From Agrobacterium tumefaciens (GTDB lineage: Bacteria; Pseudomonadota; Alphaproteobacteria; Rhizobiales; Rhizobiaceae): a stretch of 64,000 nucleotides of DNA. Positions 1-64,000 of this stretch are shown here, in pieces. Made by a program: the position numbers and the translations under genes. Every line of letters begins with the position of its first letter. Within the stretch, counting starts at the first letter, position 1. The stretch lies in the NCBI RefSeq assembly GCF_013337285.1, contig NZ_SUPW01000011.1:1-64000 (forward strand), written 5' to 3'. A model generated the notes under the pieces. It saw only the letters and a list, made by a program, of their open reading frames with translations, had not been told where the DNA came from and did not search any database.

Positions 1-357
1 GGACGGATCGATGAGTTTTCCGGTCTGGTCGGCGAGGTTGCCGTAAAGGCCGTTATCGAGGCGATAGACCTTTTCGAACCAGCTCAAGCCGTGCAGGAGC
101 GCGTCTTTCCACGGTCCCTGCCAGCCATGCTGGCCGGCAGCGGCGAAACAATAGGCCTGACGTGGCTGAACGCGGGCGCGGCGGTCATCGGAAAAAACCG
201 GTTTCGCATCCTGGCCGAGGCGCTCGTAAAAGCCGCCATCCGGACGGGCGGAACCCGCCTCCCCCCACAAAGGCAGGGCATCCTCATCCAGCCATTTCCG
301 TAATGTTCCGACCTCTTCGGCAAGCGCCTGAGCGGCACTCGGAAATTGCACTGTCAT
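1..357 (-). CDS. AGE-family epimerase/isomerase, N-terminal part (cut by window edge)
   Basis: The reverse strand reads open for 119 codons from an ATG at 357 to the window edge, so the 3' part lies outside. The translation contains RQAYCFAAAG, GWQGPWKDALLHG and RLDNGLYGN, which resemble the N-terminal half of N-acylglucosamine 2-epimerase / mannose-6-phosphate isomerase-like (alpha/alpha)6-barrel proteins. This family interconverts hexoses such as mannose and fructose or N-acyl amino sugars. No signal peptide is visible, so it is probably cytosolic. No strong ribosome binding site precedes the ATG. The exact substrate cannot be judged from this fragment. Confidence 0.72.
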   Translation of the reverse strand, partial: MTVQFPSAAQALAEEVGTLRKWLDEDALPLWGEAGSARPDGGFYERLGQDAKPVFSDDRRARVQPRQAYCFAAAGQHGWQGPWKDALLHGLSWFEKVYRLDNGLYGNLADQTGKLIDPS

Positions 358-680
358 ACGTCAACTCTCTGTTTTACGTCGTATTGGAGGGGAGCCATAC
401 GCTAGCAGAACCTAGAAACAAAGACATCAACTGACGTTTTGAAATAGTCTCAACAGATCGTACACCAAAAACAACAGCAAAATTCCGTCCCACCACCCGC
501 AAAACCCGGTTTGACTGACCACACTTTATCACTCGCGGCAGCACCAACAGCCGCAGGTCTGGAACGTTCCTGCTTCACCCTTAGGATGAACTCCCGGATT
601 TTCCGAAAGGTTGGAAACGTCGCCAAACTTGGCATCAATGGCCTTGGCAAGCAGCGCGAAATCATGACAGCATTCGGTGT
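358..680. other. Intergenic stretch upstream of the AGE-type gene and the hydratase
   Basis: This stretch separates two divergent genes and must hold both promoters, but I recognise no clear operator or terminator. Two mini-ORFs lie at its right end. A 32-codon plus-strand frame (586-684) overlaps the hydratase start by four bases. A minus-strand frame (529-690, TTG start) has a cysteine-rich end. Neither is supported well enough to call as a gene. Confidence 0.4.
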
Positions 681-1505
681 ATGAACGCAAAGGGGATGAT
701 GACGGGAATGACGGCGATCGAAGAACTGGCCCGAAGATTTGTGCAGGCAGATCTTGGCGGCGCGAAAGTTCCTTTTGTGCAGCTAGAGGCGGATGGGCTC
801 GTTCCTGAGGACTTCGAGACGGCAATGGCCGTTCAGCGTATATTCGCCGAGCTTATCGGGAAGCCGGTGAGAGGCTGGAAACTGGCGATCCGGCCGGATG
901 GCCAGGCCGCCGGCGCGCCGATGCTGGATTGCCACCGGGCCGATGGTGACAATCTCGCTGTTTTCCCAAACGAAGGGACGGAAGGCATTGAGGTCGAAAT
1001 CTGCTTTACCCTCGCCTCAGACATTCCCGCTGTGGGTGAGGTTCCCTTCACCAGAGGCGATTTGATACGGTATATCGACAAGGTCCATCTCGGTGCCGAG
1101 TTGCTCCGTTATCGACTGGCGGAAAAAAACCAGGTGCCTTTCCCGCTGTTTCTCGCCGACCGCCTGGCCAATCACGGCTTCGCCATTGGTCCCGAAATAG
1201 ATCGGCGCATTTTGGAGGTCTTCGCCGGAAGCGACATGGACCTGTTGCATCTGATCGTGACTGAGGGTCCTGTCCATCTGTTCAATGCCACGGCAAAACA
1301 TCCCAACGGGGATGTTCTTGCTCCCCTTCTTGCCTTTGCAAATGCTCCCATCAACAAGAGCGGCACGCTAATGGCAGGGCAAGTGGTGACGACAGGCAGC
1401 CTCTGCGGCGCGATAAGCAGTTCTCTTGCCGCCGATACGCATATTAAAATGGAATCAGTTGGGGCGTTTACGCTTGCGGGTCATCGGCCGTTAGCTCTTC
1501 GGTAA
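681..1505 (+). CDS. 2-keto-4-pentenoate hydratase / fumarylacetoacetase-fold protein
   Basis: The 274-residue protein resembles the MhpD/DmpH/DmpE group (2-hydroxypenta-2,4-dienoate hydratases and 4-oxalocrotonate decarboxylases). Features seen are VRGWKLAIRP near the start, the acidic metal-site run GIEVEICFTLA, and the C-terminal stretch LMAGQVVTTGSLCGA typical of the fold. These cytosolic Mg-dependent enzymes act in meta-cleavage aromatic degradation. No other meta-pathway gene is nearby, so its substrate is open. The start is uncertain: ATGs at 681, 696, 699 and 708 are in frame, and an AAAGGGG run at 689-695 would best serve the ATG at 708. Confidence 0.8.
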   Translation: MNAKGMMTGMTAIEELARRFVQADLGGAKVPFVQLEADGLVPEDFETAMAVQRIFAELIGKPVRGWKLAIRPDGQAAGAPMLDCHRADGDNLAVFPNEGTEGIEVEICFTLASDIPAVGEVPFTRGDLIRYIDKVHLGAELLRYRLAEKNQVPFPLFLADRLANHGFAIGPEIDRRILEVFAGSDMDLLHLIVTEGPVHLFNATAKHPNGDVLAPLLAFANAPINKSGTLMAGQVVTTGSLCGAISSSLAADTHIKMESVGAFTLAGHRPLALR

Positions 1506-1647
1506 TCACGCGGCCGCACCTCTTCATTCACGCCGATCCTGCTTCATGCACCTTGTGTGATATGTCTCGGCAAGACGACAACACCGGTCTCTTTCGCAAG
1601 CTCGCCGATCGGCATTTTGTCTCCAATCGTCTGCCTTTAAAAACCGC

Positions 1648-1678
1648 TTGACCTCAACCATGGTTGAGCCCCTAGAAG
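1648..1678 (+). promoter_or_regulatory. SoxR-type box inside a 19-bp-spacer promoter for sodB
   Basis: A perfect 16-bp palindrome, CTCAACCATGGTTGAG (1653-1668), matches the CCTCAA-N6-TTGAG core of SoxR operators. It lies between a -35-like TTGACC (1648-1653) and a -10-like TAGAAG (1673-1678). The spacer is 19 bp, the over-long distance typical of MerR-family activated promoters. It sits about 70 bp upstream of the sodB start. SoxR-controlled sodBII is established in A. tumefaciens; the match here is by eye. Confidence 0.85.
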
Positions 1679-1745
1679 TATTGTCACCTTGTTTCCACAA
1701 GGCTCATTTCATGCTCTTGAGCGAACAGTTGACAAAGGATACTCC

Positions 1746-2345
1746 ATGGCTTTCCAGCTTCCCGACCTCCCCTATGCCCATGATGCGCTCGCTTCATCGG
1801 GCATGTCCAAAGAGACGCTGAAGTTTCATCACGATCTTCACCACAAGGCCTATGTCGATAATCTCAACAAGGCGATATCAGGCACCGAATGGGAAAAAAG
1901 CAGCCTCGAGGACATCGTCCGTGGTACCTATGACAAAGCCGCTATCGCGCAGTCCGGCATATTCAACAATGCTTCCCAGCATTGGAACCACAATCTCTTC
2001 TGGGAGATCATGGGACCGGGAAATCATACCATCCCCAAGGCGCTGGAAGATGCGCTGACGCAATCCTTCGGCTCGGTATCGCTGTTCAAGCAGAATTTCG
2101 CCCTTGCCGGCGCCTCGCAATTCGGCTCGGGCTGGGCATGGCTGGTGGTGGATACCGACGGCATGCTGAAGATCACCCGCACGGAGAACGGCGTTAATCC
2201 GCTGTGCTTCGGGCAGAAGGCGCTTCTCGGCTGCGATGTGTGGGAGCACAGCTATTACATCGATTTCCGCAACAAGCGTCCGGCCTATATCGAGAACTTC
2301 CTCGATCATCTGGTGAACTGGCAGGCCGTGGCCACGCGTCTCTGA
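1746..2345 (+). CDS. sodB: Fe-type superoxide dismutase (SodBII-like)
   Basis: This 199-residue protein is a full-length Fe/Mn superoxide dismutase that converts superoxide to hydrogen peroxide and oxygen in the cytosol. The four metal ligands are visible: H28 (FHHDLHH), H84 (QHWNHNLFW), D166 and H170 (DVWEHSYY). Gln80 before the second ligand favours Fe over Mn. The start is the ATG at 1746, preceded by AAAGGA. An upstream in-frame ATG at 1689 lies next to the promoter and is unlikely to be used. It is followed by a ferredoxin and a flavin reductase-like gene, which suggests a superoxide-induced three-gene operon controlled by SoxR. It is probably the sodBII paralogue. Confidence 0.94.
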   Translation: MAFQLPDLPYAHDALASSGMSKETLKFHHDLHHKAYVDNLNKAISGTEWEKSSLEDIVRGTYDKAAIAQSGIFNNASQHWNHNLFWEIMGPGNHTIPKALEDALTQSFGSVSLFKQNFALAGASQFGSGWAWLVVDTDGMLKITRTENGVNPLCFGQKALLGCDVWEHSYYIDFRNKRPAYIENFLDHLVNWQAVATRL

Positions 2346-2449
2346 TTTGAGCCCCACCGACCCGGCCTGTGCCGCTGCCCCCGTGCGGCTGGCCGGGTCA
2401 GGCGCAGCCGGACAGCCGCCGTCCGGCTGCAACTCCATCGAGCGTTTCA

Positions 2450-2785
2450 ATGCCCTATGTCGTCACCGAAAACTGCATCGCCTGCAAATATATGGATTGC
2501 GTGGAAGTCTGCCCGGTCGAATGTTTCTACGAAGGCCAGAACATGCTCGTCATCCATCCCGACCAATGTATCGATTGCGGCATCTGCGAGCGGGAATGTC
2601 CCGCAGCAGCGATCAGACCGGATACCGAAGCCGGGCTGCATGTCTGGCTCGACCTCAACCGCCATTATTCCGGCATCTGGCCGCGTGTGCACCAGAAAAG
2701 ACCGTCGCCTGATAATGCTGACGCCATGAATGGTGCTGCGGCCAAGTTTTCCATTTTTTCCAAGAACCCGGGAGCGGGCGGTTAG
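2450..2785 (+). CDS. fdxA: 7Fe ferredoxin (FdxA type)
   Basis: The 111-residue protein is a seven-iron ferredoxin like Azotobacter FdI. C9, C17 and C50 fit the [3Fe-4S] ligands; C21, C40, C43 and C46 fit the [4Fe-4S] ligands; C12 and C25 occupy the conserved free-cysteine positions. It carries electrons in the cytosol. The start [17 protein letters not shown] is family-typical, so the longer frame from 2369 is not used. It lies 104 bases after sodB in the same orientation. Co-expression with SOD under SoxR would fit repair of, or electron supply to, oxidant-damaged iron-sulphur proteins, which is inference. Confidence 0.92.
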
Positions 2786-2796
2786 CCCGGCACTGC

Positions 2797-3372
2797 ATGT
2801 CTCATAATCTCAGGCTGATCGATGGCAGCGTGATAAGCCATACGCATATTCCGCTCAAAGGCACCGTTTCACCGACGATTTCCCCGCGTGAATTCAAGGA
2901 CGCAATGGCCGGTCTGGCCTTTACTGTGGCTTTGGCCACAGCCTCCCACGCCGGAGAAAGGGTCGGACGAACGATCACTTCCTTCATGCCGCTCAGCGCC
3001 GAGCCGCCGCTTCTGATGATCTCCATCGACGCCAGCAGCCGCATGGTCGATCTCATCGCTGCAAGCCGGCGCTTCTCCATCGCAGCACTTGCCAGAGGAC
3101 AGGAGGAAATTGCCGACGTGTTTGCTGGAAAAGGCAACCTGCCGGACCGGTTTTCCATCGGCGACTGGGATGTCTGGCCTTCGGGAAACCCAAAGCTTGC
3201 CAAGGCGCTGTTATCCCTGGATTGCGAACTCGTCGGTTCCATCGATGCCGCAGACCATATCCTGTTCGTCGGCGCCATCATCGAAGCGACGTCTGACCCG
3301 CTGCGCGAGGCCCTGCTGTGGAGCGGACGCGGCTATACCGGCATGGATGGACGTAGTTCTGTTATTGCGTGA
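2797..3372 (+). CDS. Flavin reductase-like (FMN-binding split barrel) protein
   Basis: The 191-residue protein has the flavin reductase-like domain: FKDAMAGLAFTVALAT near residue 33, GRTITSFMPLSAEPPLLMISID around residues 57-78, and FSIAALARGQEEIADVFAG around residues 93-111. Such proteins reduce FMN or FAD with NAD(P)H, often for a partner monooxygenase. It starts 11 bases after the ferredoxin stop, so it is probably the last gene of the SoxR-controlled operon. No monooxygenase partner is adjacent. An electron path through the neighbouring ferredoxin is possible but untested. Confidence 0.83.
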   Translation: MSHNLRLIDGSVISHTHIPLKGTVSPTISPREFKDAMAGLAFTVALATASHAGERVGRTITSFMPLSAEPPLLMISIDASSRMVDLIAASRRFSIAALARGQEEIADVFAGKGNLPDRFSIGDWDVWPSGNPKLAKALLSLDCELVGSIDAADHILFVGAIIEATSDPLREALLWSGRGYTGMDGRSSVIA

Positions 3373-3412
3373 GGCCGGGTCCAAACCGCCTCGGAAAGAC
3401 GAACAAGGAGCG

Positions 3413-3433
3413 CGGGTGTCTGGGCAACACCCG
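3413..3433. terminator. Weak bidirectional hairpin between convergent genes
   Basis: CGGGTGT (3413-3419) pairs with ACACCCG (3427-3433) around a 7-base loop. It sits between the convergent flavin reductase and inositol-phosphatase-like genes. There is no clear T-run on either side, so termination is only a suggestion. Confidence 0.35.
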
Positions 3434-3454
3434 GCAATTCCCTTCCAAAGAAAT

Positions 3455-4240
3455 TTATGACGGTTCCACCAGCATTTTTTCCGCAATCTCCGGCCAGAGC
3501 CCCTCCGTCACCGCCATCAGCGCCGGCGTTGCGGCGGCAACCCAGGGGATGCCGCTGCCGGGGCGCGTTCCGATACGGACATCGAGACCCGCTTCCCTTG
3601 CGAGAACGACGCCGCCGGCGATGTCCCACATGGTTGTCAGTTTTTGCAGATGGCCGTCGAAGATGCCTCGTGCGGCAAAGGCAAGGCCGATCGATGTCGA
3701 GCGGATGGATTCCACCACCCAGCCGGCATGTCTCAACCCGACAGTGAGGGCCGCCACTTCTTCCGCGTCGGCGGCCGCACTGTCGCCGAGCGACATGACC
3801 TGCACCTCCTCGAAAGGCACATGCCGGGCAAGCGGTTTGCCGTTCAGCATCAGACCCGTCCCATCCGCCGCCGCATAGATATCCTTGAACACTGGCATGG
3901 CGACGACGCCGAGTTCCGGCCGGCCGTTGCGCACGAAGCCGAGCGAGATGCCCCAGAACGGCGAACCGCGCAGGAAATTGGCGGTGCCGTCGATCGGATC
4001 GATGATCCAGTAGGCGTCGTCGGCCACGCCGCCCATTTCTTCTCCCAGCACGGTTTCGTCGGGAAACGCCACCACCAGACGGTCGCGCACCAGCCTTTCG
4101 ACTGTGGTATCGGCTTCCGAGACGAAATCCTGAAAGCCCTTCGTCCGGGTGGCGATGGTGTCGCGCGCCTCGAAAAAGCGAAGGGCAAGGCCCATCGCTT
4201 CCTCGATGATGGCGACGGCGCGGTCGAGACGCTCGTTCAT
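3455..4240 (-). CDS. Inositol monophosphatase family phosphatase
   Basis: The protein carries the full Mg-dependent phosphatase signature: GEEMGG, the metal-site motif WIIDPIDGTANF, and WDIAGGVVLAREAG near the C terminus. Family members hydrolyse inositol phosphates, fructose-1,6-bisphosphate, histidinol phosphate or PAP. I chose the ATG at 4240 because it makes a classic ATGA overlap with the stop of the upstream phosphodiesterase gene; an ATG at 4249 would add three residues. Its place directly after a glycerophosphodiester phosphodiesterase and an ABC importer suggests it dephosphorylates the released sugar- or polyol-phosphate, possibly inositol phosphate. That role is inference. Confidence 0.88.
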   Translation of the reverse strand: MNERLDRAVAIIEEAMGLALRFFEARDTIATRTKGFQDFVSEADTTVERLVRDRLVVAFPDETVLGEEMGGVADDAYWIIDPIDGTANFLRGSPFWGISLGFVRNGRPELGVVAMPVFKDIYAAADGTGLMLNGKPLARHVPFEEVQVMSLGDSAAADAEEVAALTVGLRHAGWVVESIRSTSIGLAFAARGIFDGHLQKLTTMWDIAGGVVLAREAGLDVRIGTRPGSGIPWVAAATPALMAVTEGLWPEIAEKMLVEPS

Positions 4241-5157
4241 CGTGTCCACGCCCTGCCCGTCTCACCGGCGCCCGTCTTCAACCAGTTGGTGAAAGCTTCG
4301 ACTTCATCGGTCTGGATCGCGCCGACGCCAGCCCCGGCAAGAGCACCCCAGACGGATTCGGGATTTGAAAGCGCCCGCGTATCGTTGAAGTCGAGGCAAT
4401 GGGAAACGTCGAGCGAGTTGATCCACAGGCGGATATTCTGGCGCTCCATCTCGGCCTGGCCTTCGGCCAGATCAGCGATATCGGTGAATTTCACCTCGAT
4501 CATCGGCGCCTTCAACGCTTCGATCCGACGCAGATCCTCGGCAAACTTGCCTTTTCTCACCGGGAACATCGGCATATGCGGGACCTTGCCGAACCAGTCG
4601 GTGTCCAGCACCTCGAAACGTTCTGCCTCAGGATCAATGTCGGTCTTGACCAGAACCTGATCCTCGACGCCGAGCCGCAGCACGGTTTCCATGACTTGCG
4701 GCAGATCGCGGGTGAATTTTGTGTCGATATTAACGGTGATCTTGCCACGCGCCTCTTCCAGCAATTCTTCCAGCGTCGGCACACATTCATCGGTCACAGT
4801 AGCCGCATCGCCACCCGCACCGGCCTTCAGCCTGGCAGCGCGAACCACCTCGAAAGGCAGCTCACTCACGGTCCCCTTCCCCGTCGTCGTACGGTCGAGC
4901 GTTTCGTCATGAATGACGACCAACCGGCCGTCGGCCGTCGCCTGCGTGTCGATCTCGATCATCTCAACGCCGGCCGCAACCGCCGCGCGGACGGAGGCCA
5001 GCGAGTTTTCGGCAGTGGCGGTCCAGAAGCCGCGATGAGCGATGGTCAGTATGGCCGGATTGTCGCGCGAGCAAAGCGCAAGGACATTGCAGGAGCTGGA
5101 GGCATTTCGGGAGGCTGCAAGGGTTTGGTGCATGGTTTTCACTTTCGGACGTTGCAT
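4237..5157 (-). CDS. Glycerophosphodiester phosphodiesterase (GDPD family)
   Basis: The 306-residue protein has the GDPD TIM-barrel signature: AHRGFWTATAENSLAS, EIDTQATADGRLVVIHDETLDRTT and a later VNIDTKF. These enzymes split glycerophosphodiesters into an alcohol and a glycerol phosphate or phosphoalcohol. An ATG at 5133 would remove eight residues; neither start has a good ribosome binding site. No clear signal peptide is visible, so it is probably cytosolic and acts on imported substrate. It follows the second permease gene by 23 bases and overlaps the phosphatase gene by four, so it belongs to the ABC operon. The function resembles UgpQ, but the transporter is not of the Ugp family. Confidence 0.9.
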   Translation of the reverse strand: MQRPKVKTMHQTLAASRNASSSCNVLALCSRDNPAILTIAHRGFWTATAENSLASVRAAVAAGVEMIEIDTQATADGRLVVIHDETLDRTTTGKGTVSELPFEVVRAARLKAGAGGDAATVTDECVPTLEELLEEARGKITVNIDTKFTRDLPQVMETVLRLGVEDQVLVKTDIDPEAERFEVLDTDWFGKVPHMPMFPVRKGKFAEDLRRIEALKAPMIEVKFTDIADLAEGQAEMERQNIRLWINSLDVSHCLDFNDTRALSNPESVWGALAGAGVGAIQTDEVEAFTNWLKTGAGETGRAWTR

Positions 5158-5180
5158 TTATCGGGGCTCTGTCGCCCGGA

Positions 5181-6047
5181 TCAGATTTTCCCCATGCCCG
5201 CCGCCATCAGGTCGTCGCGCAGAATGCGGCCGGCGATGATAAAGACGACGAGTGCGGGAAGAAGCAGGATGAAGGAGACGATGGAGGCGAGCGGCAGCTG
5301 CATCGAATAGGGGTCAAGATACATGTAAAGCTTGATCGGCAAGGTTTCGACAACAGGCGCGCCGACGATGAAGGACTTGTCGAATTCCTCAAAGCTGCCG
5401 ATGAAGGACATCAGCCCGCCCGCCAGAAGGCCGGGCACCGCAAGCGGCAGGATGATGTGGAGCACGATGCCGACCGTTCCGGCACCGAGCGAACGCGCGG
5501 CATGGATGATATCATCGGGAATGGTCTCCAGCGCCGCCGTCATCAGGCGGATCATCAGCGGCAGGGTGCCGACCATCTGCACGAGAACGACCCCGGTGAC
5601 CGAATAGGCAAGCCCGAAGAGAAGAAACACCTGTCCGATGCCGACCGCGACGACCAGCCCCGGAATGATGATCGGCGCCAGAATGAAGATTTCCACCAGC
5701 CGTTTCAGCCGGAACGGAAAACGCGCCATGGCCCAGGCCGTGGGCAGTGCGATGGCCGCCGTCAGAAAGGTAACGACAATGGCGATGAGGATGCTGTTGA
5801 TGGCGGCGCGAATGAGGCTGTCATCGCTGAGAATGCTCGCCCAGCGCGCCGTGGTGTAGTCTTTCGGCACGACGAGTGGCGGCGACCAGCCATCGGCGAT
5901 GCTCCAGAGGAACATCAGCGCCAGCGGCAGGGCAATGGCGAGCGTCAGCGCGCCATAAAGTCCGATGGAGACAAAAATCCGGTCTTCCGGCGTAAAGGCA
6001 CGGCGGCGGGCAATGGTGGCGGGTTCAAGGGTTATGGCGCTCATCAT
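5181..6047 (-). CDS. ABC transporter permease (PotC/AfuB-like)
   Basis: This 288-residue inner-membrane protein has about six hydrophobic segments. The binding-protein-dependent permease loop is seen as IPDDIIHAARSLGAGTVGIVLHIILPLAVPGLLAG, which contacts the ATPase. It overlaps the preceding permease gene by four bases and is translated from ATGATG. It is the second membrane subunit of the importer encoded at 5181-9254, whose type (spermidine/iron/2-aminoethylphosphonate-like) does not reveal the substrate. The downstream GDPD and phosphatase genes suggest an organophosphate diester. Confidence 0.88.
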   Translation of the reverse strand: MMSAITLEPATIARRRAFTPEDRIFVSIGLYGALTLAIALPLALMFLWSIADGWSPPLVVPKDYTTARWASILSDDSLIRAAINSILIAIVVTFLTAAIALPTAWAMARFPFRLKRLVEIFILAPIIIPGLVVAVGIGQVFLLFGLAYSVTGVVLVQMVGTLPLMIRLMTAALETIPDDIIHAARSLGAGTVGIVLHIILPLAVPGLLAGGLMSFIGSFEEFDKSFIVGAPVVETLPIKLYMYLDPYSMQLPLASIVSFILLLPALVVFIIAGRILRDDLMAAGMGKI

Positions 6048-6901
6048 GCGTCTCCTCGGGTTTGGCCGGGGCCGATGCGGGATGTGAGGGAATAATAAAG
6101 AATGAGCACGGAGACCGCGAAAAGGCTCAGCACCATGCCCATGGCATAGACCTGATTAAAACGGCCTTGATTGAACTCCTGGATCATCAGTACCGAGAGC
6201 GGCCGGGCCGTCGGCGGGCCGACGATATCGGGAATGGCATAGGAGCCCATGGAGCCGATGAAGGTGAGAAGTATGGCGGCGGTGATGCCCGGCATGGCGA
6301 GCGGAACTTCCACGAAGAAAAACGTTTTCAGCCGCGAAGCGCCGAGCGTGCGCGAGGCATGACGGATATCCTCGGGTATGGCGGCAAAGGCGCTGGTGAT
6401 GATCAGCGTCATGAAGGGTATCTGTTTCCAGACACTGGCAAGGATGACGCCGATGCCCCAATCGTCACGCACGAGCTTGGGCAGTTCCAGCCCGAGCGGC
6501 GCAACCAGACGGTCGAGGAAACCGCCCCTTTCGAAAACGACGATCACCATCAGGCCGACGATGATGCCCGGCACCGCCATCGGCAGCTTGTAAAGACCGC
6601 TGAACAGCTTGCGGCCGAGAAAGCTCTTGCGGATCAACAGCGCCAGCGGCACCGAGGCCGCAAGCGAGACGATCACAGGCATCACACCGTAATAAATGGA
6701 GGTCGTCAGACCACGGATCATCGAGGCGCGGGTGAATATCCGCTGGTAGAACATCAGCGTGAAGCTGCCATCTTCCTGCCTGAAGCTGCCGATCAACGCT
6801 GAAAACAGCGGGCCGCCGAAGAAGACCAGAAGATATCCTACCCCAGGCGCCAGCAAGAGAAGGAGCTGCGCGCGCCTGTCGCGAAGAACCGCGGCCATCA
6901 T
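6044..6901 (-). CDS. ABC transporter permease (PotB-like)
   Basis: This 285-residue membrane protein has about six transmembrane segments and the EAA-type loop IPEDIRHASRTLGASRLKTFFFVEVPLAMPGI. It is the first membrane subunit of the importer. Its ATG overlaps the stop of the ATPase gene by four bases (ATGA), which indicates translational coupling. The N-terminal residues RRAQLLLLLAPGVGYLLVFFGGPL form the first membrane segment. Confidence 0.88.
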   Translation of the reverse strand: MMAAVLRDRRAQLLLLLAPGVGYLLVFFGGPLFSALIGSFRQEDGSFTLMFYQRIFTRASMIRGLTTSIYYGVMPVIVSLAASVPLALLIRKSFLGRKLFSGLYKLPMAVPGIIVGLMVIVVFERGGFLDRLVAPLGLELPKLVRDDWGIGVILASVWKQIPFMTLIITSAFAAIPEDIRHASRTLGASRLKTFFFVEVPLAMPGITAAILLTFIGSMGSYAIPDIVGPPTARPLSVLMIQEFNQGRFNQVYAMGMVLSLFAVSVLILYYSLTSRIGPGQTRGDA

Positions 6902-7938
6902 GCCGCCTCCCCCGCCATTCTGACATCGAGAAGATGGACTGAACCGGGAAATTGCAGGGCGACCCTATGCCCGGCATCGATCAAAGTTTCAGCGCCGGAC
7001 TGGCTGATCCGGATCTGGCGTCCGCCGATCTCGACCGTGTAGAGCGCATTGGCGCCCATGAAGGAGACGGCGGAAACCGTGCCGTCACCGGCCTGATCGG
7101 CGCGGATGTGGATGTTTTCCGGACGAACCGAAATCTGGACGTTGCCGGCTGCCGCTTTATCCAGCGTGACGGCCTGCCCCCAGGGCAATTGCGCCTGTGT
7201 CCCTTGGGCGGATACGGGCAGAAGATTGGTCTGGCCGAGAAAACCGGCGGTGAAAGCGTGTTTCGGCGAGCGATAAAGCTCGAGCGGCGTGCCGATCTCA
7301 ACGACCCGGCCGGCATTCATGACGACGATCCGGTCCGACATCGCCATGGCCTCGGCCTGATCATGCGTCACATAAAGACTGGTGGCGCCGATGCGGCGGT
7401 GAAGTTCGGTCAGTTCGTGGCGCAGCGTATCGCGGAGTTTAGCGTCGAGGTTCGACAGCGGCTCGTCGAACAGCAGCAGGCTCGGCTGCATGACGATGGC
7501 CCGCGCCAGCGCCACGCGCTGCTGCTGCCCGCCGGACAATTGCCGCGGCATGCGATCCACCAGACCGGCAAGATTGCAGATTTCAAGCGCATGGGCGATG
7601 CGGCGTGCGCGCTCGTCTTTCGCAACCTTTTTCATCTTCAGGCCGAAACCGAGATTTTTGGCGACGGACATATGCGGGAAAAGCGCGTAGGACTGGAACA
7701 CCATGGCGATATCGCGCGCTTCCGGCGGCGTCTGGTCGATGCGTTTGCCGCCAAGGAGGATTTCACCACCCGACGGCTGGCTGATACCCGTCAGAATGCG
7801 CAGCAAGGTCGACTTGCCGCAACCGGAGGGGCCGAGAATGGTGACGAATTCGCCGCGCTCGACGGTGATCGACACGGGATGAAGCGCCCGGCTCAAACCG
7901 TAATCCTTGGTGATATTGCTGATCTCGAGTTCACTCAT
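6898..7938 (-). CDS. ABC transporter ATP-binding protein (PotA/FbpC-like)
   Basis: The 346-residue ATPase has Walker [10 protein letters not shown] near residue 37, the Q-loop [14 protein letters not shown], signature [14 protein letters not shown], Walker [14 protein letters not shown] and the switch histidine in YVTHDQAEAMAM. A TOBE-like C-terminal domain follows (ISVRPENIHIRAD). The start at 7938 (MSELEIS) is family-like and has AGGAG-type sequence upstream; the frame is open to 8001 but the extra residues look non-coding. It energises the two permeases downstream. Confidence 0.9.
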   Translation of the reverse strand: MSELEISNITKDYGLSRALHPVSITVERGEFVTILGPSGCGKSTLLRILTGISQPSGGEILLGGKRIDQTPPEARDIAMVFQSYALFPHMSVAKNLGFGLKMKKVAKDERARRIAHALEICNLAGLVDRMPRQLSGGQQQRVALARAIVMQPSLLLFDEPLSNLDAKLRDTLRHELTELHRRIGATSLYVTHDQAEAMAMSDRIVVMNAGRVVEIGTPLELYRSPKHAFTAGFLGQTNLLPVSAQGTQAQLPWGQAVTLDKAAAGNVQISVRPENIHIRADQAGDGTVSAVSFMGANALYTVEIGGRQIRISQSGAETLIDAGHRVALQFPGSVHLLDVRMAGEAA

Positions 7939-8024
7939 GGCGATGCTCTCTCCTGTTTGCGGCCGAGCTTGCCGGACCGTGGGAGGCTCTTTGTGCCCCA
8001 CACGATCCGGCGATCCTGAAGGCG

Positions 8025-9254
8025 TTACTGGTTGAGCACTTTTTCATCGAGCGCTTCGGCAAGCGCCGTCGACATGTCCCAGAAAGCCGGGGCAGACAGG
8101 CGCGGATAGACGCTCTGCGGCAAAACATGCTCCTGCACGGCCTTCGGCATCAGATCATTGGTGACATCCGTACGGGGAGAACGCGAAGCCTTGTTTTCCA
8201 GCTTCCAGAGCTGGAATTCCTTGCTCATCGCCATATCGATGAGGAGCAACGCCGATGCAACGTTCTTGGCATTGGCCGGCACGAACATGGCGTCGCCCGA
8301 TCCGACCTGGCCCTTTTCAAGAAGCGTGACGCGGAAACTATCCGGCAATTGTTTGGTGCCGAGGAAGCTCATGACCTGATCTTCCCAGACGGTGCCCATG
8401 TGAAGCTGCTGGTTGTTGATGAGATTGAGCGTGTCGGCATTGCCGTTGGTCAGTTCAGCCACGGCAAGAAGACGGCGGTAATAATCCCAGACGGGCGTGA
8501 GGCACTCGGACTCCATGGCCCAGTCTTCGGCCTGCTGCAGCGTCTGATTATAGTCGGTGAGCTTTGCACGGCAGTCGCCGGTGAGATAATTAAGCGCCAC
8601 CGAATAAATGAAGCCGCCGCCGGAACCGCCCTTGGCCGGCAGGGTAACGCCGAGACGCTTGGGGTTCTTTTCAGCCCAGACGAGCAGGTCCTCGAAGCTC
8701 TTCGGCACATCTTCAGCCTTCACGAAGGCGGAATCGTAACCGATGGCGGTCTGGTTGAGATGCACCAGCGGGAAGCTACCGCCATGCGGCTTGCCGAAGA
8801 CGGTTTCGGCCATTTGCGGATTGTAATTGGCCATGTTCGGCAGGATTTTCGTCAGCGCAATATTGCCGACAACGCCCTTGGAAGAGAGAAGAGGATAACT
8901 GCCGCCACCGGCAAAATAGGCATCGACCGGCGAATCCTGGCCTGCCGCCTGCACCGCGATGAGCTGCTGGTTCGCCTGATCGCCCTTCACATCGCTATAG
9001 GCGACCTTGATGCCATATTTGGCTTCGAAACGGGTGATCAGCTCCTTCCATGTATCGGCGAAGCTGCCGGCGAAATTATACATCGTCACCGCGCCCTCGG
9101 CTTTGGCGGCGGGAACGACGATCTCATAGAAATTGTCACGCGTAACCTTCGACAGATCGAAGTTCAGGTTTTTCATGTTGCTGTCAGCGGAAAGGCACGG
9201 CGCTGCCGTCGTCGCCAGCGCAAGCGCGGCGATCGCAAGAAATTTCAGGCGCAT
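8025..9254 (-). CDS. ABC transporter periplasmic substrate-binding protein
   Basis: The 409-residue protein begins with a signal peptide (MRLKFLAIAALALATTAAPCLSA) and continues as a type-2 periplasmic binding protein of the spermidine/iron/thiamine-like class, with AEGAVTMYNFAGSFADTWKELITRFEAKYGIKV near residue 54. It is the first gene of the minus-strand operon (binding protein, ATPase, two permeases, GDPD, phosphatase). A good GGAGGAAC ribosome binding site precedes the ATG. The ligand is not evident from sequence; the downstream enzymes point to a glycerophosphodiester. It faces the ROK regulator across a 145-base intergenic region holding a palindrome. Confidence 0.9.
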   Translation of the reverse strand: MRLKFLAIAALALATTAAPCLSADSNMKNLNFDLSKVTRDNFYEIVVPAAKAEGAVTMYNFAGSFADTWKELITRFEAKYGIKVAYSDVKGDQANQQLIAVQAAGQDSPVDAYFAGGGSYPLLSSKGVVGNIALTKILPNMANYNPQMAETVFGKPHGGSFPLVHLNQTAIGYDSAFVKAEDVPKSFEDLLVWAEKNPKRLGVTLPAKGGSGGGFIYSVALNYLTGDCRAKLTDYNQTLQQAEDWAMESECLTPVWDYYRRLLAVAELTNGNADTLNLINNQQLHMGTVWEDQVMSFLGTKQLPDSFRVTLLEKGQVGSGDAMFVPANAKNVASALLLIDMAMSKEFQLWKLENKASRSPRTDVTNDLMPKAVQEHVLPQSVYPRLSAPAFWDMSTALAEALDEKVLNQ

Positions 9255-9300
9255 TGAATGGTTCCTCCTGGGGACCCGTTGTTGACCGGCCCCTTATTAA

Positions 9301-9315
9301 TACACTCTAAGTGTA
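9301..9315. promoter_or_regulatory. Operator-like palindrome between ABC operon and ROK gene
   Basis: TACACT-CTA-AGTGTA is a perfect 6-bp inverted repeat with a 3-base centre, in AT-rich flanks (TTAA to the left, ATATT to the right). It lies in the only intergenic space between the binding-protein gene and the divergent ROK regulator. A ROK repressor site controlling both directions is the simplest reading. Confidence 0.5.
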
Positions 9316-9399
9316 ATATTTATGACAGTCCAGTGAAAAATGCTGTCGCGAACCGATGCCCCATGTTGCCGCCGCCCCGCGCAGCCGTTATCCAAGGCG

Positions 9400-10548
9400 A
9401 TGACAACAGATCAGACGCCGCTCCAGACCTTCAACCGCCAGCCGCTTGCCAGCGAGAACGAGCGCCTGATTCTGGATATCATCCGCCGCCACGGCCCCAT
9501 CGCCCGGGCGTCGATTACCGGCCACACGAACCTGACCCAGCAATCCGTGCACCGGCTGATCGAAGGCCTTTTGGAGCGCGGGCTTCTGCGCACCGGCGCG
9601 CCGCTCAAGGGCACACGTGGCCAGCCAAGCCCCACTATCGAGCTGGTGCCCGAAGGGGCCTATTCGCTCGGTATTTCCATCAACACCGATTCCGTGGTGA
9701 TCTGCCTCGCCGATTTTCGCTGTGCCGTGATCGTCGAGGAAAAACTGAGGATGCTGCCCGGCGATCGGGAAATGACGCTTGCCGCGCTGTCGCTGGTTCT
9801 TGAAAGGCAGTTGGCGGAACACGCCATACCGCGCGAGCGGCTGCTTGGCCTCGGCTTTTCCATGTCAGGTTTCTTCGTGTCGGAAGACCGGGCATTCAAC
9901 GCGCCTGAACCTCTACGAGACTGGTCGCTGATGGATCTGAAACCGATCCTCGAAGAAAGGTTTCAACTGCCCGTCTGGCTGGAAAACAACGGCACCACGG
10001 GTGCCATCGGCGAAAGCCTTCGCGGTGTCGGCTCGTGGTGCCAGACCTTCGCCTACCTGTCCTTCAACTATGGTTTCGGCGGCGGCCTCATTCTCAGCGG
10101 CCAGCCGTTTTACGGTTTCCACGGCAACGCCGGCGAATTCAGCGGCATATACAGCCCGGATGAATCGCCCAAGCGCCCGGCCCTGCAATATCTGATCGCG
10201 ACTTTACAGAAAAACGGCGTCGATATCCATTCGATCGAAGCCCTTTATCGGCAGTTCGACCCTTCATGGCCGGGTGTGGAGGAGTGGCTGGCCGAGACCA
10301 TGCCACAGGTGGACCGGCTGGTGGCGAGCCTGATCGCCGTTCTCGATCCGCAGGCTATCGTCTTCGGCGGACAATTGCCGCGCGCGCTGGGTCGAATGAT
10401 GATCGAACGCGCGCACATGCCTTCGCAACGCGAGCACCGTTATGGTGTCGGGCCAAAGGAGGCGAAGCTGGTTCTCAGCGAGACCGAAGGCGATCCTTCA
10501 GCCCTTGGCGCGGCGCTGTTGCCGCTCCGGGTGCGCTACTTCCTGTAG
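9400..10548 (+). CDS. ROK family transcriptional regulator
   Basis: The 382-residue protein has an N-terminal winged helix (ENERLILDIIRRHGPIARASITGHTNLTQQSVHRLIEGLLERGLL) followed by a sugar-kinase-like ROK domain (YSLGISINTDSVVICLAD, LPVWLENNGTTGAIGE, GNAGEFSGIYSP). The usual Cys-rich zinc motif of ROK proteins is not evident. Such proteins are mostly sugar- or sugar-phosphate-responsive repressors. I chose the ATG at 9400 (MTTDQTPLQ) over 9340 because the preceding residues look non-coding and AAGG lies just upstream. It is divergent from the ABC/GDPD/phosphatase operon, its likely target. Confidence 0.88.
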   Translation: MTTDQTPLQTFNRQPLASENERLILDIIRRHGPIARASITGHTNLTQQSVHRLIEGLLERGLLRTGAPLKGTRGQPSPTIELVPEGAYSLGISINTDSVVICLADFRCAVIVEEKLRMLPGDREMTLAALSLVLERQLAEHAIPRERLLGLGFSMSGFFVSEDRAFNAPEPLRDWSLMDLKPILEERFQLPVWLENNGTTGAIGESLRGVGSWCQTFAYLSFNYGFGGGLILSGQPFYGFHGNAGEFSGIYSPDESPKRPALQYLIATLQKNGVDIHSIEALYRQFDPSWPGVEEWLAETMPQVDRLVASLIAVLDPQAIVFGGQLPRALGRMMIERAHMPSQREHRYGVGPKEAKLVLSETEGDPSALGAALLPLRVRYFL

Positions 10549-10629
10549 TAGTGATCATCCAGCGGTTTTCAAATCCGGCGAGACCGCCGTAACCGGGGGT
10601 TGCGGCGGCCTGCGTCCTTGCATCACGCC

Positions 10630-12612
10630 CTATTCGACCAGCACCGACAATGCCGAACCCGTATAGATTGGCCTCACCTTCACATTGCCCGCATCGATCG
10701 TAGCGAATGTGCCGGTCAGGCCGTTGGCAGAGATCACATCGAGCCGTGTGCCGGCAGCCGGTGCGCCGCCATCGAAGGCGAGCTTCAGCGTGGCGCCGTC
10801 CAGCACCGCATTGCCCTTGATCTTCAGCCCGACCTTTTGTGGATCAAACGTCAGCCCACCGCCCGACTGCATAAAATCGCCGCCGATGACAACATCCTTT
10901 TTTCCCGTAAGCTGGAGCGTGCCGCCGCTGATCAGAACGCCGCCGGTTCCAAGCGCATCCGTAGAGGAAGCCACCAGCGTGCCATCCCTGAGGATCGTTC
11001 CGCCACCATAACTGTTGTTGCCGCTGAGCGTCAGCGATCCGCTGCCGGATTTGACGAGACGCCCGTGCCCTGCAATATCGTTCGTCCAGCGGTCTGCGGC
11101 ACTAAACCCGCCGGCGGCGGCATCCATCGTCACCTCGACATCGCCGTCAAACGCGCCGTAACCACCGGCGGCGGCTACCAGATTGATGCGGCCCCAGCCA
11201 TTGCTGTCATCGAGCAGTGGATAACCGGCCTCGATGCCGGTGGAGAACAGAACGGCGCGACGCTCTGCGGCATCGAGATAAGGCAGGCGCGTTTCCAGCA
11301 GAACCTCGGCCCCCTTCGGCACCACCATCGGCGCATCGCCCACGGCTTTGTCGCGGCTGAAGGAAAAGGTCATGCGCCTGCGATAATCCGCCTCATTCGC
11401 CGCCGCATCGGCGAACCGGTCAACATCCGGCTTTGCGCCATGGGCGAAGTCGACAAGCGACTGGCCCTGCGGCAGACGCTTGGCAAAATAGGTCTGCAAG
11501 GCTTCGTGGGCAGCCTTCTTCACCTCCGCGTTTTTGGGATCCTGCAACATGGCGGCGGCCATCGCCGTTGCCGTAATGCGGCCGCCGATCACGTCGAGCG
11601 GCGAATGCATGCCGGCGACGATGCGGCTCTCGCCGAGTTCGGAGGCCGCCGTCAACAATTCGGAAAAACGCTCCGGCACGGCATAGGCATAAGCAATGGC
11701 GGCAAGATAGGCGGCATTGGTGTGACCGCTCGGAAAACCGCCATCCTTGGCACGACCGCGATTTTCGCGGGCATATTTCAGCGCCGGAACGACAACGCCG
11801 GCGTCGCTATCATAGCTTTCGAAGATTCGGTCACCGATGGTTTCCTTGCCGGTCTCGATCACCTCGCCCTTGGCATTCATGCGCCAGGGCCGTGGTGTGG
11901 AATAGAAGTATTTCGCCGGCGATGTCGTACCCTCAGGGCCGCGGATCACCTTCATGAAGGCGACAAAATCCTTCATCTCGCTATCCGCCGCACCGGCCTC
12001 GGTGCCCTTGTCGTCTTCCTTGCGGGTAATGACCTCATTGGGGTCGAAATCCGCCAATGTGTGATTGATCGTGGTCGTCGCACCCGCCCCCTCGCGATAC
12101 CAGGCGGTGAGCGGCCCCATGCCGTCAATGACGCTGAAACCCTGCGAACGGCGGTCATTCATGTAAGCTTCGAAAGCGGCGGCACGCGTGCGGTTTTCAC
12201 CGGTCACTGACAGCACGTAGCGCATGTTTTCCTGCCAGACGGCCGGATCGACAATCTTCACATGGCTGAAATCCGAGGGGCCATCGCCATTCGCGCCGCC
12301 ATCCGCCCATTTTTCATCGCCGAGCGTCCAGATGCGGTTGAAACCGGAGAGGATTTCGATGATCGGATTGTCCCGGTCGTCATAGGCACGAACATCCTCG
12401 CCCTTCTCATTCTTGCCGGTCTGGTTGCGATAATTGTCGGAAAGCGGCAGCGGATAGGTCGCGGCAGGCTCCGGCACCGTGATCGCATAACCCTGACCTG
12501 CCGGCCCGGTGCGATCAAACGCTTGCGCGCTCGGAACAAGAACGAGCAATGCGACGGAGGCAAGCAGGGACAATCGTGCGGACGGAAAAGACGACATCTT
12601 CAGTTTGGCCAT
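10630..12612 (-). CDS. Secreted PAP2-type acid phosphatase with autotransporter-associated beta repeat
   Basis: The 660-residue protein starts with a signal peptide ending near SAQAFDRTG. A PAP2 domain follows, with GGFPSGHTNAAYLAAIAYAY and SRIVAGMHSPLDVIGG carrying the catalytic PSGH and SR-H-D motifs. The last quarter is Gly/Ser/Thr-rich with an autotransporter-associated beta-strand repeat (SGSLTLSGNNSYGGGTILRDGTLVASSTDALGTGGVLISGGTLQLTG). No C-terminal translocator barrel is visible. The ATG at 12612 has AGGA seven bases upstream, so the 17 further residues of the open frame are excluded. It should release phosphate from extracellular or periplasmic esters. It lies near the GDPD locus but is transcribed alone. 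Confidence 0.86.
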   Translation of the reverse strand: MAKLKMSSFPSARLSLLASVALLVLVPSAQAFDRTGPAGQGYAITVPEPAATYPLPLSDNYRNQTGKNEKGEDVRAYDDRDNPIIEILSGFNRIWTLGDEKWADGGANGDGPSDFSHVKIVDPAVWQENMRYVLSVTGENRTRAAAFEAYMNDRRSQGFSVIDGMGPLTAWYREGAGATTTINHTLADFDPNEVITRKEDDKGTEAGAADSEMKDFVAFMKVIRGPEGTTSPAKYFYSTPRPWRMNAKGEVIETGKETIGDRIFESYDSDAGVVVPALKYARENRGRAKDGGFPSGHTNAAYLAAIAYAYAVPERFSELLTAASELGESRIVAGMHSPLDVIGGRITATAMAAAMLQDPKNAEVKKAAHEALQTYFAKRLPQGQSLVDFAHGAKPDVDRFADAAANEADYRRRMTFSFSRDKAVGDAPMVVPKGAEVLLETRLPYLDAAERRAVLFSTGIEAGYPLLDDSNGWGRINLVAAAGGYGAFDGDVEVTMDAAAGGFSAADRWTNDIAGHGRLVKSGSGSLTLSGNNSYGGGTILRDGTLVASSTDALGTGGVLISGGTLQLTGKKDVVIGGDFMQSGGGLTFDPQKVGLKIKGNAVLDGATLKLAFDGGAPAAGTRLDVISANGLTGTFATIDAGNVKVRPIYTGSALSVLVE

Positions 12613-12772
12613 GACGAATCCTATGATTTGCAGCGAGTGACGCGTGACGAAAACAGGCGGCACGGCTTCCCGCGCGCCTCGTCATCAGGTTTAAACGGAG
12701 CGTATTTCAGTTTTTCGATAGTGCTGATCGAGAGAGCATATGCGGCAATATCCGCCCGAAAAAAGCGGAGAG

Positions 12773-12836
12773 ATATGCCCGGAGACCGGCTCCGGGCATA
12801 TCGTTTGATGGCTTGGCTCTTCCGGCAAAGCCGGAA
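12773..12836. terminator. Two hairpins downstream of the binding-protein gene
   Basis: Reading on the minus strand after the stop at 12847, a 7-bp stem with a 3-base loop (GCCGGAA/TTCCGGC, 12820-12836) is followed by a perfect 12-bp stem (12773-12784 with 12790-12801, loop 12785-12789). The T-run CTTTTTT follows shortly after on the minus strand. This is a good intrinsic terminator candidate for the oligogalacturonide-type binding protein gene. Confidence 0.7.
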
Positions 12837-12846
12837 TGGTAGCCCC

Positions 12847-14127
12847 TTATTTCTTGACTGCGACCGCCTCATTGATCTTGGCGACATCGTCAGCCAGAAC
12901 CTTGTAGGTCTGGTCGAGCGTCAACTCACCGACGATCAACTGGCTCATCCGCTGCACGATCTGCTGATACATGGCGCTGCCGCCCTTGGCGCGCTCAAAT
13001 TCGCGAGCTGCCTGCGGCACGTTCTTCTTGTTGTCGAGGAAGACCTTCATCGCCGCCCTGGCGTCTTCGCTCTTCAGCTTGTATTGCGGATCGACGATCT
13101 CCGCGCCCGTCAGGATGACGTAGTTTTCGGCGATTTCCCGCTGCACCTTCTCGGAGCCGAGGAATTCGACGAAATGAGCGACATCTTCAGGATATTTGGT
13201 ACGCTTGAAACCGACAATGGCGGTACCGCCGGGCATGGCGTAGCATCCGGCATCGCCGCAGGGCGCATTGATCGCCGTCCATTCGAAGGCGTCGCCGATC
13301 TTGTTCTGGAACGGATTGACCATCCAGTTGCCGGCAAGATAGGTCACGACATTGCCGTTGACGAACTCGTCACCCATGTTCTTGTACTGCGAACCGCCGG
13401 CGGCACCCCACATTTCCTTGGGGAAGCTGCCATTCTGCGTCCAGGAATAGATATCGGCGATGTATTTCTTCGACGCGTCATCGGGGAAGCTGAACTTCCC
13501 GTCCTTCACATAGGTCGCTCCATAAGCAAAGGCACCGCCAGAGAAGCGGTGGCCGGAGCGGTCCATGGTAAAGGGAATCTGCACACCGGTTGACTTGGCG
13601 ACGCGGGCGGAAGCCTCGACGATCTCGCTGAATTTCGCGGTCGGGCCTGGTAGCGGTTCACCCGCCTGCTCGAACAGCGTCTTGTTGACGAAGGGCAGGT
13701 TCAGCGTCTGCGACGCCATGTAGCCGTTGATCGACTGCGGATCATTGACGTTGGGCAGGCGAAGCTGGTTGAGGCTAGAACCGTGCAGCTTGGCGAAGGC
13801 CTCCGCATCCTTCATGTAAGGACGCATGTCGAGATAATAGGGCGCAAGCTGCCAGTCGGTGATCTTGGCGATATCTGGGCCTTCGCCTACCGCCAGCTGT
13901 ACCGGCAGTTGCTTGGAAACGGCATCATAGCCCGAAGACACGAAGTTGACCTTCACGCCCGGATTGGCGGCCTCGAACTCCTTGCTGAGTTCAGACATGC
14001 GCTGCACATAACCCTGGTCGTCATCCGTAAAAAGAAAAGTGATCGTGCGGGTCTCCGCCTGCGCGACCGAAAGACCCGCGATAGAAGCCAATACGAGGGC
14101 GCTGACGCCCGAAAACAATTTCACCAT
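12847..14127 (-). CDS. Sugar ABC transporter substrate-binding protein (family 1)
   Basis: The 426-residue protein has a signal peptide (MVKLFSGVSALVLASIAGLSVAQAE) and the family 1 binding-protein pattern (TDDDQGYVQRMSELSKEFEAANPGVKVNFVSSGYDAVSKQLPVQLAVGEGPDIAKI). GGGAGG six bases before the ATG at 14127 decides the start; the frame extends to 14250 but those residues look non-coding. It is divergent from the operon that holds the matching ATPase and two permeases plus pectin-type glycosidases. The ligand is therefore probably an unsaturated rhamnogalacturonan or galacturonan oligomer, which is inference from context. Confidence 0.9.
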   Translation of the reverse strand: MVKLFSGVSALVLASIAGLSVAQAETRTITFLFTDDDQGYVQRMSELSKEFEAANPGVKVNFVSSGYDAVSKQLPVQLAVGEGPDIAKITDWQLAPYYLDMRPYMKDAEAFAKLHGSSLNQLRLPNVNDPQSINGYMASQTLNLPFVNKTLFEQAGEPLPGPTAKFSEIVEASARVAKSTGVQIPFTMDRSGHRFSGGAFAYGATYVKDGKFSFPDDASKKYIADIYSWTQNGSFPKEMWGAAGGSQYKNMGDEFVNGNVVTYLAGNWMVNPFQNKIGDAFEWTAINAPCGDAGCYAMPGGTAIVGFKRTKYPEDVAHFVEFLGSEKVQREIAENYVILTGAEIVDPQYKLKSEDARAAMKVFLDNKKNVPQAAREFERAKGGSAMYQQIVQRMSQLIVGELTLDQTYKVLADDVAKINEAVAVKK

Positions 14128-14140
14128 GCTCATCCTCCCA

Positions 14141-14156
14141 ATGAAAATATTTTCAT
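14141..14156. promoter_or_regulatory. Perfect AT-rich palindrome, operator 1 of the pectin-type locus
   Basis: ATGAAAATATTTTCAT is a perfect 16-bp palindrome located 14 bases upstream of the binding-protein start. A near-identical site lies about 140 bp away, just upstream of the divergent gene. It is a plausible operator for the LacI protein encoded at 22475-23521. Confidence 0.6.
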
Positions 14157-14281
14157 AAATCGAACAGAAGCTCCTCTGCTTAATTCGATTTATCCTGTTT
14201 TGCGACTTGACAGAATAAACGTCAAGCTGTTTGTTTTGGCGAAATCGCACAAATCAACGTGAAAAAGCGAAGATAGATTTG

Positions 14282-14295
14282 TGAAAATAATTTCA
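14282..14295. promoter_or_regulatory. Operator 2 of the pectin-type locus
   Basis: TGAAAATAATTTCA repeats the 14141-14156 site with one central change, and both are followed by TAAA. It lies about 25 bases before the start of the 840-residue protein gene. Two copies flanking divergent promoters suit a repressor that loops the DNA. Confidence 0.6.
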
Positions 14296-14321
14296 TAAAG
14301 ATCGAAGGGAGGCGATCCATT

Positions 14322-16844
14322 ATGACGGATGGACCTTTGGCGACGAATGCGTCGCAACCCACATATACCGTTGCCGACGGCGAAACGGTGACAGCCTGGA
14401 TAGTCTCCGATCTGGTAGAGACCTCGTTTCCGGGAACGCTCGCGCCGGCGGAGGACCGGGTGAACTACCGTTTCATCAATGGTTTCGTCGATGTCGGCGA
14501 CCTGCCCTGCCGCAAGGCCTTCCAGCAGACCATGATCGGTCGCGACATCGCGCCTGAGGCTGCCTTTGCGGTTTCGCACCTCAACCTGCCCGGCTCCAAC
14601 CGCCGCGTTGAATTCACCGGCTTCTGGCATGTTCCCACCCACGTGCAGCGCTGGTTGAAGGGCACATTCCGCAGCGACACCACGCGAAAAGCGCATTTCC
14701 GGCTGCGCACCTGCGGCGGCGTGCGCATCTGGGTGAACGGCGCTGAACAGGTGCGCTTCGAACCCTTTATCCGCAATGTCGAAACCAGCCGTGACATCAC
14801 ACTCGAGCTTGCGGCCGGCGACAATGAGGTGCTGCTGCTCTGCGAGGATCTGGCGGAACGCGACATCATCTGGTTCTTCGAGCTTGAAGTTATCGACGCC
14901 ACACCGCTGACGGTCGTGCTGCCCGTGCCGCTCGACAGGGAAGAAACGAAGCGTCTTGCCGCCTTGGTGCGCGACGTTCGTCCTGCGCAGGATGTGTTTT
15001 CCGGCACGGCGCTTGAACTGGTTTTCGGTGCCGCGCCCACAAGCGACCTGCCCGTGCATATCGCGGTGAAAAGCCATGGACATGAGCGCGCGGCGCTTGC
15101 GGAAGTGGATACCGTGCTGCAAGCCGGGCAATCCTCGCTGACGATCCCTGAAACCAGGGGCATTTCGGACGGGTATCACGGCGTCAGGATTACCCTCGGT
15201 TCCGGAGACGGAACTGTAACGCGGGTTATCGACGCGGCCTTCATGCGCGATGCCGCCCCGCAACCCGCAGCCGCCGATATTGCCGAGCGAAAAAAGGCGG
15301 CGCTGTCCTTTAGCGCCCGTTTCGGCGCATGGCGCATCGGCCGGGCGCTGGCGATGGTCGCCACCGGCAGCGATGACCTCAAGACAATCGGCGGCATCGT
15401 TGATGCGACGCTGCGGTCCATCGACCGGCGCGAAGACTGCTCCGATTTCATCATGATCCCGCTTCTCTGGCTGGTGCGCGCCCATAGTGACCGCCTGCCG
15501 ACCGAGATGCTGGAGCGGATCAATGCTTCGATCCTCGCCTATCGCTACTGGGTGGATGAGCCCGGCAATGACGTCATGTGGTTCTGGAGCGAGAACCACG
15601 TTCTGTGCTTTCACACCAGCCAGCTGCTGGCCGGCGACTATCTGCCGGACGCCACCTTCACCGCCTCTGGCCGCACCGGCCGGCAACAGGCGGCGCTGGC
15701 GGCGGACCGGCTGGAGCGCTGGTTCGACAGTGTCGAGGCGCATGGCCTCGCCGAATGGAATTCGGCCGCCTATTACCCCGTGGATTTCATTGGCCTTCTC
15801 GCCATCGAGCATTGGGCAGGGACGGAGCTTGCCGCACGCGCACGCTACCAGCTCGATCTCATCTTCGAGATGATCGCACTGCATACGCTCAGTGGCGTTC
15901 CCTGCGGTTCTCAAGGCAGAGCCTATGACAAGGAGTTGCGCGCCGGACCGCTGACGGAACTGGCGCCCTTTGCGCAAGTGGCCTTTGGCCAGGGCTGGCT
16001 CAACAATGGCGTCGCCTCGCTGCCGATGTTCTGCTGCGGCGATTATCTGCCGCCCGTACATCTCGCCGCCCTTTCACAGCTTGAGGCTGGCCGTATGGTC
16101 GAGGCGCGGTATGCGCAGGGGCTGGAACCCGGCAAGCTCGTGCTTTTCAAGAACGAGGCCGCGCAGCTTTCAACCGTGGTGGATCATAAAACCGGTCGCC
16201 AAGGCCACCAGCAGCATGTCATGGACATCAAACTCGCCGGCCATCCCATGGCGCGGCTCTGGGTCAACCATCCCGGCGAAGATGATCCGTGGGGTACGCA
16301 GCGCCCCTCCTACTGGGCGGGCAGCGGCATCCTGCCGCGCGTGGCGCAACACCGTGATCTGGCGATGATGATCTTCGACACGGACGATCACCGCAACGAC
16401 TGGACCCATGCCTATCTCGGCCGCGACGGGCTGGACGAGGTGCTGACGGAGGGCAACTGGCTCATCACCCGTTCGGGCCGAGGCTTTGCCGCGCTTTATG
16501 CGACGAACGGGCTTGAACCCGTTACCGCAGGCGCCACCGCCAATCGCGAGATCAGATCACCCGGCCGCCGCGCCGGCTGGGTCGGCGTCATCGGCTGCGG
16601 GGATGTCGCGGAGTTTGCCCGTTTTCGGGAAAAAATCCTCGCCACACGCGTCACCTTCGAAGCCGAAAGCCGGCTGCTCTCGGTCACACCGCCGGGCAGA
16701 CCGGACCTCACCCTCACCTGGGACGGCGCGTTCACCATTGGCGGGCAAGCCATGGCCTTCGACCACGAGCAGCCCCAACCCGAAATCACATTCGACAGTG
16801 CCGATCCCGCATCCGGCGGCGCGGCACGACCATTTTACTCCTAA
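14322..16844 (+). CDS. Uncharacterised 840-residue protein of a pectin-oligomer locus
   Basis: I do not recognise a named family. No signal peptide or membrane segment is visible, so it is probably cytosolic. The N-terminal third is beta-rich (FTGFWHVPTHVQRWLKGTFRSD, RLRTCGGVRIWVNGAEQVRFEPFIRN), like the jelly-roll domains in front of glycosidases. The middle (about residues 330-600) is helical, with WFWSENHVLCFHTSQLLAGDYLPD and EWNSAAYYPVDFIGLLAIEHW, reminiscent of (alpha/alpha)6-toroid glycosidases or lyases. The C terminus returns to beta structure. It starts an operon with GH105, GH28 and a sugar ABC importer, 14 bases before the GH105 start. A role in cutting an imported oligosaccharide is likely but unproven. 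Confidence 0.85.
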   Translation: MTDGPLATNASQPTYTVADGETVTAWIVSDLVETSFPGTLAPAEDRVNYRFINGFVDVGDLPCRKAFQQTMIGRDIAPEAAFAVSHLNLPGSNRRVEFTGFWHVPTHVQRWLKGTFRSDTTRKAHFRLRTCGGVRIWVNGAEQVRFEPFIRNVETSRDITLELAAGDNEVLLLCEDLAERDIIWFFELEVIDATPLTVVLPVPLDREETKRLAALVRDVRPAQDVFSGTALELVFGAAPTSDLPVHIAVKSHGHERAALAEVDTVLQAGQSSLTIPETRGISDGYHGVRITLGSGDGTVTRVIDAAFMRDAAPQPAAADIAERKKAALSFSARFGAWRIGRALAMVATGSDDLKTIGGIVDATLRSIDRREDCSDFIMIPLLWLVRAHSDRLPTEMLERINASILAYRYWVDEPGNDVMWFWSENHVLCFHTSQLLAGDYLPDATFTASGRTGRQQAALAADRLERWFDSVEAHGLAEWNSAAYYPVDFIGLLAIEHWAGTELAARARYQLDLIFEMIALHTLSGVPCGSQGRAYDKELRAGPLTELAPFAQVAFGQGWLNNGVASLPMFCCGDYLPPVHLAALSQLEAGRMVEARYAQGLEPGKLVLFKNEAAQLSTVVDHKTGRQGHQQHVMDIKLAGHPMARLWVNHPGEDDPWGTQRPSYWAGSGILPRVAQHRDLAMMIFDTDDHRNDWTHAYLGRDGLDEVLTEGNWLITRSGRGFAALYATNGLEPVTAGATANREIRSPGRRAGWVGVIGCGDVAEFARFREKILATRVTFEAESRLLSVTPPGRPDLTLTWDGAFTIGGQAMAFDHEQPQPEITFDSADPASGGAARPFYS

Positions 16845-16857
16845 TCGGAATAACCAG

Positions 16858-17952
16858 ATGAACCAGCCAAGTATGGAAAAAGACACTCTTCAGACGACGA
16901 TCGACAATGTCGCCGCCGCCTTCAGCCGCCTCAAGGGCATTCAGGAAGGCCTGGCGAGCGGCAGTTCCGACGGCAAGATCCAGTTCGATGAATGGGATTG
17001 GGAAGTCGGCGTCGGCCTTTACGGCTTCCTGCGCCGGGCGCTGGCCGCCAACGACCAGAAGGCATTGGACGATCTGGTGACATGGTATGGCTGGCAGATC
17101 GAGCGTGGCCTGCCGCCGCGCCAGATCAACAGTTCCGCGCCGATGCTGCCGCTGGTCATCCTGACAGAACATGTCGATCGTCCGGATTTCCGGGCGCTGG
17201 TGGAAGACTGGGCCGACTGGCTGGTTCATGAATTGCCTAAAACCGAGGATGGCGGCTTCCAGCACGTCGTCAAGGAACGGCTGAACGAGGGCGAATTATG
17301 GGACGACACGCTGTTCATGGCATGTCTGTTCCTTGCCCGCGCCGGCGTCGTCTGCAAACGCCAGGACTGGATCGACGAAGCGGTCTACCAGTTCATGGTC
17401 CATACGCGTTATCTGTCGGATCCCGTCACCGGGCTCTGGTATCACGGCTGGACCTTCAACGGTCGCCACAACTTCGCCGACGCCTTCTGGGCGCGCGGCA
17501 ATTCCTGGATTACGGTCGCCATTCCCGAACTCTTCGAACTGGTGCCGACGCTGTCCGAAAAGGACAGGCGTTTCCTCGCCAACGTGCTGGCAAGCCAGGT
17601 GCGGTCGCTCCGGCAATATCAGCGCGAGGACGGCATGTTCCACACGCTTCTCGACGACCCGACCTCGCCGGTGGAAACATCAGCCACGGCCGGCATCGCC
17701 TACGGCATTTTGCGCGGTATCGAAGCCGGCATTCTCGGCGAAGAAAACCGCCCCCATGCGGAACGCGCGTTGAAGGCGGTGCTTGGCAATATCGACGATG
17801 AAGGCGTCGTGCACGGCGTCTCCGATGGCACGCCGATGGGCCATGATCTCGAATTCTACCGCCGCATTCCCAATCTGCCGACGCCATACGGGCAGGCGCT
17901 GACGATGCTCCTCCTGATCGACGTGTTCCTGAAAAGGCCGCAGGTATCATGA
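16858..17952 (+). CDS. GH105 unsaturated rhamnogalacturonyl/glucuronyl hydrolase
   Basis: The 364-residue protein resembles YteR/YesR-type GH105 enzymes. Features are FDEWDWEVGVGLYGFLRRAL, ELWDDTLFMACLFLARAG with the expected catalytic Asp, WYHGWTFNGRHNFADAFWARGNSW and ETSATAGIAYGILRGI. These cytosolic (alpha/alpha)6 enzymes remove the unsaturated galacturonyl end left by pectate or rhamnogalacturonan lyases. The ATG at 16858 follows a GGA-containing site; the longer open frame from 16486 runs inside the upstream gene. Its stop overlaps the next gene's ATG by four bases. Confidence 0.9.
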   Translation: MNQPSMEKDTLQTTIDNVAAAFSRLKGIQEGLASGSSDGKIQFDEWDWEVGVGLYGFLRRALAANDQKALDDLVTWYGWQIERGLPPRQINSSAPMLPLVILTEHVDRPDFRALVEDWADWLVHELPKTEDGGFQHVVKERLNEGELWDDTLFMACLFLARAGVVCKRQDWIDEAVYQFMVHTRYLSDPVTGLWYHGWTFNGRHNFADAFWARGNSWITVAIPELFELVPTLSEKDRRFLANVLASQVRSLRQYQREDGMFHTLLDDPTSPVETSATAGIAYGILRGIEAGILGEENRPHAERALKAVLGNIDDEGVVHGVSDGTPMGHDLEFYRRIPNLPTPYGQALTMLLLIDVFLKRPQVS

Positions 17953-19313
17953 GCGCGCAGCCAGACATCACCATAACAGCCGGAAGCGGCGACGCCACGG
18001 CCGACATCCAGCGGGCGATCGATACGGTCTCGGCGGCGGGCGGCGGGCGCGTGTCGCTTTCGGCCGGACGCCATGTCAGCGGCGGCCTTCATCTCAAGAG
18101 CGGCGTGGAGCTGCATCTTGCCGAAGATGCGGTGCTTGCACCCGTCTCCGATTACGAGGCCTATGCCCATACGACAGTTTCCGTCATCGCCGAAGCGTCC
18201 AACCGCGGCATGATCATTGCCCGGCGAGCAAGCAACATCGCCATCACCGGTCCCGGCTGCATCGAGGCGGGCGGCAAGAACTTCATTATCGGCGATGACG
18301 AGGCCATGGGAACCTATATCCCGGCGGCGCGCCGTCCGCGTGTCATCGTGCTGGAATCCTGCCTGAATGTGCGCCTCGAGAACCTCTTCGTCAGTGGTTC
18401 GCCGATGTGGACGCTGCACATGGTCGATTGCGACGATCTTGTTTTCCGGAATGTCCGCATCGAAAATGACCGCCGCCTGCCCAATACGGATGGCATCGTG
18501 CTGGACGCCTGCCGGCGTGCGCTGATCGAGGATTGCTTCATCTCAACCGCCGATGACGGCATCTGCCTGAAAACAAGTGCGGGGCCGGATGGCAACGCCG
18601 TCGGCGTCTGCGATAATATCGCGGTCCGCCGCTGCACGGTCTCGAGCGTCAGCTGCGCCGTTAAACTCGGCACGGAATCCTTCGGCGATTTCACCAATGT
18701 GGTTTTCGAGGATTGCAAAATCGTTGAATCCAATCGCGGCATCGGCCTTTTCTCCCGCGATGGCGGCGCTATGCGCAACATCCGCTTTTCGCGGATCGAG
18801 GCCGAGTGCCATGAAACGCCCGGCGGCTTCTGGGGCTCTGGCGAAGCGGTGACCGTCACGGTCGTCGATCGCCGCCCCGAACGTCAGGCCGGCAGTGTGG
18901 AAAACCTTGTTGTCGAAGATCTGAGCGGCTCGATGGAAGGTGCGATCAACCTCGTCGCCACCTCGAAGGCCGGCATTCACAATGTCACGCTGGAGCGCAT
19001 CTCGCTGTCGCAGCAGCCCGGCAAGCTCGGCACCGGCCTGCAATATGACCTGCGCCCGACCAATGCGGATATCGCGCCAAGCCCCGATGCCGCCGGTCGC
19101 GCCAATGCCTGGACGCGAGATACCGAAGGCAGGATCGTCGGACTGGAGAATTATCCCGGCGGAATGCCTGCGGTCTATCTCTCCGGCGTAGAGGGATTTT
19201 CGGCGCGCGATGTCGCCGTTAGAAGAGCGATGCCCTTGCCCGAGGGCTGGAACAAACAAGAGATCGTCGCGATGACGAACTTGCCCGAAGGGAGCACGTC
19301 ATGGGAAGTCTGA
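17949..19313 (+). CDS. GH28 polygalacturonase-type glycosidase, no signal peptide
   Basis: The 454-residue protein is a right-handed beta-helix of the GH28 type. The catalytic elements NTDG (N179-D181) and ADDG (D202, D203) are visible. The third and fourth classical motifs are less canonical, which suits exo-acting or rhamnogalacturonan-type members. No signal peptide is seen, so it should act on oligomers after import. It overlaps GH105 by four bases and the ATPase gene by 13, indicating tight coupling. Confidence 0.87.
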
Positions 19314-20407
19314 AGCTAGAAAACCTCAACAAGGCATTCGGTGCCGTTCATGTGCTGCATGATATCGATCTTCAGATCGAGAACGGGGAGTTCGTCGTTT
19401 TTGTTGGCCCCTCGGGCTGCGGAAAATCGACGCTGCTGCGCATCATCGCCGGTCTTGAGGATGTGTCCTCCGGCACCATCGGCATTGGCGGGCGCGATGT
19501 CAGCGCGCTGTCGCCGGCCGAGCGCAAGATCGCCATGGTCTTCCAGTCCTACGCGCTTTATCCGCATATGAGCGTGCGCAAGAACCTTGCCTTCGGTCTG
19601 GAAAACCTGCGCTTCAAGCGGGCGGAAATCGAAAGCCGCATCAACGAAGCGGCGCGGATGCTGGCCATAGAACCCTATCTCGACCGCAAACCGAAACAGC
19701 TTTCCGGCGGCCAGCGCCAGCGCGTCGCCATCGGCCGCGCCATCGTGCGCGAGCCGGATATCTTTCTGTTCGACGAGCCGCTGTCGAACCTCGATGCGGC
19801 GTTGCGCGTTCAGACACGCGCCGAAATCACGCGGCTGCATCGCGATATCAAGACGACGATGATCTATGTGACGCATGATCAGGTGGAAGCGATGACCATG
19901 GCCGACAAGATCGTGGTGCTGCGCGCCGGGCGCATCGAGCAGGTGGGCAGCCCGCTTCAGCTTTTCGACAATCCGCGCAACCTCTTCGTCGCCGGTTTCC
20001 TCGGCTCGCCGCGCATGAATATCCTGAAAGGAACAATCGTCACCGGCAGCGACGGCAATCTGGAAATCGACGCCGGATATGGCACGCCATTGCCCTGCCT
20101 TGTCGATCCGGCCGCCGTCGGCCCCGGACAGGCGATGCTGGCGGGCATCCGCCCTTCGCATTTCACGGTCACGGACCATGCCGGCCTGCCCTTTGAGGTT
20201 CAGTACCACGAAAGCCTCGGCACAGAGACGTATCTCTATGGCAATCTTCAAGGCCAGAAAGAGCAGATCATCGTGCATCAGACGGGCCATTTCGCGCCTG
20301 CCTCCGGTGCTGTGCTGAAGATCATGCCGGCGCGTGAAAGGGTGCATGTCTTCGACCCCGCCACCGAACTGGCGCTGCCGCGTCTCAATAGCGAGGGGAG
20401 AGGGTAG
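19301..20407 (+). CDS. Sugar ABC transporter ATP-binding protein (MalK/UgpC type)
   Basis: The 368-residue ATPase has Walker [10 protein letters not shown] near residue 37, signature [14 protein letters not shown], Walker [15 protein letters not shown], switch [12 protein letters not shown] and a long C-terminal regulatory/TOBE region ([11 protein letters not shown]). It belongs to the carbohydrate CUT1 group. It lies between the GH28 gene and the two permeases and should power oligosaccharide uptake together with the binding protein at 12847-14127. Confidence 0.93.
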
Positions 20408-20408
20408 C

Positions 20409-21404
20409 ATGGCCAATCCAAAGCTTGCGAGACTGTCCGACCGCGCTCTAGATGCCGTGATGGCCATCGCCGAAGTGCCGCTCAACCTGATCGAGCGGGT
20501 GATCGGCAAGAAGCGCATGCCTTATATTTTCCTGATGCCGAACCTTGTTCTGTTCGGCATCTTCACCTTCCTGCCGATTGCGATTGCCGTCAGTTACGCC
20601 TTCACCGGCGGCACCGAACTCCTGATCAGCGACCGCCCTTTCGTGGGGCTCGAAAATTTCGGCAAGTTGCTTGATTGCCAGAGTTACATGGATCCGGGCA
20701 GCTGCCGGGAATCGCTGTTCTGGACGGCGATCTGGAACACGCTGTGGTTCGTCGGCTTCAACGTCGTCGCCACGCTGCTGGTCGCCCTCATCACAGCGCT
20801 CATCCTCAACCGGGCGATAGCGGCGCGCGGTTTCTTCCGCGCCATGTTCTTTTATCCAGTGCTGCTGTCGCCGGTTGTCATCGGCCTCATCTGGAAATGG
20901 TTCCTTGACCGCAACGGCCTGCTGAACGCCTTCCTGCAAATGCTCGGCGTGCCGCCGGAAATCTTCCTGCTGGATGTCGGCTGGTCGCGCTTCTTCGTGG
21001 TGGTGGTTTCAGTCTGGTTCCATATGGGCTTTTATACGCTCATCCTGCTGGCCGGCCTGCAGGCCATTCCGAAAGACCTCTATGAAGCAGCAGCCATCGA
21101 CGCGGCCTCGCCCCGGCGCACGCTGTTGCGCATCACCTTGCCGCTGCTTGCCCCCAACCTTCTCGTCGTCCTGATCCTGTTGATGATCCGCTCGGTGCAA
21201 ATATTTGATGAAGCATGGGTTCTGACCAATGGTGGCGGACCGGGAACGGCCAATACATTTGTGGTGCAATATATCTACCAGATGGCCTTTGGCAGCGATC
21301 TCAGGCTATTCGGCCTAGCATCCGCCGCATCGGTTCTCATGGGTCTTGTTCTTCTCGCGCTGACGCTCGTGCAATTGCGCCTCGGCAAAAAGATGGAGTC
21401 CTGA
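20409..21404 (+). CDS. Sugar ABC transporter permease 1 (MalF type)
   Basis: The 331-residue inner-membrane protein has six or so membrane helices (PYIFLMPNLVLFGIFTFLPIAIAVSYAF first) and the EAA loop IPKDLYEAAAIDAASPRRTLLRITLPLLAPN. The start ATG at 20409 follows GAGGGGAGAGGG; an upstream in-frame ATG at 20334 is inside the ATPase gene. An insertion with two cysteines (DCQSYMDPGSCRES) after the first periplasmic stretch could form a disulphide. Confidence 0.92.
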   Translation: MANPKLARLSDRALDAVMAIAEVPLNLIERVIGKKRMPYIFLMPNLVLFGIFTFLPIAIAVSYAFTGGTELLISDRPFVGLENFGKLLDCQSYMDPGSCRESLFWTAIWNTLWFVGFNVVATLLVALITALILNRAIAARGFFRAMFFYPVLLSPVVIGLIWKWFLDRNGLLNAFLQMLGVPPEIFLLDVGWSRFFVVVVSVWFHMGFYTLILLAGLQAIPKDLYEAAAIDAASPRRTLLRITLPLLAPNLLVVLILLMIRSVQIFDEAWVLTNGGGPGTANTFVVQYIYQMAFGSDLRLFGLASAASVLMGLVLLALTLVQLRLGKKMES

Positions 21405-21406
21405 TC

Positions 21407-22465
21407 ATGTCCGGCAACCTCAACGCCGTCGCGTTCCTGACGCGAACCCGCCGCCCCGGCCGGATCGGCCTTACCGATATTCTCTCATGGGTCTGGCTCA
21501 TCGGCGGCACACTCGCCGTCCTCATCCCGGTCGTCTGGGCCGCCATGTCATCGCTAAAGCCGGAAGCCGAAATCACCCGGTTTCCACCGAGCCTTCTGCC
21601 GCGCGCCGCCGTGCAGGTGGAGGTGCAGGGTTATGACAAGCCGCTCAGTGTCTGGAAAGCCACCATAGATGGTGTAGAGCGGGAAATGGCCATGGTCCGC
21701 CGTGTCGGCCTCAAAGCCCAGATGGTGGACCCCGCCAATCCCGGCCCACCCGTCAGCGTCGATACGCGCGAAATAACGCCTGTCCAGAAACTGACCATCG
21801 CGACGGAAAACTTCACCGATCCGCTGACCCGGTTCAGCTTCCTGACCTTTCTTAAGAACTCGGTCTTCGTCACCTTCGTCGCGACCGTTCTGACCCTGAT
21901 TGTCAATGCCATGGCGGCCTTTGCGCTGTCGAAATACCGCTTCCGCGGCGAGAAGGCGATCTTCGTGCTGATCATCTCGACCCTGATGATCCCGCTCACC
22001 GTCGTCATGGTGCCGGCCTATCTCGTCATCGTCGGCGTCGGCCTCGTCGATAATCTCTGGGGCGTCATCATCCCTACCGTCGCGACGCCAACCGGCGTGT
22101 TCCTGCTGCGGCAATATATGCTGACCATTCCCGACGAGCTGATCGAGGCGGCCCGCGTCGATGCCGCCAGCGAATTCCGCATTTTCTGGCGCATCATTCT
22201 GCCGCTGACGGCGCCGGCGCTCGCGGTTCTCGCCATCTTCTCGGTTCTGTGGCGCTGGAACGACTTCCTCTGGCCGCTGATCGTCCTCAGCAGCCGCGAA
22301 AACTTCACGCTGCAGGTGGGGCTGAACGCCTTCCAGGGCGAGTTCTCGGTGCAATGGCACTATATCCTCGCCATGACCTTCCTCAGCCTGGCGCCTGTTA
22401 CCGTCGTCTTCCTGTTCCTGCAACGCTACATCACGACAGGGATTGCCGGCACGGGCATGAAATAA
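21407..22465 (+). CDS. Sugar ABC transporter permease 2 (MalG type)
   Basis: The 352-residue permease starts two bases after the stop of permease 1. It has membrane helices and the EAA loop IPDELIEAARVDAASEFRIFWRIILPLTAPALAVLAIF. Between helices 1 and 2 lies an unusually long periplasmic segment of about 100 residues (KPEAEITRFPPSLLPRA to TIATENFTDP), longer than in MalG and typical of some CUT1 permeases. The gene ends nine bases before the convergent LacI gene ends. Confidence 0.92.
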   Translation: MSGNLNAVAFLTRTRRPGRIGLTDILSWVWLIGGTLAVLIPVVWAAMSSLKPEAEITRFPPSLLPRAAVQVEVQGYDKPLSVWKATIDGVEREMAMVRRVGLKAQMVDPANPGPPVSVDTREITPVQKLTIATENFTDPLTRFSFLTFLKNSVFVTFVATVLTLIVNAMAAFALSKYRFRGEKAIFVLIISTLMIPLTVVMVPAYLVIVGVGLVDNLWGVIIPTVATPTGVFLLRQYMLTIPDELIEAARVDAASEFRIFWRIILPLTAPALAVLAIFSVLWRWNDFLWPLIVLSSRENFTLQVGLNAFQGEFSVQWHYILAMTFLSLAPVTVVFLFLQRYITTGIAGTGMK

Positions 22466-22474
22466 ACTGCAACA

Positions 22475-23521
22475 TCATTTGGGGGGCGGCGCAATGCTGC
22501 CCCTCAGCACGAGGCGACAGCCGAGTTCCAGCCGGTGCGCCGGCCGGGTCGGATCAGCCGCCACAAGCCGCTGCTCCAAAAGCGAAAGTGCCGCACCGCC
22601 CAGCCTGTCCGCCGGCAATTGAATAGTGCTGAGCGGCGGCGCGCTGAAGGCGGCCGGCATGATATCGTCGAAACCCAGCACCGAGATATCCTCTGGAACG
22701 CGGATACCAGCTTCCGTCAGGGCCTTCAGACAGCCTAGCGCCAGATTATCGGCAGCGCAGAAAATCGCGGTAGCGTTTCTAAGCGGGCGCTGCTCGGCCA
22801 GCAGGCGGCGGATCGCGACCTCGCCCCATTCCGGCTCGTAGCTTTCCACCTCGATGACCATATTGGCCGGAACTGTCAGGCCCGCCGCCAGAAAGGCATC
22901 GCTATAGCCATCAAACCGCCGGCGGATCGTCGTGCGGCCCTTCCAGGTGACATGCAGGATATTGCGATGCCCGAGGGAAAGAAGATGCTCGATACCAAGC
23001 CGCGCACCAAAACGGTTCTCGGCCGTCACCGTATCGACGATCATGGCCGGGTCTTCACCATTGATCAGTACCACCGGCCTGCCAAGCGCGGACAGTGCCT
23101 CGACCAGTTGCGACCTGTCATCATTGAGAACCACGATGCCATCGACATTGTCGGCATCGGCAGCCTGCGCCACGGCAACGGGATCGAGCCGGCTCGTTGT
23201 GCTGACAAACGGAACGATACGAATGCCGCGCTTCTCGCACTCGCGCCGGAAGCCGTTCAGCATCGTCCAGCTGACCATGTTGAGATCGCTCTGCGGTGCC
23301 GCATCATTGGTCATGGCGAGAAGCACGACACGCAAAGTGGCGATCGTCGCCTTCTGCCGGCGGTTTTCGAGATAACCGAGCGTGCGGGCCGCCTCCAGCA
23401 CTCGCTCGCGAACCTGAATAGTCAAGGGGGCTGTACCGTTGATGGCGTGTGAAGCCGTACTCAGCGATACATTCGCCTCCCGCGCTACGTCCTTAAGCGT
23501 CGTTTTCCTGTCTATTTTCAT
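22475..23521 (-). CDS. LacI family regulator of the pectin-type locus
   Basis: The 348-residue protein begins with a LacI helix-turn-helix (TTLKDVAREANVSLSTASHAINGTAPLTIQVRERVLEAARTLGY) and ends with a sugar-binding-protein-like effector domain (ISVLGFDDIMPAAFSAPPLSTIQLP). The ATG at 23521 gives the usual N terminus; no strong ribosome binding site precedes it, and 18 additional open codons upstream are not family-like. It is convergent with the importer operon. The repeated ATGAAAATA-type palindromes at 14141 and 14282 are candidate operators, and the same half-site (TATTTTCATAAA on the plus strand) overlaps its own start. Confidence 0.92.
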   Translation of the reverse strand: MKIDRKTTLKDVAREANVSLSTASHAINGTAPLTIQVRERVLEAARTLGYLENRRQKATIATLRVVLLAMTNDAAPQSDLNMVSWTMLNGFRRECEKRGIRIVPFVSTTSRLDPVAVAQAADADNVDGIVVLNDDRSQLVEALSALGRPVVLINGEDPAMIVDTVTAENRFGARLGIEHLLSLGHRNILHVTWKGRTTIRRRFDGYSDAFLAAGLTVPANMVIEVESYEPEWGEVAIRRLLAEQRPLRNATAIFCAADNLALGCLKALTEAGIRVPEDISVLGFDDIMPAAFSAPPLSTIQLPADRLGGAALSLLEQRLVAADPTRPAHRLELGCRLVLRGSIAPPPK

Positions 23522-23726
23522 AAAGGGGAATTCAACCACTCTTCTTCGGACGGTGCGGGCAGAAAGCCTGCTCAATGCAGTCGATCTGGAGAATACCCGT
23601 GCCTGTCTGCTGCTCTCTAATCTGTGGAAGACTACAGCATGATCCGTAAAGACGGAATTGAATTCTCTGGGTTTTTATCTCCGACCATAAAGCGCCGCCC
23701 GCGGCGAACCACAGGCGGCGAGGCGG

Positions 23727-24512
23727 TCAGAGCGCCTGGGAGATATGGTCGATGCTGTCCTTCACCGCAGCGGCGGGGTCTTTCAGGTCATGCACTTCCG
23801 TCGCAAAGGGTTCGAAGCTGTAAGGACCCTTGTAGCCGGTCGCCTCAAGCGTCCTGATCTGCGCGATGTTTTCCAGCCGGTCGTTGCCATCCACCAGAAC
23901 ACGGTGGGCATCCAGCATGTCGGCGACGGAGACGGTGGGGTCGACTACGCCGGAAATGTGCACGAGGCCGGTACGCTCGGGGAAGAACGCAGTCTCGCCG
24001 GCGAGATGATGGTGAAAGGTGTCGTGCACCAGCTTGTAGATATCGTCGCCACCAGCCGCGTCGATTGCTTTGATGGCCTCGGCCTTGGTGCGTAGCGACG
24101 AGATGGGGAAACCGAGCGGCTCGACAAGGCCGGTCAGCCCGCGTTCTTCAAGGATCGGCTTCATGGCCTTCAGCGCCGCCACGAGATCGTCGAAGGACAC
24201 CTCTGTTCCATCGTTGAGCGGGCACATGACGAGCGCCTTCGCGCCGCTTGCCGCGGCATAATCGGCCATGGCAACGGCGCGCTGCGGCAGATCCCCCGAC
24301 CAGACATTGAAGGGATAAAGCGCATTGATCGAGATGATCGTCACGCCGGCCTTTTCGGCCGCCACCTTTACCGCCGCCGGATCCGTCGTGCCGACGATGT
24401 CTGGCAGGTCGTTGCGGATTTCGACTTCGGTGAGGCCGAGTTCACGAGCGGTTGCGAAGAACTCCTCGAGGGAACGTTTCGGCGTGGTGATGTGGTTGAT
24501 TGCAAAACGCAT
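23727..24512 (-). CDS. Sugar isomerase/epimerase-type TIM barrel (IolI/IolE-like)
   Basis: The 261-residue protein is a xylose-isomerase-like TIM barrel: MRFAINHITTPKRSLEEFFATARELGLTEVEIRND at the start, GLVEPLGFPISSLRT (a metal-ligand Glu), LVHDTFHHHLAG and HISGVVD (metal-ligand Asp/His), and SFEPFATEVH (last Glu). The family isomerises, epimerises or dehydrates keto-sugars and keto-inositols. The ATG at 24512 has GAGG seven bases before it. It is the last gene of a minus-strand operon with an IolG-like dehydrogenase and two binding proteins. Conversion of the keto product of that dehydrogenase is likely. Confidence 0.86.
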   Translation of the reverse strand: MRFAINHITTPKRSLEEFFATARELGLTEVEIRNDLPDIVGTTDPAAVKVAAEKAGVTIISINALYPFNVWSGDLPQRAVAMADYAAASGAKALVMCPLNDGTEVSFDDLVAALKAMKPILEERGLTGLVEPLGFPISSLRTKAEAIKAIDAAGGDDIYKLVHDTFHHHLAGETAFFPERTGLVHISGVVDPTVSVADMLDAHRVLVDGNDRLENIAQIRTLEATGYKGPYSFEPFATEVHDLKDPAAAVKDSIDHISQAL

Positions 24513-24520
24513 GAAAGACC

Positions 24521-25531
24521 TCACTGATAAAGGGCGGGACGAGTGGGAAGCTCGATTGCGACGGCTGCCCCGTCCTTCTCCTGCGCGGCCACGCAAGCGT
24601 CGGAGGTGATGGCGGCCACGTAGCCGTCCCAGGAGTTCGGTCCCGAGGCCGTGCCCTTTGCCGCCGCGTGGATGAAATCCTGCAATTCGACATCGTAGCT
24701 GGCGATGAAGCGATCCTTCCAGTCGGTGAGGATATCGTTCTGCAGCTTGGCGCCAAGACGCGTCTGAACCGACATCGGTTCTGGCAGGCTGGCAATGCCG
24801 TCCTCGCCCACCACCTGGCACTGAATATCATAGCCATAGTGGCAATTGACGAAGATTTCGACGTCGATGATCGTGCCCTTGGCCGTTTCCAGAATGACGA
24901 TCTGTGGGTCCTTCAGCTTCGCATGGCTGCGGGCAGCGGAGCGGGGAAAGAGAACTCGGGCCGAAACATAGTCATCGTCAAGCAGCCAGCGCAACACGTC
25001 GATCTCATGGATCATCGTGTCGTGGATCGCCATGGGCGTGACGTACTGTTCCGGAACCGTCGGGTTGCGGTGGGCGGCATGCACCATGATCGGCGCGCCG
25101 ATCTTGCTATCGACGGCCTGTTTCAGCGCCACATACCCGGCGTCATAACGGCGCATGAAGCCCACCTGAACCAGCCGCTTGCCGTGCGCCACTTCGGCAT
25201 CGACGATGCGCCTTGCACCTTCGGCCGTCGTCGCCAGCGGCTTTTCGCAGAAGCACGGCTTGCCGGCGGCGATGGCCGCCAGCACATATTGCTCATGGGT
25301 TGCGCCCCACGAAGTGACGAGCACGGCATCCACATCGGGCGATGCGATCAGCTCTTCGCCGGTGGCGAAAACGACGGCATCCACGGCGATATCGTTTTTG
25401 ACCGCCTCGGCCGAGGCGCGGTTGACGTCGCTGAGCGCAACGATCTTCCCGCCGCCCAGAACCTTGTTGATACGGTGGGCGTGATCGCGCCCGATTGCGC
25501 CGGTGCCGACGACACCAATTCTCACAGTCAT
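24521..25531 (-). CDS. Gfo/Idh/MocA family dehydrogenase (inositol 2-dehydrogenase-like)
   Basis: The 336-residue protein has an N-terminal Rossmann fold ([21 protein letters not shown]), the EKPLATT motif with the catalytic Lys near residue 98, and [11 protein letters not shown] plus [15 protein letters not shown], as in myo-inositol 2-dehydrogenases. It oxidises a polyol or sugar hydroxyl using NAD(P). The start has GAGG eight bases upstream. It lies between two TIM-barrel isomerase-like genes. Inositol is a good guess, but glycoside 3-dehydrogenases share this pattern. Confidence 0.88.
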
Positions 25532-25541
25532 CTGAAAAACC

Positions 25542-26438
25542 TCATTTCCAGTATTTGGCGACGTATCGCCGGGTTTCGCTGAGCATGAACCGCGCGCTTT
25601 CATCGACGCGGTCTTCCCAGGCAAAGACGCAGTTCGACAGCACGCCATCGAATTTCATGTCGGCAAGCGTCGCAAAGAAGGTTTCCCAGTCGATCTCGCC
25701 CTGGCCGAAATCGGTGTGCTGGTGCACCCTGACCTTGGAGCCCGGCGGATTGACGATGTAACGCAGCTGCGACGACTTGTTGTGATCATAGGTATCGGCA
25801 AGGCGCACATGCACCAGATGGCCCTCCGTCGCGCGCAGGTTCGCCACCATGTCTGGCCCGTAAAAGAACGTGTGCGGCGCGATGAAGGAGGCCTTCACCG
25901 CCTTGGAATTGATGGTCTTGATGATGTCGATGGCCGGGGCGATCTCCTCGAGCCAGTCTTCGGGATGCGCCTCCAGCGACAGCACCAACCCTTCCCGCTC
26001 GAGGATCGGCACCAGAATATCCATGGCGCGGAAGAACTGCGCCTCGCAGGTTTCCGGCCGGTGCAGGCCGGAGCGGTCGTTGAGGCTGCGCTCCGGCGAG
26101 CCGCCACGGCCGAATTCCGAAACGAACATCGGGCATTCCATCTCGACCGCGATCTCGATGGCGCGTTTCCAGTTGTCGATCGCCACTTCCCACTCATCCG
26201 GATAGGGGCTTGCCCAGCGATACATCGGCTGCAGCGTGGCGAGACCGATCCCATGGTCCTTCAACGACTTTTTGAATTCGGCGACCCGTTCGGGATAGAC
26301 CTTGGGCCGTGTCCACCAGGAAAGGAAATCCGGGCGCGGCGAAAGTTCGACGTAATCATAACCGAGTTCGGCGACCTTGCGGCAGGTCTCAGGCAACGAG
26401 AGATGCCGGAACATGTGGGGATCAAGCGTATGTTTCAT
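25542..26438 (-). CDS. Second sugar isomerase/epimerase-type TIM barrel
   Basis: The 298-residue protein is another xylose-isomerase-like barrel: [27 protein letters not shown] near residue 12, [16 protein letters not shown] with a candidate metal Glu, [11 protein letters not shown] and [26 protein letters not shown]. It differs clearly from the 23727-24512 protein and is not a simple duplicate. It is 46 bases after the second binding-protein gene and 10 before the dehydrogenase gene, in one operon. Which step it catalyses is unknown. Confidence 0.86.
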
Positions 26439-26484
26439 GGCTGTTTCCAGTGGAGGGATAAAAAGACCGGGGCCGAAGCCCTGT

Positions 26485-27408
26485 CTATTTCGCGTAGGCG
26501 GACATATTTTCCGGTGTAACGAGTTCGAACGGCACCCAGATCGTCTTCTCAGTGCTTTGCCCGGCAGCGGCCTTCACCGCCGTCTGGACGGAGACCTCCC
26601 CCTGCTTCGTCGCATTCTGGTAAACGGTGATATCGAGATCGCCGGCCTGCATGGCGGCAAGACCATCCGGCGTGGCGTCGATGCCGGCAATGACGACATC
26701 CTTCATGGAAACGCCCGCTGCTTTGAGCGCCTGCGCGGCTCCGATCGCCATTTCATCATTATTGGCGATGACGGCATCGAACTGGATGCCCGCCGTCAGC
26801 CAGGAGGATACGAGGTCCTGCGCCTGCGTGCGGCTCCAATTCGCCGTCTGCTTTTCGAGGATTTCGATCTTGCATTCCGGTTTGGAAAATACCGTTTCGA
26901 CATCCCTGGTGCGCACCAGCGCCGCATGGTTTTCCAATGGTCCCATCAGGATGACGGCCTTGCCCTTGCCACCCATCAGCTTGCAGGCGGCTTCAGCTTC
27001 CATGGTGCCGGAATCGAGTTCGTTGGAACCGACAAAGGCCGTTCCGTCAGGCAGGCCGGTTTCCAGCTCGGCCGGCGGATGGTTGACATAAACCAGCGGA
27101 ATTTTTGCGGCTGATGCGGCCTTGGTGATTGCGGCAGTGGCATCGCCATCCACCGCATTGACGATGATCGCGTCGACACCATTGGCGATGAAATTCTGCA
27201 CCTGATTGAGCTGCTTTGACGGATCAAGCTGGGCATCCTCAACCAGAAGCTCGATGTTTTTATCGCGCCCGGCTTCTGCCCTGATACCGTTGAGCAGGAT
27301 CGTCAGAAACGGATTGTCGAAAGACGTCATCGAGACTGCAACGCGGGTCTCGGCAAGCGCCGGTGTCGCGAAGATGCAGAGCGCCGTCGCTATCAATAGT
27401 TTTTTCAA
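26485..27408 (-). CDS. Sugar ABC substrate-binding protein (ribose/inositol class), TTG start
   Basis: The 307-residue protein is a type-1 periplasmic binding protein: SMTSFDNPFLTILLNGIRAEA, GVDAIIVNAVDGDATAAITKAASAAKIPLVYVNHPP, ANNDEMAIGAAQALKAAG and GIDATPDGLAAMQAGDLDITVYQNA. GGGAGGAAAC directly precedes a TTG at 27408, giving M-KKLLIATALCIFATPALAE, a normal signal peptide. No in-frame ATG exists nearby, so TTG is the likely start. It is similar to its neighbour at 27547-28488 along its whole length. No permease or ATPase is in this operon. Confidence 0.88.
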   Translation of the reverse strand: MKKLLIATALCIFATPALAETRVAVSMTSFDNPFLTILLNGIRAEAGRDKNIELLVEDAQLDPSKQLNQVQNFIANGVDAIIVNAVDGDATAAITKAASAAKIPLVYVNHPPAELETGLPDGTAFVGSNELDSGTMEAEAACKLMGGKGKAVILMGPLENHAALVRTRDVETVFSKPECKIEILEKQTANWSRTQAQDLVSSWLTAGIQFDAVIANNDEMAIGAAQALKAAGVSMKDVVIAGIDATPDGLAAMQAGDLDITVYQNATKQGEVSVQTAVKAAAGQSTEKTIWVPFELVTPENMSAYAK

Positions 27409-27454
27409 AGTTTCCTCCCACGGAAAATCGCTGCTGATTGCTTCATTCTGTATC

Positions 27455-27484
27455 GCCGGAGCCGGCGATCCTGCCGGCTCCGGC
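27455..27484. terminator. Perfect 12-bp hairpin between the two binding-protein genes
   Basis: GCCGGAGCCGGC (27455-27466) pairs perfectly with 27473-27484 around a 6-base loop. It lies in the 138-base gap between paralogous binding-protein genes on the minus strand. There is no long T-run, so it may act as an attenuator or 3'-end mRNA stabiliser for the first gene rather than a full terminator. Confidence 0.6.
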
Positions 27485-27546
27485 GCGTTCGGCCTACCCG
27501 GCGGCACTCCCCGGGAGCGGAGAAGCCGCCAAGGCAAGGCCATGGC

Positions 27547-28488
27547 TCAGTTTTTGGCCTGATAGCTCTTGAGGTTGTCAGGCGTCACCAGTTCGAAGGG
27601 AACGAAGACCTTCTTGTCGATCGTCTCACCCTTGGCGAGTTTCAGCGCCGCATCGAGAGCACCCTTGCCCTGTCCTGCGGCATTCTGGAAAACGCTCACA
27701 TCCAGATCCCCCGCCGCCATGGCGGCAAGCGCGTCCTGCGTGGCGTCGATGCCGGCGATGATGACGCTGTCCATCGACCGGCCCGCCGCCTTCAGCGACT
27801 GGATAGCGCCGATGGCCATCTCGTCATTGTTGGAAATGACGGCATCGAACTCAACGCCGGCTGAAAGCCAGTTGGTCATCAGGTCCGACCCTTGCGTGCG
27901 CGACCAGTTGGCGGATTGTTCCTCGACAAGCTTGATGAAGCTGCAATCAGGCGTGGCAACGACATCCTTGATATCCTGCGTGCGCATACGCGCCGCCTGG
28001 TTGGAAAGCTCGCCCATCATCACCACGGCCCTGGCTTCCGTCTTGCCCGCCTCCTTCAACAGCCGGCAGACTTCCTGCGTCTGCAACGTGCCCGACTGTT
28101 TTTCATCGGAGGCGACGAAGGCCTGTTTTTCCGGCAGGCTGTCTAGATTGACCGGCTGGCGGTTGACGTAAACGAGCGGAATGCCCGCGGCGGCAGCGGC
28201 CTGCGAAAGCGCCACGGTCGCGTCCGTATCCACCGGATTGACGATGATGGCATCGACACCGGCGGCGACGAAGTTCTGCACCTGACTCAGCTGCTTGCCG
28301 ACATCGTTCTGCGCATCCTCGACCTGCAGCGAAACGCCGCTCATGCCCTTGGAATAATCAATCATGCCGTTGCGCAGCACGGTCAGGAAATTATCGTCGA
28401 ACAGGGCCATAGAAACCCCGACGGTCTGCGCCGATGCGCCCGTTGCCAGCATCGCGGCGAAAGCTGCAATTGCGAAATGTCTTTTCAT
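27547..28488 (-). CDS. Sugar ABC substrate-binding protein (ribose/inositol class), first of a tandem pair
   Basis: The 313-residue protein has a signal peptide (MKRHFAIAAFAAMLATGASAQ) and the type-1 binding-protein pattern: SMALFDDNFLTVLRNGMIDYS, VDAIIVNPVDTDATVALSQAAAAAGIPLVYVNRQP, SNNDEMAIGAIQSLKAAG and GIDATQDALAAMAAGDLDVSVFQNA. GGAGGAGAAC precedes the ATG at 28488. It is the first gene of the operon. Its promoter region carries a palindrome also found before the adjacent LacI gene. The shared motifs with the next gene show a tandem duplication. Confidence 0.9.
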   Translation of the reverse strand: MKRHFAIAAFAAMLATGASAQTVGVSMALFDDNFLTVLRNGMIDYSKGMSGVSLQVEDAQNDVGKQLSQVQNFVAAGVDAIIVNPVDTDATVALSQAAAAAGIPLVYVNRQPVNLDSLPEKQAFVASDEKQSGTLQTQEVCRLLKEAGKTEARAVVMMGELSNQAARMRTQDIKDVVATPDCSFIKLVEEQSANWSRTQGSDLMTNWLSAGVEFDAVISNNDEMAIGAIQSLKAAGRSMDSVIIAGIDATQDALAAMAAGDLDVSVFQNAAGQGKGALDAALKLAKGETIDKKVFVPFELVTPDNLKSYQAKN

Positions 28489-28749
28489 GTCGTTCTCCTC
28501 CAAACCCCTTTGAAAAGAACCGGTCGAGCCGGCTTGAGCGCATCGCGCCACCACCGTCTTCCGGCAAAAGCTGGCCTTCGCCGCGAAGGAAAACTCGCAG
28601 CGTCAAACAGCCTCGAAATAATCTAATGTCGTGTGGGTCCGGCCTCCTGCCCGTTCCACCCGCGGCCAAGATTTCCTAGTCCGGTCCCGGCGTCAACGCG
28701 TCAGGGACCACCGAAACCATCAAGCCTGATAGAAACGGCATCGGATTTA

Positions 28750-28764
28750 TGATGGAATCCATCA
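28750..28764. promoter_or_regulatory. LacI-type operator upstream of the binding-protein operon
   Basis: TGATGG-AAT-CCATCA is a 6-bp inverted repeat with a 3-base centre in the 281-base region upstream of the first binding-protein gene. The same 15-mer, with one change, is found at 29857-29871 before the LacI gene. It is the likely site of that regulator. Confidence 0.65.
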
Positions 28765-28769
28765 AACCA

Positions 28770-29798
28770 TCAAAGGCTCTCAGGAACCCACAGATGCGCA
28801 GGCACAAAACGCTGTCCCGGCGTTTCCGCAATACCGTGTTCGATGGTGTGGACCATGGTGGCAAGAAGGTCGGTGCACAACTCGCGAAGCGGTGTCTGGA
28901 AGACGCCGCTGATGCGCCTTTCCAGCAGTGCCTGACGGGACTCGGGCGTGAGTTCATTCACGAGACAGACGATTGTCTCCTGCTTGTTTTCTTGCTGCAT
29001 GGCCTCGACCACCCCTTCCATGCCGCCGCCGATGCAATAGATGCCGACGAGATCCCGGTGCTTGGCGATGGTGTCCATGACAAGCTCATAGGTCAGGCGA
29101 CGCGTTTCGAGCGTGATGAGGGCATCCATCACCTCGAATTCCGGCGCATATTCCCGCATGTAGCTGCGAAAGCCCGTTTCGCGCAGCGAATGGCCGTGGA
29201 ACCGGTGGCCGCCCAGCAGCAAAAGCACCTTGCCCCTGCTGCGCGCCAGCTGCGAAATCATCCAGGCGGCCGTGCGCCCAACCTTCATATTGTTGGCGCC
29301 GAGATACGCCTCCCTCACGCCTTGGGCAAAATCGGACAGCAACGAAAACGTCGGAATGCCTTTGGCTTTCAAAGCCTCGACGGCGGCCGTAACATCGTGA
29401 TGGTCCGGCCCCGTGGCGGCAACCGCCTGCACGCGGCCCTTCATGCCTGTCAGCAACGCTGCAAGCTCAGCCGGCTCCCCCGACTGGGCGAATTCAATAC
29501 GCAGGTTGAGGTGGCGATCCCGGATGTTGCGCGCCGCAAGCTCCAGCTCGTCGGCAAAGGTCTGGTAGAAAGCATGCCGTTCCTTGCGCAGGATGATGCC
29601 GAGACTATAGGACGGCATATCGGCCAGCATGCGCTGGCGAATGATGTTGGTGGCGTGAAAGCCGATCTTCTCCGCCGCCTCGAATACCCGCCGCGCGGTT
29701 TCCTCCCGCACCGGCAGGCGGCCGTTCAGTACCCGGTCGACGGTGGCGACGCTGACGCTCGCGGCTTTTGCGACATCGGTGATGGTCGGACGCTTCAT
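28770..29798 (-). CDS. LacI family regulator of the tandem binding-protein operon
   Basis: The 342-residue protein has a LacI helix-turn-helix (PTITDVAKAASVSVATVDRVLNGRLPVREETARRVFEAAEKIGFHAT) and a periplasmic-binding-protein-like effector domain (YCIGGGMEGVVEAMQQENK). The VATVDRVLNGR form is typical of rhizobial LacI proteins related to inositol/ribose-type operons. GGGAG six bases before the ATG at 29798 decides the start. It lies directly upstream of the operon it probably controls, and both promoters carry the TGATGGAATCCA motif. Confidence 0.91.
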   Translation of the reverse strand: MKRPTITDVAKAASVSVATVDRVLNGRLPVREETARRVFEAAEKIGFHATNIIRQRMLADMPSYSLGIILRKERHAFYQTFADELELAARNIRDRHLNLRIEFAQSGEPAELAALLTGMKGRVQAVAATGPDHHDVTAAVEALKAKGIPTFSLLSDFAQGVREAYLGANNMKVGRTAAWMISQLARSRGKVLLLLGGHRFHGHSLRETGFRSYMREYAPEFEVMDALITLETRRLTYELVMDTIAKHRDLVGIYCIGGGMEGVVEAMQQENKQETIVCLVNELTPESRQALLERRISGVFQTPLRELCTDLLATMVHTIEHGIAETPGQRFVPAHLWVPESL

Positions 29799-29856
29799 GT
29801 TGGCTCCCGCAGGCGGAAAGATTCCTGTCATATCTCGCAAAACATGTCACGGATAA

Positions 29857-29871
29857 TGATGGAATCCAACA
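29857..29871. promoter_or_regulatory. LacI-type operator upstream of its own gene
   Basis: TGATGGAATCCAACA matches the 28750-28764 palindrome at 14 of 15 positions and lies about 60 bases before the LacI start at 29798. This suggests autoregulation. Confidence 0.6.
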
Positions 29872-30291
29872 TGGGCTGAGGAATATGGCGGGAAGCGTCA
29901 TGGGAAAACGCTGAGGCCGCGTCTTCTGTATGGCGCCTGCTTTACCATCCACCGCGACTAGCCGCTACGACTAGTCCGCCACACCTCCTTCCCTCATCTC
30001 TGTGCTTGTCACAGAGATCCAGCCAGCCCAAGTCCTAGGGCTGAAGGGGTTCTTTCGCGGTGCAGACGCACGTCGGCCGGATTCCTGTGAAAAGCACAGG
30101 AACGAGGGTAAATGGGGAGGGCACGGTTGGTATGAGCCAAGGCGAGAAAATCGTCGGCCAGCGCGGCTTGAATGATCTCAATCACGCGTAATGAAACTGA
30201 GTCAGCGGCATTCACCCCATTTTACAGCAGCATCCGCACCGTATCACGACGGCACTCGCCCCGTATCCCGATACCGAATGCCGCTATCCGG
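29872..30291. other. Intergenic stretch between the LacI gene and pcaF
   Basis: Apart from the palindromic repeat element at 29991-30108, this 420-base stretch holds nothing I can identify. The remainder must include the LacI promoter and the 3' end of the pcaIJF message. A 68-codon minus-strand frame at 30009-30215 runs through the repeat and is not credible as a gene. Confidence 0.5.
29991..30108. repeat. RIME-like rhizobial palindromic intergenic element
   Basis: Two hairpins are joined by a conserved-looking spacer: TCTCTGTG/CACAGAGA (29997-30004 with 30010-30017, 5-base loop) and TTCCTGTG/CACAGGAA (30082-30089 with 30095-30102, 5-base loop). CCCTC and GAGGG close the outer ends. The layout and about 110-base length fit the Rhizobium-specific intergenic mosaic elements described in Rhizobiaceae. 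Confidence 0.7.
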
Positions 30292-31497
30292 TCAGACTCG
30301 CTCCAGCGCCACGGCAATACCCTGCCCGACACCGATGCACATGGTAGCGAGCGCTAGCCGCTTGCCCGTCAGCGAAAGTTCAAGCGCCGCCGTGCCGGCA
30401 ATGCGGGCACCCGACATGCCGAGCGGATGGCCAAGCGCGATCGCGCCGCCATTGGCATTCACACGCGCATCGTCATCGGCAATGCCGAGCTGGCGCAGCG
30501 TCGCAAGTCCCTGACTGGCGAAGGCCTCGTTCAGCTCGATCACGTCAAGCTGTTCCTGCGTCAACCCGAGCCGCGTCAGGAGCTTGGCCGAGGCCGGGGC
30601 CGGGCCGATGCCCATCACGCGCGGTAGCACACCGGCGGCGGCACCACCGAGGATGCGGGCAATGGGGGTGAGCCCATATTTCTTCGCCGCTTCCGCCGAA
30701 GCGATGATGAGCGCGGCCGCACCATCATTGACACCGGAGGCATTGCCCGCCGTCACCGTCGCGCCATCGCGCTTGTTCACCGGTTTCAGCTTCGCCAGCG
30801 TTTCGAGACTGGTCTCCCGGGGATGTTCGTCCTTCAACACGACAAGCGGATCGCCCTTGCGCTGCGGGATCGTCACCGAGAAAATTTCCTTGTCGAGCCG
30901 GCCATTAGCCTGCGCTGCTGCCGCCTTCTGCTGGCTGCGCACGGCAAAGGCATCCTGATCCTCCCGCGAGACCTGATAATCGACGGCCACATTGTCACCG
31001 GTTTCCGGCATGGAATCGACGCCATATTGCGCCTTCATCAGCGGGTTGACGAAACGCCAGCCGATGGTGGTGTCATAGATTTCAGCATTGCGCGAAAAGG
31101 CGCTTTCCGCCTTTGGCAGAACGAAGGGCGCGCGGCTCATGCTTTCCACGCCACCGGCGATCATCAGCTCCGCCTCTCCCGATTTCACGGCGCGGGCGGC
31201 CGCAATGACGGCGTCCATGCCCGAGCCGCACAGCCGGTTGATCGTCGTTCCGGTCACCGAGACCGGCAGGCCGGCGAGCAGCAACGACATGCGCGCCACG
31301 TTGCGGTTGTCCTCGCCCGCCTGATTGGCGCAGCCGAAGATCACATCCTCGACGGCTTCCCAGTCGATGGACGGATTGCGTTCCATCAATGCCTTGAGAG
31401 GCACCGCCCCAAGATCGTCGGCCCGCACCGAAGATAGCGCGCCGCCGAAGCGGCCGATGGGCGTGCGGATATAATCGCAGATGAATGCGTCGGTCAT
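30292..31497 (-). CDS. pcaF: beta-Ketoadipyl-CoA thiolase
   Basis: The 401-residue thiolase cleaves beta-ketoadipyl-CoA to succinyl-CoA and acetyl-CoA, the last step of the pathway. The nucleophile C90 is in INRLCGSGMDAV; NANGGAIALGHPLGMSGAR carries the active His, and TMCIGVGQG the second Cys. MTDAFICDYIRTPIGRFGGALS is typical of PcaF rather than PhbA-type thiolases. It is the last gene of pcaIJF, 10 bases after pcaJ. The operon faces pcaR, whose product should activate it. Confidence 0.96.
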   Translation of the reverse strand: MTDAFICDYIRTPIGRFGGALSSVRADDLGAVPLKALMERNPSIDWEAVEDVIFGCANQAGEDNRNVARMSLLLAGLPVSVTGTTINRLCGSGMDAVIAAARAVKSGEAELMIAGGVESMSRAPFVLPKAESAFSRNAEIYDTTIGWRFVNPLMKAQYGVDSMPETGDNVAVDYQVSREDQDAFAVRSQQKAAAAQANGRLDKEIFSVTIPQRKGDPLVVLKDEHPRETSLETLAKLKPVNKRDGATVTAGNASGVNDGAAALIIASAEAAKKYGLTPIARILGGAAAGVLPRVMGIGPAPASAKLLTRLGLTQEQLDVIELNEAFASQGLATLRQLGIADDDARVNANGGAIALGHPLGMSGARIAGTAALELSLTGKRLALATMCIGVGQGIAVALERV

Positions 31498-31507
31498 CGG
31501 TTTTTCC

Positions 31508-32203
31508 TCACAGTTCCGGGGCGACGAGATCGATTATCTCGTCATCCACATGCAGTGGCGCACCGGTCATGGCCTGCAATTCCTCAAACGTCATCGCCGG
31601 CAGTTTTTCGCGCAGCACAAAACGGCCATCCACCACGTCGATGACGGCATGGCTGGTATAGATGCGGGTGATGCAGCCGACGCCGGTGAGCGGAAAAGCG
31701 CATGTCTCAACGAGCTTCGGTTCGCCATTCTTGGTGACATGTTCGGTGATGACGAAGACCTGCTTGGCGCCATGCACCAGATCCATGGCCCCGCCGACGG
31801 CCGGCACGCCCCTGGAGCCGACGCGCCAATTGGCGAGATCGCCATTCTGCGCCACCTGATAGGCTCCGAGGATCGCCACATCCAGATGCCCGCCGCGCAC
31901 CATGGCGAAGCTGTCGGCATGGTGGAAGAAGGCGGCACCGGGTTTCAGCGTCACGGCCTTCTTGCCGGCATTGATGAGGTTCCAGTCCTCCTCGCCTTCC
32001 CGCGGCGCTTCGCCGAAATTCAGGATGCCATTTTCAGTGTGGAAGATCGCCTGACGGCCGGGCGGCTGATAACGCGCCACCATTTCCGGAAAGCCGATGC
32101 CAAGGTTGACGTAAGCACCGTCCTCGATGTCCTGCGCCGCACGCCAGGCGATCTGGGCATTGGAGAGCTTGATGTCTTCGCGGGTGTCGATGGTCTGGGT
32201 CAT
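31508..32203 (-). CDS. pcaJ: 3-Oxoadipate CoA-transferase subunit B
   Basis: The 231-residue subunit carries the catalytic Glu E57 in HTENGILNFG. With PcaI it moves CoA from succinyl-CoA to beta-ketoadipate. The start at 32203 overlaps the pcaI stop by four bases (ATGA), so the longer open frame to 32368 is excluded. VRGGHLDVAILGAYQV and VGGAMDLVHGAKQVFVITEH are characteristic of subunit B. Confidence 0.96.
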   Translation of the reverse strand: MTQTIDTREDIKLSNAQIAWRAAQDIEDGAYVNLGIGFPEMVARYQPPGRQAIFHTENGILNFGEAPREGEEDWNLINAGKKAVTLKPGAAFFHHADSFAMVRGGHLDVAILGAYQVAQNGDLANWRVGSRGVPAVGGAMDLVHGAKQVFVITEHVTKNGEPKLVETCAFPLTGVGCITRIYTSHAVIDVVDGRFVLREKLPAMTFEELQAMTGAPLHVDDEIIDLVAPEL

Positions 32204-32907
32204 GCGTATGCTACTCCCGCACGAATGAGGACTTCTTCCTGTTGCGGATCGGGGATTTCCACGACGCCGTTCACAAAAATACCGGGGGTAACGACATGCT
32301 CCGGGTCGATCTCTCCGGCGGCGACGATCCTGGAAACCTGCGCGATGGTCGTCTTTGCGGCCATGCACATCAGCGGGTTAAAATTGCGCCCGGCCTTGTT
32401 GTAGGTGAGGTTGCCATAAGTATCGCCAAGTTCGGCCTTGACGATGGCGAAATCTGCCTTCAGCCAGCGCTCCTGCACGTAAGAGCGGCCGTCGAATTCT
32501 GCTATGACCTTGCCTTGCGCCAATTCGGTGCCGAAGCCGGTCGGGGTGTAGAAGGCCGGAATGCCCGCGCCGCCAGCGCGGATGCGCTCGGCGAGCGTCC
32601 CTTGCGGCACCAGTTCCAATTCGATTTCGCCGGCCAGATATCGGTCTGTAAAGGCGCGGGGATCGGAAGAGCGCGGGAAGGAGCAGATCATTTTCCTGAC
32701 CATGCCAGCGTCGATCATCGCGGCGATGCCAATGCGGCCATTGCCGGCATTGTTGTTGATGACCGTCAGGTTCTTCGGCCCTTTGTCTATAAGCGCATGG
32801 ATCAACTCGATCGGCGCGCCAGATCCGCCGAAACCGCCGATCATGATCGTCGCACCATCACCGATGCCGGAAAGCGCCTCTTCAGCACTCTTGATTGTCT
32901 TGTCCAT
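32200..32907 (-). CDS. pcaI: 3-Oxoadipate CoA-transferase subunit A
   Basis: The 235-residue subunit has the CoA-binding GGFGGSGAP motif near residue 25, NNNAGNGRIGIAAMIDAGMVRKM and GGAGIPAFYTPTGFGTELAQGK. It forms the transferase with PcaJ. GGAGG nine bases before the ATG at 32907 decides the start; the frame stays open to 32991 without family-like residues. It is the first gene of pcaIJF, with a PcaR-type palindrome in the space before it. Confidence 0.96.
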   Translation of the reverse strand: MDKTIKSAEEALSGIGDGATIMIGGFGGSGAPIELIHALIDKGPKNLTVINNNAGNGRIGIAAMIDAGMVRKMICSFPRSSDPRAFTDRYLAGEIELELVPQGTLAERIRAGGAGIPAFYTPTGFGTELAQGKVIAEFDGRSYVQERWLKADFAIVKAELGDTYGNLTYNKAGRNFNPLMCMAAKTTIAQVSRIVAAGEIDPEHVVTPGIFVNGVVEIPDPQQEEVLIRAGVAYA

Positions 32908-32995
32908 TCTTAAAACCTCCATCCAGCCGTGCGGATGGAACCGACAAGGCTGCTTGGCCATGAGGTAAAGCCGAAAATGCCTCGACGGCAAGAAT

Positions 32996-33034
32996 TTTGT
33001 GCGTTATATGATTTTTGTTCGTATATCGCACAAA
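32996..33034. promoter_or_regulatory. PcaR-type palindrome between pcaI and pcaR
   Basis: TTTGTGCG (32996-33003) and CGCACAAA (33027-33034) form perfect 8-bp arms. Further symmetric bases (TATA, GA) lie inside the 39-bp span. It is the dominant symmetric element in the 139-base pcaI-pcaR space, and IclR-family regulators such as PcaR bind sites of this kind. Confidence 0.7.
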
Positions 33035-33777
33035 TGGAGCTTGAGCATGGCCGTCAGTGAAAGAGACATGATGGGCGGTCTCGCCAAGGGATTGCGGGTG
33101 ATCGAGGCCTTCAGCGCCGAGCGTCCACGGCTTTCTATTTCCGATGCCGCCGAGATCGCCGGGCTTGATCGTGCGACGACACGGCGCTGTCTGCTCACGC
33201 TTTCGGAACTCGGTTATGCGGCTTATGACGGCAAATTCTTCACCGTCACACCCAAGGTGCTACGGCTCGGCACCGGCTGTCTGGCCACAATGCCGCTGCC
33301 GAAGATCGTGCAGCCGCTGCTAGACCGCCTGTCGGAGGAGATTGGCCAGAGCACCTCAGTCTCCATTCTGGATGAGACCGAGATCGTTTATGTGGCGCGC
33401 GCCGCCCAGCAACGCGTCATGTCGATTGCGCTGATGCCGGGCTCACGCCTGCCCGCTTATTGCACCTCCATGGGCCGCGTTCTTCTTTCGGCGCAGCCAA
33501 ACGAGCGGCAACACGAAATCCTCGAGGCCTCCCGCCTGGTCGCCCGCACGGAAAGAACGATCACCAGCATGGACGCCCTGCTCGCCGAGATTGAGGCGAC
33601 CGGCCATCGCGGTTATGCGCTGATCGATCAGGAAGTCGAAATCGGTCTTCGCTCCATCGCCGTGCCGCTGAAAAGCGTGCGCGGCCAGACGGTCGCCGCG
33701 CTCAATGTCGGGCTCGCCGCCTCGGTGGCCTCGATGGAGGATCTGGTGGAACGCTACCTGCCGGAACTTCTTGCCGT

Positions 33778-36929
<3,152 letters not shown>

Positions 36930-36936
36930 CGCTCAT

Positions 36937-36952
36937 ATAATCCATAGGTTAT
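36937..36952. promoter_or_regulatory. PcaQ box between pcaQ and pcaD
   Basis: ATAATC-CATA-GGTTAT matches the ATAACC-N4-GGTTAA motif described for PcaQ in Sinorhizobium, with two deviations. It lies eight bases before the pcaQ start and about 70 bases upstream of pcaD, the position expected for activation of pcaD and autoregulation. Confidence 0.75.
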
Positions 36953-37023
36953 GATTTTCATCGATAATGTCATTTTACTTAACCGGAACTGGCTTGCAAT
37001 ATCTTTCGCAGGAGGAGCACATC

Positions 37024-37821
37024 ATGCATTTTCTGCGCTGCGGCGAGACTGTGATCCATTATCGCATTAAGGGATTGGACAGCGGCAAGCCGGTCATCGC
37101 CTTCATCAATTCGCTCGGCACCGATTTCCGCATCTGGGATGCGGTGATAGAAGCGCTGGGCGATGATTATGCGTATGTCCTGCACGACAAGCGCGGCCAC
37201 GGGCTTTCCGATGTCGGGCGCACTCCCTATTCCATCGACGATCATGCCGGTGACCTGATCGAACTCCTCGATCATCTCGGCGTAAAAAGCGCCATTATCT
37301 GGGGCCTCTCGGTCGGTGGCCTCATTGCGCAGGGGATTTATGCGCGCCGTCCCGATCTCGTCCGCGCCCTGGTGCTTAGCAACACCGCCCACAAGATCGG
37401 CACGGCCGAAATGTGGAATACACGCATCGACAAGATTGCCGCCAACGGTCTCGCCTCGCTGGTCGATCCCGTCATGGAGCGCTGGTTTACGTCCGCTTTC
37501 CGCACACCGGACAATGCCGCTTATGCCGGTGCGCGCAACATGTTATGCCAGCAGCCGGAAGCGGGTTACAGCGGCACCTGCGCCGCCATCCGCGATGCGG
37601 ATTTTACGCAAGAAGCAGGCCGCTTCGCCGTGCCGACACTCTGTGTCGCAGGCGATCAGGACGGCTCCACCCCGCCGGAACTGGTGCGGTCGCTGGCCGA
37701 TCTTATCCCTGCGAGCCGCTTTGTAACCATTGCCGGCTGCGGACACATTCCCTGCCTTGAACAGCCGCGTGCCTACACACAGGCAGCGTGCATTTTTCTG
37801 AAGACCTTGCCGGAGCATTGA
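37024..37821 (+). CDS. pcaD: beta-Ketoadipate enol-lactone hydrolase
   Basis: The 265-residue alpha/beta hydrolase converts enol-lactone to beta-ketoadipate. The nucleophile S96 is in IIWGLSVGG, the acid in AGDQDGSTPP and the His in GCGHIPCLEQP. GGAGGAGCACATC precedes the ATG at 37024; the longer frame from 36967 overlaps the promoter. It is the first gene of the PcaQ-activated operon, four bases from pcaC. Confidence 0.96.
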   Translation: MHFLRCGETVIHYRIKGLDSGKPVIAFINSLGTDFRIWDAVIEALGDDYAYVLHDKRGHGLSDVGRTPYSIDDHAGDLIELLDHLGVKSAIIWGLSVGGLIAQGIYARRPDLVRALVLSNTAHKIGTAEMWNTRIDKIAANGLASLVDPVMERWFTSAFRTPDNAAYAGARNMLCQQPEAGYSGTCAAIRDADFTQEAGRFAVPTLCVAGDQDGSTPPELVRSLADLIPASRFVTIAGCGHIPCLEQPRAYTQAACIFLKTLPEH

Positions 37822-37824
37822 CCG

Positions 37825-38996
<1,172 letters not shown>

Positions 38997-38998
38997 CC

Positions 38999-39619
38999 AT
39001 GGTTCAGCCGCTCAACTATTTCAAAGAGACCGCCTCGCAGACGGCAGGCCCCTATGTGCATATCGGCTGCACACCCAATTTCGTCGGCATCGAAGGCGTG
39101 TTCGAAAAGGATCTCGGATCTGGCGCGCTCTACAACGACAAGGCCCGTGGTGAGCGCATCAGCGTGCGCGGCACTGTCTATGACGGCGCAGGCATGCCGC
39201 TGAAGGACGCGCTGATCGAAATCTGGCAGGCCGACACGGACGGTTTTTACAACAGCCCGAGCGAGACACGCGGCAAGGCCGATCCGAATTTCACCGGCTG
39301 GGGCCGCTCACCCGGCGACATGGATACCGGCGAATTCATTTTCGAGACGATCAAGCCGGGTACCGTGCCTTTCCGCGACGGCCGGCCGATGGCGCCGCAC
39401 ATCACCTTCTGGATCGTGGCGCGCGGCATCAATATCGGTCTACAGACCCGCATGTATTTTCCGGAAGAGCAGGAGGCCAATGCAGCCGATCCGGTTCTTG
39501 CACGCGTCGAACAGAAAAGCCGCATCGCCACGCTTGTCGCCAGGAAGGAAGAGGGGAATATCTATCGTTTCGATATCCGTCTTCAGGGCGAAGGCGAAAC
39601 GGTGTTTTTCGATATCTAA
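38999..39619 (+). CDS. pcaG: Protocatechuate 3,4-dioxygenase alpha subunit
   Basis: The 206-residue subunit is a shorter relative of PcaH (TASQTAGPYVHIGC, DALIEIWQADTDGFYNS, GTVPFRDGRPMAPHITFWIVARGINIGL) but lacks the HxH iron ligands, as expected for the alpha chain. It forms the active site with PcaH. It starts two bases after pcaH and ends 18 before pcaB. Confidence 0.97.
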   Translation: MVQPLNYFKETASQTAGPYVHIGCTPNFVGIEGVFEKDLGSGALYNDKARGERISVRGTVYDGAGMPLKDALIEIWQADTDGFYNSPSETRGKADPNFTGWGRSPGDMDTGEFIFETIKPGTVPFRDGRPMAPHITFWIVARGINIGLQTRMYFPEEQEANAADPVLARVEQKSRIATLVARKEEGNIYRFDIRLQGEGETVFFDI

Positions 39620-39637
39620 GCGGAAGCGAAACCTGAG

Positions 39638-40699
39638 ATGAGCCTTACACCCTTCGAACATCCGTTTTTGTCAGGCCTTTTCGGCGATAGCGAGATCGTC
39701 GAACTGTTTGCGGCAAAGGCGGATATCGACGCCATGGTCCGCTTCGAAACGGCTCTGGCGGAAGCGGAAGCCGAGGCCGGTATTCTGGCGGATGGTGTGG
39801 CGGAAGCCATCGTTTCGGGGCTGACCGACTTTGCCGCCGATATGACAGCACTTCGCCATGCCGTCGCAAAGGATGGCGTGGTGGTGCCGGAACTGGTGCG
39901 GCAGATGCGGGCAGCGGTCGCCGACAAGGCAGCGGACAAAGTGCATTTCGGCGCGACCAGCCAGGATGTCATCGATACCAGCCTGATGCTGCGGCTGAAG
40001 GCGGCAACTGAAATCATCACTATCCGCCTCGGCCACCTCATCGATACGCTCAGTGACCTTTCCTCCCGTGACGGCCATAACCCGCTGACGGGTTATACCC
40101 GCATGCAGGCCGCCATCGGCATTACCGTCGCCGACCGGGCGACAAGTTGGACCGCGGCACTGGAGCGCCACCTGCTGCGGCTCGAAACCTTTGCGCAGAA
40201 TGGTTTTGCCCTGCAGTTCGGCGGGGCGGCCGGTACGCTGGAAAAACTCGGCGACAATGCCGATACAGTCCGCGCCGATCTCGCAAAACGGCTTGGCCTT
40301 GCCGATAGACTGCAGTGGCAGAGCCAGCGCGACGGCATCGCCGAATTCGGCAATATTCTCTCCCTCATCACCGGCGCGCTCGGCAAGTTCGGACAGGATA
40401 TCGCGCTGATGGCCGAACTCGGCGCGGAGATCCGCCTTTCCGGCGGCGGCGGCTCCTCGGCCATGCCGCACAAGCAGAACCCGGTCAATGCGGAAACGCT
40501 GGTGACGCTTTCGCGCTTCAACGCCGTGCAGATATCGGCGCTGCATCAGTCCCTCGTCCATGAACAGGAACGTTCCGGCGCGGGCTGGATGCTCGAATGG
40601 ATGACGCTGCCACAAATGGTGACGGCAACAGGCGCCGCACTTCTGATTGCCGAACGGCTTGCCGGGCAGATCGACAGGCTGGGAGCCGGCGAAGACTAG
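39638..40699 (+). CDS. pcaB: 3-Carboxy-cis,cis-muconate cycloisomerase
   Basis: The 353-residue protein belongs to the fumarase/aspartase fold. It has HFGATSQDVIDTSLMLRLK and the signature GGGGSSAMPHKQNPVNAET. It lactonises beta-carboxymuconate to gamma-carboxymuconolactone. It is about 100 residues shorter than the long Pseudomonas PcaB, a size usual in Agrobacterium. It ends the pcaDCHGB operon. Confidence 0.95.
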   Translation: MSLTPFEHPFLSGLFGDSEIVELFAAKADIDAMVRFETALAEAEAEAGILADGVAEAIVSGLTDFAADMTALRHAVAKDGVVVPELVRQMRAAVADKAADKVHFGATSQDVIDTSLMLRLKAATEIITIRLGHLIDTLSDLSSRDGHNPLTGYTRMQAAIGITVADRATSWTAALERHLLRLETFAQNGFALQFGGAAGTLEKLGDNADTVRADLAKRLGLADRLQWQSQRDGIAEFGNILSLITGALGKFGQDIALMAELGAEIRLSGGGGSSAMPHKQNPVNAETLVTLSRFNAVQISALHQSLVHEQERSGAGWMLEWMTLPQMVTATGAALLIAERLAGQIDRLGAGED

Positions 40700-41063
40700 C
40701 CGAAAGACTGGTGTTTTCCAAAAGAAGACAGGTTCCCGGACGCTTCCAATGGGAAAGCCAAGGCAGCGCAACCGTGCATCGAAACCGCTTGCGAATTCTC
40801 GCCTTACACATTGATATAAAAAGACTTTCCGGAAAAACTAAAAAGAAGAAAAAACCGCTTTTGAGGCGCTTTTCACCGGGCATGACGCTTGACTCTAAAA
40901 TGAACTAACTGGTACAAACATTCACGTTAAGACATGCCGGGGAAGAGGAAGAAGAGCTTCCAAGGCAGGGCAAAACAATGGAGGGCTTTGGCGCCACCAG
41001 GTGTCCAAAGCGATACGGACAAGGCGAAACGCCTGTCCGGACCCGAACGGGTTGGGAGGAAGA
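40700..41063. other. Intergenic stretch between pcaB and the quinate/shikimate-type importer
   Basis: This 364-base stretch contains a promoter-like element with an overlapping operator-like motif (40889-40918) and a long leader of about 140 bases before the permease start. No credible small gene was found. The open frames here lack family-like residues. The lower-GC stretch at 40790-40860 is unremarkable apart from A-runs. Confidence 0.5.
40889..40918 (+). promoter_or_regulatory. Promoter and putative TetR operator of the importer/aroE/aroQ operon
   Basis: TTGACT (40889-40894) and TACAAA (40913-40918) are -35 and -10 candidates with an 18-base spacer. AACTAACTGGTACAAA (40903-40918) overlaps the -10 and matches a motif in the tetR-quiC space (46279-46294) at 11 of 16 positions, four of the five differences being transitions. 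Binding by the local TetR protein is inferred. Confidence 0.55.
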
Positions 41064-41732
41064 ATGTCTTACAGTCTCGATTTTTCGGTGGTCATGGACC
41101 GCCTTCCCGAGCTGCTTTTAGCCTGTCTGGCAACGATCGGCCTTGCAATCGCCGGCATGTCGCTCGCCACCGTCATCGGCGTTCTCGGCGTCGTTGCCCG
41201 TCGTTCGCGGTTCAAGCTGCTACGCAATCTGGTCATCGGTTTTGTGGAAGTCATCCGCAACACGCCGTTTCTGGTGCAGATATTCTTCATCTTCTTCGCC
41301 CTGCCGCAGATCGGCATCAAGCTTAACCCCACCGTCACCGCCATCATTGCGCTGGCTTTGAACGGCGGCGCTTATGCCATTGAAATTATTCGCGGCGGCG
41401 TGGATTCCATTCCCAAGGGGCAGGTGGAAGCTGGACTGGCGCTCGGCCTGCAACGGTCGCAAATCTTCCGCCATATCATTCTGAAGCCGGCATTGCGCGC
41501 GGTCTATCCGTCGCTCACCAGCCAGTTCATCATGCTGACGCTGACGACATCGGTCTGCACCTCGATCGCGGCTTACGAACTGACATCGGTGGCGCAGCAA
41601 ATCGAGGCGGACACCTTCCGGTCGTTCGAGGTCTATTTCTCGATCACGCTGCTTTACCTGGTCATTTCCTCGCTGATGATGGGCGTTTTCTCGCTCATCT
41701 CCCGCGCATCCTTCAGCTATCCGGTCAAGTGA
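41064..41732 (+). CDS. Polar amino-acid-type ABC permease 1 (putative quinate/shikimate importer)
   Basis: The 222-residue membrane protein is of the HisM/GlnP class: NTPFLVQIFFIFFALPQIG, the EAA loop VDSIPKGQVEAGLALGLQRSQIFRHIILKPALRAVYPSL and several hydrophobic helices. GGGAGGAAGA before the ATG at 41064 decides the start. The operon continues with a second permease, binding protein, ATPase, AroE and AroQ. The usual substrate of this class is an amino acid; here the linked enzymes suggest a hydroaromatic acid. Confidence 0.9.
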   Translation: MSYSLDFSVVMDRLPELLLACLATIGLAIAGMSLATVIGVLGVVARRSRFKLLRNLVIGFVEVIRNTPFLVQIFFIFFALPQIGIKLNPTVTAIIALALNGGAYAIEIIRGGVDSIPKGQVEAGLALGLQRSQIFRHIILKPALRAVYPSLTSQFIMLTLTTSVCTSIAAYELTSVAQQIEADTFRSFEVYFSITLLYLVISSLMMGVFSLISRASFSYPVK

Positions 41733-41742
41733 GGAGAAGACA

Positions 41743-42393
41743 ATGGAATCCATCGGTCCCAACCAACTCTTCTTCCTGATGCAAGGCCTGAAATGGACGC
41801 TGGCGCTGACCGTGATCGGCTTCATCGGCGGCGGTGTCTTCGGTCTCTGCGTGGCGCTTGCCCGTGTTGCCGATAGCGTGGCGGTCCAGCGTGCAAGCAC
41901 GGCTTTCATTGCGGTGTTCCAGGGAACGCCGCTGCTGATGCAGCTTTTCGTGGTTTATTACGGCGTGGCGCTCGCGGGTCTCAATGTCGATGCCTGGGTC
42001 GCCGTCGCCATCGCGTTTACCTTGCATGCCAGCGCCTTTCTCGGAGAAATCTGGCGCGGCGGCATCCAGGCGGTGCCGAAAGGCCAGACAGAGGCCGCCA
42101 ACGCGCTCGGCCTGCATTATATCTCGCGCATGAAGGACGTGGTTTTGCCGCAGGCCTTCAAGATTTCGCTGCCGGCCACCATCGGTTTTCTGGTGCAACT
42201 CATCAAAGGCACCTCGCTTGCGGCCATCGTCGGTTTCGTCGAGTTGTCGCGTGCCGGACAGATCGTCTCCAACCAGACGTTCCGCCCGCTCACCGTTTTC
42301 GCCATCGTCGGCATCATCTATTTCCTGATCTGCTGGCCGCTCTCCCTCTGGGGTGCGGGCGTGGAGAGACGGATGCAGGCCAATTCCCGTTAA
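41743..42393 (+). CDS. Polar amino-acid-type ABC permease 2
   Basis: The 216-residue protein shares the HisM class pattern: FQGTPLLMQLFVVYYGVAL and GGIQAVPKGQTEAANALGLHYISRMKDVVLPQAFKISLP. It is 10 bases from permease 1 and completes the membrane channel as a heterodimer. GGAGAAGACA precedes the ATG. Confidence 0.9.
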   Translation: MESIGPNQLFFLMQGLKWTLALTVIGFIGGGVFGLCVALARVADSVAVQRASTAFIAVFQGTPLLMQLFVVYYGVALAGLNVDAWVAVAIAFTLHASAFLGEIWRGGIQAVPKGQTEAANALGLHYISRMKDVVLPQAFKISLPATIGFLVQLIKGTSLAAIVGFVELSRAGQIVSNQTFRPLTVFAIVGIIYFLICWPLSLWGAGVERRMQANSR

Positions 42394-42435
42394 CAACCAA
42401 AACCATCTCATCAGCTTTGTAAGGAGGAGCAAAAG

Positions 42436-43275
42436 ATGAAAACCACCACCATGAAACTCTCTCGCCGCGCTCTGCTCGCGCTTGCCGCGGCAACGGTTGC
42501 GCTACCCTTTGTCGCGCCGGTCGACGCCTTCGCCGGCACGGTCGATGAGGCCAAGGCCAAGGGCAAGGTCGTCATCGGCATTCAGGGCGACAATTCGCCA
42601 TGGGGCTTCGTCAATTCCACCGGCGTACAGGACGGTCTCGATGCCGATATCGGCAAGGCCTTTGCCGAATATCTTGGCGTCAAGGTCGAATTCGTGCCGC
42701 TTGCCGTGGCAAACCGCATTCCGGCCCTGCTGACCGGCAAGGTCGACCTGTTGTTCGCAACCATGGGCATGACGGCCGAGCGCGCCAAGACCATCCAGTA
42801 CTCCAAGCCCTATGCCGGCAACGTGTTGTCCGTCTATGGCCCGAAAGACAAGAAGATCGCCGGCTATGACGATCTGACCGGCGTTTCCGTTGGCGTGCCG
42901 AAGTCAAGCGCCATGGACACCTCGATCACCGCAGGTGCGGGCTCCAACGCAAATATCCTGCGCTTCGACGATGACGCCGCCAACATTCAGGCGCTGATCT
43001 CGGGCCAGGTGGAAGCCGTCGGCGGCAATCAGTTTTATGGCGACCGGTTGAACAAGGCGGCGGAAGGCAAATACGAGCCGAAGTTCGATCTGACGACGCT
43101 TTATAACGGCGCCGGCACCCGCCCGGGAGAAAAGGACTGGAACGAGACCGTCAACGCCTTCCTCGACAAGATCAAGTCCGATGGCCAGCTGGCCAAGATC
43201 TACGACAAGTGGATGAAGCGCGAAGTTCCCGCCTTCCCGGACAGCCTGCCCGACATCCCCTTCACCGTGAAGTAA
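42436..43275 (+). CDS. Amino-acid-type ABC substrate-binding protein (putative hydroaromatic acid binder)
   Basis: The 279-residue protein is a family 3 periplasmic binding protein: [65 protein letters not shown] and [19 protein letters not shown]. The signal region has twin arginines before the hydrophobic core ([18 protein letters not shown]), so Tat export is possible. The Arg that normally grips the amino acid carboxylate seems replaced in the [18 protein letters not shown] region as far as can be judged by eye; a ligand without an alpha-amino group would fit. Confidence 0.88.
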
Positions 43276-43288
43276 TCCGGAGGTTTCC

Positions 43289-44050
43289 ATGCCACAATCC
43301 ACAACTGCCGAGGTTCCGCTTATCGCCCTTCAAGGGGTTGGAAAGTGGTATGGAGCCTTCCACGCGCTTAAAAATATCGACATGACGGTTCGCAAGGGTG
43401 AAAAAATCGTCCTTTGCGGCCCGTCCGGTTCGGGAAAATCCACCCTTATCCGGTGCATCAACCATCTGGAGGAAATCCAGCAGGGCAAGATCACGGTGGA
43501 GGGAACGACGCTTTCGGATTCCAGCCGCGCCATCGATGCGGTTCGCCGCGAGGTGGGCATGGTGTTCCAGAGCTTCAACCTCTTCCCGCACAAGACCATC
43601 ATGGAAAACTGCACGCTCGCCCCCATGCGGGTGAAGGGGCTTTCGAAAGCCGAAGCGGAAGCGACGGCACGCAAATATCTGGAGCGCGTGCGCATTCTCA
43701 ATCAGGCCGATAAATATCCGGCGCAGCTTTCCGGCGGCCAGCAGCAGCGCGCGGCGATTGCCCGTGCGCTGTGCATGGAGCCGAAAGCCATGCTGTTCGA
43801 TGAGCCGACTTCGGCGCTCGATCCGGAAATGGTGAAAGAAGTGCTCGACACCATGATCGGCCTTGCCCGTGACGGCATGACGATGATCTGCGTCACCCAT
43901 GAAATGGGTTTCGCCCGGCAGGTGGCAGACCGCGTGGTCTTCATGTCGGAAGGCGAGATCATCGAGGAAGGCCCGCCGGACGAGTTCTTCCGCGACCCCA
44001 AGCACCAGCGCACCCGCACGTTCCTCGGCGAAATTCTCGCCCACCATTGA
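43289..44050 (+). CDS. Amino-acid-type ABC ATP-binding protein (GlnQ class)
   Basis: The 253-residue ATPase has Walker [20 protein letters not shown]-loop [17 protein letters not shown], signature [15 protein letters not shown], Walker [17 protein letters not shown] and switch [16 protein letters not shown], all typical of GlnQ/HisP. It completes the importer. A perfect inverted repeat follows it before aroE. Confidence 0.92.
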
Positions 44051-44100
44051 GGTTCGTCCATCTGCCCTCAGACTTGTGGCGACCTCTCGGCATACGCGAC

Positions 44101-44174
44101 GTCATCCTCGGGCTTGACCCGAGGATCCACTGATTTCAACACGCTAGGATCCTCGGGTCAAGCCCGAGGATGAC
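44101..44174. repeat. Perfect 28-bp inverted repeat between importer and aroE
   Basis: Bases 44101-44128 and 44147-44174 are exact inverted copies separated by 18 bases. Each arm itself contains a smaller palindrome (CTCGGGCTTGACCCGAG). The CCTCGGG-CTTGA-CCCGAGG core is a repeat known in intergenic spaces of alphaproteobacteria. It can form a very stable hairpin and probably reduces read-through from the importer genes into aroE-aroQ or protects their 3' end. Confidence 0.8.
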
Positions 44175-44252
44175 GAAGGAGAGGTTTCAACACCTCGCCA
44201 GCAACCTGAAGGCAGGCGCAGCCTGCCCCGAACCGACGAACGACACCCGATC

Positions 44253-45122
44253 ATGACAGAAACAAAATCCTTCAAGGTCGGCCTGATTGGCGCCGATATC
44301 CAGCTTTCCAAATCGCCGGCGCTGCACATGCGCGAAGGGGCTGCCCACGGGCTCGATTATACTTATGAGCTGGTCGACGTTACCGCCCGCAAGCTGCCAG
44401 CCAGCGCCCTTGCCGATCTGCTCGAAGAGCTGGAAACGCGCGGCTTTGCCGGCACCAACATTACCCATCCCTTCAAACAGGCGGTCATTCCGCACCTGCA
44501 TGAATTGTCGGACGATGCCCGCATGCTGGGTGCAGTCAACACCGTCGTCTTCAAAGACGGTCGCCGCATCGGCCACAATACCGACTGGTACGGGTTTTAC
44601 GAAAGTTTCGTGCGCGGCCTGCCGGATGCAAAACGTGACCGGGCGCTGCTGGTCGGCGCTGGCGGTGCGGGTGTGGCCGTGGCCCACGCCGCGCTGAAGC
44701 TCGACATCGCCCGTCTCGATATTTTCGACCGCGATTTCCCGCGGGCGGAAAGGTTGGCTGGCGAACTCAATGCCCGTTTCGGCGAAGGCCGCGCCTTTGC
44801 CGTTGACGACCCGGCCGCCTCCCTGCCCTTCGCCGATGGTCTCATCCATGCGACGCCAATGGGTATGCCCGCCCACCCCGGCATGCCGGTTGCGGCCGAT
44901 CTCATCGAACAGCGGCACTGGGTGGCCGATATCGTCTATATGCCGCTGGTCACCGAGCTTCTGGCGACGGCAGCAACAAAAGGCTGTCGCACCCTGCCCG
45001 GCGGCGGCATGACCGTGTTTCAGGCCGTCGGCGCATTCCGTCTCTTCTGCGGCCGCGAGCCGGATGCGGAACGGATGACGGCGCATTTCACCGAACTTTG
45101 CATGGCGGAGGGGGTGGCATGA
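44253..45122 (+). CDS. aroE: Shikimate/quinate dehydrogenase (AroE family)
   Basis: The 289-residue enzyme has the substrate-binding SKSP (19-22), catalytic K75 (NITHPFK) and D111 (NTDWYGF) and the cofactor loop GAGGAG (135-140). It interconverts shikimate or quinate with the 3-dehydro form. The lack of the basic patch typical of NADP enzymes ([10 protein letters not shown] follows the second strand) suggests NAD, hence a catabolic role. Its stop overlaps the aroQ start by four bases. A separate biosynthetic aroE is expected elsewhere in the genome. Confidence 0.92.
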
Positions 45123-45562
45123 GCCTTTTTACTGTTTTGAACGGACCCAATCTCAACCTGCTCGGCCAGCGCCAGCCGGAAATCTACGGCTATGAGACCA
45201 TGGCCGATGTGGAGACTAACTGCCGCAAGGTGGCCGATGCTGCCGGCCATGAGCTGTTCTTCGCCCAGAGCAACCGCGAATATGAGCTGATCGACTGGAT
45301 TCACGACGCGCGGGGCAAATCGTCGGGCATTGTCATCAATCCCGGCGCTTTTACCCATACATCAGTGGCGATCCTAGATGCGCTGAATGCCTTCGAAGCG
45401 CCTGTCATCGAGGTCCATATTTCCAACATCCACAAACGCGAGGTTTTCCGCCACCATTCCTACGTCTCGACCCGCGCCGAAGGCGTGATCGCCGGTCTCG
45501 GCATCGAAGGTTACGAAGTGGCGCTTCGCCACCTCATCAACCGTTTTTCCCGATCGTCGTGA
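45119..45562 (+). CDS. aroQ: Type II 3-dehydroquinate dehydratase
   Basis: The 147-residue enzyme starts [19 protein letters not shown] with the catalytic Tyr (Y23). It has [10 protein letters not shown] and the active His in [17 protein letters not shown]. It dehydrates 3-dehydroquinate to 3-dehydroshikimate, linking quinate to QuiC. GGAGGGGGTGGC precedes the ATG at 45119. Its last 26 bases overlap the convergent TetR gene. Confidence 0.95.
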
Positions 45563-46241
45563 TATGGGCGGGCGTCAGCACATAACGCAGTACCATGTCG
45601 CTGACATGCCGCGACAATGTCTCCTGACCGTTTTCGGTAAACAGGCCGTCGCCGAAGATGAACGAAAAGGTCTCGGCGTTCGAAACGTTGAAGAAGGACA
45701 GCGCGCTGATCTGCCAGTGCAGTTCCAGCGCATCGATGCCATCGCGGAAGATGCCGCCTTTCTGGCCGCGCAGCAGCACGCTTTCCAGCGCGTCGATCGC
45801 CGGCCGGTTCAACTGGCGGATTGTTTCGGAGGACTGCATGTGGCGGCCGTGGTGAATGTTTTCGATCATCACCATGCGGATGAAGGCCGGATTGCGCCGG
45901 TGGTGGTCGAAGGTGAACCGACAGAGCTTGTCGAGCGCCGCCGCCGGCTCCAGATCGTCAAGCTCCAGATCGCTTTCACCGCCGCGCACCTTGGCATAGG
46001 CTTCCTCAAGCACGCGCTGGTAGAGGCTCTCCTTGTCGCTGAAATAATAATAGATCATGCGCTTGGACGTGCGCGTGCGGGCCGCAATTTCATCGATGCG
46101 GGCGCCGGAAAGACCGTTCTGCGAAAACTCTTCCATGGCGACCGAAAGAATGTCGCGGCGAACCCCTTCCGGATCGCGCTTCGCCTGCCGGCTGTCTCGG
46201 GTTCCGTTCGACGTCGCGCTTTTGGTCATCATCCATTCCAT
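45537..46241 (-). CDS. TetR/AcrR family regulator of the quinate/shikimate genes
   Basis: The 234-residue protein has the TetR helix-turn-helix ([55 protein letters not shown]) and a helical effector domain with several His ([23 protein letters not shown]). ATGs at 46241, 46232 and 46229 are possible starts. It diverges from quiC across 73 bases that hold an inverted repeat and the motif shared with the importer promoter. Control of both units is inferred. Confidence 0.9.
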
Positions 46242-46269
46242 CGGTGGGGCGGCGGCCTGCGGTCACGCC

Positions 46270-46294
46270 CTGATTATTAACCAATCAGTACATA
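46270..46294. promoter_or_regulatory. Operator-like dyad and shared motif in the tetR-quiC space
   Basis: CTGATT (46270-46275) and AATCAG (46283-46288) form an inverted repeat with a 7-base centre. The overlapping AACCAATCAGTACATA (46279-46294) matches the importer promoter motif AACTAACTGGTACAAA. A common reading is AACYAAYYRGTACAWA. It lies about 20 bases upstream of quiC. Confidence 0.6.
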
Positions 46295-46314
46295 AGGCTG
46301 AAAAGGAAGGCAAT

Positions 46315-48252
46315 ATGGCGAGCTATGACACAGGCAGACAGAGCATGCCAATGCGCACATCCATCGCGACCGTGTCGATCAGCGGGGAATTTCCCGAAAA
46401 GCTTGCGGCCATCGCCAAGGCGGGCTTCAGTGGCGTGGAGATTTTCGAAAATGATTTCCTGACCTATGACGCCTCACCGCGCGAGGTGAAGGCGCTGGCC
46501 GCCGATCACGGTCTGGATATCACGCTTTTCCAGCCATTCCGCGATTTCGAGGGCATGCCGGAACCACACCGCGCCCGCGCCTTCGACCGCGCCCAGCGAA
46601 AATTCGATATCATGGGCGAACTTGGCACCGATCTGATGCTGATCTGTTCCAATGTCTCGCCGGTATCGCTCGGCGGCATCGACCGCGCCGCCGCCGATTT
46701 CCATGACCTTGGCGAGCTTGCGGCAAAACACGGCGTGCGCGTCGGTTACGAGGCGCTGGCCTGGGGCCGGCATATCAGCGATCACCGCGACGCATGGGAA
46801 GTGGTGCGCCGCGCCGACCACGCCAATGTCGGCATCATTCTCGACAGTTTCCACACGCTGTCGCGCAAGATTGATCCCAATTCGATCCGCTCCATTCCCG
46901 GCGACAAGATTTTCATCGTGCAGTTGGCCGATGCGCCGCTGATCGACATGGACCTGCTCTACTGGAGCCGCCATTTCCGCAACATGCCCGGCGAAGGCGA
47001 CCTGCCGGTGGTGGATTTTATGCGCGCCGTGGCCGCAACGGGTTATAGCGGCCCGCTGTCGCTGGAAATCTTCAACGACCAGTTTCGCGGCGGCTCGGCC
47101 CGCCTGCTCGCCGAGGACGGTCACCGTTCGCTCATCAACCTCATGGATCAGGTGCGCCGTCTCGAACCTGATATTCGCATCGATGTGCCCGCCATGCCGG
47201 AACGGGTGCAAACGCAAGGGGTGGAATTCGTCGAATTCACCACGGCACCGGAAGAAAAAGCCCATCTGGAGACATTGCTCGCCACGCTCGGCTTCGAAAG
47301 AACCGGCAAGCACCGCAATCGCGATGTCAATCTTTATACGCAGGGCGATATCCGTATTGTCATCAACACCAGCGATGAAGGCGACAGTTTCGCCGGTGCG
47401 TCCTATTCCATCCACGGCACCAATGCCTATGCCTTCGGCCTGAAGGTCGATGATGCGCAGGCAGCCCTTGCCCGGGCCGAAGCGCTCGGCGCGCCGACCT
47501 TCACGGAACCGCGCAAGACAGGCGAAGTCGCCGTTCCCGCCATTCAGGGCGTGGGCAATGGCGTCATCTATTTCCTTGACGGTTCGCCGGCGCTCGCCTC
47601 CATCTGGGACAATGAATTCGTGCCGGAAGAAGGCCAAACACCGGTAGGCGATGCCGGGCTGAAGCGTATCGATCACCTGGCGCAAACAACGCATTATGAT
47701 GAAATGCTGACCTGGCTCCTGTTCTACACCTCGCTGTTTTCCACCCGCCGCACGCCGATGGTGGATGTGGTCGATCCGGGCGGTCTGGTGCGCAGCCAAG
47801 CGATCGAAAGCGTTCCCTCACCGCATTTCCGCCTGACCATGAACGGCGCGGACAACCGCAAGACCTTTGCCGGCAAATTTCTGGCCGAGGGTTTCGGCAC
47901 CAGCATCCAGCACATCGCGTTTGCCACCGACGATATTTTCGCCACCGCCAAGGCAATGCAGGCGCGCGGTTTCCACGCCCTGCCGATCTCCCGCAATTAT
48001 TACGACGACCTCGAAGCCCGTTTCGGGCTTGAACCGGAATTTTCCGATGCCTTGCGGGAGGCGAGCATTCTTTATGACCGCGACGACAATGGTGAATATT
48101 TCCAGATCTATAGCCGCACTTTCGGTGAAGGTTTCTTCTTCGAGATCATCGAGCGGCGTGGGGCTTATGCCGGTTATGGTGCGATGAACGCGCCCTTCCG
48201 CATTGCCGCGCAACGGCGCCTCGCCCCACCGGTCGGCATGCCGCGGGAATAG
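46315..48252 (+). CDS. quiC: Two-domain 3-dehydroshikimate dehydratase (QuiC, with HPPD-like domain)
   Basis: The 645-residue protein is a fusion. Residues about 12-290 form a TIM barrel with candidate metal ligands E146, D177, Q203 and E251, the dehydratase site that aromatises 3-dehydroshikimate to protocatechuate. Residues about 300-640 resemble 4-hydroxyphenylpyruvate dioxygenase, with the metal triad H454, H533 and E610 still in place. AAGGAAGG before the ATG at 46315 decides the start; the frame is open from 46057, which is antisense to the TetR gene. It connects the importer/AroE/AroQ genes to pcaHG. The second domain's activity is not settled. Confidence 0.93.
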   Translation: MASYDTGRQSMPMRTSIATVSISGEFPEKLAAIAKAGFSGVEIFENDFLTYDASPREVKALAADHGLDITLFQPFRDFEGMPEPHRARAFDRAQRKFDIMGELGTDLMLICSNVSPVSLGGIDRAAADFHDLGELAAKHGVRVGYEALAWGRHISDHRDAWEVVRRADHANVGIILDSFHTLSRKIDPNSIRSIPGDKIFIVQLADAPLIDMDLLYWSRHFRNMPGEGDLPVVDFMRAVAATGYSGPLSLEIFNDQFRGGSARLLAEDGHRSLINLMDQVRRLEPDIRIDVPAMPERVQTQGVEFVEFTTAPEEKAHLETLLATLGFERTGKHRNRDVNLYTQGDIRIVINTSDEGDSFAGASYSIHGTNAYAFGLKVDDAQAALARAEALGAPTFTEPRKTGEVAVPAIQGVGNGVIYFLDGSPALASIWDNEFVPEEGQTPVGDAGLKRIDHLAQTTHYDEMLTWLLFYTSLFSTRRTPMVDVVDPGGLVRSQAIESVPSPHFRLTMNGADNRKTFAGKFLAEGFGTSIQHIAFATDDIFATAKAMQARGFHALPISRNYYDDLEARFGLEPEFSDALREASILYDRDDNGEYFQIYSRTFGEGFFFEIIERRGAYAGYGAMNAPFRIAAQRRLAPPVGMPRE

Positions 48253-48312
48253 GCCCCGTCAAACTCCGATCAGGCCGCAGCCGGCAGTAATGTCGATGCG
48301 GCCGATCTGCAT

Positions 48313-48606
48313 TCAAGCCAGCGTCACTATCTCATAGTCCCGTGGAATGGCGGAGGTGGCAGTGAACCACTCCGATGCCCGCGTCCGCTGCTGATGGAAA
48401 TCAAAGGCGGCGCGATCGACAAAAAGTTCCTCCACTCGCCAGATCAGAGGATCGTCGGCCTGAGTGACGTCAAAGGAAATGCAGCCGGGTTCCGCTCTGG
48501 TCAGACGAAGGTGCGCTGGAAGATGGGTTTCCACAAGCTGGATATCCTCCACCGATGCGCACCGCAGGAAGCCGGATAATCTGACCGCACCCGTTCTATT
48601 CGTCAT
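48313..48606 (-). CDS. Small ABM-domain (monooxygenase-like) protein
   Basis: The 97-residue protein has the antibiotic biosynthesis monooxygenase fold pattern: VETHLPAHLRLTRAEPGCISFDVTQADDPLIWRVEELFVDRAAFDFHQQRTRASEWF. Such dimeric ferredoxin-fold proteins include quinol monooxygenases and heme or quinone handlers, but many lack known activity. It is convergent with quiC, 60 bases away. A link to aromatic metabolism is possible from position only. Confidence 0.8.
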   Translation of the reverse strand: MTNRTGAVRLSGFLRCASVEDIQLVETHLPAHLRLTRAEPGCISFDVTQADDPLIWRVEELFVDRAAFDFHQQRTRASEWFTATSAIPRDYEIVTLA

Positions 48607-49284
48607 GTTCGCTATCCTTGTTGAATTACATCATGCGCCCCGGGCGACGAATAGCAGTACCTCTACCATTGCGACATCAAGATAAAATTAGCCCGCGCAA
48701 CTTTCCGGATTTAGTCCAGAATCCACAAACCGTTAAAAGCAATGGAGTACCGGTTCAAGTCCGAGCACCAGTTCGTGTATGGAGAGAACCCGTACATCCA
48801 TATGCCCTCAGTCCAGCCAGCGGCGACCCTTTTTAAAGCGACCTAAAGCCATCGGCTTCTCCTCACCCGATGGCCAGAACACACCGCGCCCAAAATAAGC
48901 GCATTTGCGTATTTGTAGAGCAGTACACAAAAATTGTTCAACACTCTGGACATGATTGTCGGGTTTTGTTAGCTTTTTTGTAAAACAAGGGTGGGGAATA
49001 CAGTTTCATGCGCAACATCGATTCCGGGGCCGATGCCGGTCTTTTTGCCGGCACCGACGCGGTAGCTTTCAGAGCCGGGGCAAGATCGCAATATCCGCGC
49101 TTGCCGGCCTCATCCGATGCGCATTGCGCCCTTGAGGCGGCGTGAGACACTATGCGCTTCTCCCCGGCATTCACGTTTTTCGCTCAGAGCTTGATACCAA
49201 ACGCCTGTCCGACGCCCCTTTGCCCTTCCATAATTCAGATGGCCGCGCCAGAATTGCCGCGCACGCCAAGCCGGAGACGCTGAC
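48607..49284. other. 678-base gene-free stretch upstream of the dipeptide-type importer
   Basis: I see no credible gene here. The 48600-48980 part is less GC-rich than its surroundings. GGTTCAAGTCC at 48752-48762 looks like a tRNA T-loop but no cloverleaf can be built around it. The stretch must contain promoters for the ABM-protein gene (minus) and the importer operon (plus). An AT-rich segment at 48950-48995 is the best place for the latter. Confidence 0.4.
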
Positions 49285-51105
49285 ATGACTGCCGCAAACC
49301 GCAACGCCCTCCTCTCGGTCGAAGGCCTGAGCGTCGAGTTCGGCGACAGCCGCGTCGTGGACGACATATCCTTTTCCGTGGAAGCCGGCAGGACGGTGGC
49401 GATCGTCGGCGAATCCGGATCGGGTAAATCGGTCACCTCGCTTTCGACCATGCGTCTTGCGGACATGATGGGCGCGACTTACCCCGCAGGTCGTATCCTG
49501 TTCGAAGGCCGTGATCTGCTGAAGGCCTCGCAGAAGGAGATGCGGTCGATCCGCGGCAAGGAGATCGCCATGATCTTCCAGGAGCCGATGACCTCGCTCA
49601 ACCCGGTCTTCACCATCGGCGACCAGATCTGTGAAGTGCTTGTTCTGCATGAGAAGCTGGGCAAGACGGCTGCTATGGAGCAGGCAAAGCAACTGCTCGA
49701 CATGGTGCGCCTGCCCGATGCGGCCGAGCTTTTGCACCGTTATCCGCACCAGCTTTCCGGCGGCATGCGCCAGCGGGTAATGATCGCCATGGCGCTCGCC
49801 TGCCGACCGAAGCTGTTGATCGCCGACGAGCCGACCACGGCGCTGGATGTCACCATTCAGGCACAGATTCTCAACATCATGCGCGACCTGCAAAAGCAGC
49901 TCGGCATGGGCATGGTCTTCATCACCCACGATATGGGCGTGGTGGCGGAAATGGCCGATGACGTTGTCGTCATGTGGAAGGGCAAGAAGGTCGAGGAAGG
50001 TCCGGTCAAGGATATCTTCGCCAATCCGCAGCATCCTTATACGCGCGCCCTGCTCTCCGCCGTGCCGCGCCTCGGCAGCATGACTGGTGAAGAGTTTCCC
50101 AAGCGCCTGCCGCTCACCGTGTTGCAGGATGGCCAGCCGGTCGTGGTGGGCGAAGAGCGCGTGCAGAACACCGCGAAATATGACGACAAGCCGCTGTTGT
50201 CGGTCAAGGACCTGTTCGTCCGCTTCGATATCCGCAAAAACCTGTTCGGCAAGGCGACGCACCGTTGCAGCGCGGTGCAGAAGGTCAGCTTCGATATTCA
50301 TGCCGGCGAAACGCTGGCGCTGGTGGGCGAATCCGGTTCCGGCAAATCCACCATCGGCCGCACCATCCAGCAGTTGCAGACAGCCGTATCAGGCGAAATT
50401 GCCTTCAACGGACGCAGCTATTCGCAAATGTCGTCGGCGGAACGGTTCCGCATGCGCCAGCAGGTGCAATATATCTTCCAGGACCCCTTCGCCTCGCTCG
50501 ATCCGCGCAAGACGGTCGGTTTCTCGATTGCTGAGCCGATAAACACCCATGGTTTGATCAATGATCAGAAGGCGGTACGGCGGCGGGTGGATGAATTGCT
50601 GGAGCGTGTGGGCCTCAGCTCCGAACATGCATCGCGTTATCCGCACGAGTTTTCCGGCGGCCAGCGCCAGCGTGTCTGCATCGCCCGCGCGCTCGCCTCC
50701 GACCCGAAACTCATCATCGCCGATGAGGCGCTGTCGGCGCTCGATGTCTCCATTCAGGCGCAGATCATCAATCTGTTCATGGACCTGCAGGCCGAGCGTG
50801 GTCTTGCCTATCTCTTCATCAGCCATGACATGGCGGTGGTGGAAAAGATGAGCCATCGCGTCGCCGTGCTTTATCTCGGCCAGATCATGGAAATGGGCAG
50901 CCGCCAGCAGGTCTTCGAAACGCCGACGCATGATTATACCCGCCGTCTGCTTTCGGCCGTGCCGGTTGCCGACCCGTCCGTCGAGCGCCGCATCGCCATG
51001 ATCGAGGGCGAAATACCCAACCCCGTGCGCCGTGTCGGCGATGAGCCGGCCATTCTCGCCCATGAGGAAATCAATCCGGGCCACTTTATCGCAAAGAGCG
51101 CCTGA
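49285..51105 (+). CDS. Dipeptide/oligopeptide-type ABC ATPase, two domains fused
   Basis: The 606-residue protein joins two OppD/OppF-type ATPases. The first half has [48 protein letters not shown] and [21 protein letters not shown]. The second has [48 protein letters not shown] and [15 protein letters not shown]. In the second Walker B the usual DEP is DEA. Such fusions occur in GsiA/YejF-type importers. It comes first in an operon with a binding protein, two permeases and a peptidase. Confidence 0.93.
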
Positions 51106-51147
51106 ACAACCGCGAAAAACCGCAACCATCTGAAGAGGAACAGGTAG

Positions 51148-52683
51148 ATGACAAATATCAAAAAGGGGATGACGACAACGTTCGTCGCGCTTGCGCTGGC
51201 CGGCACGGCCTTCACCGCAGCACCGGCTTTCGCCGCCGGCAAAATGACCATTTCCAGCCCGCAGGACCCCGGCAGCTGGGATCCGATCGACACCTTTCTG
51301 GTGCAATGGGCGGCCGTGGCCACCAACATCTTCGATGGCCTGACATATCGCGGCCCGGACCTGAAACTGGTTCCCGGCCTTGCCGAATCCTGGGAAGAGC
51401 TGGACGAGGGCAAGCGTATCCGCTTCAAGCTGCGCCAGAACGTCAAGTTCCATAATGGCGAGCCCTTCAACGCCGCCGCCGTCAAGTTCACCTTCGAGCG
51501 CCTTCTCGGCGAACAGGGTGCCAAAGGTCCGCAGCGCTCCAACTATGTCGCCATCGAAAGCGTCGATGTCATCGACGATTACACCGTCGACATGAAGCTG
51601 AAGGCGCCGGATCCCGTCCTGCTCACCAAGCTTGCCGGTTACGGCGGCATGATCGTTCCGCCTGCCTACATCAAGGAAAAGGGCGAGGACAATTTCAACC
51701 TCAACCCAGTCGGCACCGGCGCATTCAAATTCGTTTCCTACGCGCCGAAGACCAATATCAAGCTGGAAGCCAACCCCGATTACTGGGGCGGTGCGCCAAA
51801 ACTTTCCGAGCTTGAATATCGCTTCATCGCCGAGCCGGCGACCGCCGTTGCCGAATTGCAGGCCGGCCGCGTCGATCTCGTCATTCCGCCCACCATCCCG
51901 ATCGGCATGATCCCGGTCATCGAAGGCGATTCCAAGCTTGAGATCGTCAGCGTTCCCGGCCCGACCGTCGATGCGCTGCGTTTCAACACCCGAGACGGCA
52001 TTACCGCCGATCCGAAGGTGCGCAAGGCGATCATCATGGCCGTTGATCGCGGCACCATCGTCAAGTCGATCCTCGCCGGTCAGGCCTCGGAAATCGCCAG
52101 CTTCCAGAGCGCGCTGTCCTTTGGTTACGATGCCGATCTGAAGCCGCTGCCTTACGATCCTGAAGGCGCGAAAAAGCTGCTCGCGGAAGCCGGCGTCAAG
52201 GCAGGTGCGGCGCTGCAGATCGATATCCGCGGCAATGACGCGACGATGAACGAAGTGGCGCAGGTTATTTCCAGCTACCTCTCCATGGTCGGCATTACCG
52301 CCACCATCAAGCCCTATGAAACCAACGTGCTGCTGAACGACATCATCCCGCAGGGCAAGACCGGCGCGATGTTCCAGCAGAAATGGGGCGGCTGGACCTT
52401 CGATTACGATAACACGGCCTATTCCATGTATCACTCGGGTGAAAAGTGGAACCCTTACGACAAGGACGAGAAACTGGACAAGTTGCTGGAATCGCAGCGT
52501 CCGCTGACCGACCGTGCCGAGCGCGAAAAGATCCTCAAGGAAGTCGGCGCTTATGCCGCCGAACGCGCGCTGGAAATTCCGCTTTACAACACCAATGCCA
52601 TTTACGGCATCAACAAGCGGGTCAAGGGTTTCATCGCACCGCCGGATAACCGCCTGAAGCTTACCGACGTCACCGTCGAATAA
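51148..52683 (+). CDS. Peptide-type ABC substrate-binding protein (family 5)
   Basis: The 511-residue protein has a signal peptide (KKGMTTTFVALALAGTAFTAAPAFAAG) and the DppA/OppA pattern: GLAESWEELDEGKRIRFKLRQNVKFHNGEPFNAAAVKFTFERLL, NLNPVGTGAFKFVSYAPKTNIKLEANPDYWGG and DPKVRKAIIMAVDRGTIVKSIL. GAGGAACAGGTAG precedes the ATG. Its ligand could be a peptide or another compound; the adjacent M14-type peptidase favours a peptide or acyl-amino acid. A 10-bp hairpin follows it. Confidence 0.92.
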   Translation: MTNIKKGMTTTFVALALAGTAFTAAPAFAAGKMTISSPQDPGSWDPIDTFLVQWAAVATNIFDGLTYRGPDLKLVPGLAESWEELDEGKRIRFKLRQNVKFHNGEPFNAAAVKFTFERLLGEQGAKGPQRSNYVAIESVDVIDDYTVDMKLKAPDPVLLTKLAGYGGMIVPPAYIKEKGEDNFNLNPVGTGAFKFVSYAPKTNIKLEANPDYWGGAPKLSELEYRFIAEPATAVAELQAGRVDLVIPPTIPIGMIPVIEGDSKLEIVSVPGPTVDALRFNTRDGITADPKVRKAIIMAVDRGTIVKSILAGQASEIASFQSALSFGYDADLKPLPYDPEGAKKLLAEAGVKAGAALQIDIRGNDATMNEVAQVISSYLSMVGITATIKPYETNVLLNDIIPQGKTGAMFQQKWGGWTFDYDNTAYSMYHSGEKWNPYDKDEKLDKLLESQRPLTDRAEREKILKEVGAYAAERALEIPLYNTNAIYGINKRVKGFIAPPDNRLKLTDVTVE

Positions 52684-52708
52684 TCAGGCTGGTTTTCTGA
52701 TCAACACA

Positions 52709-52734
52709 CCTTGCCCGCCGCAATGCGGGCAAGG
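52709..52734. terminator. Perfect 10-bp hairpin between binding-protein and permease genes
   Basis: CCTTGCCCGC (52709-52718) pairs with GCGGGCAAGG (52725-52734) around a 6-base loop in the 77-base gap. There is no long T-run. It probably blocks 3' decay or attenuates, so that the binding protein is made in excess over the membrane parts. Confidence 0.65.
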
Positions 52735-52760
52735 CCGGATCTCTCTTCAAGGTAAAAAAC

Positions 52761-53684
52761 GTGGCCGGTTTCCTCATCAAGCGATTGCTGCAGGCGATTT
52801 TTGTCGTCATCGCCATCACCCTTCTCGTTTCTTTCGCCGTCCGCCTGACGGGCGATCCGGCTGTCACCATGTTCCAGGGTGGCGGCAGCATGACGGAAGA
52901 CGATCTGGCACGCATCCGCGCAGCGCTCGGCACCGACCGGCCGTTCTTCGTGCAATATTTCAGCTTTCTGAAGGGTCTCGTGACGCTCGATTTCGGCCGC
53001 AGCTTCACCGGCAGCACGCCGGTCTCGCGCCTCATCGCCGATGCCCTGCCCGCCACGCTGCTACTCGCCTTCATCTCCATGGCCGTGTCGATTGCGCTGT
53101 CTATCCCGCTCGGCATCAAGGCCGCGACCTCGCGCGGCAAGACGGCCGATCAGATGATCCGCATCTTCTCGCTCATCGGCCTGTCATTCCCCAATTTCTG
53201 GCTTGCCACCATGCTGGTGCTCCTGTTCTCCATCACGCTCGGCTGGCTGCCACCGAGCGGCATGGGCGGTTTTGCCAGCTACATCATGCCGTCAGTGACC
53301 ATGGGCGTCATCCTCACCGCCACCAATGTGCGCCTTGTGCGCACCGCCATGCTCGATACGCTGCGCTCGCAATATATCATGGTGGCGCGCGCCAAGGGCC
53401 TGAGCGAAAGCAAGGTTCTCTACAAACACGCGCTGCGCAACTGCGCCATTCCACTCATCACCTATTTCGGCCTGCAATTTGGCGGGCTGCTCGGCGGCAT
53501 CGTCGTCATCGAGCGGGTGTTCAACTGGCCGGGTCTCGGCACGCTGGCTTTCGATGCGGTCGGCGCGCGTGACTATCCCGTACTTCAGGCCGTCATCACC
53601 GTGCTGTCGCTGATGATCGTCGGCATCAACCTTCTGGTCGATATCGCCTATGGGCTTGTCGATCCGCGCATTCGCACGGAGTAA
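52761..53684 (+). CDS. Peptide-type ABC permease 1 (DppB class), GTG start
   Basis: The 307-residue membrane protein starts with GTG (MAGFLIKRLLQAIFVVIAITLLVSFAVRLTGDPA), the usual DppB N terminus, with AAGG upstream. The EAA-type loop YIMVARAKGLSESKVLYKHALRNCAIPLITYFGLQFGGLLGGIVVIERVFNWPGLG is present. It pairs with the next permease. Confidence 0.92.
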   Translation: MAGFLIKRLLQAIFVVIAITLLVSFAVRLTGDPAVTMFQGGGSMTEDDLARIRAALGTDRPFFVQYFSFLKGLVTLDFGRSFTGSTPVSRLIADALPATLLLAFISMAVSIALSIPLGIKAATSRGKTADQMIRIFSLIGLSFPNFWLATMLVLLFSITLGWLPPSGMGGFASYIMPSVTMGVILTATNVRLVRTAMLDTLRSQYIMVARAKGLSESKVLYKHALRNCAIPLITYFGLQFGGLLGGIVVIERVFNWPGLGTLAFDAVGARDYPVLQAVITVLSLMIVGINLLVDIAYGLVDPRIRTE

Positions 53685-53690
53685 GTGACG

Positions 53691-54539
53691 ATGGCTGCCA
53701 AAACCTCGCGCCTGTCGCGCTTCACCAATCTCGAATTCATCCTCGGCGCGTCCCTCACCACCGTCATCTGCCTTGCGGTCGTCTTTTCCGACGTGCTGTT
53801 TCCGGGCGGGGCGGACAAGATCGACCTGATGGCGCGCCTTGCCAAACCCTTCGCCAATGCCGCCCATCCGCTCGGCACCGATCCGCTCGGACGGGATGTG
53901 CTCGCCCGCGTCGTCGCCGGCGGCAAGATTTCGCTGCTGGTCGGTTTCACCTCGGTCATCGGCGCGGTCATCTTCGGCGTCGCGGTCGGCCTGGTCGCCG
54001 GTTATTATCGCGGCTTCTGGGATATGCTGGTCATGCGCTTTGCCGATATCCAGCTCGCCATGCCCTTCATTCTGCTCGCCATCACCTTCATCGCCATTGT
54101 CGGCGGCAGCCTTACCAACACCATCATCCTGCTGATCATATCGCAATGGGTGCAATATGCCCGCCTCGTGCGCGGCTCGGTGCTGACGCTGCGGGAGCGG
54201 GAATTCATTCTCTCGGCCCGCGCCATCGGCGTGAAGGACTGGCGCATCATTCTCCAGCACCTGCTCCCGAACCTCATCGGCCCGGTCATCGTGCTGATGA
54301 CGCTCAATGTCGCCAACAACATCCTGCTTGAAAGCAGCCTCACCTTCCTCGGCCTCGGCGTTGATCCCACCATTCCGAGCTGGGGCGGCATGCTGGCGGA
54401 CGGCCGCACTTACTTGCAGACGGCATGGTGGGTCAGCGTCTTCCCCGGCCTTGCCATCCTGCTCACCGTGCTCGGCCTCAACCTTCTCGGCGACTGGTTG
54501 CGCGACAGCCTTGACCCAACAGGCAGAACCTCGAGGTAA
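53691..54539 (+). CDS. Peptide-type ABC permease 2 (DppC class)
   Basis: The 282-residue protein has the DppC pattern: HPLGTDPLGRDVLARVVAGGKISLLVGF and the loop FILSARAIGVKDWRIILQHLLPNLIGPVIV, then ESSLTFLGLGVDPTIPSWGGMLADGR. GGAG nine bases before the ATG at 53691 favours this start; a GTG at 53685, right after the previous stop, is also in frame and would add two residues. Confidence 0.92.
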   Translation: MAAKTSRLSRFTNLEFILGASLTTVICLAVVFSDVLFPGGADKIDLMARLAKPFANAAHPLGTDPLGRDVLARVVAGGKISLLVGFTSVIGAVIFGVAVGLVAGYYRGFWDMLVMRFADIQLAMPFILLAITFIAIVGGSLTNTIILLIISQWVQYARLVRGSVLTLREREFILSARAIGVKDWRIILQHLLPNLIGPVIVLMTLNVANNILLESSLTFLGLGVDPTIPSWGGMLADGRTYLQTAWWVSVFPGLAILLTVLGLNLLGDWLRDSLDPTGRTSR

Positions 54540-54544
54540 TCCAG

Positions 54545-56278
54545 ATGAGCCAGATTTTCGACCAGACCTTCGAGCGTACTCTGGACACGCTTGTCGCCCG
54601 CGCCACGCCCGGCCAGTCCTTCGAGGCATGGACCTTCGATGATGCCAAAAGCCGCCGCGAAGCCGAAGAAAGGCTGAAGAAAAAAGGCGTCAGCGCCCGT
54701 ATCCGCAGCGCCTACAAACCGCTTCTCTTCACCTTTCTGGAAGAGATCAATCTGGAAGGCATCGACGCCATCGAGGTGGGTTACCCGGTGCACGCCAATG
54801 CGCCCGCCAACCGTTTCCGGCTGGAGGCCTATCCGCTGGCGGCTCTGGTGGGCGATGCGAAGATCGATTTCATCGCCCGCGACGACGACGCCTTCCATTA
54901 TGACGTTACGCTGAGCCGCAACGGCAAGAAGGAAAGCCTGAAGGTTCCGGCCCCAAACCGGGTTCACACCGATATCGTCGGCGAAACCAATGTCTCGCCA
55001 ACCGGCTGGTTCCGGCTTGCCGGTGAGGCTGTGGGCGAGCGACTGGCAACGGATTACGAGCAGCTTTTCGAAGCGGCGATCAATGCCGTCGCCAACCACG
55101 GCTGGGGCAATGAAGAACCCTATTTCGAGGAACTGAACATCCGCGTCGCGCATCCGGCCGAAGACATGGTCCTGCCCATCGGCGACGAAGTCGTCAGCCT
55201 GCGTGAAGCACTGCATGAGGATTTCTATTTCTCGCTGCTGGAATTCTTCCAGAAGAAATCCGGCCGCCCGCTGGGTGACCGGGGCCTGAAGCCCGGTCAG
55301 ATCGTACCGGAAATCGTCAAAAACGAAGGCGAAATCTCCCTCCGCATCGAGACCCGCAAGCTCACCACCGCCTTCCTCGACGGCGGCGAACAGCCGATCG
55401 ATACGGCCCGCGAACCGATCGCGGCAGGGCAGCTTTCGGCTCTGCTGGCGGATATCGGCGGCGAAGTCTTCGAGGCGCGCTCCCGTTCTGGCCGCATCCT
55501 TTCCGCCCGTTATGTGGCCGGCAGCGATGCCGCCGTGATGGTGAGCGGCGGCCAGCACCCCAACGAAACGACAGGTATCGTCGGCGCCATCCGCGCCGCC
55601 CGCAAACTCGCAGACCGCAGCGGCGCGCATTTCACCATCTCGCCGCTGGAAAACCCCGACGGCTACGCCCTGCATCAGCGGCTGCGCCTCGACAATCCGC
55701 GCCATATGCACCATGCCGCGCGCTACACGGCGCTGGGCGACGATCTCGAATATCGCACGCCGGAAAATTCAGGCAGCCATCTCAACGAGAAGGAAATCCG
55801 CTTCAAGGCGCAGGACATAAGCGGCGCAAGCCTGCACGTGAACCTGCACGGTTATCCCTCTCACGAGTGGACCCGGCCTCTATCCGGTTATGTGCCGCGC
55901 AATTTCGCCATGTGGACGCTGCCGAAGGGTTTCTTCCTCATCATCCGCCACCATGCGGATTGGGAAAGCCAGGCCGAAGCCCTGCTCGACAAGGTGACCC
56001 GCCATCTCGGCGCCATTCCGGGCCTTCTGGACTACAATAATCGCCAGATCGCGCTTTATGAAATCCACGCCGGTGAAACCGGCTTCCGCATCATCAACGG
56101 CTTCCCGTGCCTGTCTTCCATCGACGACCGCCACACCGTGCCGATGACGTTGATCACTGAATATCCCGATGAAACCATCTATGGCGATGATTTCATCACC
56201 GGCCATACCGCGCAGATGGAAACGGTTCTATCGGCCTATGACGCCTGGCAGGAGATCGTGTCGCCGCAAGTCGCCTGA
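54545..56278 (+). CDS. M14-type zinc peptidase with a long N-terminal domain
   Basis: The 577-residue protein has no signal peptide. Its C-terminal part has M14 carboxypeptidase elements: H338-x-x-E341 (GGQHPNETTG), ENPDGY (369-374), H435 (HVNLHGYPSH) and E539 (LITEYPDE). The first 330 residues, with several beta-rich segments, are not a domain I recognise. It follows the importer genes by five bases and should act on what they import, cleaving a C-terminal residue or an amide. Whether the substrate is a peptide, an acyl-amino acid or an amide-linked conjugate is unknown. Confidence 0.85.
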   Translation: MSQIFDQTFERTLDTLVARATPGQSFEAWTFDDAKSRREAEERLKKKGVSARIRSAYKPLLFTFLEEINLEGIDAIEVGYPVHANAPANRFRLEAYPLAALVGDAKIDFIARDDDAFHYDVTLSRNGKKESLKVPAPNRVHTDIVGETNVSPTGWFRLAGEAVGERLATDYEQLFEAAINAVANHGWGNEEPYFEELNIRVAHPAEDMVLPIGDEVVSLREALHEDFYFSLLEFFQKKSGRPLGDRGLKPGQIVPEIVKNEGEISLRIETRKLTTAFLDGGEQPIDTAREPIAAGQLSALLADIGGEVFEARSRSGRILSARYVAGSDAAVMVSGGQHPNETTGIVGAIRAARKLADRSGAHFTISPLENPDGYALHQRLRLDNPRHMHHAARYTALGDDLEYRTPENSGSHLNEKEIRFKAQDISGASLHVNLHGYPSHEWTRPLSGYVPRNFAMWTLPKGFFLIIRHHADWESQAEALLDKVTRHLGAIPGLLDYNNRQIALYEIHAGETGFRIINGFPCLSSIDDRHTVPMTLITEYPDETIYGDDFITGHTAQMETVLSAYDAWQEIVSPQVA

Positions 56279-56358
56279 CATCGCCAGGCAGGGACCCCAT
56301 GCCAGCGTGTTCACCTTCGGGCGCGCTGGCACCCGGTCAACTTGGAAGCAGCGGCGCA

Positions 56359-56381
56359 ACATCCGATAAATGTTCGGATGT
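56359..56381. promoter_or_regulatory. Operator-like 23-bp dyad upstream of the AraC/GyrI gene
   Basis: ACATCCGA (56359-56366) and TCGGATGT (56374-56381) are perfect 8-bp arms around TAAATGT. It lies about 100 bases before the AraC/GyrI-like gene. There is no T-run, so an operator is more likely than a terminator. Confidence 0.5.
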
Positions 56382-56481
56382 CTCCTGTATTGTCAGGCCC
56401 ATGCGCGACAACAAGTCAAACCCGATCAAGCATGAAGCGGAGCGGTTTTGCATGGTGCGGGCGTGAACCACAGGAGACCCC

Positions 56482-57306
56482 ATGCCCGCTCTGGACAAGC
56501 TCATCTGGCAGATCGAAACCGATCTGCATAAAAACCTGACATTGACGGTCCTGTCCGACCGCTGCGCCATCAGCACACATCATATGTGCCGATTGTTCCA
56601 GCTTTCCACCGGCCTGTCGATCATGTCCTATGTCCGGGCGCGTCGACTTTCCGAGGCGGCCAGAACCATCGCGCAGTGCGATGCTGACATCCTCACCGTC
56701 GCGCTTGGTGCGGGATACGGATCTCATGAGGCGTTCACACGAGCCTTTGCGAATTATTTCAACATATTACCGAGCATTGTTCGCAAGGCCCGATCAACCT
56801 CATCCCTTGATCTCATGGAGCCATTCAAAATGAAGAAAGACATGTTCGTCGAAGTCCAGCCACCGGAAATGCGCCGCGCCGAGGCCTTCCTGGTAGTCGG
56901 TCTCAGCACCACCTGTTCGCTGGAGAACAACAGCGCTATTCCGGCGCTCTGGCAAGCCTTTAACACCCGTGAAAACGACATCGAGGAGGCCGTATCCGGG
57001 GCCGCTTATGGCATATGCAGCGTCGCCGATGAAGCTGGCAACTGCACATATCTAGCCGGCGTCAAAGCGCTGAAGAAAACAGCTGGCATGGATCACATCG
57101 AGGTGCCCGCGCAATCCTACGCGGTCTTCACCCATAGTGGCCATATCTCGGATCTTCCCAAAACGGTCTATACGATCTGGAACAAAGTCTTGCCCGATGC
57201 CGGCCTTAAAACTGCCCGCTCCCCCGATTTCGAACTGTATGATCGACGTTTCGATCCGCAAACAGGACGGGGCACTGTGGAAATCTGGATTCCGATCGTC
57301 GCCTGA
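56482..57306 (+). CDS. AraC-family regulator with GyrI-like effector domain
   Basis: The 274-residue protein has an N-terminal AraC DNA-binding domain (IWQIETDLHKNLTLTVLSDRCAISTHHMCRLFQLSTGLSIMSYVRARRLSEAARTI, VALGAGYGSHEAFTRAFANYF) and a C-terminal GyrI-like small-molecule domain (YLAGVKALKKTAGMDHIEVPAQSYAVFTHSGHI, GTVEIWIPI), the Rob/SoxS-plus-GyrI layout. AGGAG before the ATG supports the start. It probably senses a hydrophobic compound. A strong terminator follows. Confidence 0.9.
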   Translation: MPALDKLIWQIETDLHKNLTLTVLSDRCAISTHHMCRLFQLSTGLSIMSYVRARRLSEAARTIAQCDADILTVALGAGYGSHEAFTRAFANYFNILPSIVRKARSTSSLDLMEPFKMKKDMFVEVQPPEMRRAEAFLVVGLSTTCSLENNSAIPALWQAFNTRENDIEEAVSGAAYGICSVADEAGNCTYLAGVKALKKTAGMDHIEVPAQSYAVFTHSGHISDLPKTVYTIWNKVLPDAGLKTARSPDFELYDRRFDPQTGRGTVEIWIPIVA

Positions 57307-57317
57307 CGTCTGAAATA

Positions 57318-57346
57318 GCATGCCCCAGCCTGATGCTGGGGCATGC
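57318..57346. terminator. Intrinsic terminator, perfect 12-bp stem
   Basis: GCATGCCCCAGC (57318-57329) pairs with GCTGGGGCATGC (57335-57346) around CTGAT; ATTTTT follows 11 bases later on the plus strand. It lies between convergent genes and can serve both. Confidence 0.75.
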
Positions 57347-57386
57347 CCTGAACCGCATTTTTGGCGGGCAGGAACAGAAATTACGC

Positions 57387-57764
57387 TTATTTTGCCGGCA
57401 TTGTGGTAGCGGCGAGCTTGTTTTCCCGCTGCTTCTGCAACAGCTTCTTGCCTTTGCTGAGGATATGCAGGTTCGCGGCGTCGAGCTTGTTATAACCGGC
57501 CTGAATGATATCGATATCGGCGACATGGCCGATTGCGGCGAGCTTGTACATGACATCGCCGACGGCCACGTCGACGGTTGGCACCGGCAGGGTTGCAATG
57601 TCCTTCGTCGCCGCCTGAACACCCTCCCCCGTACCACCCATGACGTGATACAGAGCCAGCGCCTTGCGCAGAAAGGCCTCGCGGCGCTCGATCTTGTTGT
57701 TGAGTATACTTTCTCCGACGCGATTTCGCATCAGCTCAACAGCTTTATTTTGATATTCGCCCAT
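57387..57764 (-). CDS. Hypothetical protein, 125 residues
   Basis: I do not recognise a family. The protein is soluble and mostly helical: MGEYQNKAVELMRNRVGESILNNKIERREAFLRKALALYHVMGG, then a Val-rich middle (TLPVPTVDVAVGDVMYKLAAIG) and a lysine-rich end (ILSKGKKLLQKQRENK). An ATG at 57785 would add seven residues with no better ribosome binding site. It stands alone between a terminator and a gene-free stretch. Confidence 0.65.
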   Translation of the reverse strand: MGEYQNKAVELMRNRVGESILNNKIERREAFLRKALALYHVMGGTGEGVQAATKDIATLPVPTVDVAVGDVMYKLAAIGHVADIDIIQAGYNKLDAANLHILSKGKKLLQKQRENKLAATTMPAK

Positions 57765-57785
57765 CAGACACCAAATAAATTTCAA

Positions 57786-58142
57786 AATATGCTTCGCGAG
57801 ACTACGAACAATCCCCTTAGAACTGGTTAAGGCATATCATTTTGCGCGCATGAAATCCGTGTTTTCCCGTCACCCGGTCGCAGCCGGTTTTGATAACGGG
57901 ACATCCAGACGCGGAAGCTAGCAGACAAGCCGCCCGCGATGGTCACCGGCACGCCTTGTATTGAGAATCATCCAGCGATCCCTATTGTGGGTTCCATTGC
58001 AGGCGGACGCGGATGAAGCGGGGATTGATAACCGTCAGGTTATTTATTACCCCCCTTATTTCATTTTACTTTGGTCATCGCACTCATCAATCTGGCAGCC
58101 TGGATCGGTGGATGGGAGCCACGGATCAATTGGGAGGAAATC
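57786..58142. other. Gene-free stretch upstream of livJ-type gene
   Basis: This 357-base stretch holds promoters for the hypothetical gene (minus) and the branched-chain-type importer (plus). The AT-rich run around 58036-58075 is the likeliest promoter region for the importer, and GGGAGGAAATC precedes the binding-protein ATG. No operator or small RNA could be recognised. Confidence 0.4.
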
Positions 58143-59315
58143 ATGAAATTACGGATCACCGCCGCAATCGCGGCCATCTGCTTCAGTTCTGCTGCTTATG
58201 CCGAGACGATCAAGGTCGGCGTGGTCGGTCCGTTCTCCGGTCCCTTTGCGTTGCAGGGCAAAAACTTCAAGGCCGGCATTGATGCCTGGTTTGCGCTGCA
58301 CGGCAACAAGGTCGGTGATGATAGCATTGAAGTCGTCTATCGCGACGTGCCGCAGGCCGATCCGGCGCAGTCCAAGGCACTGGCGCAAGAACTGGTGGTG
58401 AAGGAACGCGTGCAATATCTTGCCGGCTTCTATTTCACCCCTGATGCCATGGCCGTCACCCCGCTTCTGAAGCAGGGCAATGTGCCGATGGTCATCATGA
58501 ATGCCGCCACCTCGGCCATCGTGACCAAAAGCCCCTATGTGGTGCGCACGTCGTTCACCACCTGGCAGACCTCCACCCCCATCGCCAAGGTGGCGTTTGA
58601 TGGCGGTGTGAAGAAGGTCATTTCGCTGGTCAGCGATTACGGCCCCGGCGTCGATGCCGAGAACGCCTTCAAGGCGGCATTTACCGCCGCCGGCGGCGAG
58701 GTGGTGGAAACCATCCGCATGCCGCTCTCCACCAATGATTTCAGTCCGATCATGCAGCGCGTCAAGGATTCAGGCGCTCAAGGGGTTTTCGCCTTCCTGC
58801 CATCTGGCCCGACCACGCTCGGCTTCGTCAAGGCCTTCAACGATAACGGCCTGAAATCCGCTGGCGTCAAGCTTTTCGCGCCGGGCGATCTCACCCAGGA
58901 ATCCGACCTGCCGGCGCTCGGCGAGGCCGCACTCGGCATGCAGACGACCTTTCATTACGCCGTCTCGCACGATTCACCTGAGAACAAGACATTCGTGGAA
59001 GCCGCCACCAAGGCGATCGGTAATCCGAAGGAACTGTCCTTCCCCTCCGTTAGCGCATTTGACGGCATGTATGTCATCAGCAAAATGATCGAGGCCACAG
59101 GCGGCAAACAGGATGCGGAAAAGGCAGTCGAGGCGGTGAAGGGTCTTTCCTGGACAAGCCCGCGCGGCCCTGTCAGCATCGATCCGGAAAGCCGCCACAT
59201 CACGCAGAACATCTATCTGCGCGAAGTCGCCAAGGGCGATGACGGTTCCTACTACAACAAGGAAGTCCAGACCTTCGAAAAACAGGGCGATCCGGGTCTC
59301 GCGGCCGCGAAATAA
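58143..59315 (+). CDS. livJ: Branched-chain amino acid-type ABC substrate-binding protein
   Basis: The 390-residue protein has a signal peptide (MKLRITAAIAAICFSSAAYAE) and the LivJ-like pattern: IKVGVVGPFSGPFALQGKNFKAGIDAWF, VQYLAGFYFTPDAMAVTPLLKQGNVPMVIMNAATSAIV and DYGPGVDAENAFKAAFTAAGGEVVETIRMPLSTNDFSPIMQRV. The ATG at 58143 follows GGGAGGAAATC. This class binds many ligands besides leucine, including aromatic acids, amides and urea. The symbol is by family only. Confidence 0.9.
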   Translation: MKLRITAAIAAICFSSAAYAETIKVGVVGPFSGPFALQGKNFKAGIDAWFALHGNKVGDDSIEVVYRDVPQADPAQSKALAQELVVKERVQYLAGFYFTPDAMAVTPLLKQGNVPMVIMNAATSAIVTKSPYVVRTSFTTWQTSTPIAKVAFDGGVKKVISLVSDYGPGVDAENAFKAAFTAAGGEVVETIRMPLSTNDFSPIMQRVKDSGAQGVFAFLPSGPTTLGFVKAFNDNGLKSAGVKLFAPGDLTQESDLPALGEAALGMQTTFHYAVSHDSPENKTFVEAATKAIGNPKELSFPSVSAFDGMYVISKMIEATGGKQDAEKAVEAVKGLSWTSPRGPVSIDPESRHITQNIYLREVAKGDDGSYYNKEVQTFEKQGDPGLAAAK

Positions 59316-59332
59316 CCGGCGACACCGGCATC

Positions 59333-59385
59333 GCCGCCACAATGGCGGCATTCTTGAAACGGTCGAACCGCCTTGCAGCGGTTCG
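59333..59385. terminator. Two tandem hairpins between binding-protein and permease genes
   Basis: GCCGCC/GGCGGC (59333-59338 with 59344-59349) is followed by a perfect 8-bp stem CGAACCGC/GCGGTTCG (59364-59371 with 59378-59385). No long T-run follows. They lie in the 117-base gap before the first permease gene and probably stabilise the binding-protein message or attenuate read-through. Confidence 0.6.
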
Positions 59386-59432
59386 GTTCCGGCCCGGACG
59401 GGCGTTACAGCACCGGGAGGAGTTTTTTCAAC

Positions 59433-60296
59433 ATGCAGACGGTCTTCAGCATCCTCATCGATGCGCTTGCCTATGGCATGGTCCTGTTCATCATTTCCAT
59501 CGGTCTATCGGTGACAATGGGGCTGATGCGGGTGGTCAATCTGGCGCATGGCGCTTTCGCCATGATCGGCGGTTACCTCGCCTCTTATGCCGCCCATGGC
59601 CTCGGTTTCGGTTATGCGGCGGCGATCCTCGTTGCCATCGTCGGCACCATCATTATCGCCATACCGCTCGAACGTTTCCTTTACCGGCGGATTTACGGCG
59701 CACCTGAACTGACGCAGGTGCTGATGACCATCGGCATCACCTTCTGCATCATCGGCATCGCCAATTTTGTGTTCGGGCCGACACTCAAAACCATTCCCTT
59801 GCCGCAACAATTGGCCGGCCCCACCGATCTCGGCTTCCGCACCATCGCCACCCACCGCATCTTCGCCATCGTCAGCGGCCTCGTCGTCGCGGCAACGCTG
59901 TGGTTCACTTTTGAAAAGACCGCCTTCGGCATCAAGTTGCGCGCGGCGGTGGACAATGCCGCCATGGCGGCAGCGCTCGGCGTGCGCACCGAGGTCATCT
60001 ATGCCGTCAGCTTCGCCATCGCCGTCGGCCTTGCCGCCATGGGCGGGGTCATCGGCGCGGAGCTGCTGCCGGTCGAACCCTATTATGCGCTGCGCTATAT
60101 GGTCACCTTCCTCGTGGTGGTCTCGGTCGGCGGCGCTGGCTCCATTCCGGGCGCGCTGATAGCCTGCCTGCTGCTCGGCGCCATCGATACGACCGGGCGG
60201 TATCTCGCCCCCGAATATGGCGAATTCTTCTTTTATCTGGCGGTCATCGTGATCATCACGTTGTTCCCGCGCGGCCTTCTTGGAAGGGCGAAATGA
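59433..60296 (+). CDS. livH: Branched-chain amino acid-type ABC permease (LivH)
   Basis: The 287-residue membrane protein begins MQTVFSILIDALAYGMVLFIISIGLSVTMGLMRVVNLAHGAFAMIGGYLA, the standard LivH start, and has the loop IKLRAAVDNAAMAAALGVRTEVIYAVSFAIAVGLAAMGGVIGAE. GGGAGGAG lies 13 bases before the ATG at 59433. It pairs with LivM. Confidence 0.93.
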   Translation: MQTVFSILIDALAYGMVLFIISIGLSVTMGLMRVVNLAHGAFAMIGGYLASYAAHGLGFGYAAAILVAIVGTIIIAIPLERFLYRRIYGAPELTQVLMTIGITFCIIGIANFVFGPTLKTIPLPQQLAGPTDLGFRTIATHRIFAIVSGLVVAATLWFTFEKTAFGIKLRAAVDNAAMAAALGVRTEVIYAVSFAIAVGLAAMGGVIGAELLPVEPYYALRYMVTFLVVVSVGGAGSIPGALIACLLLGAIDTTGRYLAPEYGEFFFYLAVIVIITLFPRGLLGRAK

Positions 60297-60297
60297 G

Positions 60298-61305
60298 ATG
60301 GCGGTGCTCATGAACGACCTGACTGCAACGGCAGACACCCCGAAGGCACGCTCGCCGCTGCGCGCTGTCGCCGGGCCGCTCCTCATCATCGCCGCCGCCA
60401 TCATCGGCTACTTTCTGTTTCCGGATAATCTGGCGCTGCTGACCCGTATCATCGCCATTGCGTTGCTCGTGTTGTCGATCGATCTCGTCACCGGTTATTG
60501 CGGCGTCGCCACGCTTGGTCATGCGGCGCTCTTCGGTGCGGGCGCCTATGCCGCCGGCATCGCCGCCGCCCATTTCGAGATCACCGATCCGCTTCTGATG
60601 ACCGCCATCGGCGCGGCAGCAGGTGGCGTCGCCGGGCTGCTCTCCGGCACGGTTCTGCTGCGCGCCCACGGCCTGCCGCAGCTGGTGCTTTCCATCGCCG
60701 TCATCCATCTGTTCCATGAGGCGGCCAACAAGGCATCGAACTGGACCGGCGGCAGCGACGGGCTATCAGGCGTTTCGCCCGACGCCCTGTTCGGCACCTT
60801 CGAATTCGATCTTTTCGGCCGCACCGCCTATATCTATGGCGTCTGCCTGCTGCTCCTCGTTTTCCTTGCCCTCAGGGTCATCGTCAACTCACCCTTCGGC
60901 ATGCTGTGTCGCGGCGTCAAGCAGGACAGCATCCGCATTCAGGCCATGGGCGGCTCGGTCAACGGCACCATTTTGAAGATGTTCGTCATATCAGGGGTCG
61001 TCGCCGGCATTGGCGGTGCGCTGAACGCCATCTCGACGCAGGTCGTCGGCCTCGACAGCCTCAGCTTCACGCTTTCGGCCGAAGGGCTGGTCATGCTGGT
61101 GCTGGGCGGCGCGGGTTCGCTTTATGGTGCGTTGATCGGCACTGTCACCTTCATGTGGTTTGAGGATGTCGTTTCCGCCGCCAATCCATTCCATTGGCTG
61201 ACGATCGTCGGCCTGTTGCTGATTGCCGTCGTGCTCTTTGCACCACGCGGGCTTTACGGCGCAGGCGAACAGATCATTGCGCGCCTGCGGGGAGATCGCA
61301 AATGA
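60298..61305 (+). CDS. livM: Branched-chain amino acid-type ABC permease (LivM)
   Basis: The 335-residue permease has TGYCGVATLGHAALFGAGAYAAGI and RGVKQDSIRIQAMGGSVNGTILKMFVISGVVAGIGGALNA, standard for LivM. The ATG at 60298 lies one base after the LivH stop with GGAAGG upstream. Its stop overlaps the livG start by four bases. Confidence 0.93.
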   Translation: MAVLMNDLTATADTPKARSPLRAVAGPLLIIAAAIIGYFLFPDNLALLTRIIAIALLVLSIDLVTGYCGVATLGHAALFGAGAYAAGIAAAHFEITDPLLMTAIGAAAGGVAGLLSGTVLLRAHGLPQLVLSIAVIHLFHEAANKASNWTGGSDGLSGVSPDALFGTFEFDLFGRTAYIYGVCLLLLVFLALRVIVNSPFGMLCRGVKQDSIRIQAMGGSVNGTILKMFVISGVVAGIGGALNAISTQVVGLDSLSFTLSAEGLVMLVLGGAGSLYGALIGTVTFMWFEDVVSAANPFHWLTIVGLLLIAVVLFAPRGLYGAGEQIIARLRGDRK

Positions 61306-62066
61306 GCGCCATTTTCGAAGTATCCGGCCTGCAGAAGAATTTCGGTGGCCTCGTCGTCACCAATAATGTCTCGCTATCGCTGTCGCCGGGAGACCGCACG
61401 GTGCTGATCGGCCCCAATGGCGCCGGCAAGACCACCTTCGTCAATCTCGTCACCGGCACCATCAAGCCCTCGGCCGGCACAGTGCGCATTGCCGGCGAGG
61501 ACGTGACAGACCTCAGCGCCAGCCAGCGGGTGAAGCGCGGACTCGTCCGCTCGTTTCAGGTCACGCGGCTGTTTCAGGATATGACGCCTGAAGAACATGT
61601 GGCGCTCGCCATTCTCCAGCGGGAAGGAAAGACCGGCCGGATTTTCGGCCGTTACCGCGCCATGCCCGCGGTGATGAGCGAAGCGCGCGATATTCTCGGC
61701 ACGCTCGGCCTTCTGGCGCTTGCCGAAACAAGGGTGCGGGAAATCGCCTATGGCCAGCAACGGCTGATCGAGATCGCGCTTGCCATGGCGCTTCGCCCGA
61801 AAATCCTGCTGCTCGACGAACCGGCGGCCGGCGTGCCTTCGACGGAAACGGCACGTATCGAGCAGGCGCTGGACCGGCTGCCCGCCGATCTCGCCATATT
61901 GATGATCGAACACGACATGGATCTGGTTTTCCGCTTCGCCAAACGTGTCGTGGTTCTCGCGGCCGGCGCCGTCATCTTCGACGGTTCGCCTGATGATGTC
62001 ACCAGCAATGCGGAAGTCCGCCAAGCCTATCTGGGAAGTTACGCCGATGCCCGCAGCGCCGCTTGA
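61302..62066 (+). CDS. livG: Branched-chain amino acid-type ABC ATPase (LivG)
   Basis: The 254-residue ATPase has Walker A GPNGAGKTTFVNLVTG, VKRGLVRSFQVTRLFQDMTPEEHVALAIL, and Walker B ILLLDEPAAGVPSTETARIEQAL. The signature segment reads EIAYGQQRLIEIALAMAL, the LivG form. The ATG at 61302 overlaps livM. It overlaps livF by 20 bases. Confidence 0.93.
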   Translation: MSAIFEVSGLQKNFGGLVVTNNVSLSLSPGDRTVLIGPNGAGKTTFVNLVTGTIKPSAGTVRIAGEDVTDLSASQRVKRGLVRSFQVTRLFQDMTPEEHVALAILQREGKTGRIFGRYRAMPAVMSEARDILGTLGLLALAETRVREIAYGQQRLIEIALAMALRPKILLLDEPAAGVPSTETARIEQALDRLPADLAILMIEHDMDLVFRFAKRVVVLAAGAVIFDGSPDDVTSNAEVRQAYLGSYADARSAA

Positions 62067-62763
62067 AATCGTCAACCTGACCGCCGGTTACGGCCCGACC
62101 CGCGTCATCGAAGGCCTGTCGCTTTCGGTACCATCAGGTTCGCGTTTTGCCGTTCTCGGCCGCAATGGCGTTGGCAAGACCAGCCTTTTTGCCACGCTGG
62201 CCGGCCAGACGAAACGCTTTTCCGGCGATATCCGCCTCGGCGGACAGGACATTGCCGCCCTGCCGAGTGCCGCCCGCGCCAAAGCCGGCCTCGGTTACGT
62301 GCCGCAGACCCGCGACGTGTTTCCAACACTGACCGTTGAGGAAAACCTTTTCGTCGGCCTCAAGGGTCGGCCGAAATCTGCGATCGAGGAGGCCTATACG
62401 CTGTTTCCACGCCTGAAGGAACGCCGCCGCAATCTCGGTTCGCAACTTTCCGGCGGCGAACAGCAGATGCTCTCCACCGCCCGGACGATTCTCGGGAAGC
62501 CGCGGGTGCTGCTTCTCGATGAGCCGCTGGAAGGCCTCGCACCTGTCATCTGCGAAGAACTGATGGCCGCCTTCTCCAAACTGGCGCAGTCAGGCGAAAT
62601 GACCATTCTTCTCGTCGAACAACGTATCCAGATGGCCATCGACTTCGCCGACCATGCCATTATCATGGAACGCGGCCGCATCGTCTGGGAAGGGCCGTCC
62701 AGCGAATTGGCACAAAACCCGGATATTATCGATACGCATCTCGGGGTTGGCGGGCTGCACTAG
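62047..62763 (+). CDS. livF: Branched-chain amino acid-type ABC ATPase (LivF)
   Basis: The 238-residue ATPase has Walker A GRNGVGKTSLFATLAG, the LivF-typical LGYVPQTRDVFPTLTVEENLFVGL, signature LSGGEQQMLSTARTIL and Walker B VLLLDEPLEGLAPVICEELMAAF. The start at 62047 lies inside the last 20 bases of livG. It ends the importer operon, 144 bases before iolR. Confidence 0.92.
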   Translation: MPAAPLEIVNLTAGYGPTRVIEGLSLSVPSGSRFAVLGRNGVGKTSLFATLAGQTKRFSGDIRLGGQDIAALPSAARAKAGLGYVPQTRDVFPTLTVEENLFVGLKGRPKSAIEEAYTLFPRLKERRRNLGSQLSGGEQQMLSTARTILGKPRVLLLDEPLEGLAPVICEELMAAFSKLAQSGEMTILLVEQRIQMAIDFADHAIIMERGRIVWEGPSSELAQNPDIIDTHLGVGGLH

Positions 62764-62845
62764 CTCAAGGCAGCAATTCACAGAAGCGGGGAGGTATACG
62801 TTTTACCCCCGACCCACCTCATTTATCCGTTCCTAAAAAACCCAA

Positions 62846-62861
62846 TGGAATAAAAATTCCA
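62846..62861. promoter_or_regulatory. IolR box upstream of iolR
   Basis: TGGAATAAAAATTCCA contains GGAA-N6-TTCC, the motif reported for IolR binding in Sinorhizobium meliloti. It lies about 45 bases before iolR, which suggests autoregulation. Confidence 0.8.
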
Positions 62862-62907
62862 CTGGAGCTAAAGTGCACACGATTTCAGTCTGCATAAAGG
62901 AACGACA

Positions 62908-63723
62908 ATGACGGCAATCGAGGCGCCAGAATCGGTGAAGGCTTTTGAGGAGCGATTGCTCCAGGTTGCGGAGGGGCTGCCGAAACGATTGCGGCAATGC
63001 GCCGATTATGTCGCCTCCAATCAGGACCGCATTGCCGTTTCCACCGTCGCCGAAATGGCAGAGGGTGCTGGCGTGCAGCCTTCGGCCTTCATGCGGTTTT
63101 GCCAGATCATGGGCTTTTCCGGTTTTTCGGAAATGCAGCGCCTGTTTCGCGATTCCTATGTCGGCGGCTGGCCGGATTACACCACACGACTAGATCATCT
63201 GCGTGAAAAGGGCGATGAAAGCGCCTCCGGCCTGCTTGCGGAATTTGTCGAAGCCGGTCGTTCCTCGCTGGAAATGCTGCTGAAATCGGTCGATACGCGG
63301 CAGCTTGACGAGGCGGTTTCGGCACTGGCTGGCGCGCGCACTGTCCACATTATCGGTTTGCGACGGTCTTTCCCCATAGCCAGTTACCTTGCCTATGCCT
63401 TCGAAAAAATGAAGGTGCCAGCGGTTCTGCACAGCGCCGTTGGCGGGCTGGGCAATATCAGCGCCATCTCCAGCGATGACGCGCTGATCGCCATCACCTT
63501 CTCTCCCTATTCCACTGAGACGCTGGAACTGGCGGAAACGGCCCGGGCCAATGGCATTCCGGTGGTTGCGCTCTCTGATTCTGCCGTCAATCCGCTGCGC
63601 AAATCGGGCGCAACACTTTTGACGGTCACAGAGATCGATTTCGGTGCATTCCGCTCGCTTTCCGCCACGCTCTGTCTGGCTATTACGCTGGCCGTAGCTG
63701 TGGGAACCCGCAAAACAGCCTGA
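62908..63723 (+). CDS. iolR: RpiR-family repressor of inositol catabolism (IolR)
   Basis: The 271-residue protein has an RpiR helix-turn-helix (EGLPKRLRQCADYVASNQDRIAVSTVAEMAEGAGVQPSAFMRFCQIMGFSGFSEMQRLFRDSY) and a C-terminal SIS domain (VHIIGLRRSFPIASYLAYAFEKM, AITFSPYSTETLELAETARANGIPVVALSD). In rhizobia IolR, encoded before iolCDEB, represses inositol genes until an inositol-derived sugar phosphate appears. The gene after it is iolC, which supports the assignment. Confidence 0.93.
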   Translation: MTAIEAPESVKAFEERLLQVAEGLPKRLRQCADYVASNQDRIAVSTVAEMAEGAGVQPSAFMRFCQIMGFSGFSEMQRLFRDSYVGGWPDYTTRLDHLREKGDESASGLLAEFVEAGRSSLEMLLKSVDTRQLDEAVSALAGARTVHIIGLRRSFPIASYLAYAFEKMKVPAVLHSAVGGLGNISAISSDDALIAITFSPYSTETLELAETARANGIPVVALSDSAVNPLRKSGATLLTVTEIDFGAFRSLSATLCLAITLAVAVGTRKTA

Positions 63724-63929
63724 ATATTTTTATTGAAAATGGAAAAAATAGAATTTATGATCCAAATCCATGAAACGGGCATTCCATATTCGTCCGTCTC
63801 GTGACGGATGACAGTGGGCGGAGGAGGCCTGCCGGAACGAGATGGCGAAAGGGGCGGGCAGCTTTGTCCGATATCGCTCCAAACATGTGAGGCAGGCCGC
63901 CGCAACAGGCGGCCCGAAGGAGGAACCTT

Positions 63930-64000
63930 TTGAAAAAACTTGATCTTATCACGATCGGGCGCTCGTCTGTCGACCTGTATGGTTCGCAGGTCGGCGGCCG
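63930..64000 (+). CDS. iolC: 5-Dehydro-2-deoxygluconokinase, N-terminal part (cut by window edge), TTG start
   Basis: Only 23 codons are inside the window: M-KKLDLITIGRSSVDLYGSQVGG, the conserved start of IolC, a PfkB-type kinase that phosphorylates 5-dehydro-2-deoxygluconate in myo-inositol breakdown. AGGAGG at 63918-63923 lies six bases before a TTG at 63930, and no ATG is available, so TTG is the start. iolD, iolE and iolB are expected beyond the edge. Confidence 0.88.
   Translation, partial: MKKLDLITIGRSSVDLYGSQVGG

Follow-up and report, generated by a model that had tools for sequence, protein, structure and literature searches.

Gene content of the locus

The window analyzed here is a 64,000-nucleotide stretch of Agrobacterium tumefaciens DNA (GCF_013337285.1, contig NZ_SUPW01000011.1, positions 1-64,000, forward strand). 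Positions 41064-44050 encode a complete ABC importer of the PAAT (glutamine/histidine-class) family, followed by genes for AroE, AroQ, a reverse-strand TetR regulator and QuiC, with pca and pob genes on the other side of the importer:

30292..32910, − strand: pcaF, pcaJ, pcaI (3-oxoadipate to central metabolites); TIGR02430, TIGR02428, TIGR02429 above cut-off
32999..33808, + strand: pcaR-type regulator; TIGR02431 341 bits, cut-off 285
34822..35991, + strand: pobA, 4-hydroxybenzoate 3-monooxygenase; TIGR02360 689 bits, cut-off 538.7
35985..36929, − strand: pcaQ, pca operon regulator; TIGR02424 460 bits, cut-off 304
36967..40699, + strand: pcaD, pcaC, pcaH, pcaG, pcaB (protocatechuate to 3-oxoadipate); NCBIfam models above cut-off
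40889..40918, + strand: possible importer-operon promoter, TTGACT (40889-40894), 18-base spacer, TACAAA (40913-40918); found by eye, weak
40901..40916, + strand: operator-like dyad TGAACTAACTGGTACA, upstream of the importer genes; one of two genome matches of TKAACYNNNNRGTACA
41064..41732, + strand: ABC permease A, PAAT type, 222 aa; TIGR01726 above cut-off
41743..42393, + strand: ABC permease B, PAAT type, 216 aa; TIGR01726 above cut-off
42436..43275, + strand: periplasmic binding protein (SBP), 279 aa, proposed quinate/shikimate binder; PF00497 117 bits, cut-off 26.4
43289..44050, + strand: ABC ATPase, GlnQ-like, 253 aa; GlnQ is the top NCBIfam match at 308 bits, short of the 379-bit cut-off
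44253..45122, + strand: AroE, shikimate (possibly quinate) dehydrogenase, 289 aa; NF009201 440 bits, cut-off 235
45119..45562, + strand: AroQ, type II 3-dehydroquinate dehydratase, 147 aa; TIGR01088 193.5 bits, cut-off 169.85
45537..46241, − strand: TetR-family regulator, 234 aa; TetR-family matches all weak, RutR highest at 51 bits
46277..46292, + strand: operator-like dyad TTAACCAATCAGTACA between the TetR gene and quiC; second of the two genome matches
46315..48252, + strand: QuiC, two-domain 3-dehydroshikimate dehydratase, 645 aa; NF042435 649 bits, cut-off 1200

The importer genes, aroE and aroQ are co-directional on the + strand, as originally predicted. The same prediction described quiC as divergent, which is incorrect: quiC shares the + strand with these genes, and the only gene divergent from it is the − strand TetR gene, which the prediction had not listed. 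From pcaF (30292) to the end of quiC (48252) the genes span 17.96 kb, in agreement with the roughly 18 kb claimed, and the proposed route from hydroaromatic acids to central metabolites beside the importer is borne out by model matches to AroE, AroQ, QuiC and the pob and pca products. The A. tumefaciens supraoperonic cluster atu4538-atu4549 contains pcaDCHGB, pcaQ, pobA, pobR, pcaR and pcaIJF, as here; the text describing it mentions neither quinate, shikimate nor an ABC transporter (PMC12285266).

Among solved structures, AroE is closest to 3jyo (238 bits), the quinate/shikimate dehydrogenase of Corynebacterium glutamicum, which is likewise of AroE type; it falls below the cut-off of the equivalog model for NAD+ quinate/shikimate dehydrogenase (NF010631, 255 versus 515 bits). 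The probable start positions are 45119 for AroQ and 46315 for QuiC; the sequence GGAAGG ahead of the quiC ATG is conserved across loci, and the genome encodes a second AroQ. QuiC, under the NF042435 equivalog cut-off, aligns with this model end to end over both domains (residues 3-623 of a 635-aa form) and with its solved relative 5hmq over residues 13-635 (581 bits). The depositors of 5hmq named it a 4-hydroxyphenylpyruvate dioxygenase. The qsu genes of C. glutamicum also encode an AroQ and a two-domain dehydratase, while their importer class and regulator differ from those of the window.

The importer belongs to the PAAT family

Two TIGR01726 permeases, a PF00497 SBP and a GlnQ-like ATPase are encoded in one operon, the composition characteristic of PAAT importers, and these permease, SBP and ATPase families are shared with GlnHPQ, the histidine and cystine importers, and the ectoine importer EhuABCD. 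The window proteins scored below the cut-off of every PAAT equivalog model with a named substrate, and they match ABC families rather than DctP, DctQ and DctM of TRAP transporters. PAAT importers typically take amino-acid or amino-group ligands; the ligand proposed here has no amino group.

Two possible relationships of the importer were considered and dropped. The ancestral protein AncCDT-1 ranked first among PDB matches of the SBP, raising a special relationship to cyclohexadienyl dehydratase; this rank was discounted because consensus-like ancestral proteins rank high and 5jos, which carries the dehydratase name, ranked lower. The PAAT genes pRL80060/64 of Rhizobium leguminosarum, likened to a mimosine importer in a published report (PMC3333776), were rejected as this importer, the pRL8 stretch containing aminotransferase and homoserine genes.

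The importer is linked to hydroaromatic genes across genomes

Loci were collected by SBP similarity alone, and 80 were kept out of 106 SBP relatives. Genes for AroE, AroQ or QuiC of the window type were found near the SBP gene in 78 of the 80, the other two being short contigs of 5.8 and 4.2 kb. Gene order varies among the linked loci, with AroQ lying between the SBP and permease genes in 32/80. AroE or AroQ was found at none of nine loci of more distant SBPs. The window's own genome has 18 further PF00497 matches; the 16 regions that surround them contained no AroE, AroQ, QuiC or TetR match, and the association of this importer with these genes is therefore more than chance. QuiC occurred in all six genomes with an SBP of the linked clade, versus 73 of 291 others (297 genomes of the order), for which the probability by chance is ~3e-4 with kinship ignored. 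The locus counts are not independent, since many of the compared loci come from close relatives. For QuiC itself, 77 loci were fetched from 81 matches, the other four being those of G000, G023 and G187 and a fragmentary match in G281.

These counts bear on the possibility that the true ligand is not quinate or shikimate but 3-dehydroquinate or 3-dehydroshikimate, formed before import, outside the cytoplasm, by a membrane-bound quinate dehydrogenase. Periplasmic PQQ-type quinate dehydrogenases occur in other bacteria, and AroQ was not seen nearby in 16/80 loci. Some AroE match is nevertheless present in 76/80 loci, and the closest solved relative of the cluster AroE is the NAD-type quinate/shikimate dehydrogenase 3jyo; we consider import of the dehydro acids unlikely.

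A TetR regulator and a shared operator-like dyad

TetR relatives are present in other QuiC/AroE clusters. An earlier dyad pattern was unique in the genome, which proves little alone because that pattern was itself derived from the window's two sites. With the four-base spacer left free, the pattern TKAACY-N4-RGTACA, still informed by these two sites, has two matches in the 5.0-Mb genome, one before the importer and one before TetR/quiC; the backward control of this pattern gave two matches. The importer-side dyad is the most conserved 14-mer of 235 bp (41 sequences), and the dyad between the TetR gene and quiC is conserved in 37 sequences. Upstream of permease A, a looser dyad was present in 42 of the 44 loci that have TetR, versus 2 of 51 that do not; among random segments it occurred in 133 of 6960. 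Both TetR-less loci having the dyad sit on cut contigs; it is absent before permease A in two loci (L043 and L144) despite the presence of TetR. In a first motif test, in which one 18-mer was shuffled, the mean match was 11.12 against a shuffled mean of 9.78 and a shuffled maximum of 11.98. The case for the dyad rests on the TetR-presence comparison and the whole-genome count, not on this shuffling, and it is by comparison of loci that the dyads and their association with TetR are recognized.

The candidate promoter at 40889..40918 overlaps the importer-side dyad. A consensus promoter scan listed TTCACC/TAAAAT at 40872-40901 and not TTGACT/TACAAA. Position 40889, given as the start of the module in the original prediction, is the first base of TTGACT.

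A pocket signature common to the linked SBPs

SBPs scoring at least 150 bits were compared (104 kept, plus the window SBP and six paralogues); alignment A1 comprised 43 of the 80 relatives and the window SBP. Residues Q50, N53, W56, V91, N198 and Y223 are present in 95/95 linked SBPs, and nine unlinked relatives do not have this signature; N198, R116, W56, N53 and Q50 are predicted to line the binding site. A second type of SBP occurs in tandem, for example at L005:8841-9713, and a divided ligand preference might account for such a pair. N198 was found in 0/9 unlinked SBPs, and Asn also occupies this position in one unlinked paralogue (L087). After removal of near-copies (at least 93% identity), a tree of the 74 sequences kept placed the linked SBPs in one clade with support of 99/97. 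Of the five PDB alignments listed, three have Asp opposite position 198; this Asp holds the amino group of the ligand.

It might be argued that the annotation is right, the importer being one for polar amino acids that only adjoins the quinate genes. Amino-acid importers form the basis of the family, and the public names visible for relatives of the SBP (120 of 2075 proteins listed) describe either polar amino acid SBPs or SBPs in general. Against this stand the persistence of linkage through rearrangement and its absence for the other PF00497 proteins of the genome, the replacement of Asp by N198, and the dyad that the importer shares with quiC. An amino-acid substrate thus appears distinctly unlikely.

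TRAP and MFS transporters as counterparts

In published work on Sinorhizobium meliloti, the TRAP SBP SMb20036 binds D-quinate with a Kd of 5.9 nM, strongly preferring quinate over shikimate, and the gene for an AroE, SMb20037, adjoins it (PMC3454389). SMb20034-36 form a TRAP transporter, a class with no relationship to ABC importers such as that of the window. The surrounding pSymB stretch encodes an AroE and a TetR that are 57% and 47% identical to those of the window, and a dyad of the same type precedes the TetR gene. No AroQ or QuiC match was found in 24 kb of this stretch. Loci without AroQ might be taken as shikimate-only; the S. meliloti quinate TRAP stretch also has no AroQ match, and the second AroQ of the window's genome bears on the same point.

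A TRAP transporter occupies the place of the importer in related clusters, the S. meliloti quinate TRAP included; in the comparisons made, TRAP proteins of other QuiC clusters are 26-38% identical to the S. meliloti ones. At one locus only (L229), a ShiA-like MFS gene lies beside genes for QuiC, AroQ, AroE and TetR. Two other possible carriers are encoded in the window's own genome: a TRAP SBP that shares 43% identity with SMb20036 and an MFS protein that shares 35% with ShiA. No AroE, AroQ, QuiC or TetR match lies near either gene.

The occurrence of the TetR/dyad system beside a quinate TRAP also bears on whether the substrate might be neither quinate nor shikimate in free form but a downstream aromatic acid (protocatechuate or 4-hydroxybenzoate) or an ester of quinate, for example chlorogenate. 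Such a role would fit the pca genes close to the importer in the window and in 29/80 loci. PcaH accompanies the importer in only these 29/80, however, compared with 78/80 for AroE, AroQ or QuiC, and together with the TetR/dyad system this makes a downstream aromatic or ester substrate very improbable.

MFS permeases for shikimate and quinate, QuiX and QsuA, are known, and ShiA, an MFS shikimate permease, has a substrate proposed here while belonging to a protein class unrelated to the window importer. A further protein, RL4709 of R. leguminosarum, is termed a shikimate MFS in a published report (PMC3333776). The original prediction held that hydroaromatic acids are usually imported by MFS permeases; MFS is not the only known route, because a TRAP SBP with nanomolar affinity for quinate has been described (PMC3454389). 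As for the novelty claimed for an ABC importer of this class, no PAAT-type quinate or shikimate importer was found in the open-access literature, among the matches listed, and the PAAT type would be an addition to the MFS and TRAP importers.

Proposed function and implications

Plants commonly contain the acids quinate and shikimate, on which root bacteria feed. Four partly independent lines of evidence (linkage, the pocket signature, the shared operator and the TRAP counterpart) support the proposal that the importer serves quinate/shikimate catabolism. From these sequence comparisons, we estimate a probability of about 0.85 that this gene cluster serves to break down plant hydroaromatic acids and that its importer, under TetR control, takes up quinate and/or shikimate.

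In the proposed mechanism, the SBP (42436-43275) would bind quinate and/or shikimate for transport into the cell by the permease pair and the ATPase. By the known chemistry of their families, AroE would oxidize shikimate, giving 3-dehydroshikimate, and possibly also quinate, giving 3-dehydroquinate; AroQ would dehydrate 3-dehydroquinate to 3-dehydroshikimate, and QuiC would convert 3-dehydroshikimate to protocatechuate, with PcaHGBCD and PcaIJF completing the route. TetR may repress both the importer operon and quiC through the dyads at 40901-40916 and 46277-46292, from which a hydroaromatic ligand would release it.

It seems likely that a PAAT branch has been re-specialized to cyclic hydroxy acids lacking an amino group, and that it is one of several interchangeable importers (PAAT ABC, TRAP, MFS and perhaps HAAT ABC) in a single hydroaromatic module, often under one type of TetR operator; the clade now named polar amino acid SBP would therefore be misnamed. 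The operator defines a candidate regulon open to direct test and might serve in a sensor for shikimate/quinate. If confirmed, the importer clade found in Rhizobium, Agrobacterium, Bosea, Azorhizobium and Paracoccus would need a new name, another transporter class would be added to those for high-affinity hydroaromatic uptake, and the branch would offer a case of lost amino-group recognition in a family built to read that group.

Gene content of the cluster

The window derives from a 5.0 Mb genome, and its importer's binding protein (SBP) has its closest relatives in Agrobacterium and R. rhizogenes. Gene calls bore out the original prediction of a PAAT-type (glutamine/histidine-class) ABC importer with AroE and AroQ downstream and pob/pca genes adjoining. 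The proposal that QuiC is divergent from the importer had to be revised: QuiC lies on the importer's strand, and it is the TetR gene that occupies the reverse strand.

41064-44050, + strand: two PAAT-type permeases, SBP and ATPase
Downstream of the ATPase, in succession: AroE, AroQ, TetR (reverse strand), QuiC
Upstream of the importer genes: pcaDCHGB, pcaQ, pobA, pcaR, pcaIJF

Since the genome holds one further copy each of AroE (32% identical) and AroQ (50% identical), the window copies look like extra, pathway-specific ones. The solved structures closest to the window AroE are 3jyo, which carries the name quinate/shikimate dehydrogenase, and 2nlo (238 bits each; next 131 bits).

Two REP-like inverted repeats of the form ATCCTCGGG...CCCGAGGAT lie between the ATPase gene and aroE (44103-44172). 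Downstream of quiC, reading of the sequence finds a peptide-type ABC importer with a peptidase-like gene after it (49285-54539), as well as a branched-chain-type ABC importer (58071-62763).

Linkage of the importer to hydroaromatic genes

A one-genome-per-species scan with the SBP yielded 106 relatives; the 80 highest-ranking were retained together with flanks of up to 8 kb. Among these 80 loci, window-type AroE was found in 39 (any AroE match in 76), AroQ in 64, QuiC in 72, TetR in 43, and PcaH in 29, and 78 loci have one or more of window-type AroE, AroQ, and QuiC; the two exceptions, L035 and L039, are contigs of just 5.8 and 4.2 kb. The commonest gene order, QuiC< SBP> AroQ> permA> permB> ATP>, accounts for 31/80 loci, the window's order for 25, and the same order minus AroQ for 11, while the remaining 13 comprise 11 more arrangements, part of them from contig ends; in three Paracoccus loci AroQ separates the SBP gene from the ATPase gene. 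Because the linkage persists through so much reshuffling, it is strong evidence that the importer and AroE, AroQ, and QuiC share a function.

The same scan brings in Paracoccus beyond a 398-genome set of the phylum, in which SBP matches at E ≤1e-80 occur in seven genomes, every one in the window's gene order. Within the order, six of 297 genomes (G000, G023, G187, G188, G281, G112) have a linked-clade SBP, and QuiC is present in all six versus 73/291 others, although it sits on a different contig in G112 and G188 and the listed match in G281 is a contig-end fragment. No match to AroE, AroQ, QuiC, or TetR was found in the 16 regions holding the window genome's 18 other PF00497 matches, where contig ends shorten two of the regions and some of the 18 are possibly non-transport proteins. 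AroE and AroQ were likewise absent from nine more distant SBP loci (39-47% SBP identity), three of which have QuiC-like matches of ~31% identity.

In two Rhizobiaceae genomes, a weak QuiC-like match (30%) and a PcaH-like match (31-32%) adjoin the ABC genes (L141: 11116, 13212; L142: 4099, 6171), perhaps a further ring-processing branch.

An operator-like dyad and TetR

One motif recurs in the TetR/quiC intergenic region and upstream of permease A. Across 41 sequences of the 235 bp before permease A, this dyad is the best-conserved 14-mer; the 37 TetR/quiC sequences also conserve it, but less than the quiC ribosome site and start. The pattern TKAACYNNNNRGTACA has two matches genome-wide, at 40901-40916 and 46277-46292, and a backward control pattern also has two. 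The looser form WACYNNNNRGTW was counted across related loci, which are not independent trials; its background there is 1.9% (133/6960 random 250-bp segments). It precedes permease A in 42/44 loci with TetR (absent in L043 and L144) versus 2/51 without, namely L035 and L039, where the contig stops short of the expected TetR. Before the SBP gene it occurs in 0/44 loci with TetR and 2/51 without. Upstream of TetR itself it is present in 34/38 close ABC loci, 5/6 more distant ABC loci, 9/11 TRAP loci, and 2/4 loci with neither transporter; in Bosea, a Hyphomicrobiaceae genome, and Azorhizobium (L064, L065, L066, L081) one site is shared between divergent TetR and importer. Computation shows that dyad presence tracks TetR presence and that the motif depends on TetR, which would act as a repressor freed by a ligand.

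Genes that read as GntR-like lie close to QuiC or AroE in one ABC locus that lacks TetR (L075:4356-5820) and in two TRAP loci (L161:3101-3796, L166:5863-6537); such a protein may be a second regulator of the module.

The S. meliloti quinate TRAP transporter as reference

PMC3454389 reports for the S. meliloti TRAP binding protein SMb20036 a Kd of 5.9 nM with D-quinate and of about 0.1 mM with shikimate (the authors suspect that the shikimate value may reflect contamination); its gene, which adjoins AroE SMb20037, is induced 8.7-fold by quinate. We take the DctM, DctP, and AroE frames of an unannotated pSymB stretch to be these genes, because the gene order agrees and the ends of the DctP frame (338 residues, E27, final Q338) are those given for the core protein in the paper. 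The stretch has an AroE 57% and a TetR 47% identical to those of the window and, as in the window, a dyad upstream of TetR; AroQ has no match in it. Like the window importer, this experimentally grounded quinate importer has an AroE-type enzyme and a TetR-type regulator as neighbors.

Other importers in the same genomic place

From the 297 genomes of the order, 77 QuiC loci lacking a window-type ABC importer were taken. A TRAP DctM match lies no farther than 7 kb from QuiC in 31 of these, and a ShiA-like MFS permease in one; the other 45 have neither over that distance. The TRAP assignment was confirmed by Pfam in all eight tried. Under stricter criteria TRAP occurs together with AroE, AroQ, or TetR in 21/77 (including L155, L161, L166, L179, L180, L185), and the transporters of these 21 clusters are probably quinate or shikimate importers. 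TRAP proteins taken as queries from other QuiC loci share 26-38% identity with those of S. meliloti, so assigning them a substrate takes a further inferential step.

QuiC has a pair of weak ATPase matches (24-29% identity) next to it in L170, L173, L193, L212, L213, L214, L217, L218, and L219. These resemble the LivG/LivF pair of a putative HAAT-type ABC importer, which may be a further importer class for the same acids. A GFO/IDH/MocA-family oxidoreductase gene, possibly encoding an unrecognized hydroaromatic dehydrogenase, is present in 29/80 ABC loci and 10/77 other QuiC loci.

L075:12348-13382, GFO/IDH/MocA oxidoreductase (family by Pfam)
L144:10754-11860, GFO/IDH/MocA oxidoreductase (family by Pfam)
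L157, L170, L171, L173, L176, L177, L189, L193, L217, L227: further loci with a gene of this family

Binding-protein pocket and phylogeny

Pocket residues were compared in the 104 SBPs scoring >150 bits in the fetched loci, 95 of them in the linked set and nine among the unlinked relatives. Q50, N53, W56, V91, R94, R116, N198, and Y223 are present in 95/95 linked SBPs; R94 and R116 are likewise in 9/9 unlinked ones, where N198 is found in none and Q50, N53, W56, V91, and Y223 in one each. In this family, Arg binds the ligand carboxylate and Asp the amino group. Of the five PDB alignments shown, three (5t0w, 5tuj, 2yjp) have Asp opposite N198, and two (AncQR, 1xt8) have a gap adjacent to it. 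Retention of Arg with Asn in place of Asp would fit an acid that lacks an amino group. The reading is no more than suggestive: L087, an unlinked paralogue in the window's genome, also has Asn at 198. In a 74-row SBP tree, every linked row falls inside one clade of 63 (support 99/97), which also takes in three unlinked rows: the cut contig L039 plus two long branches near the clade's base, L145 and L146.

Two different SBPs occur per importer cluster in 8/80 loci (L005, L007, L008, L010, L014, L022, L044, L064). The second copy is 52-74% identical to the window SBP and, in the first six of these, carries E66, S109, and P159; the paired proteins may divide quinate and shikimate between them.

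Function and novelty

Gene content, linkage, clade signature, and the motif with its TetR dependence are computational observations, and the reactions of AroE, AroQ, QuiC, and the pca enzymes are known for their families. We infer that the window SBP binds quinate and/or shikimate, which the importer would carry into the cell. An AroQ match is missing in 16/80 loci, three of them cut contigs (L033, L035, L039); uptake of shikimate would not require AroQ, but the S. meliloti quinate TRAP stretch likewise has no AroQ match. Our search of the open-access literature found no PAAT-class importer for a hydroaromatic acid, and the public names visible among the listed SBP relatives denote either polar amino acid SBPs or generic ones. 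Importers of plant acids are already known from the ABC, TRAP, and MFS classes, and we rate a PAAT-class hydroaromatic importer as unusual for its family and well supported, rather than as a new type of machine.
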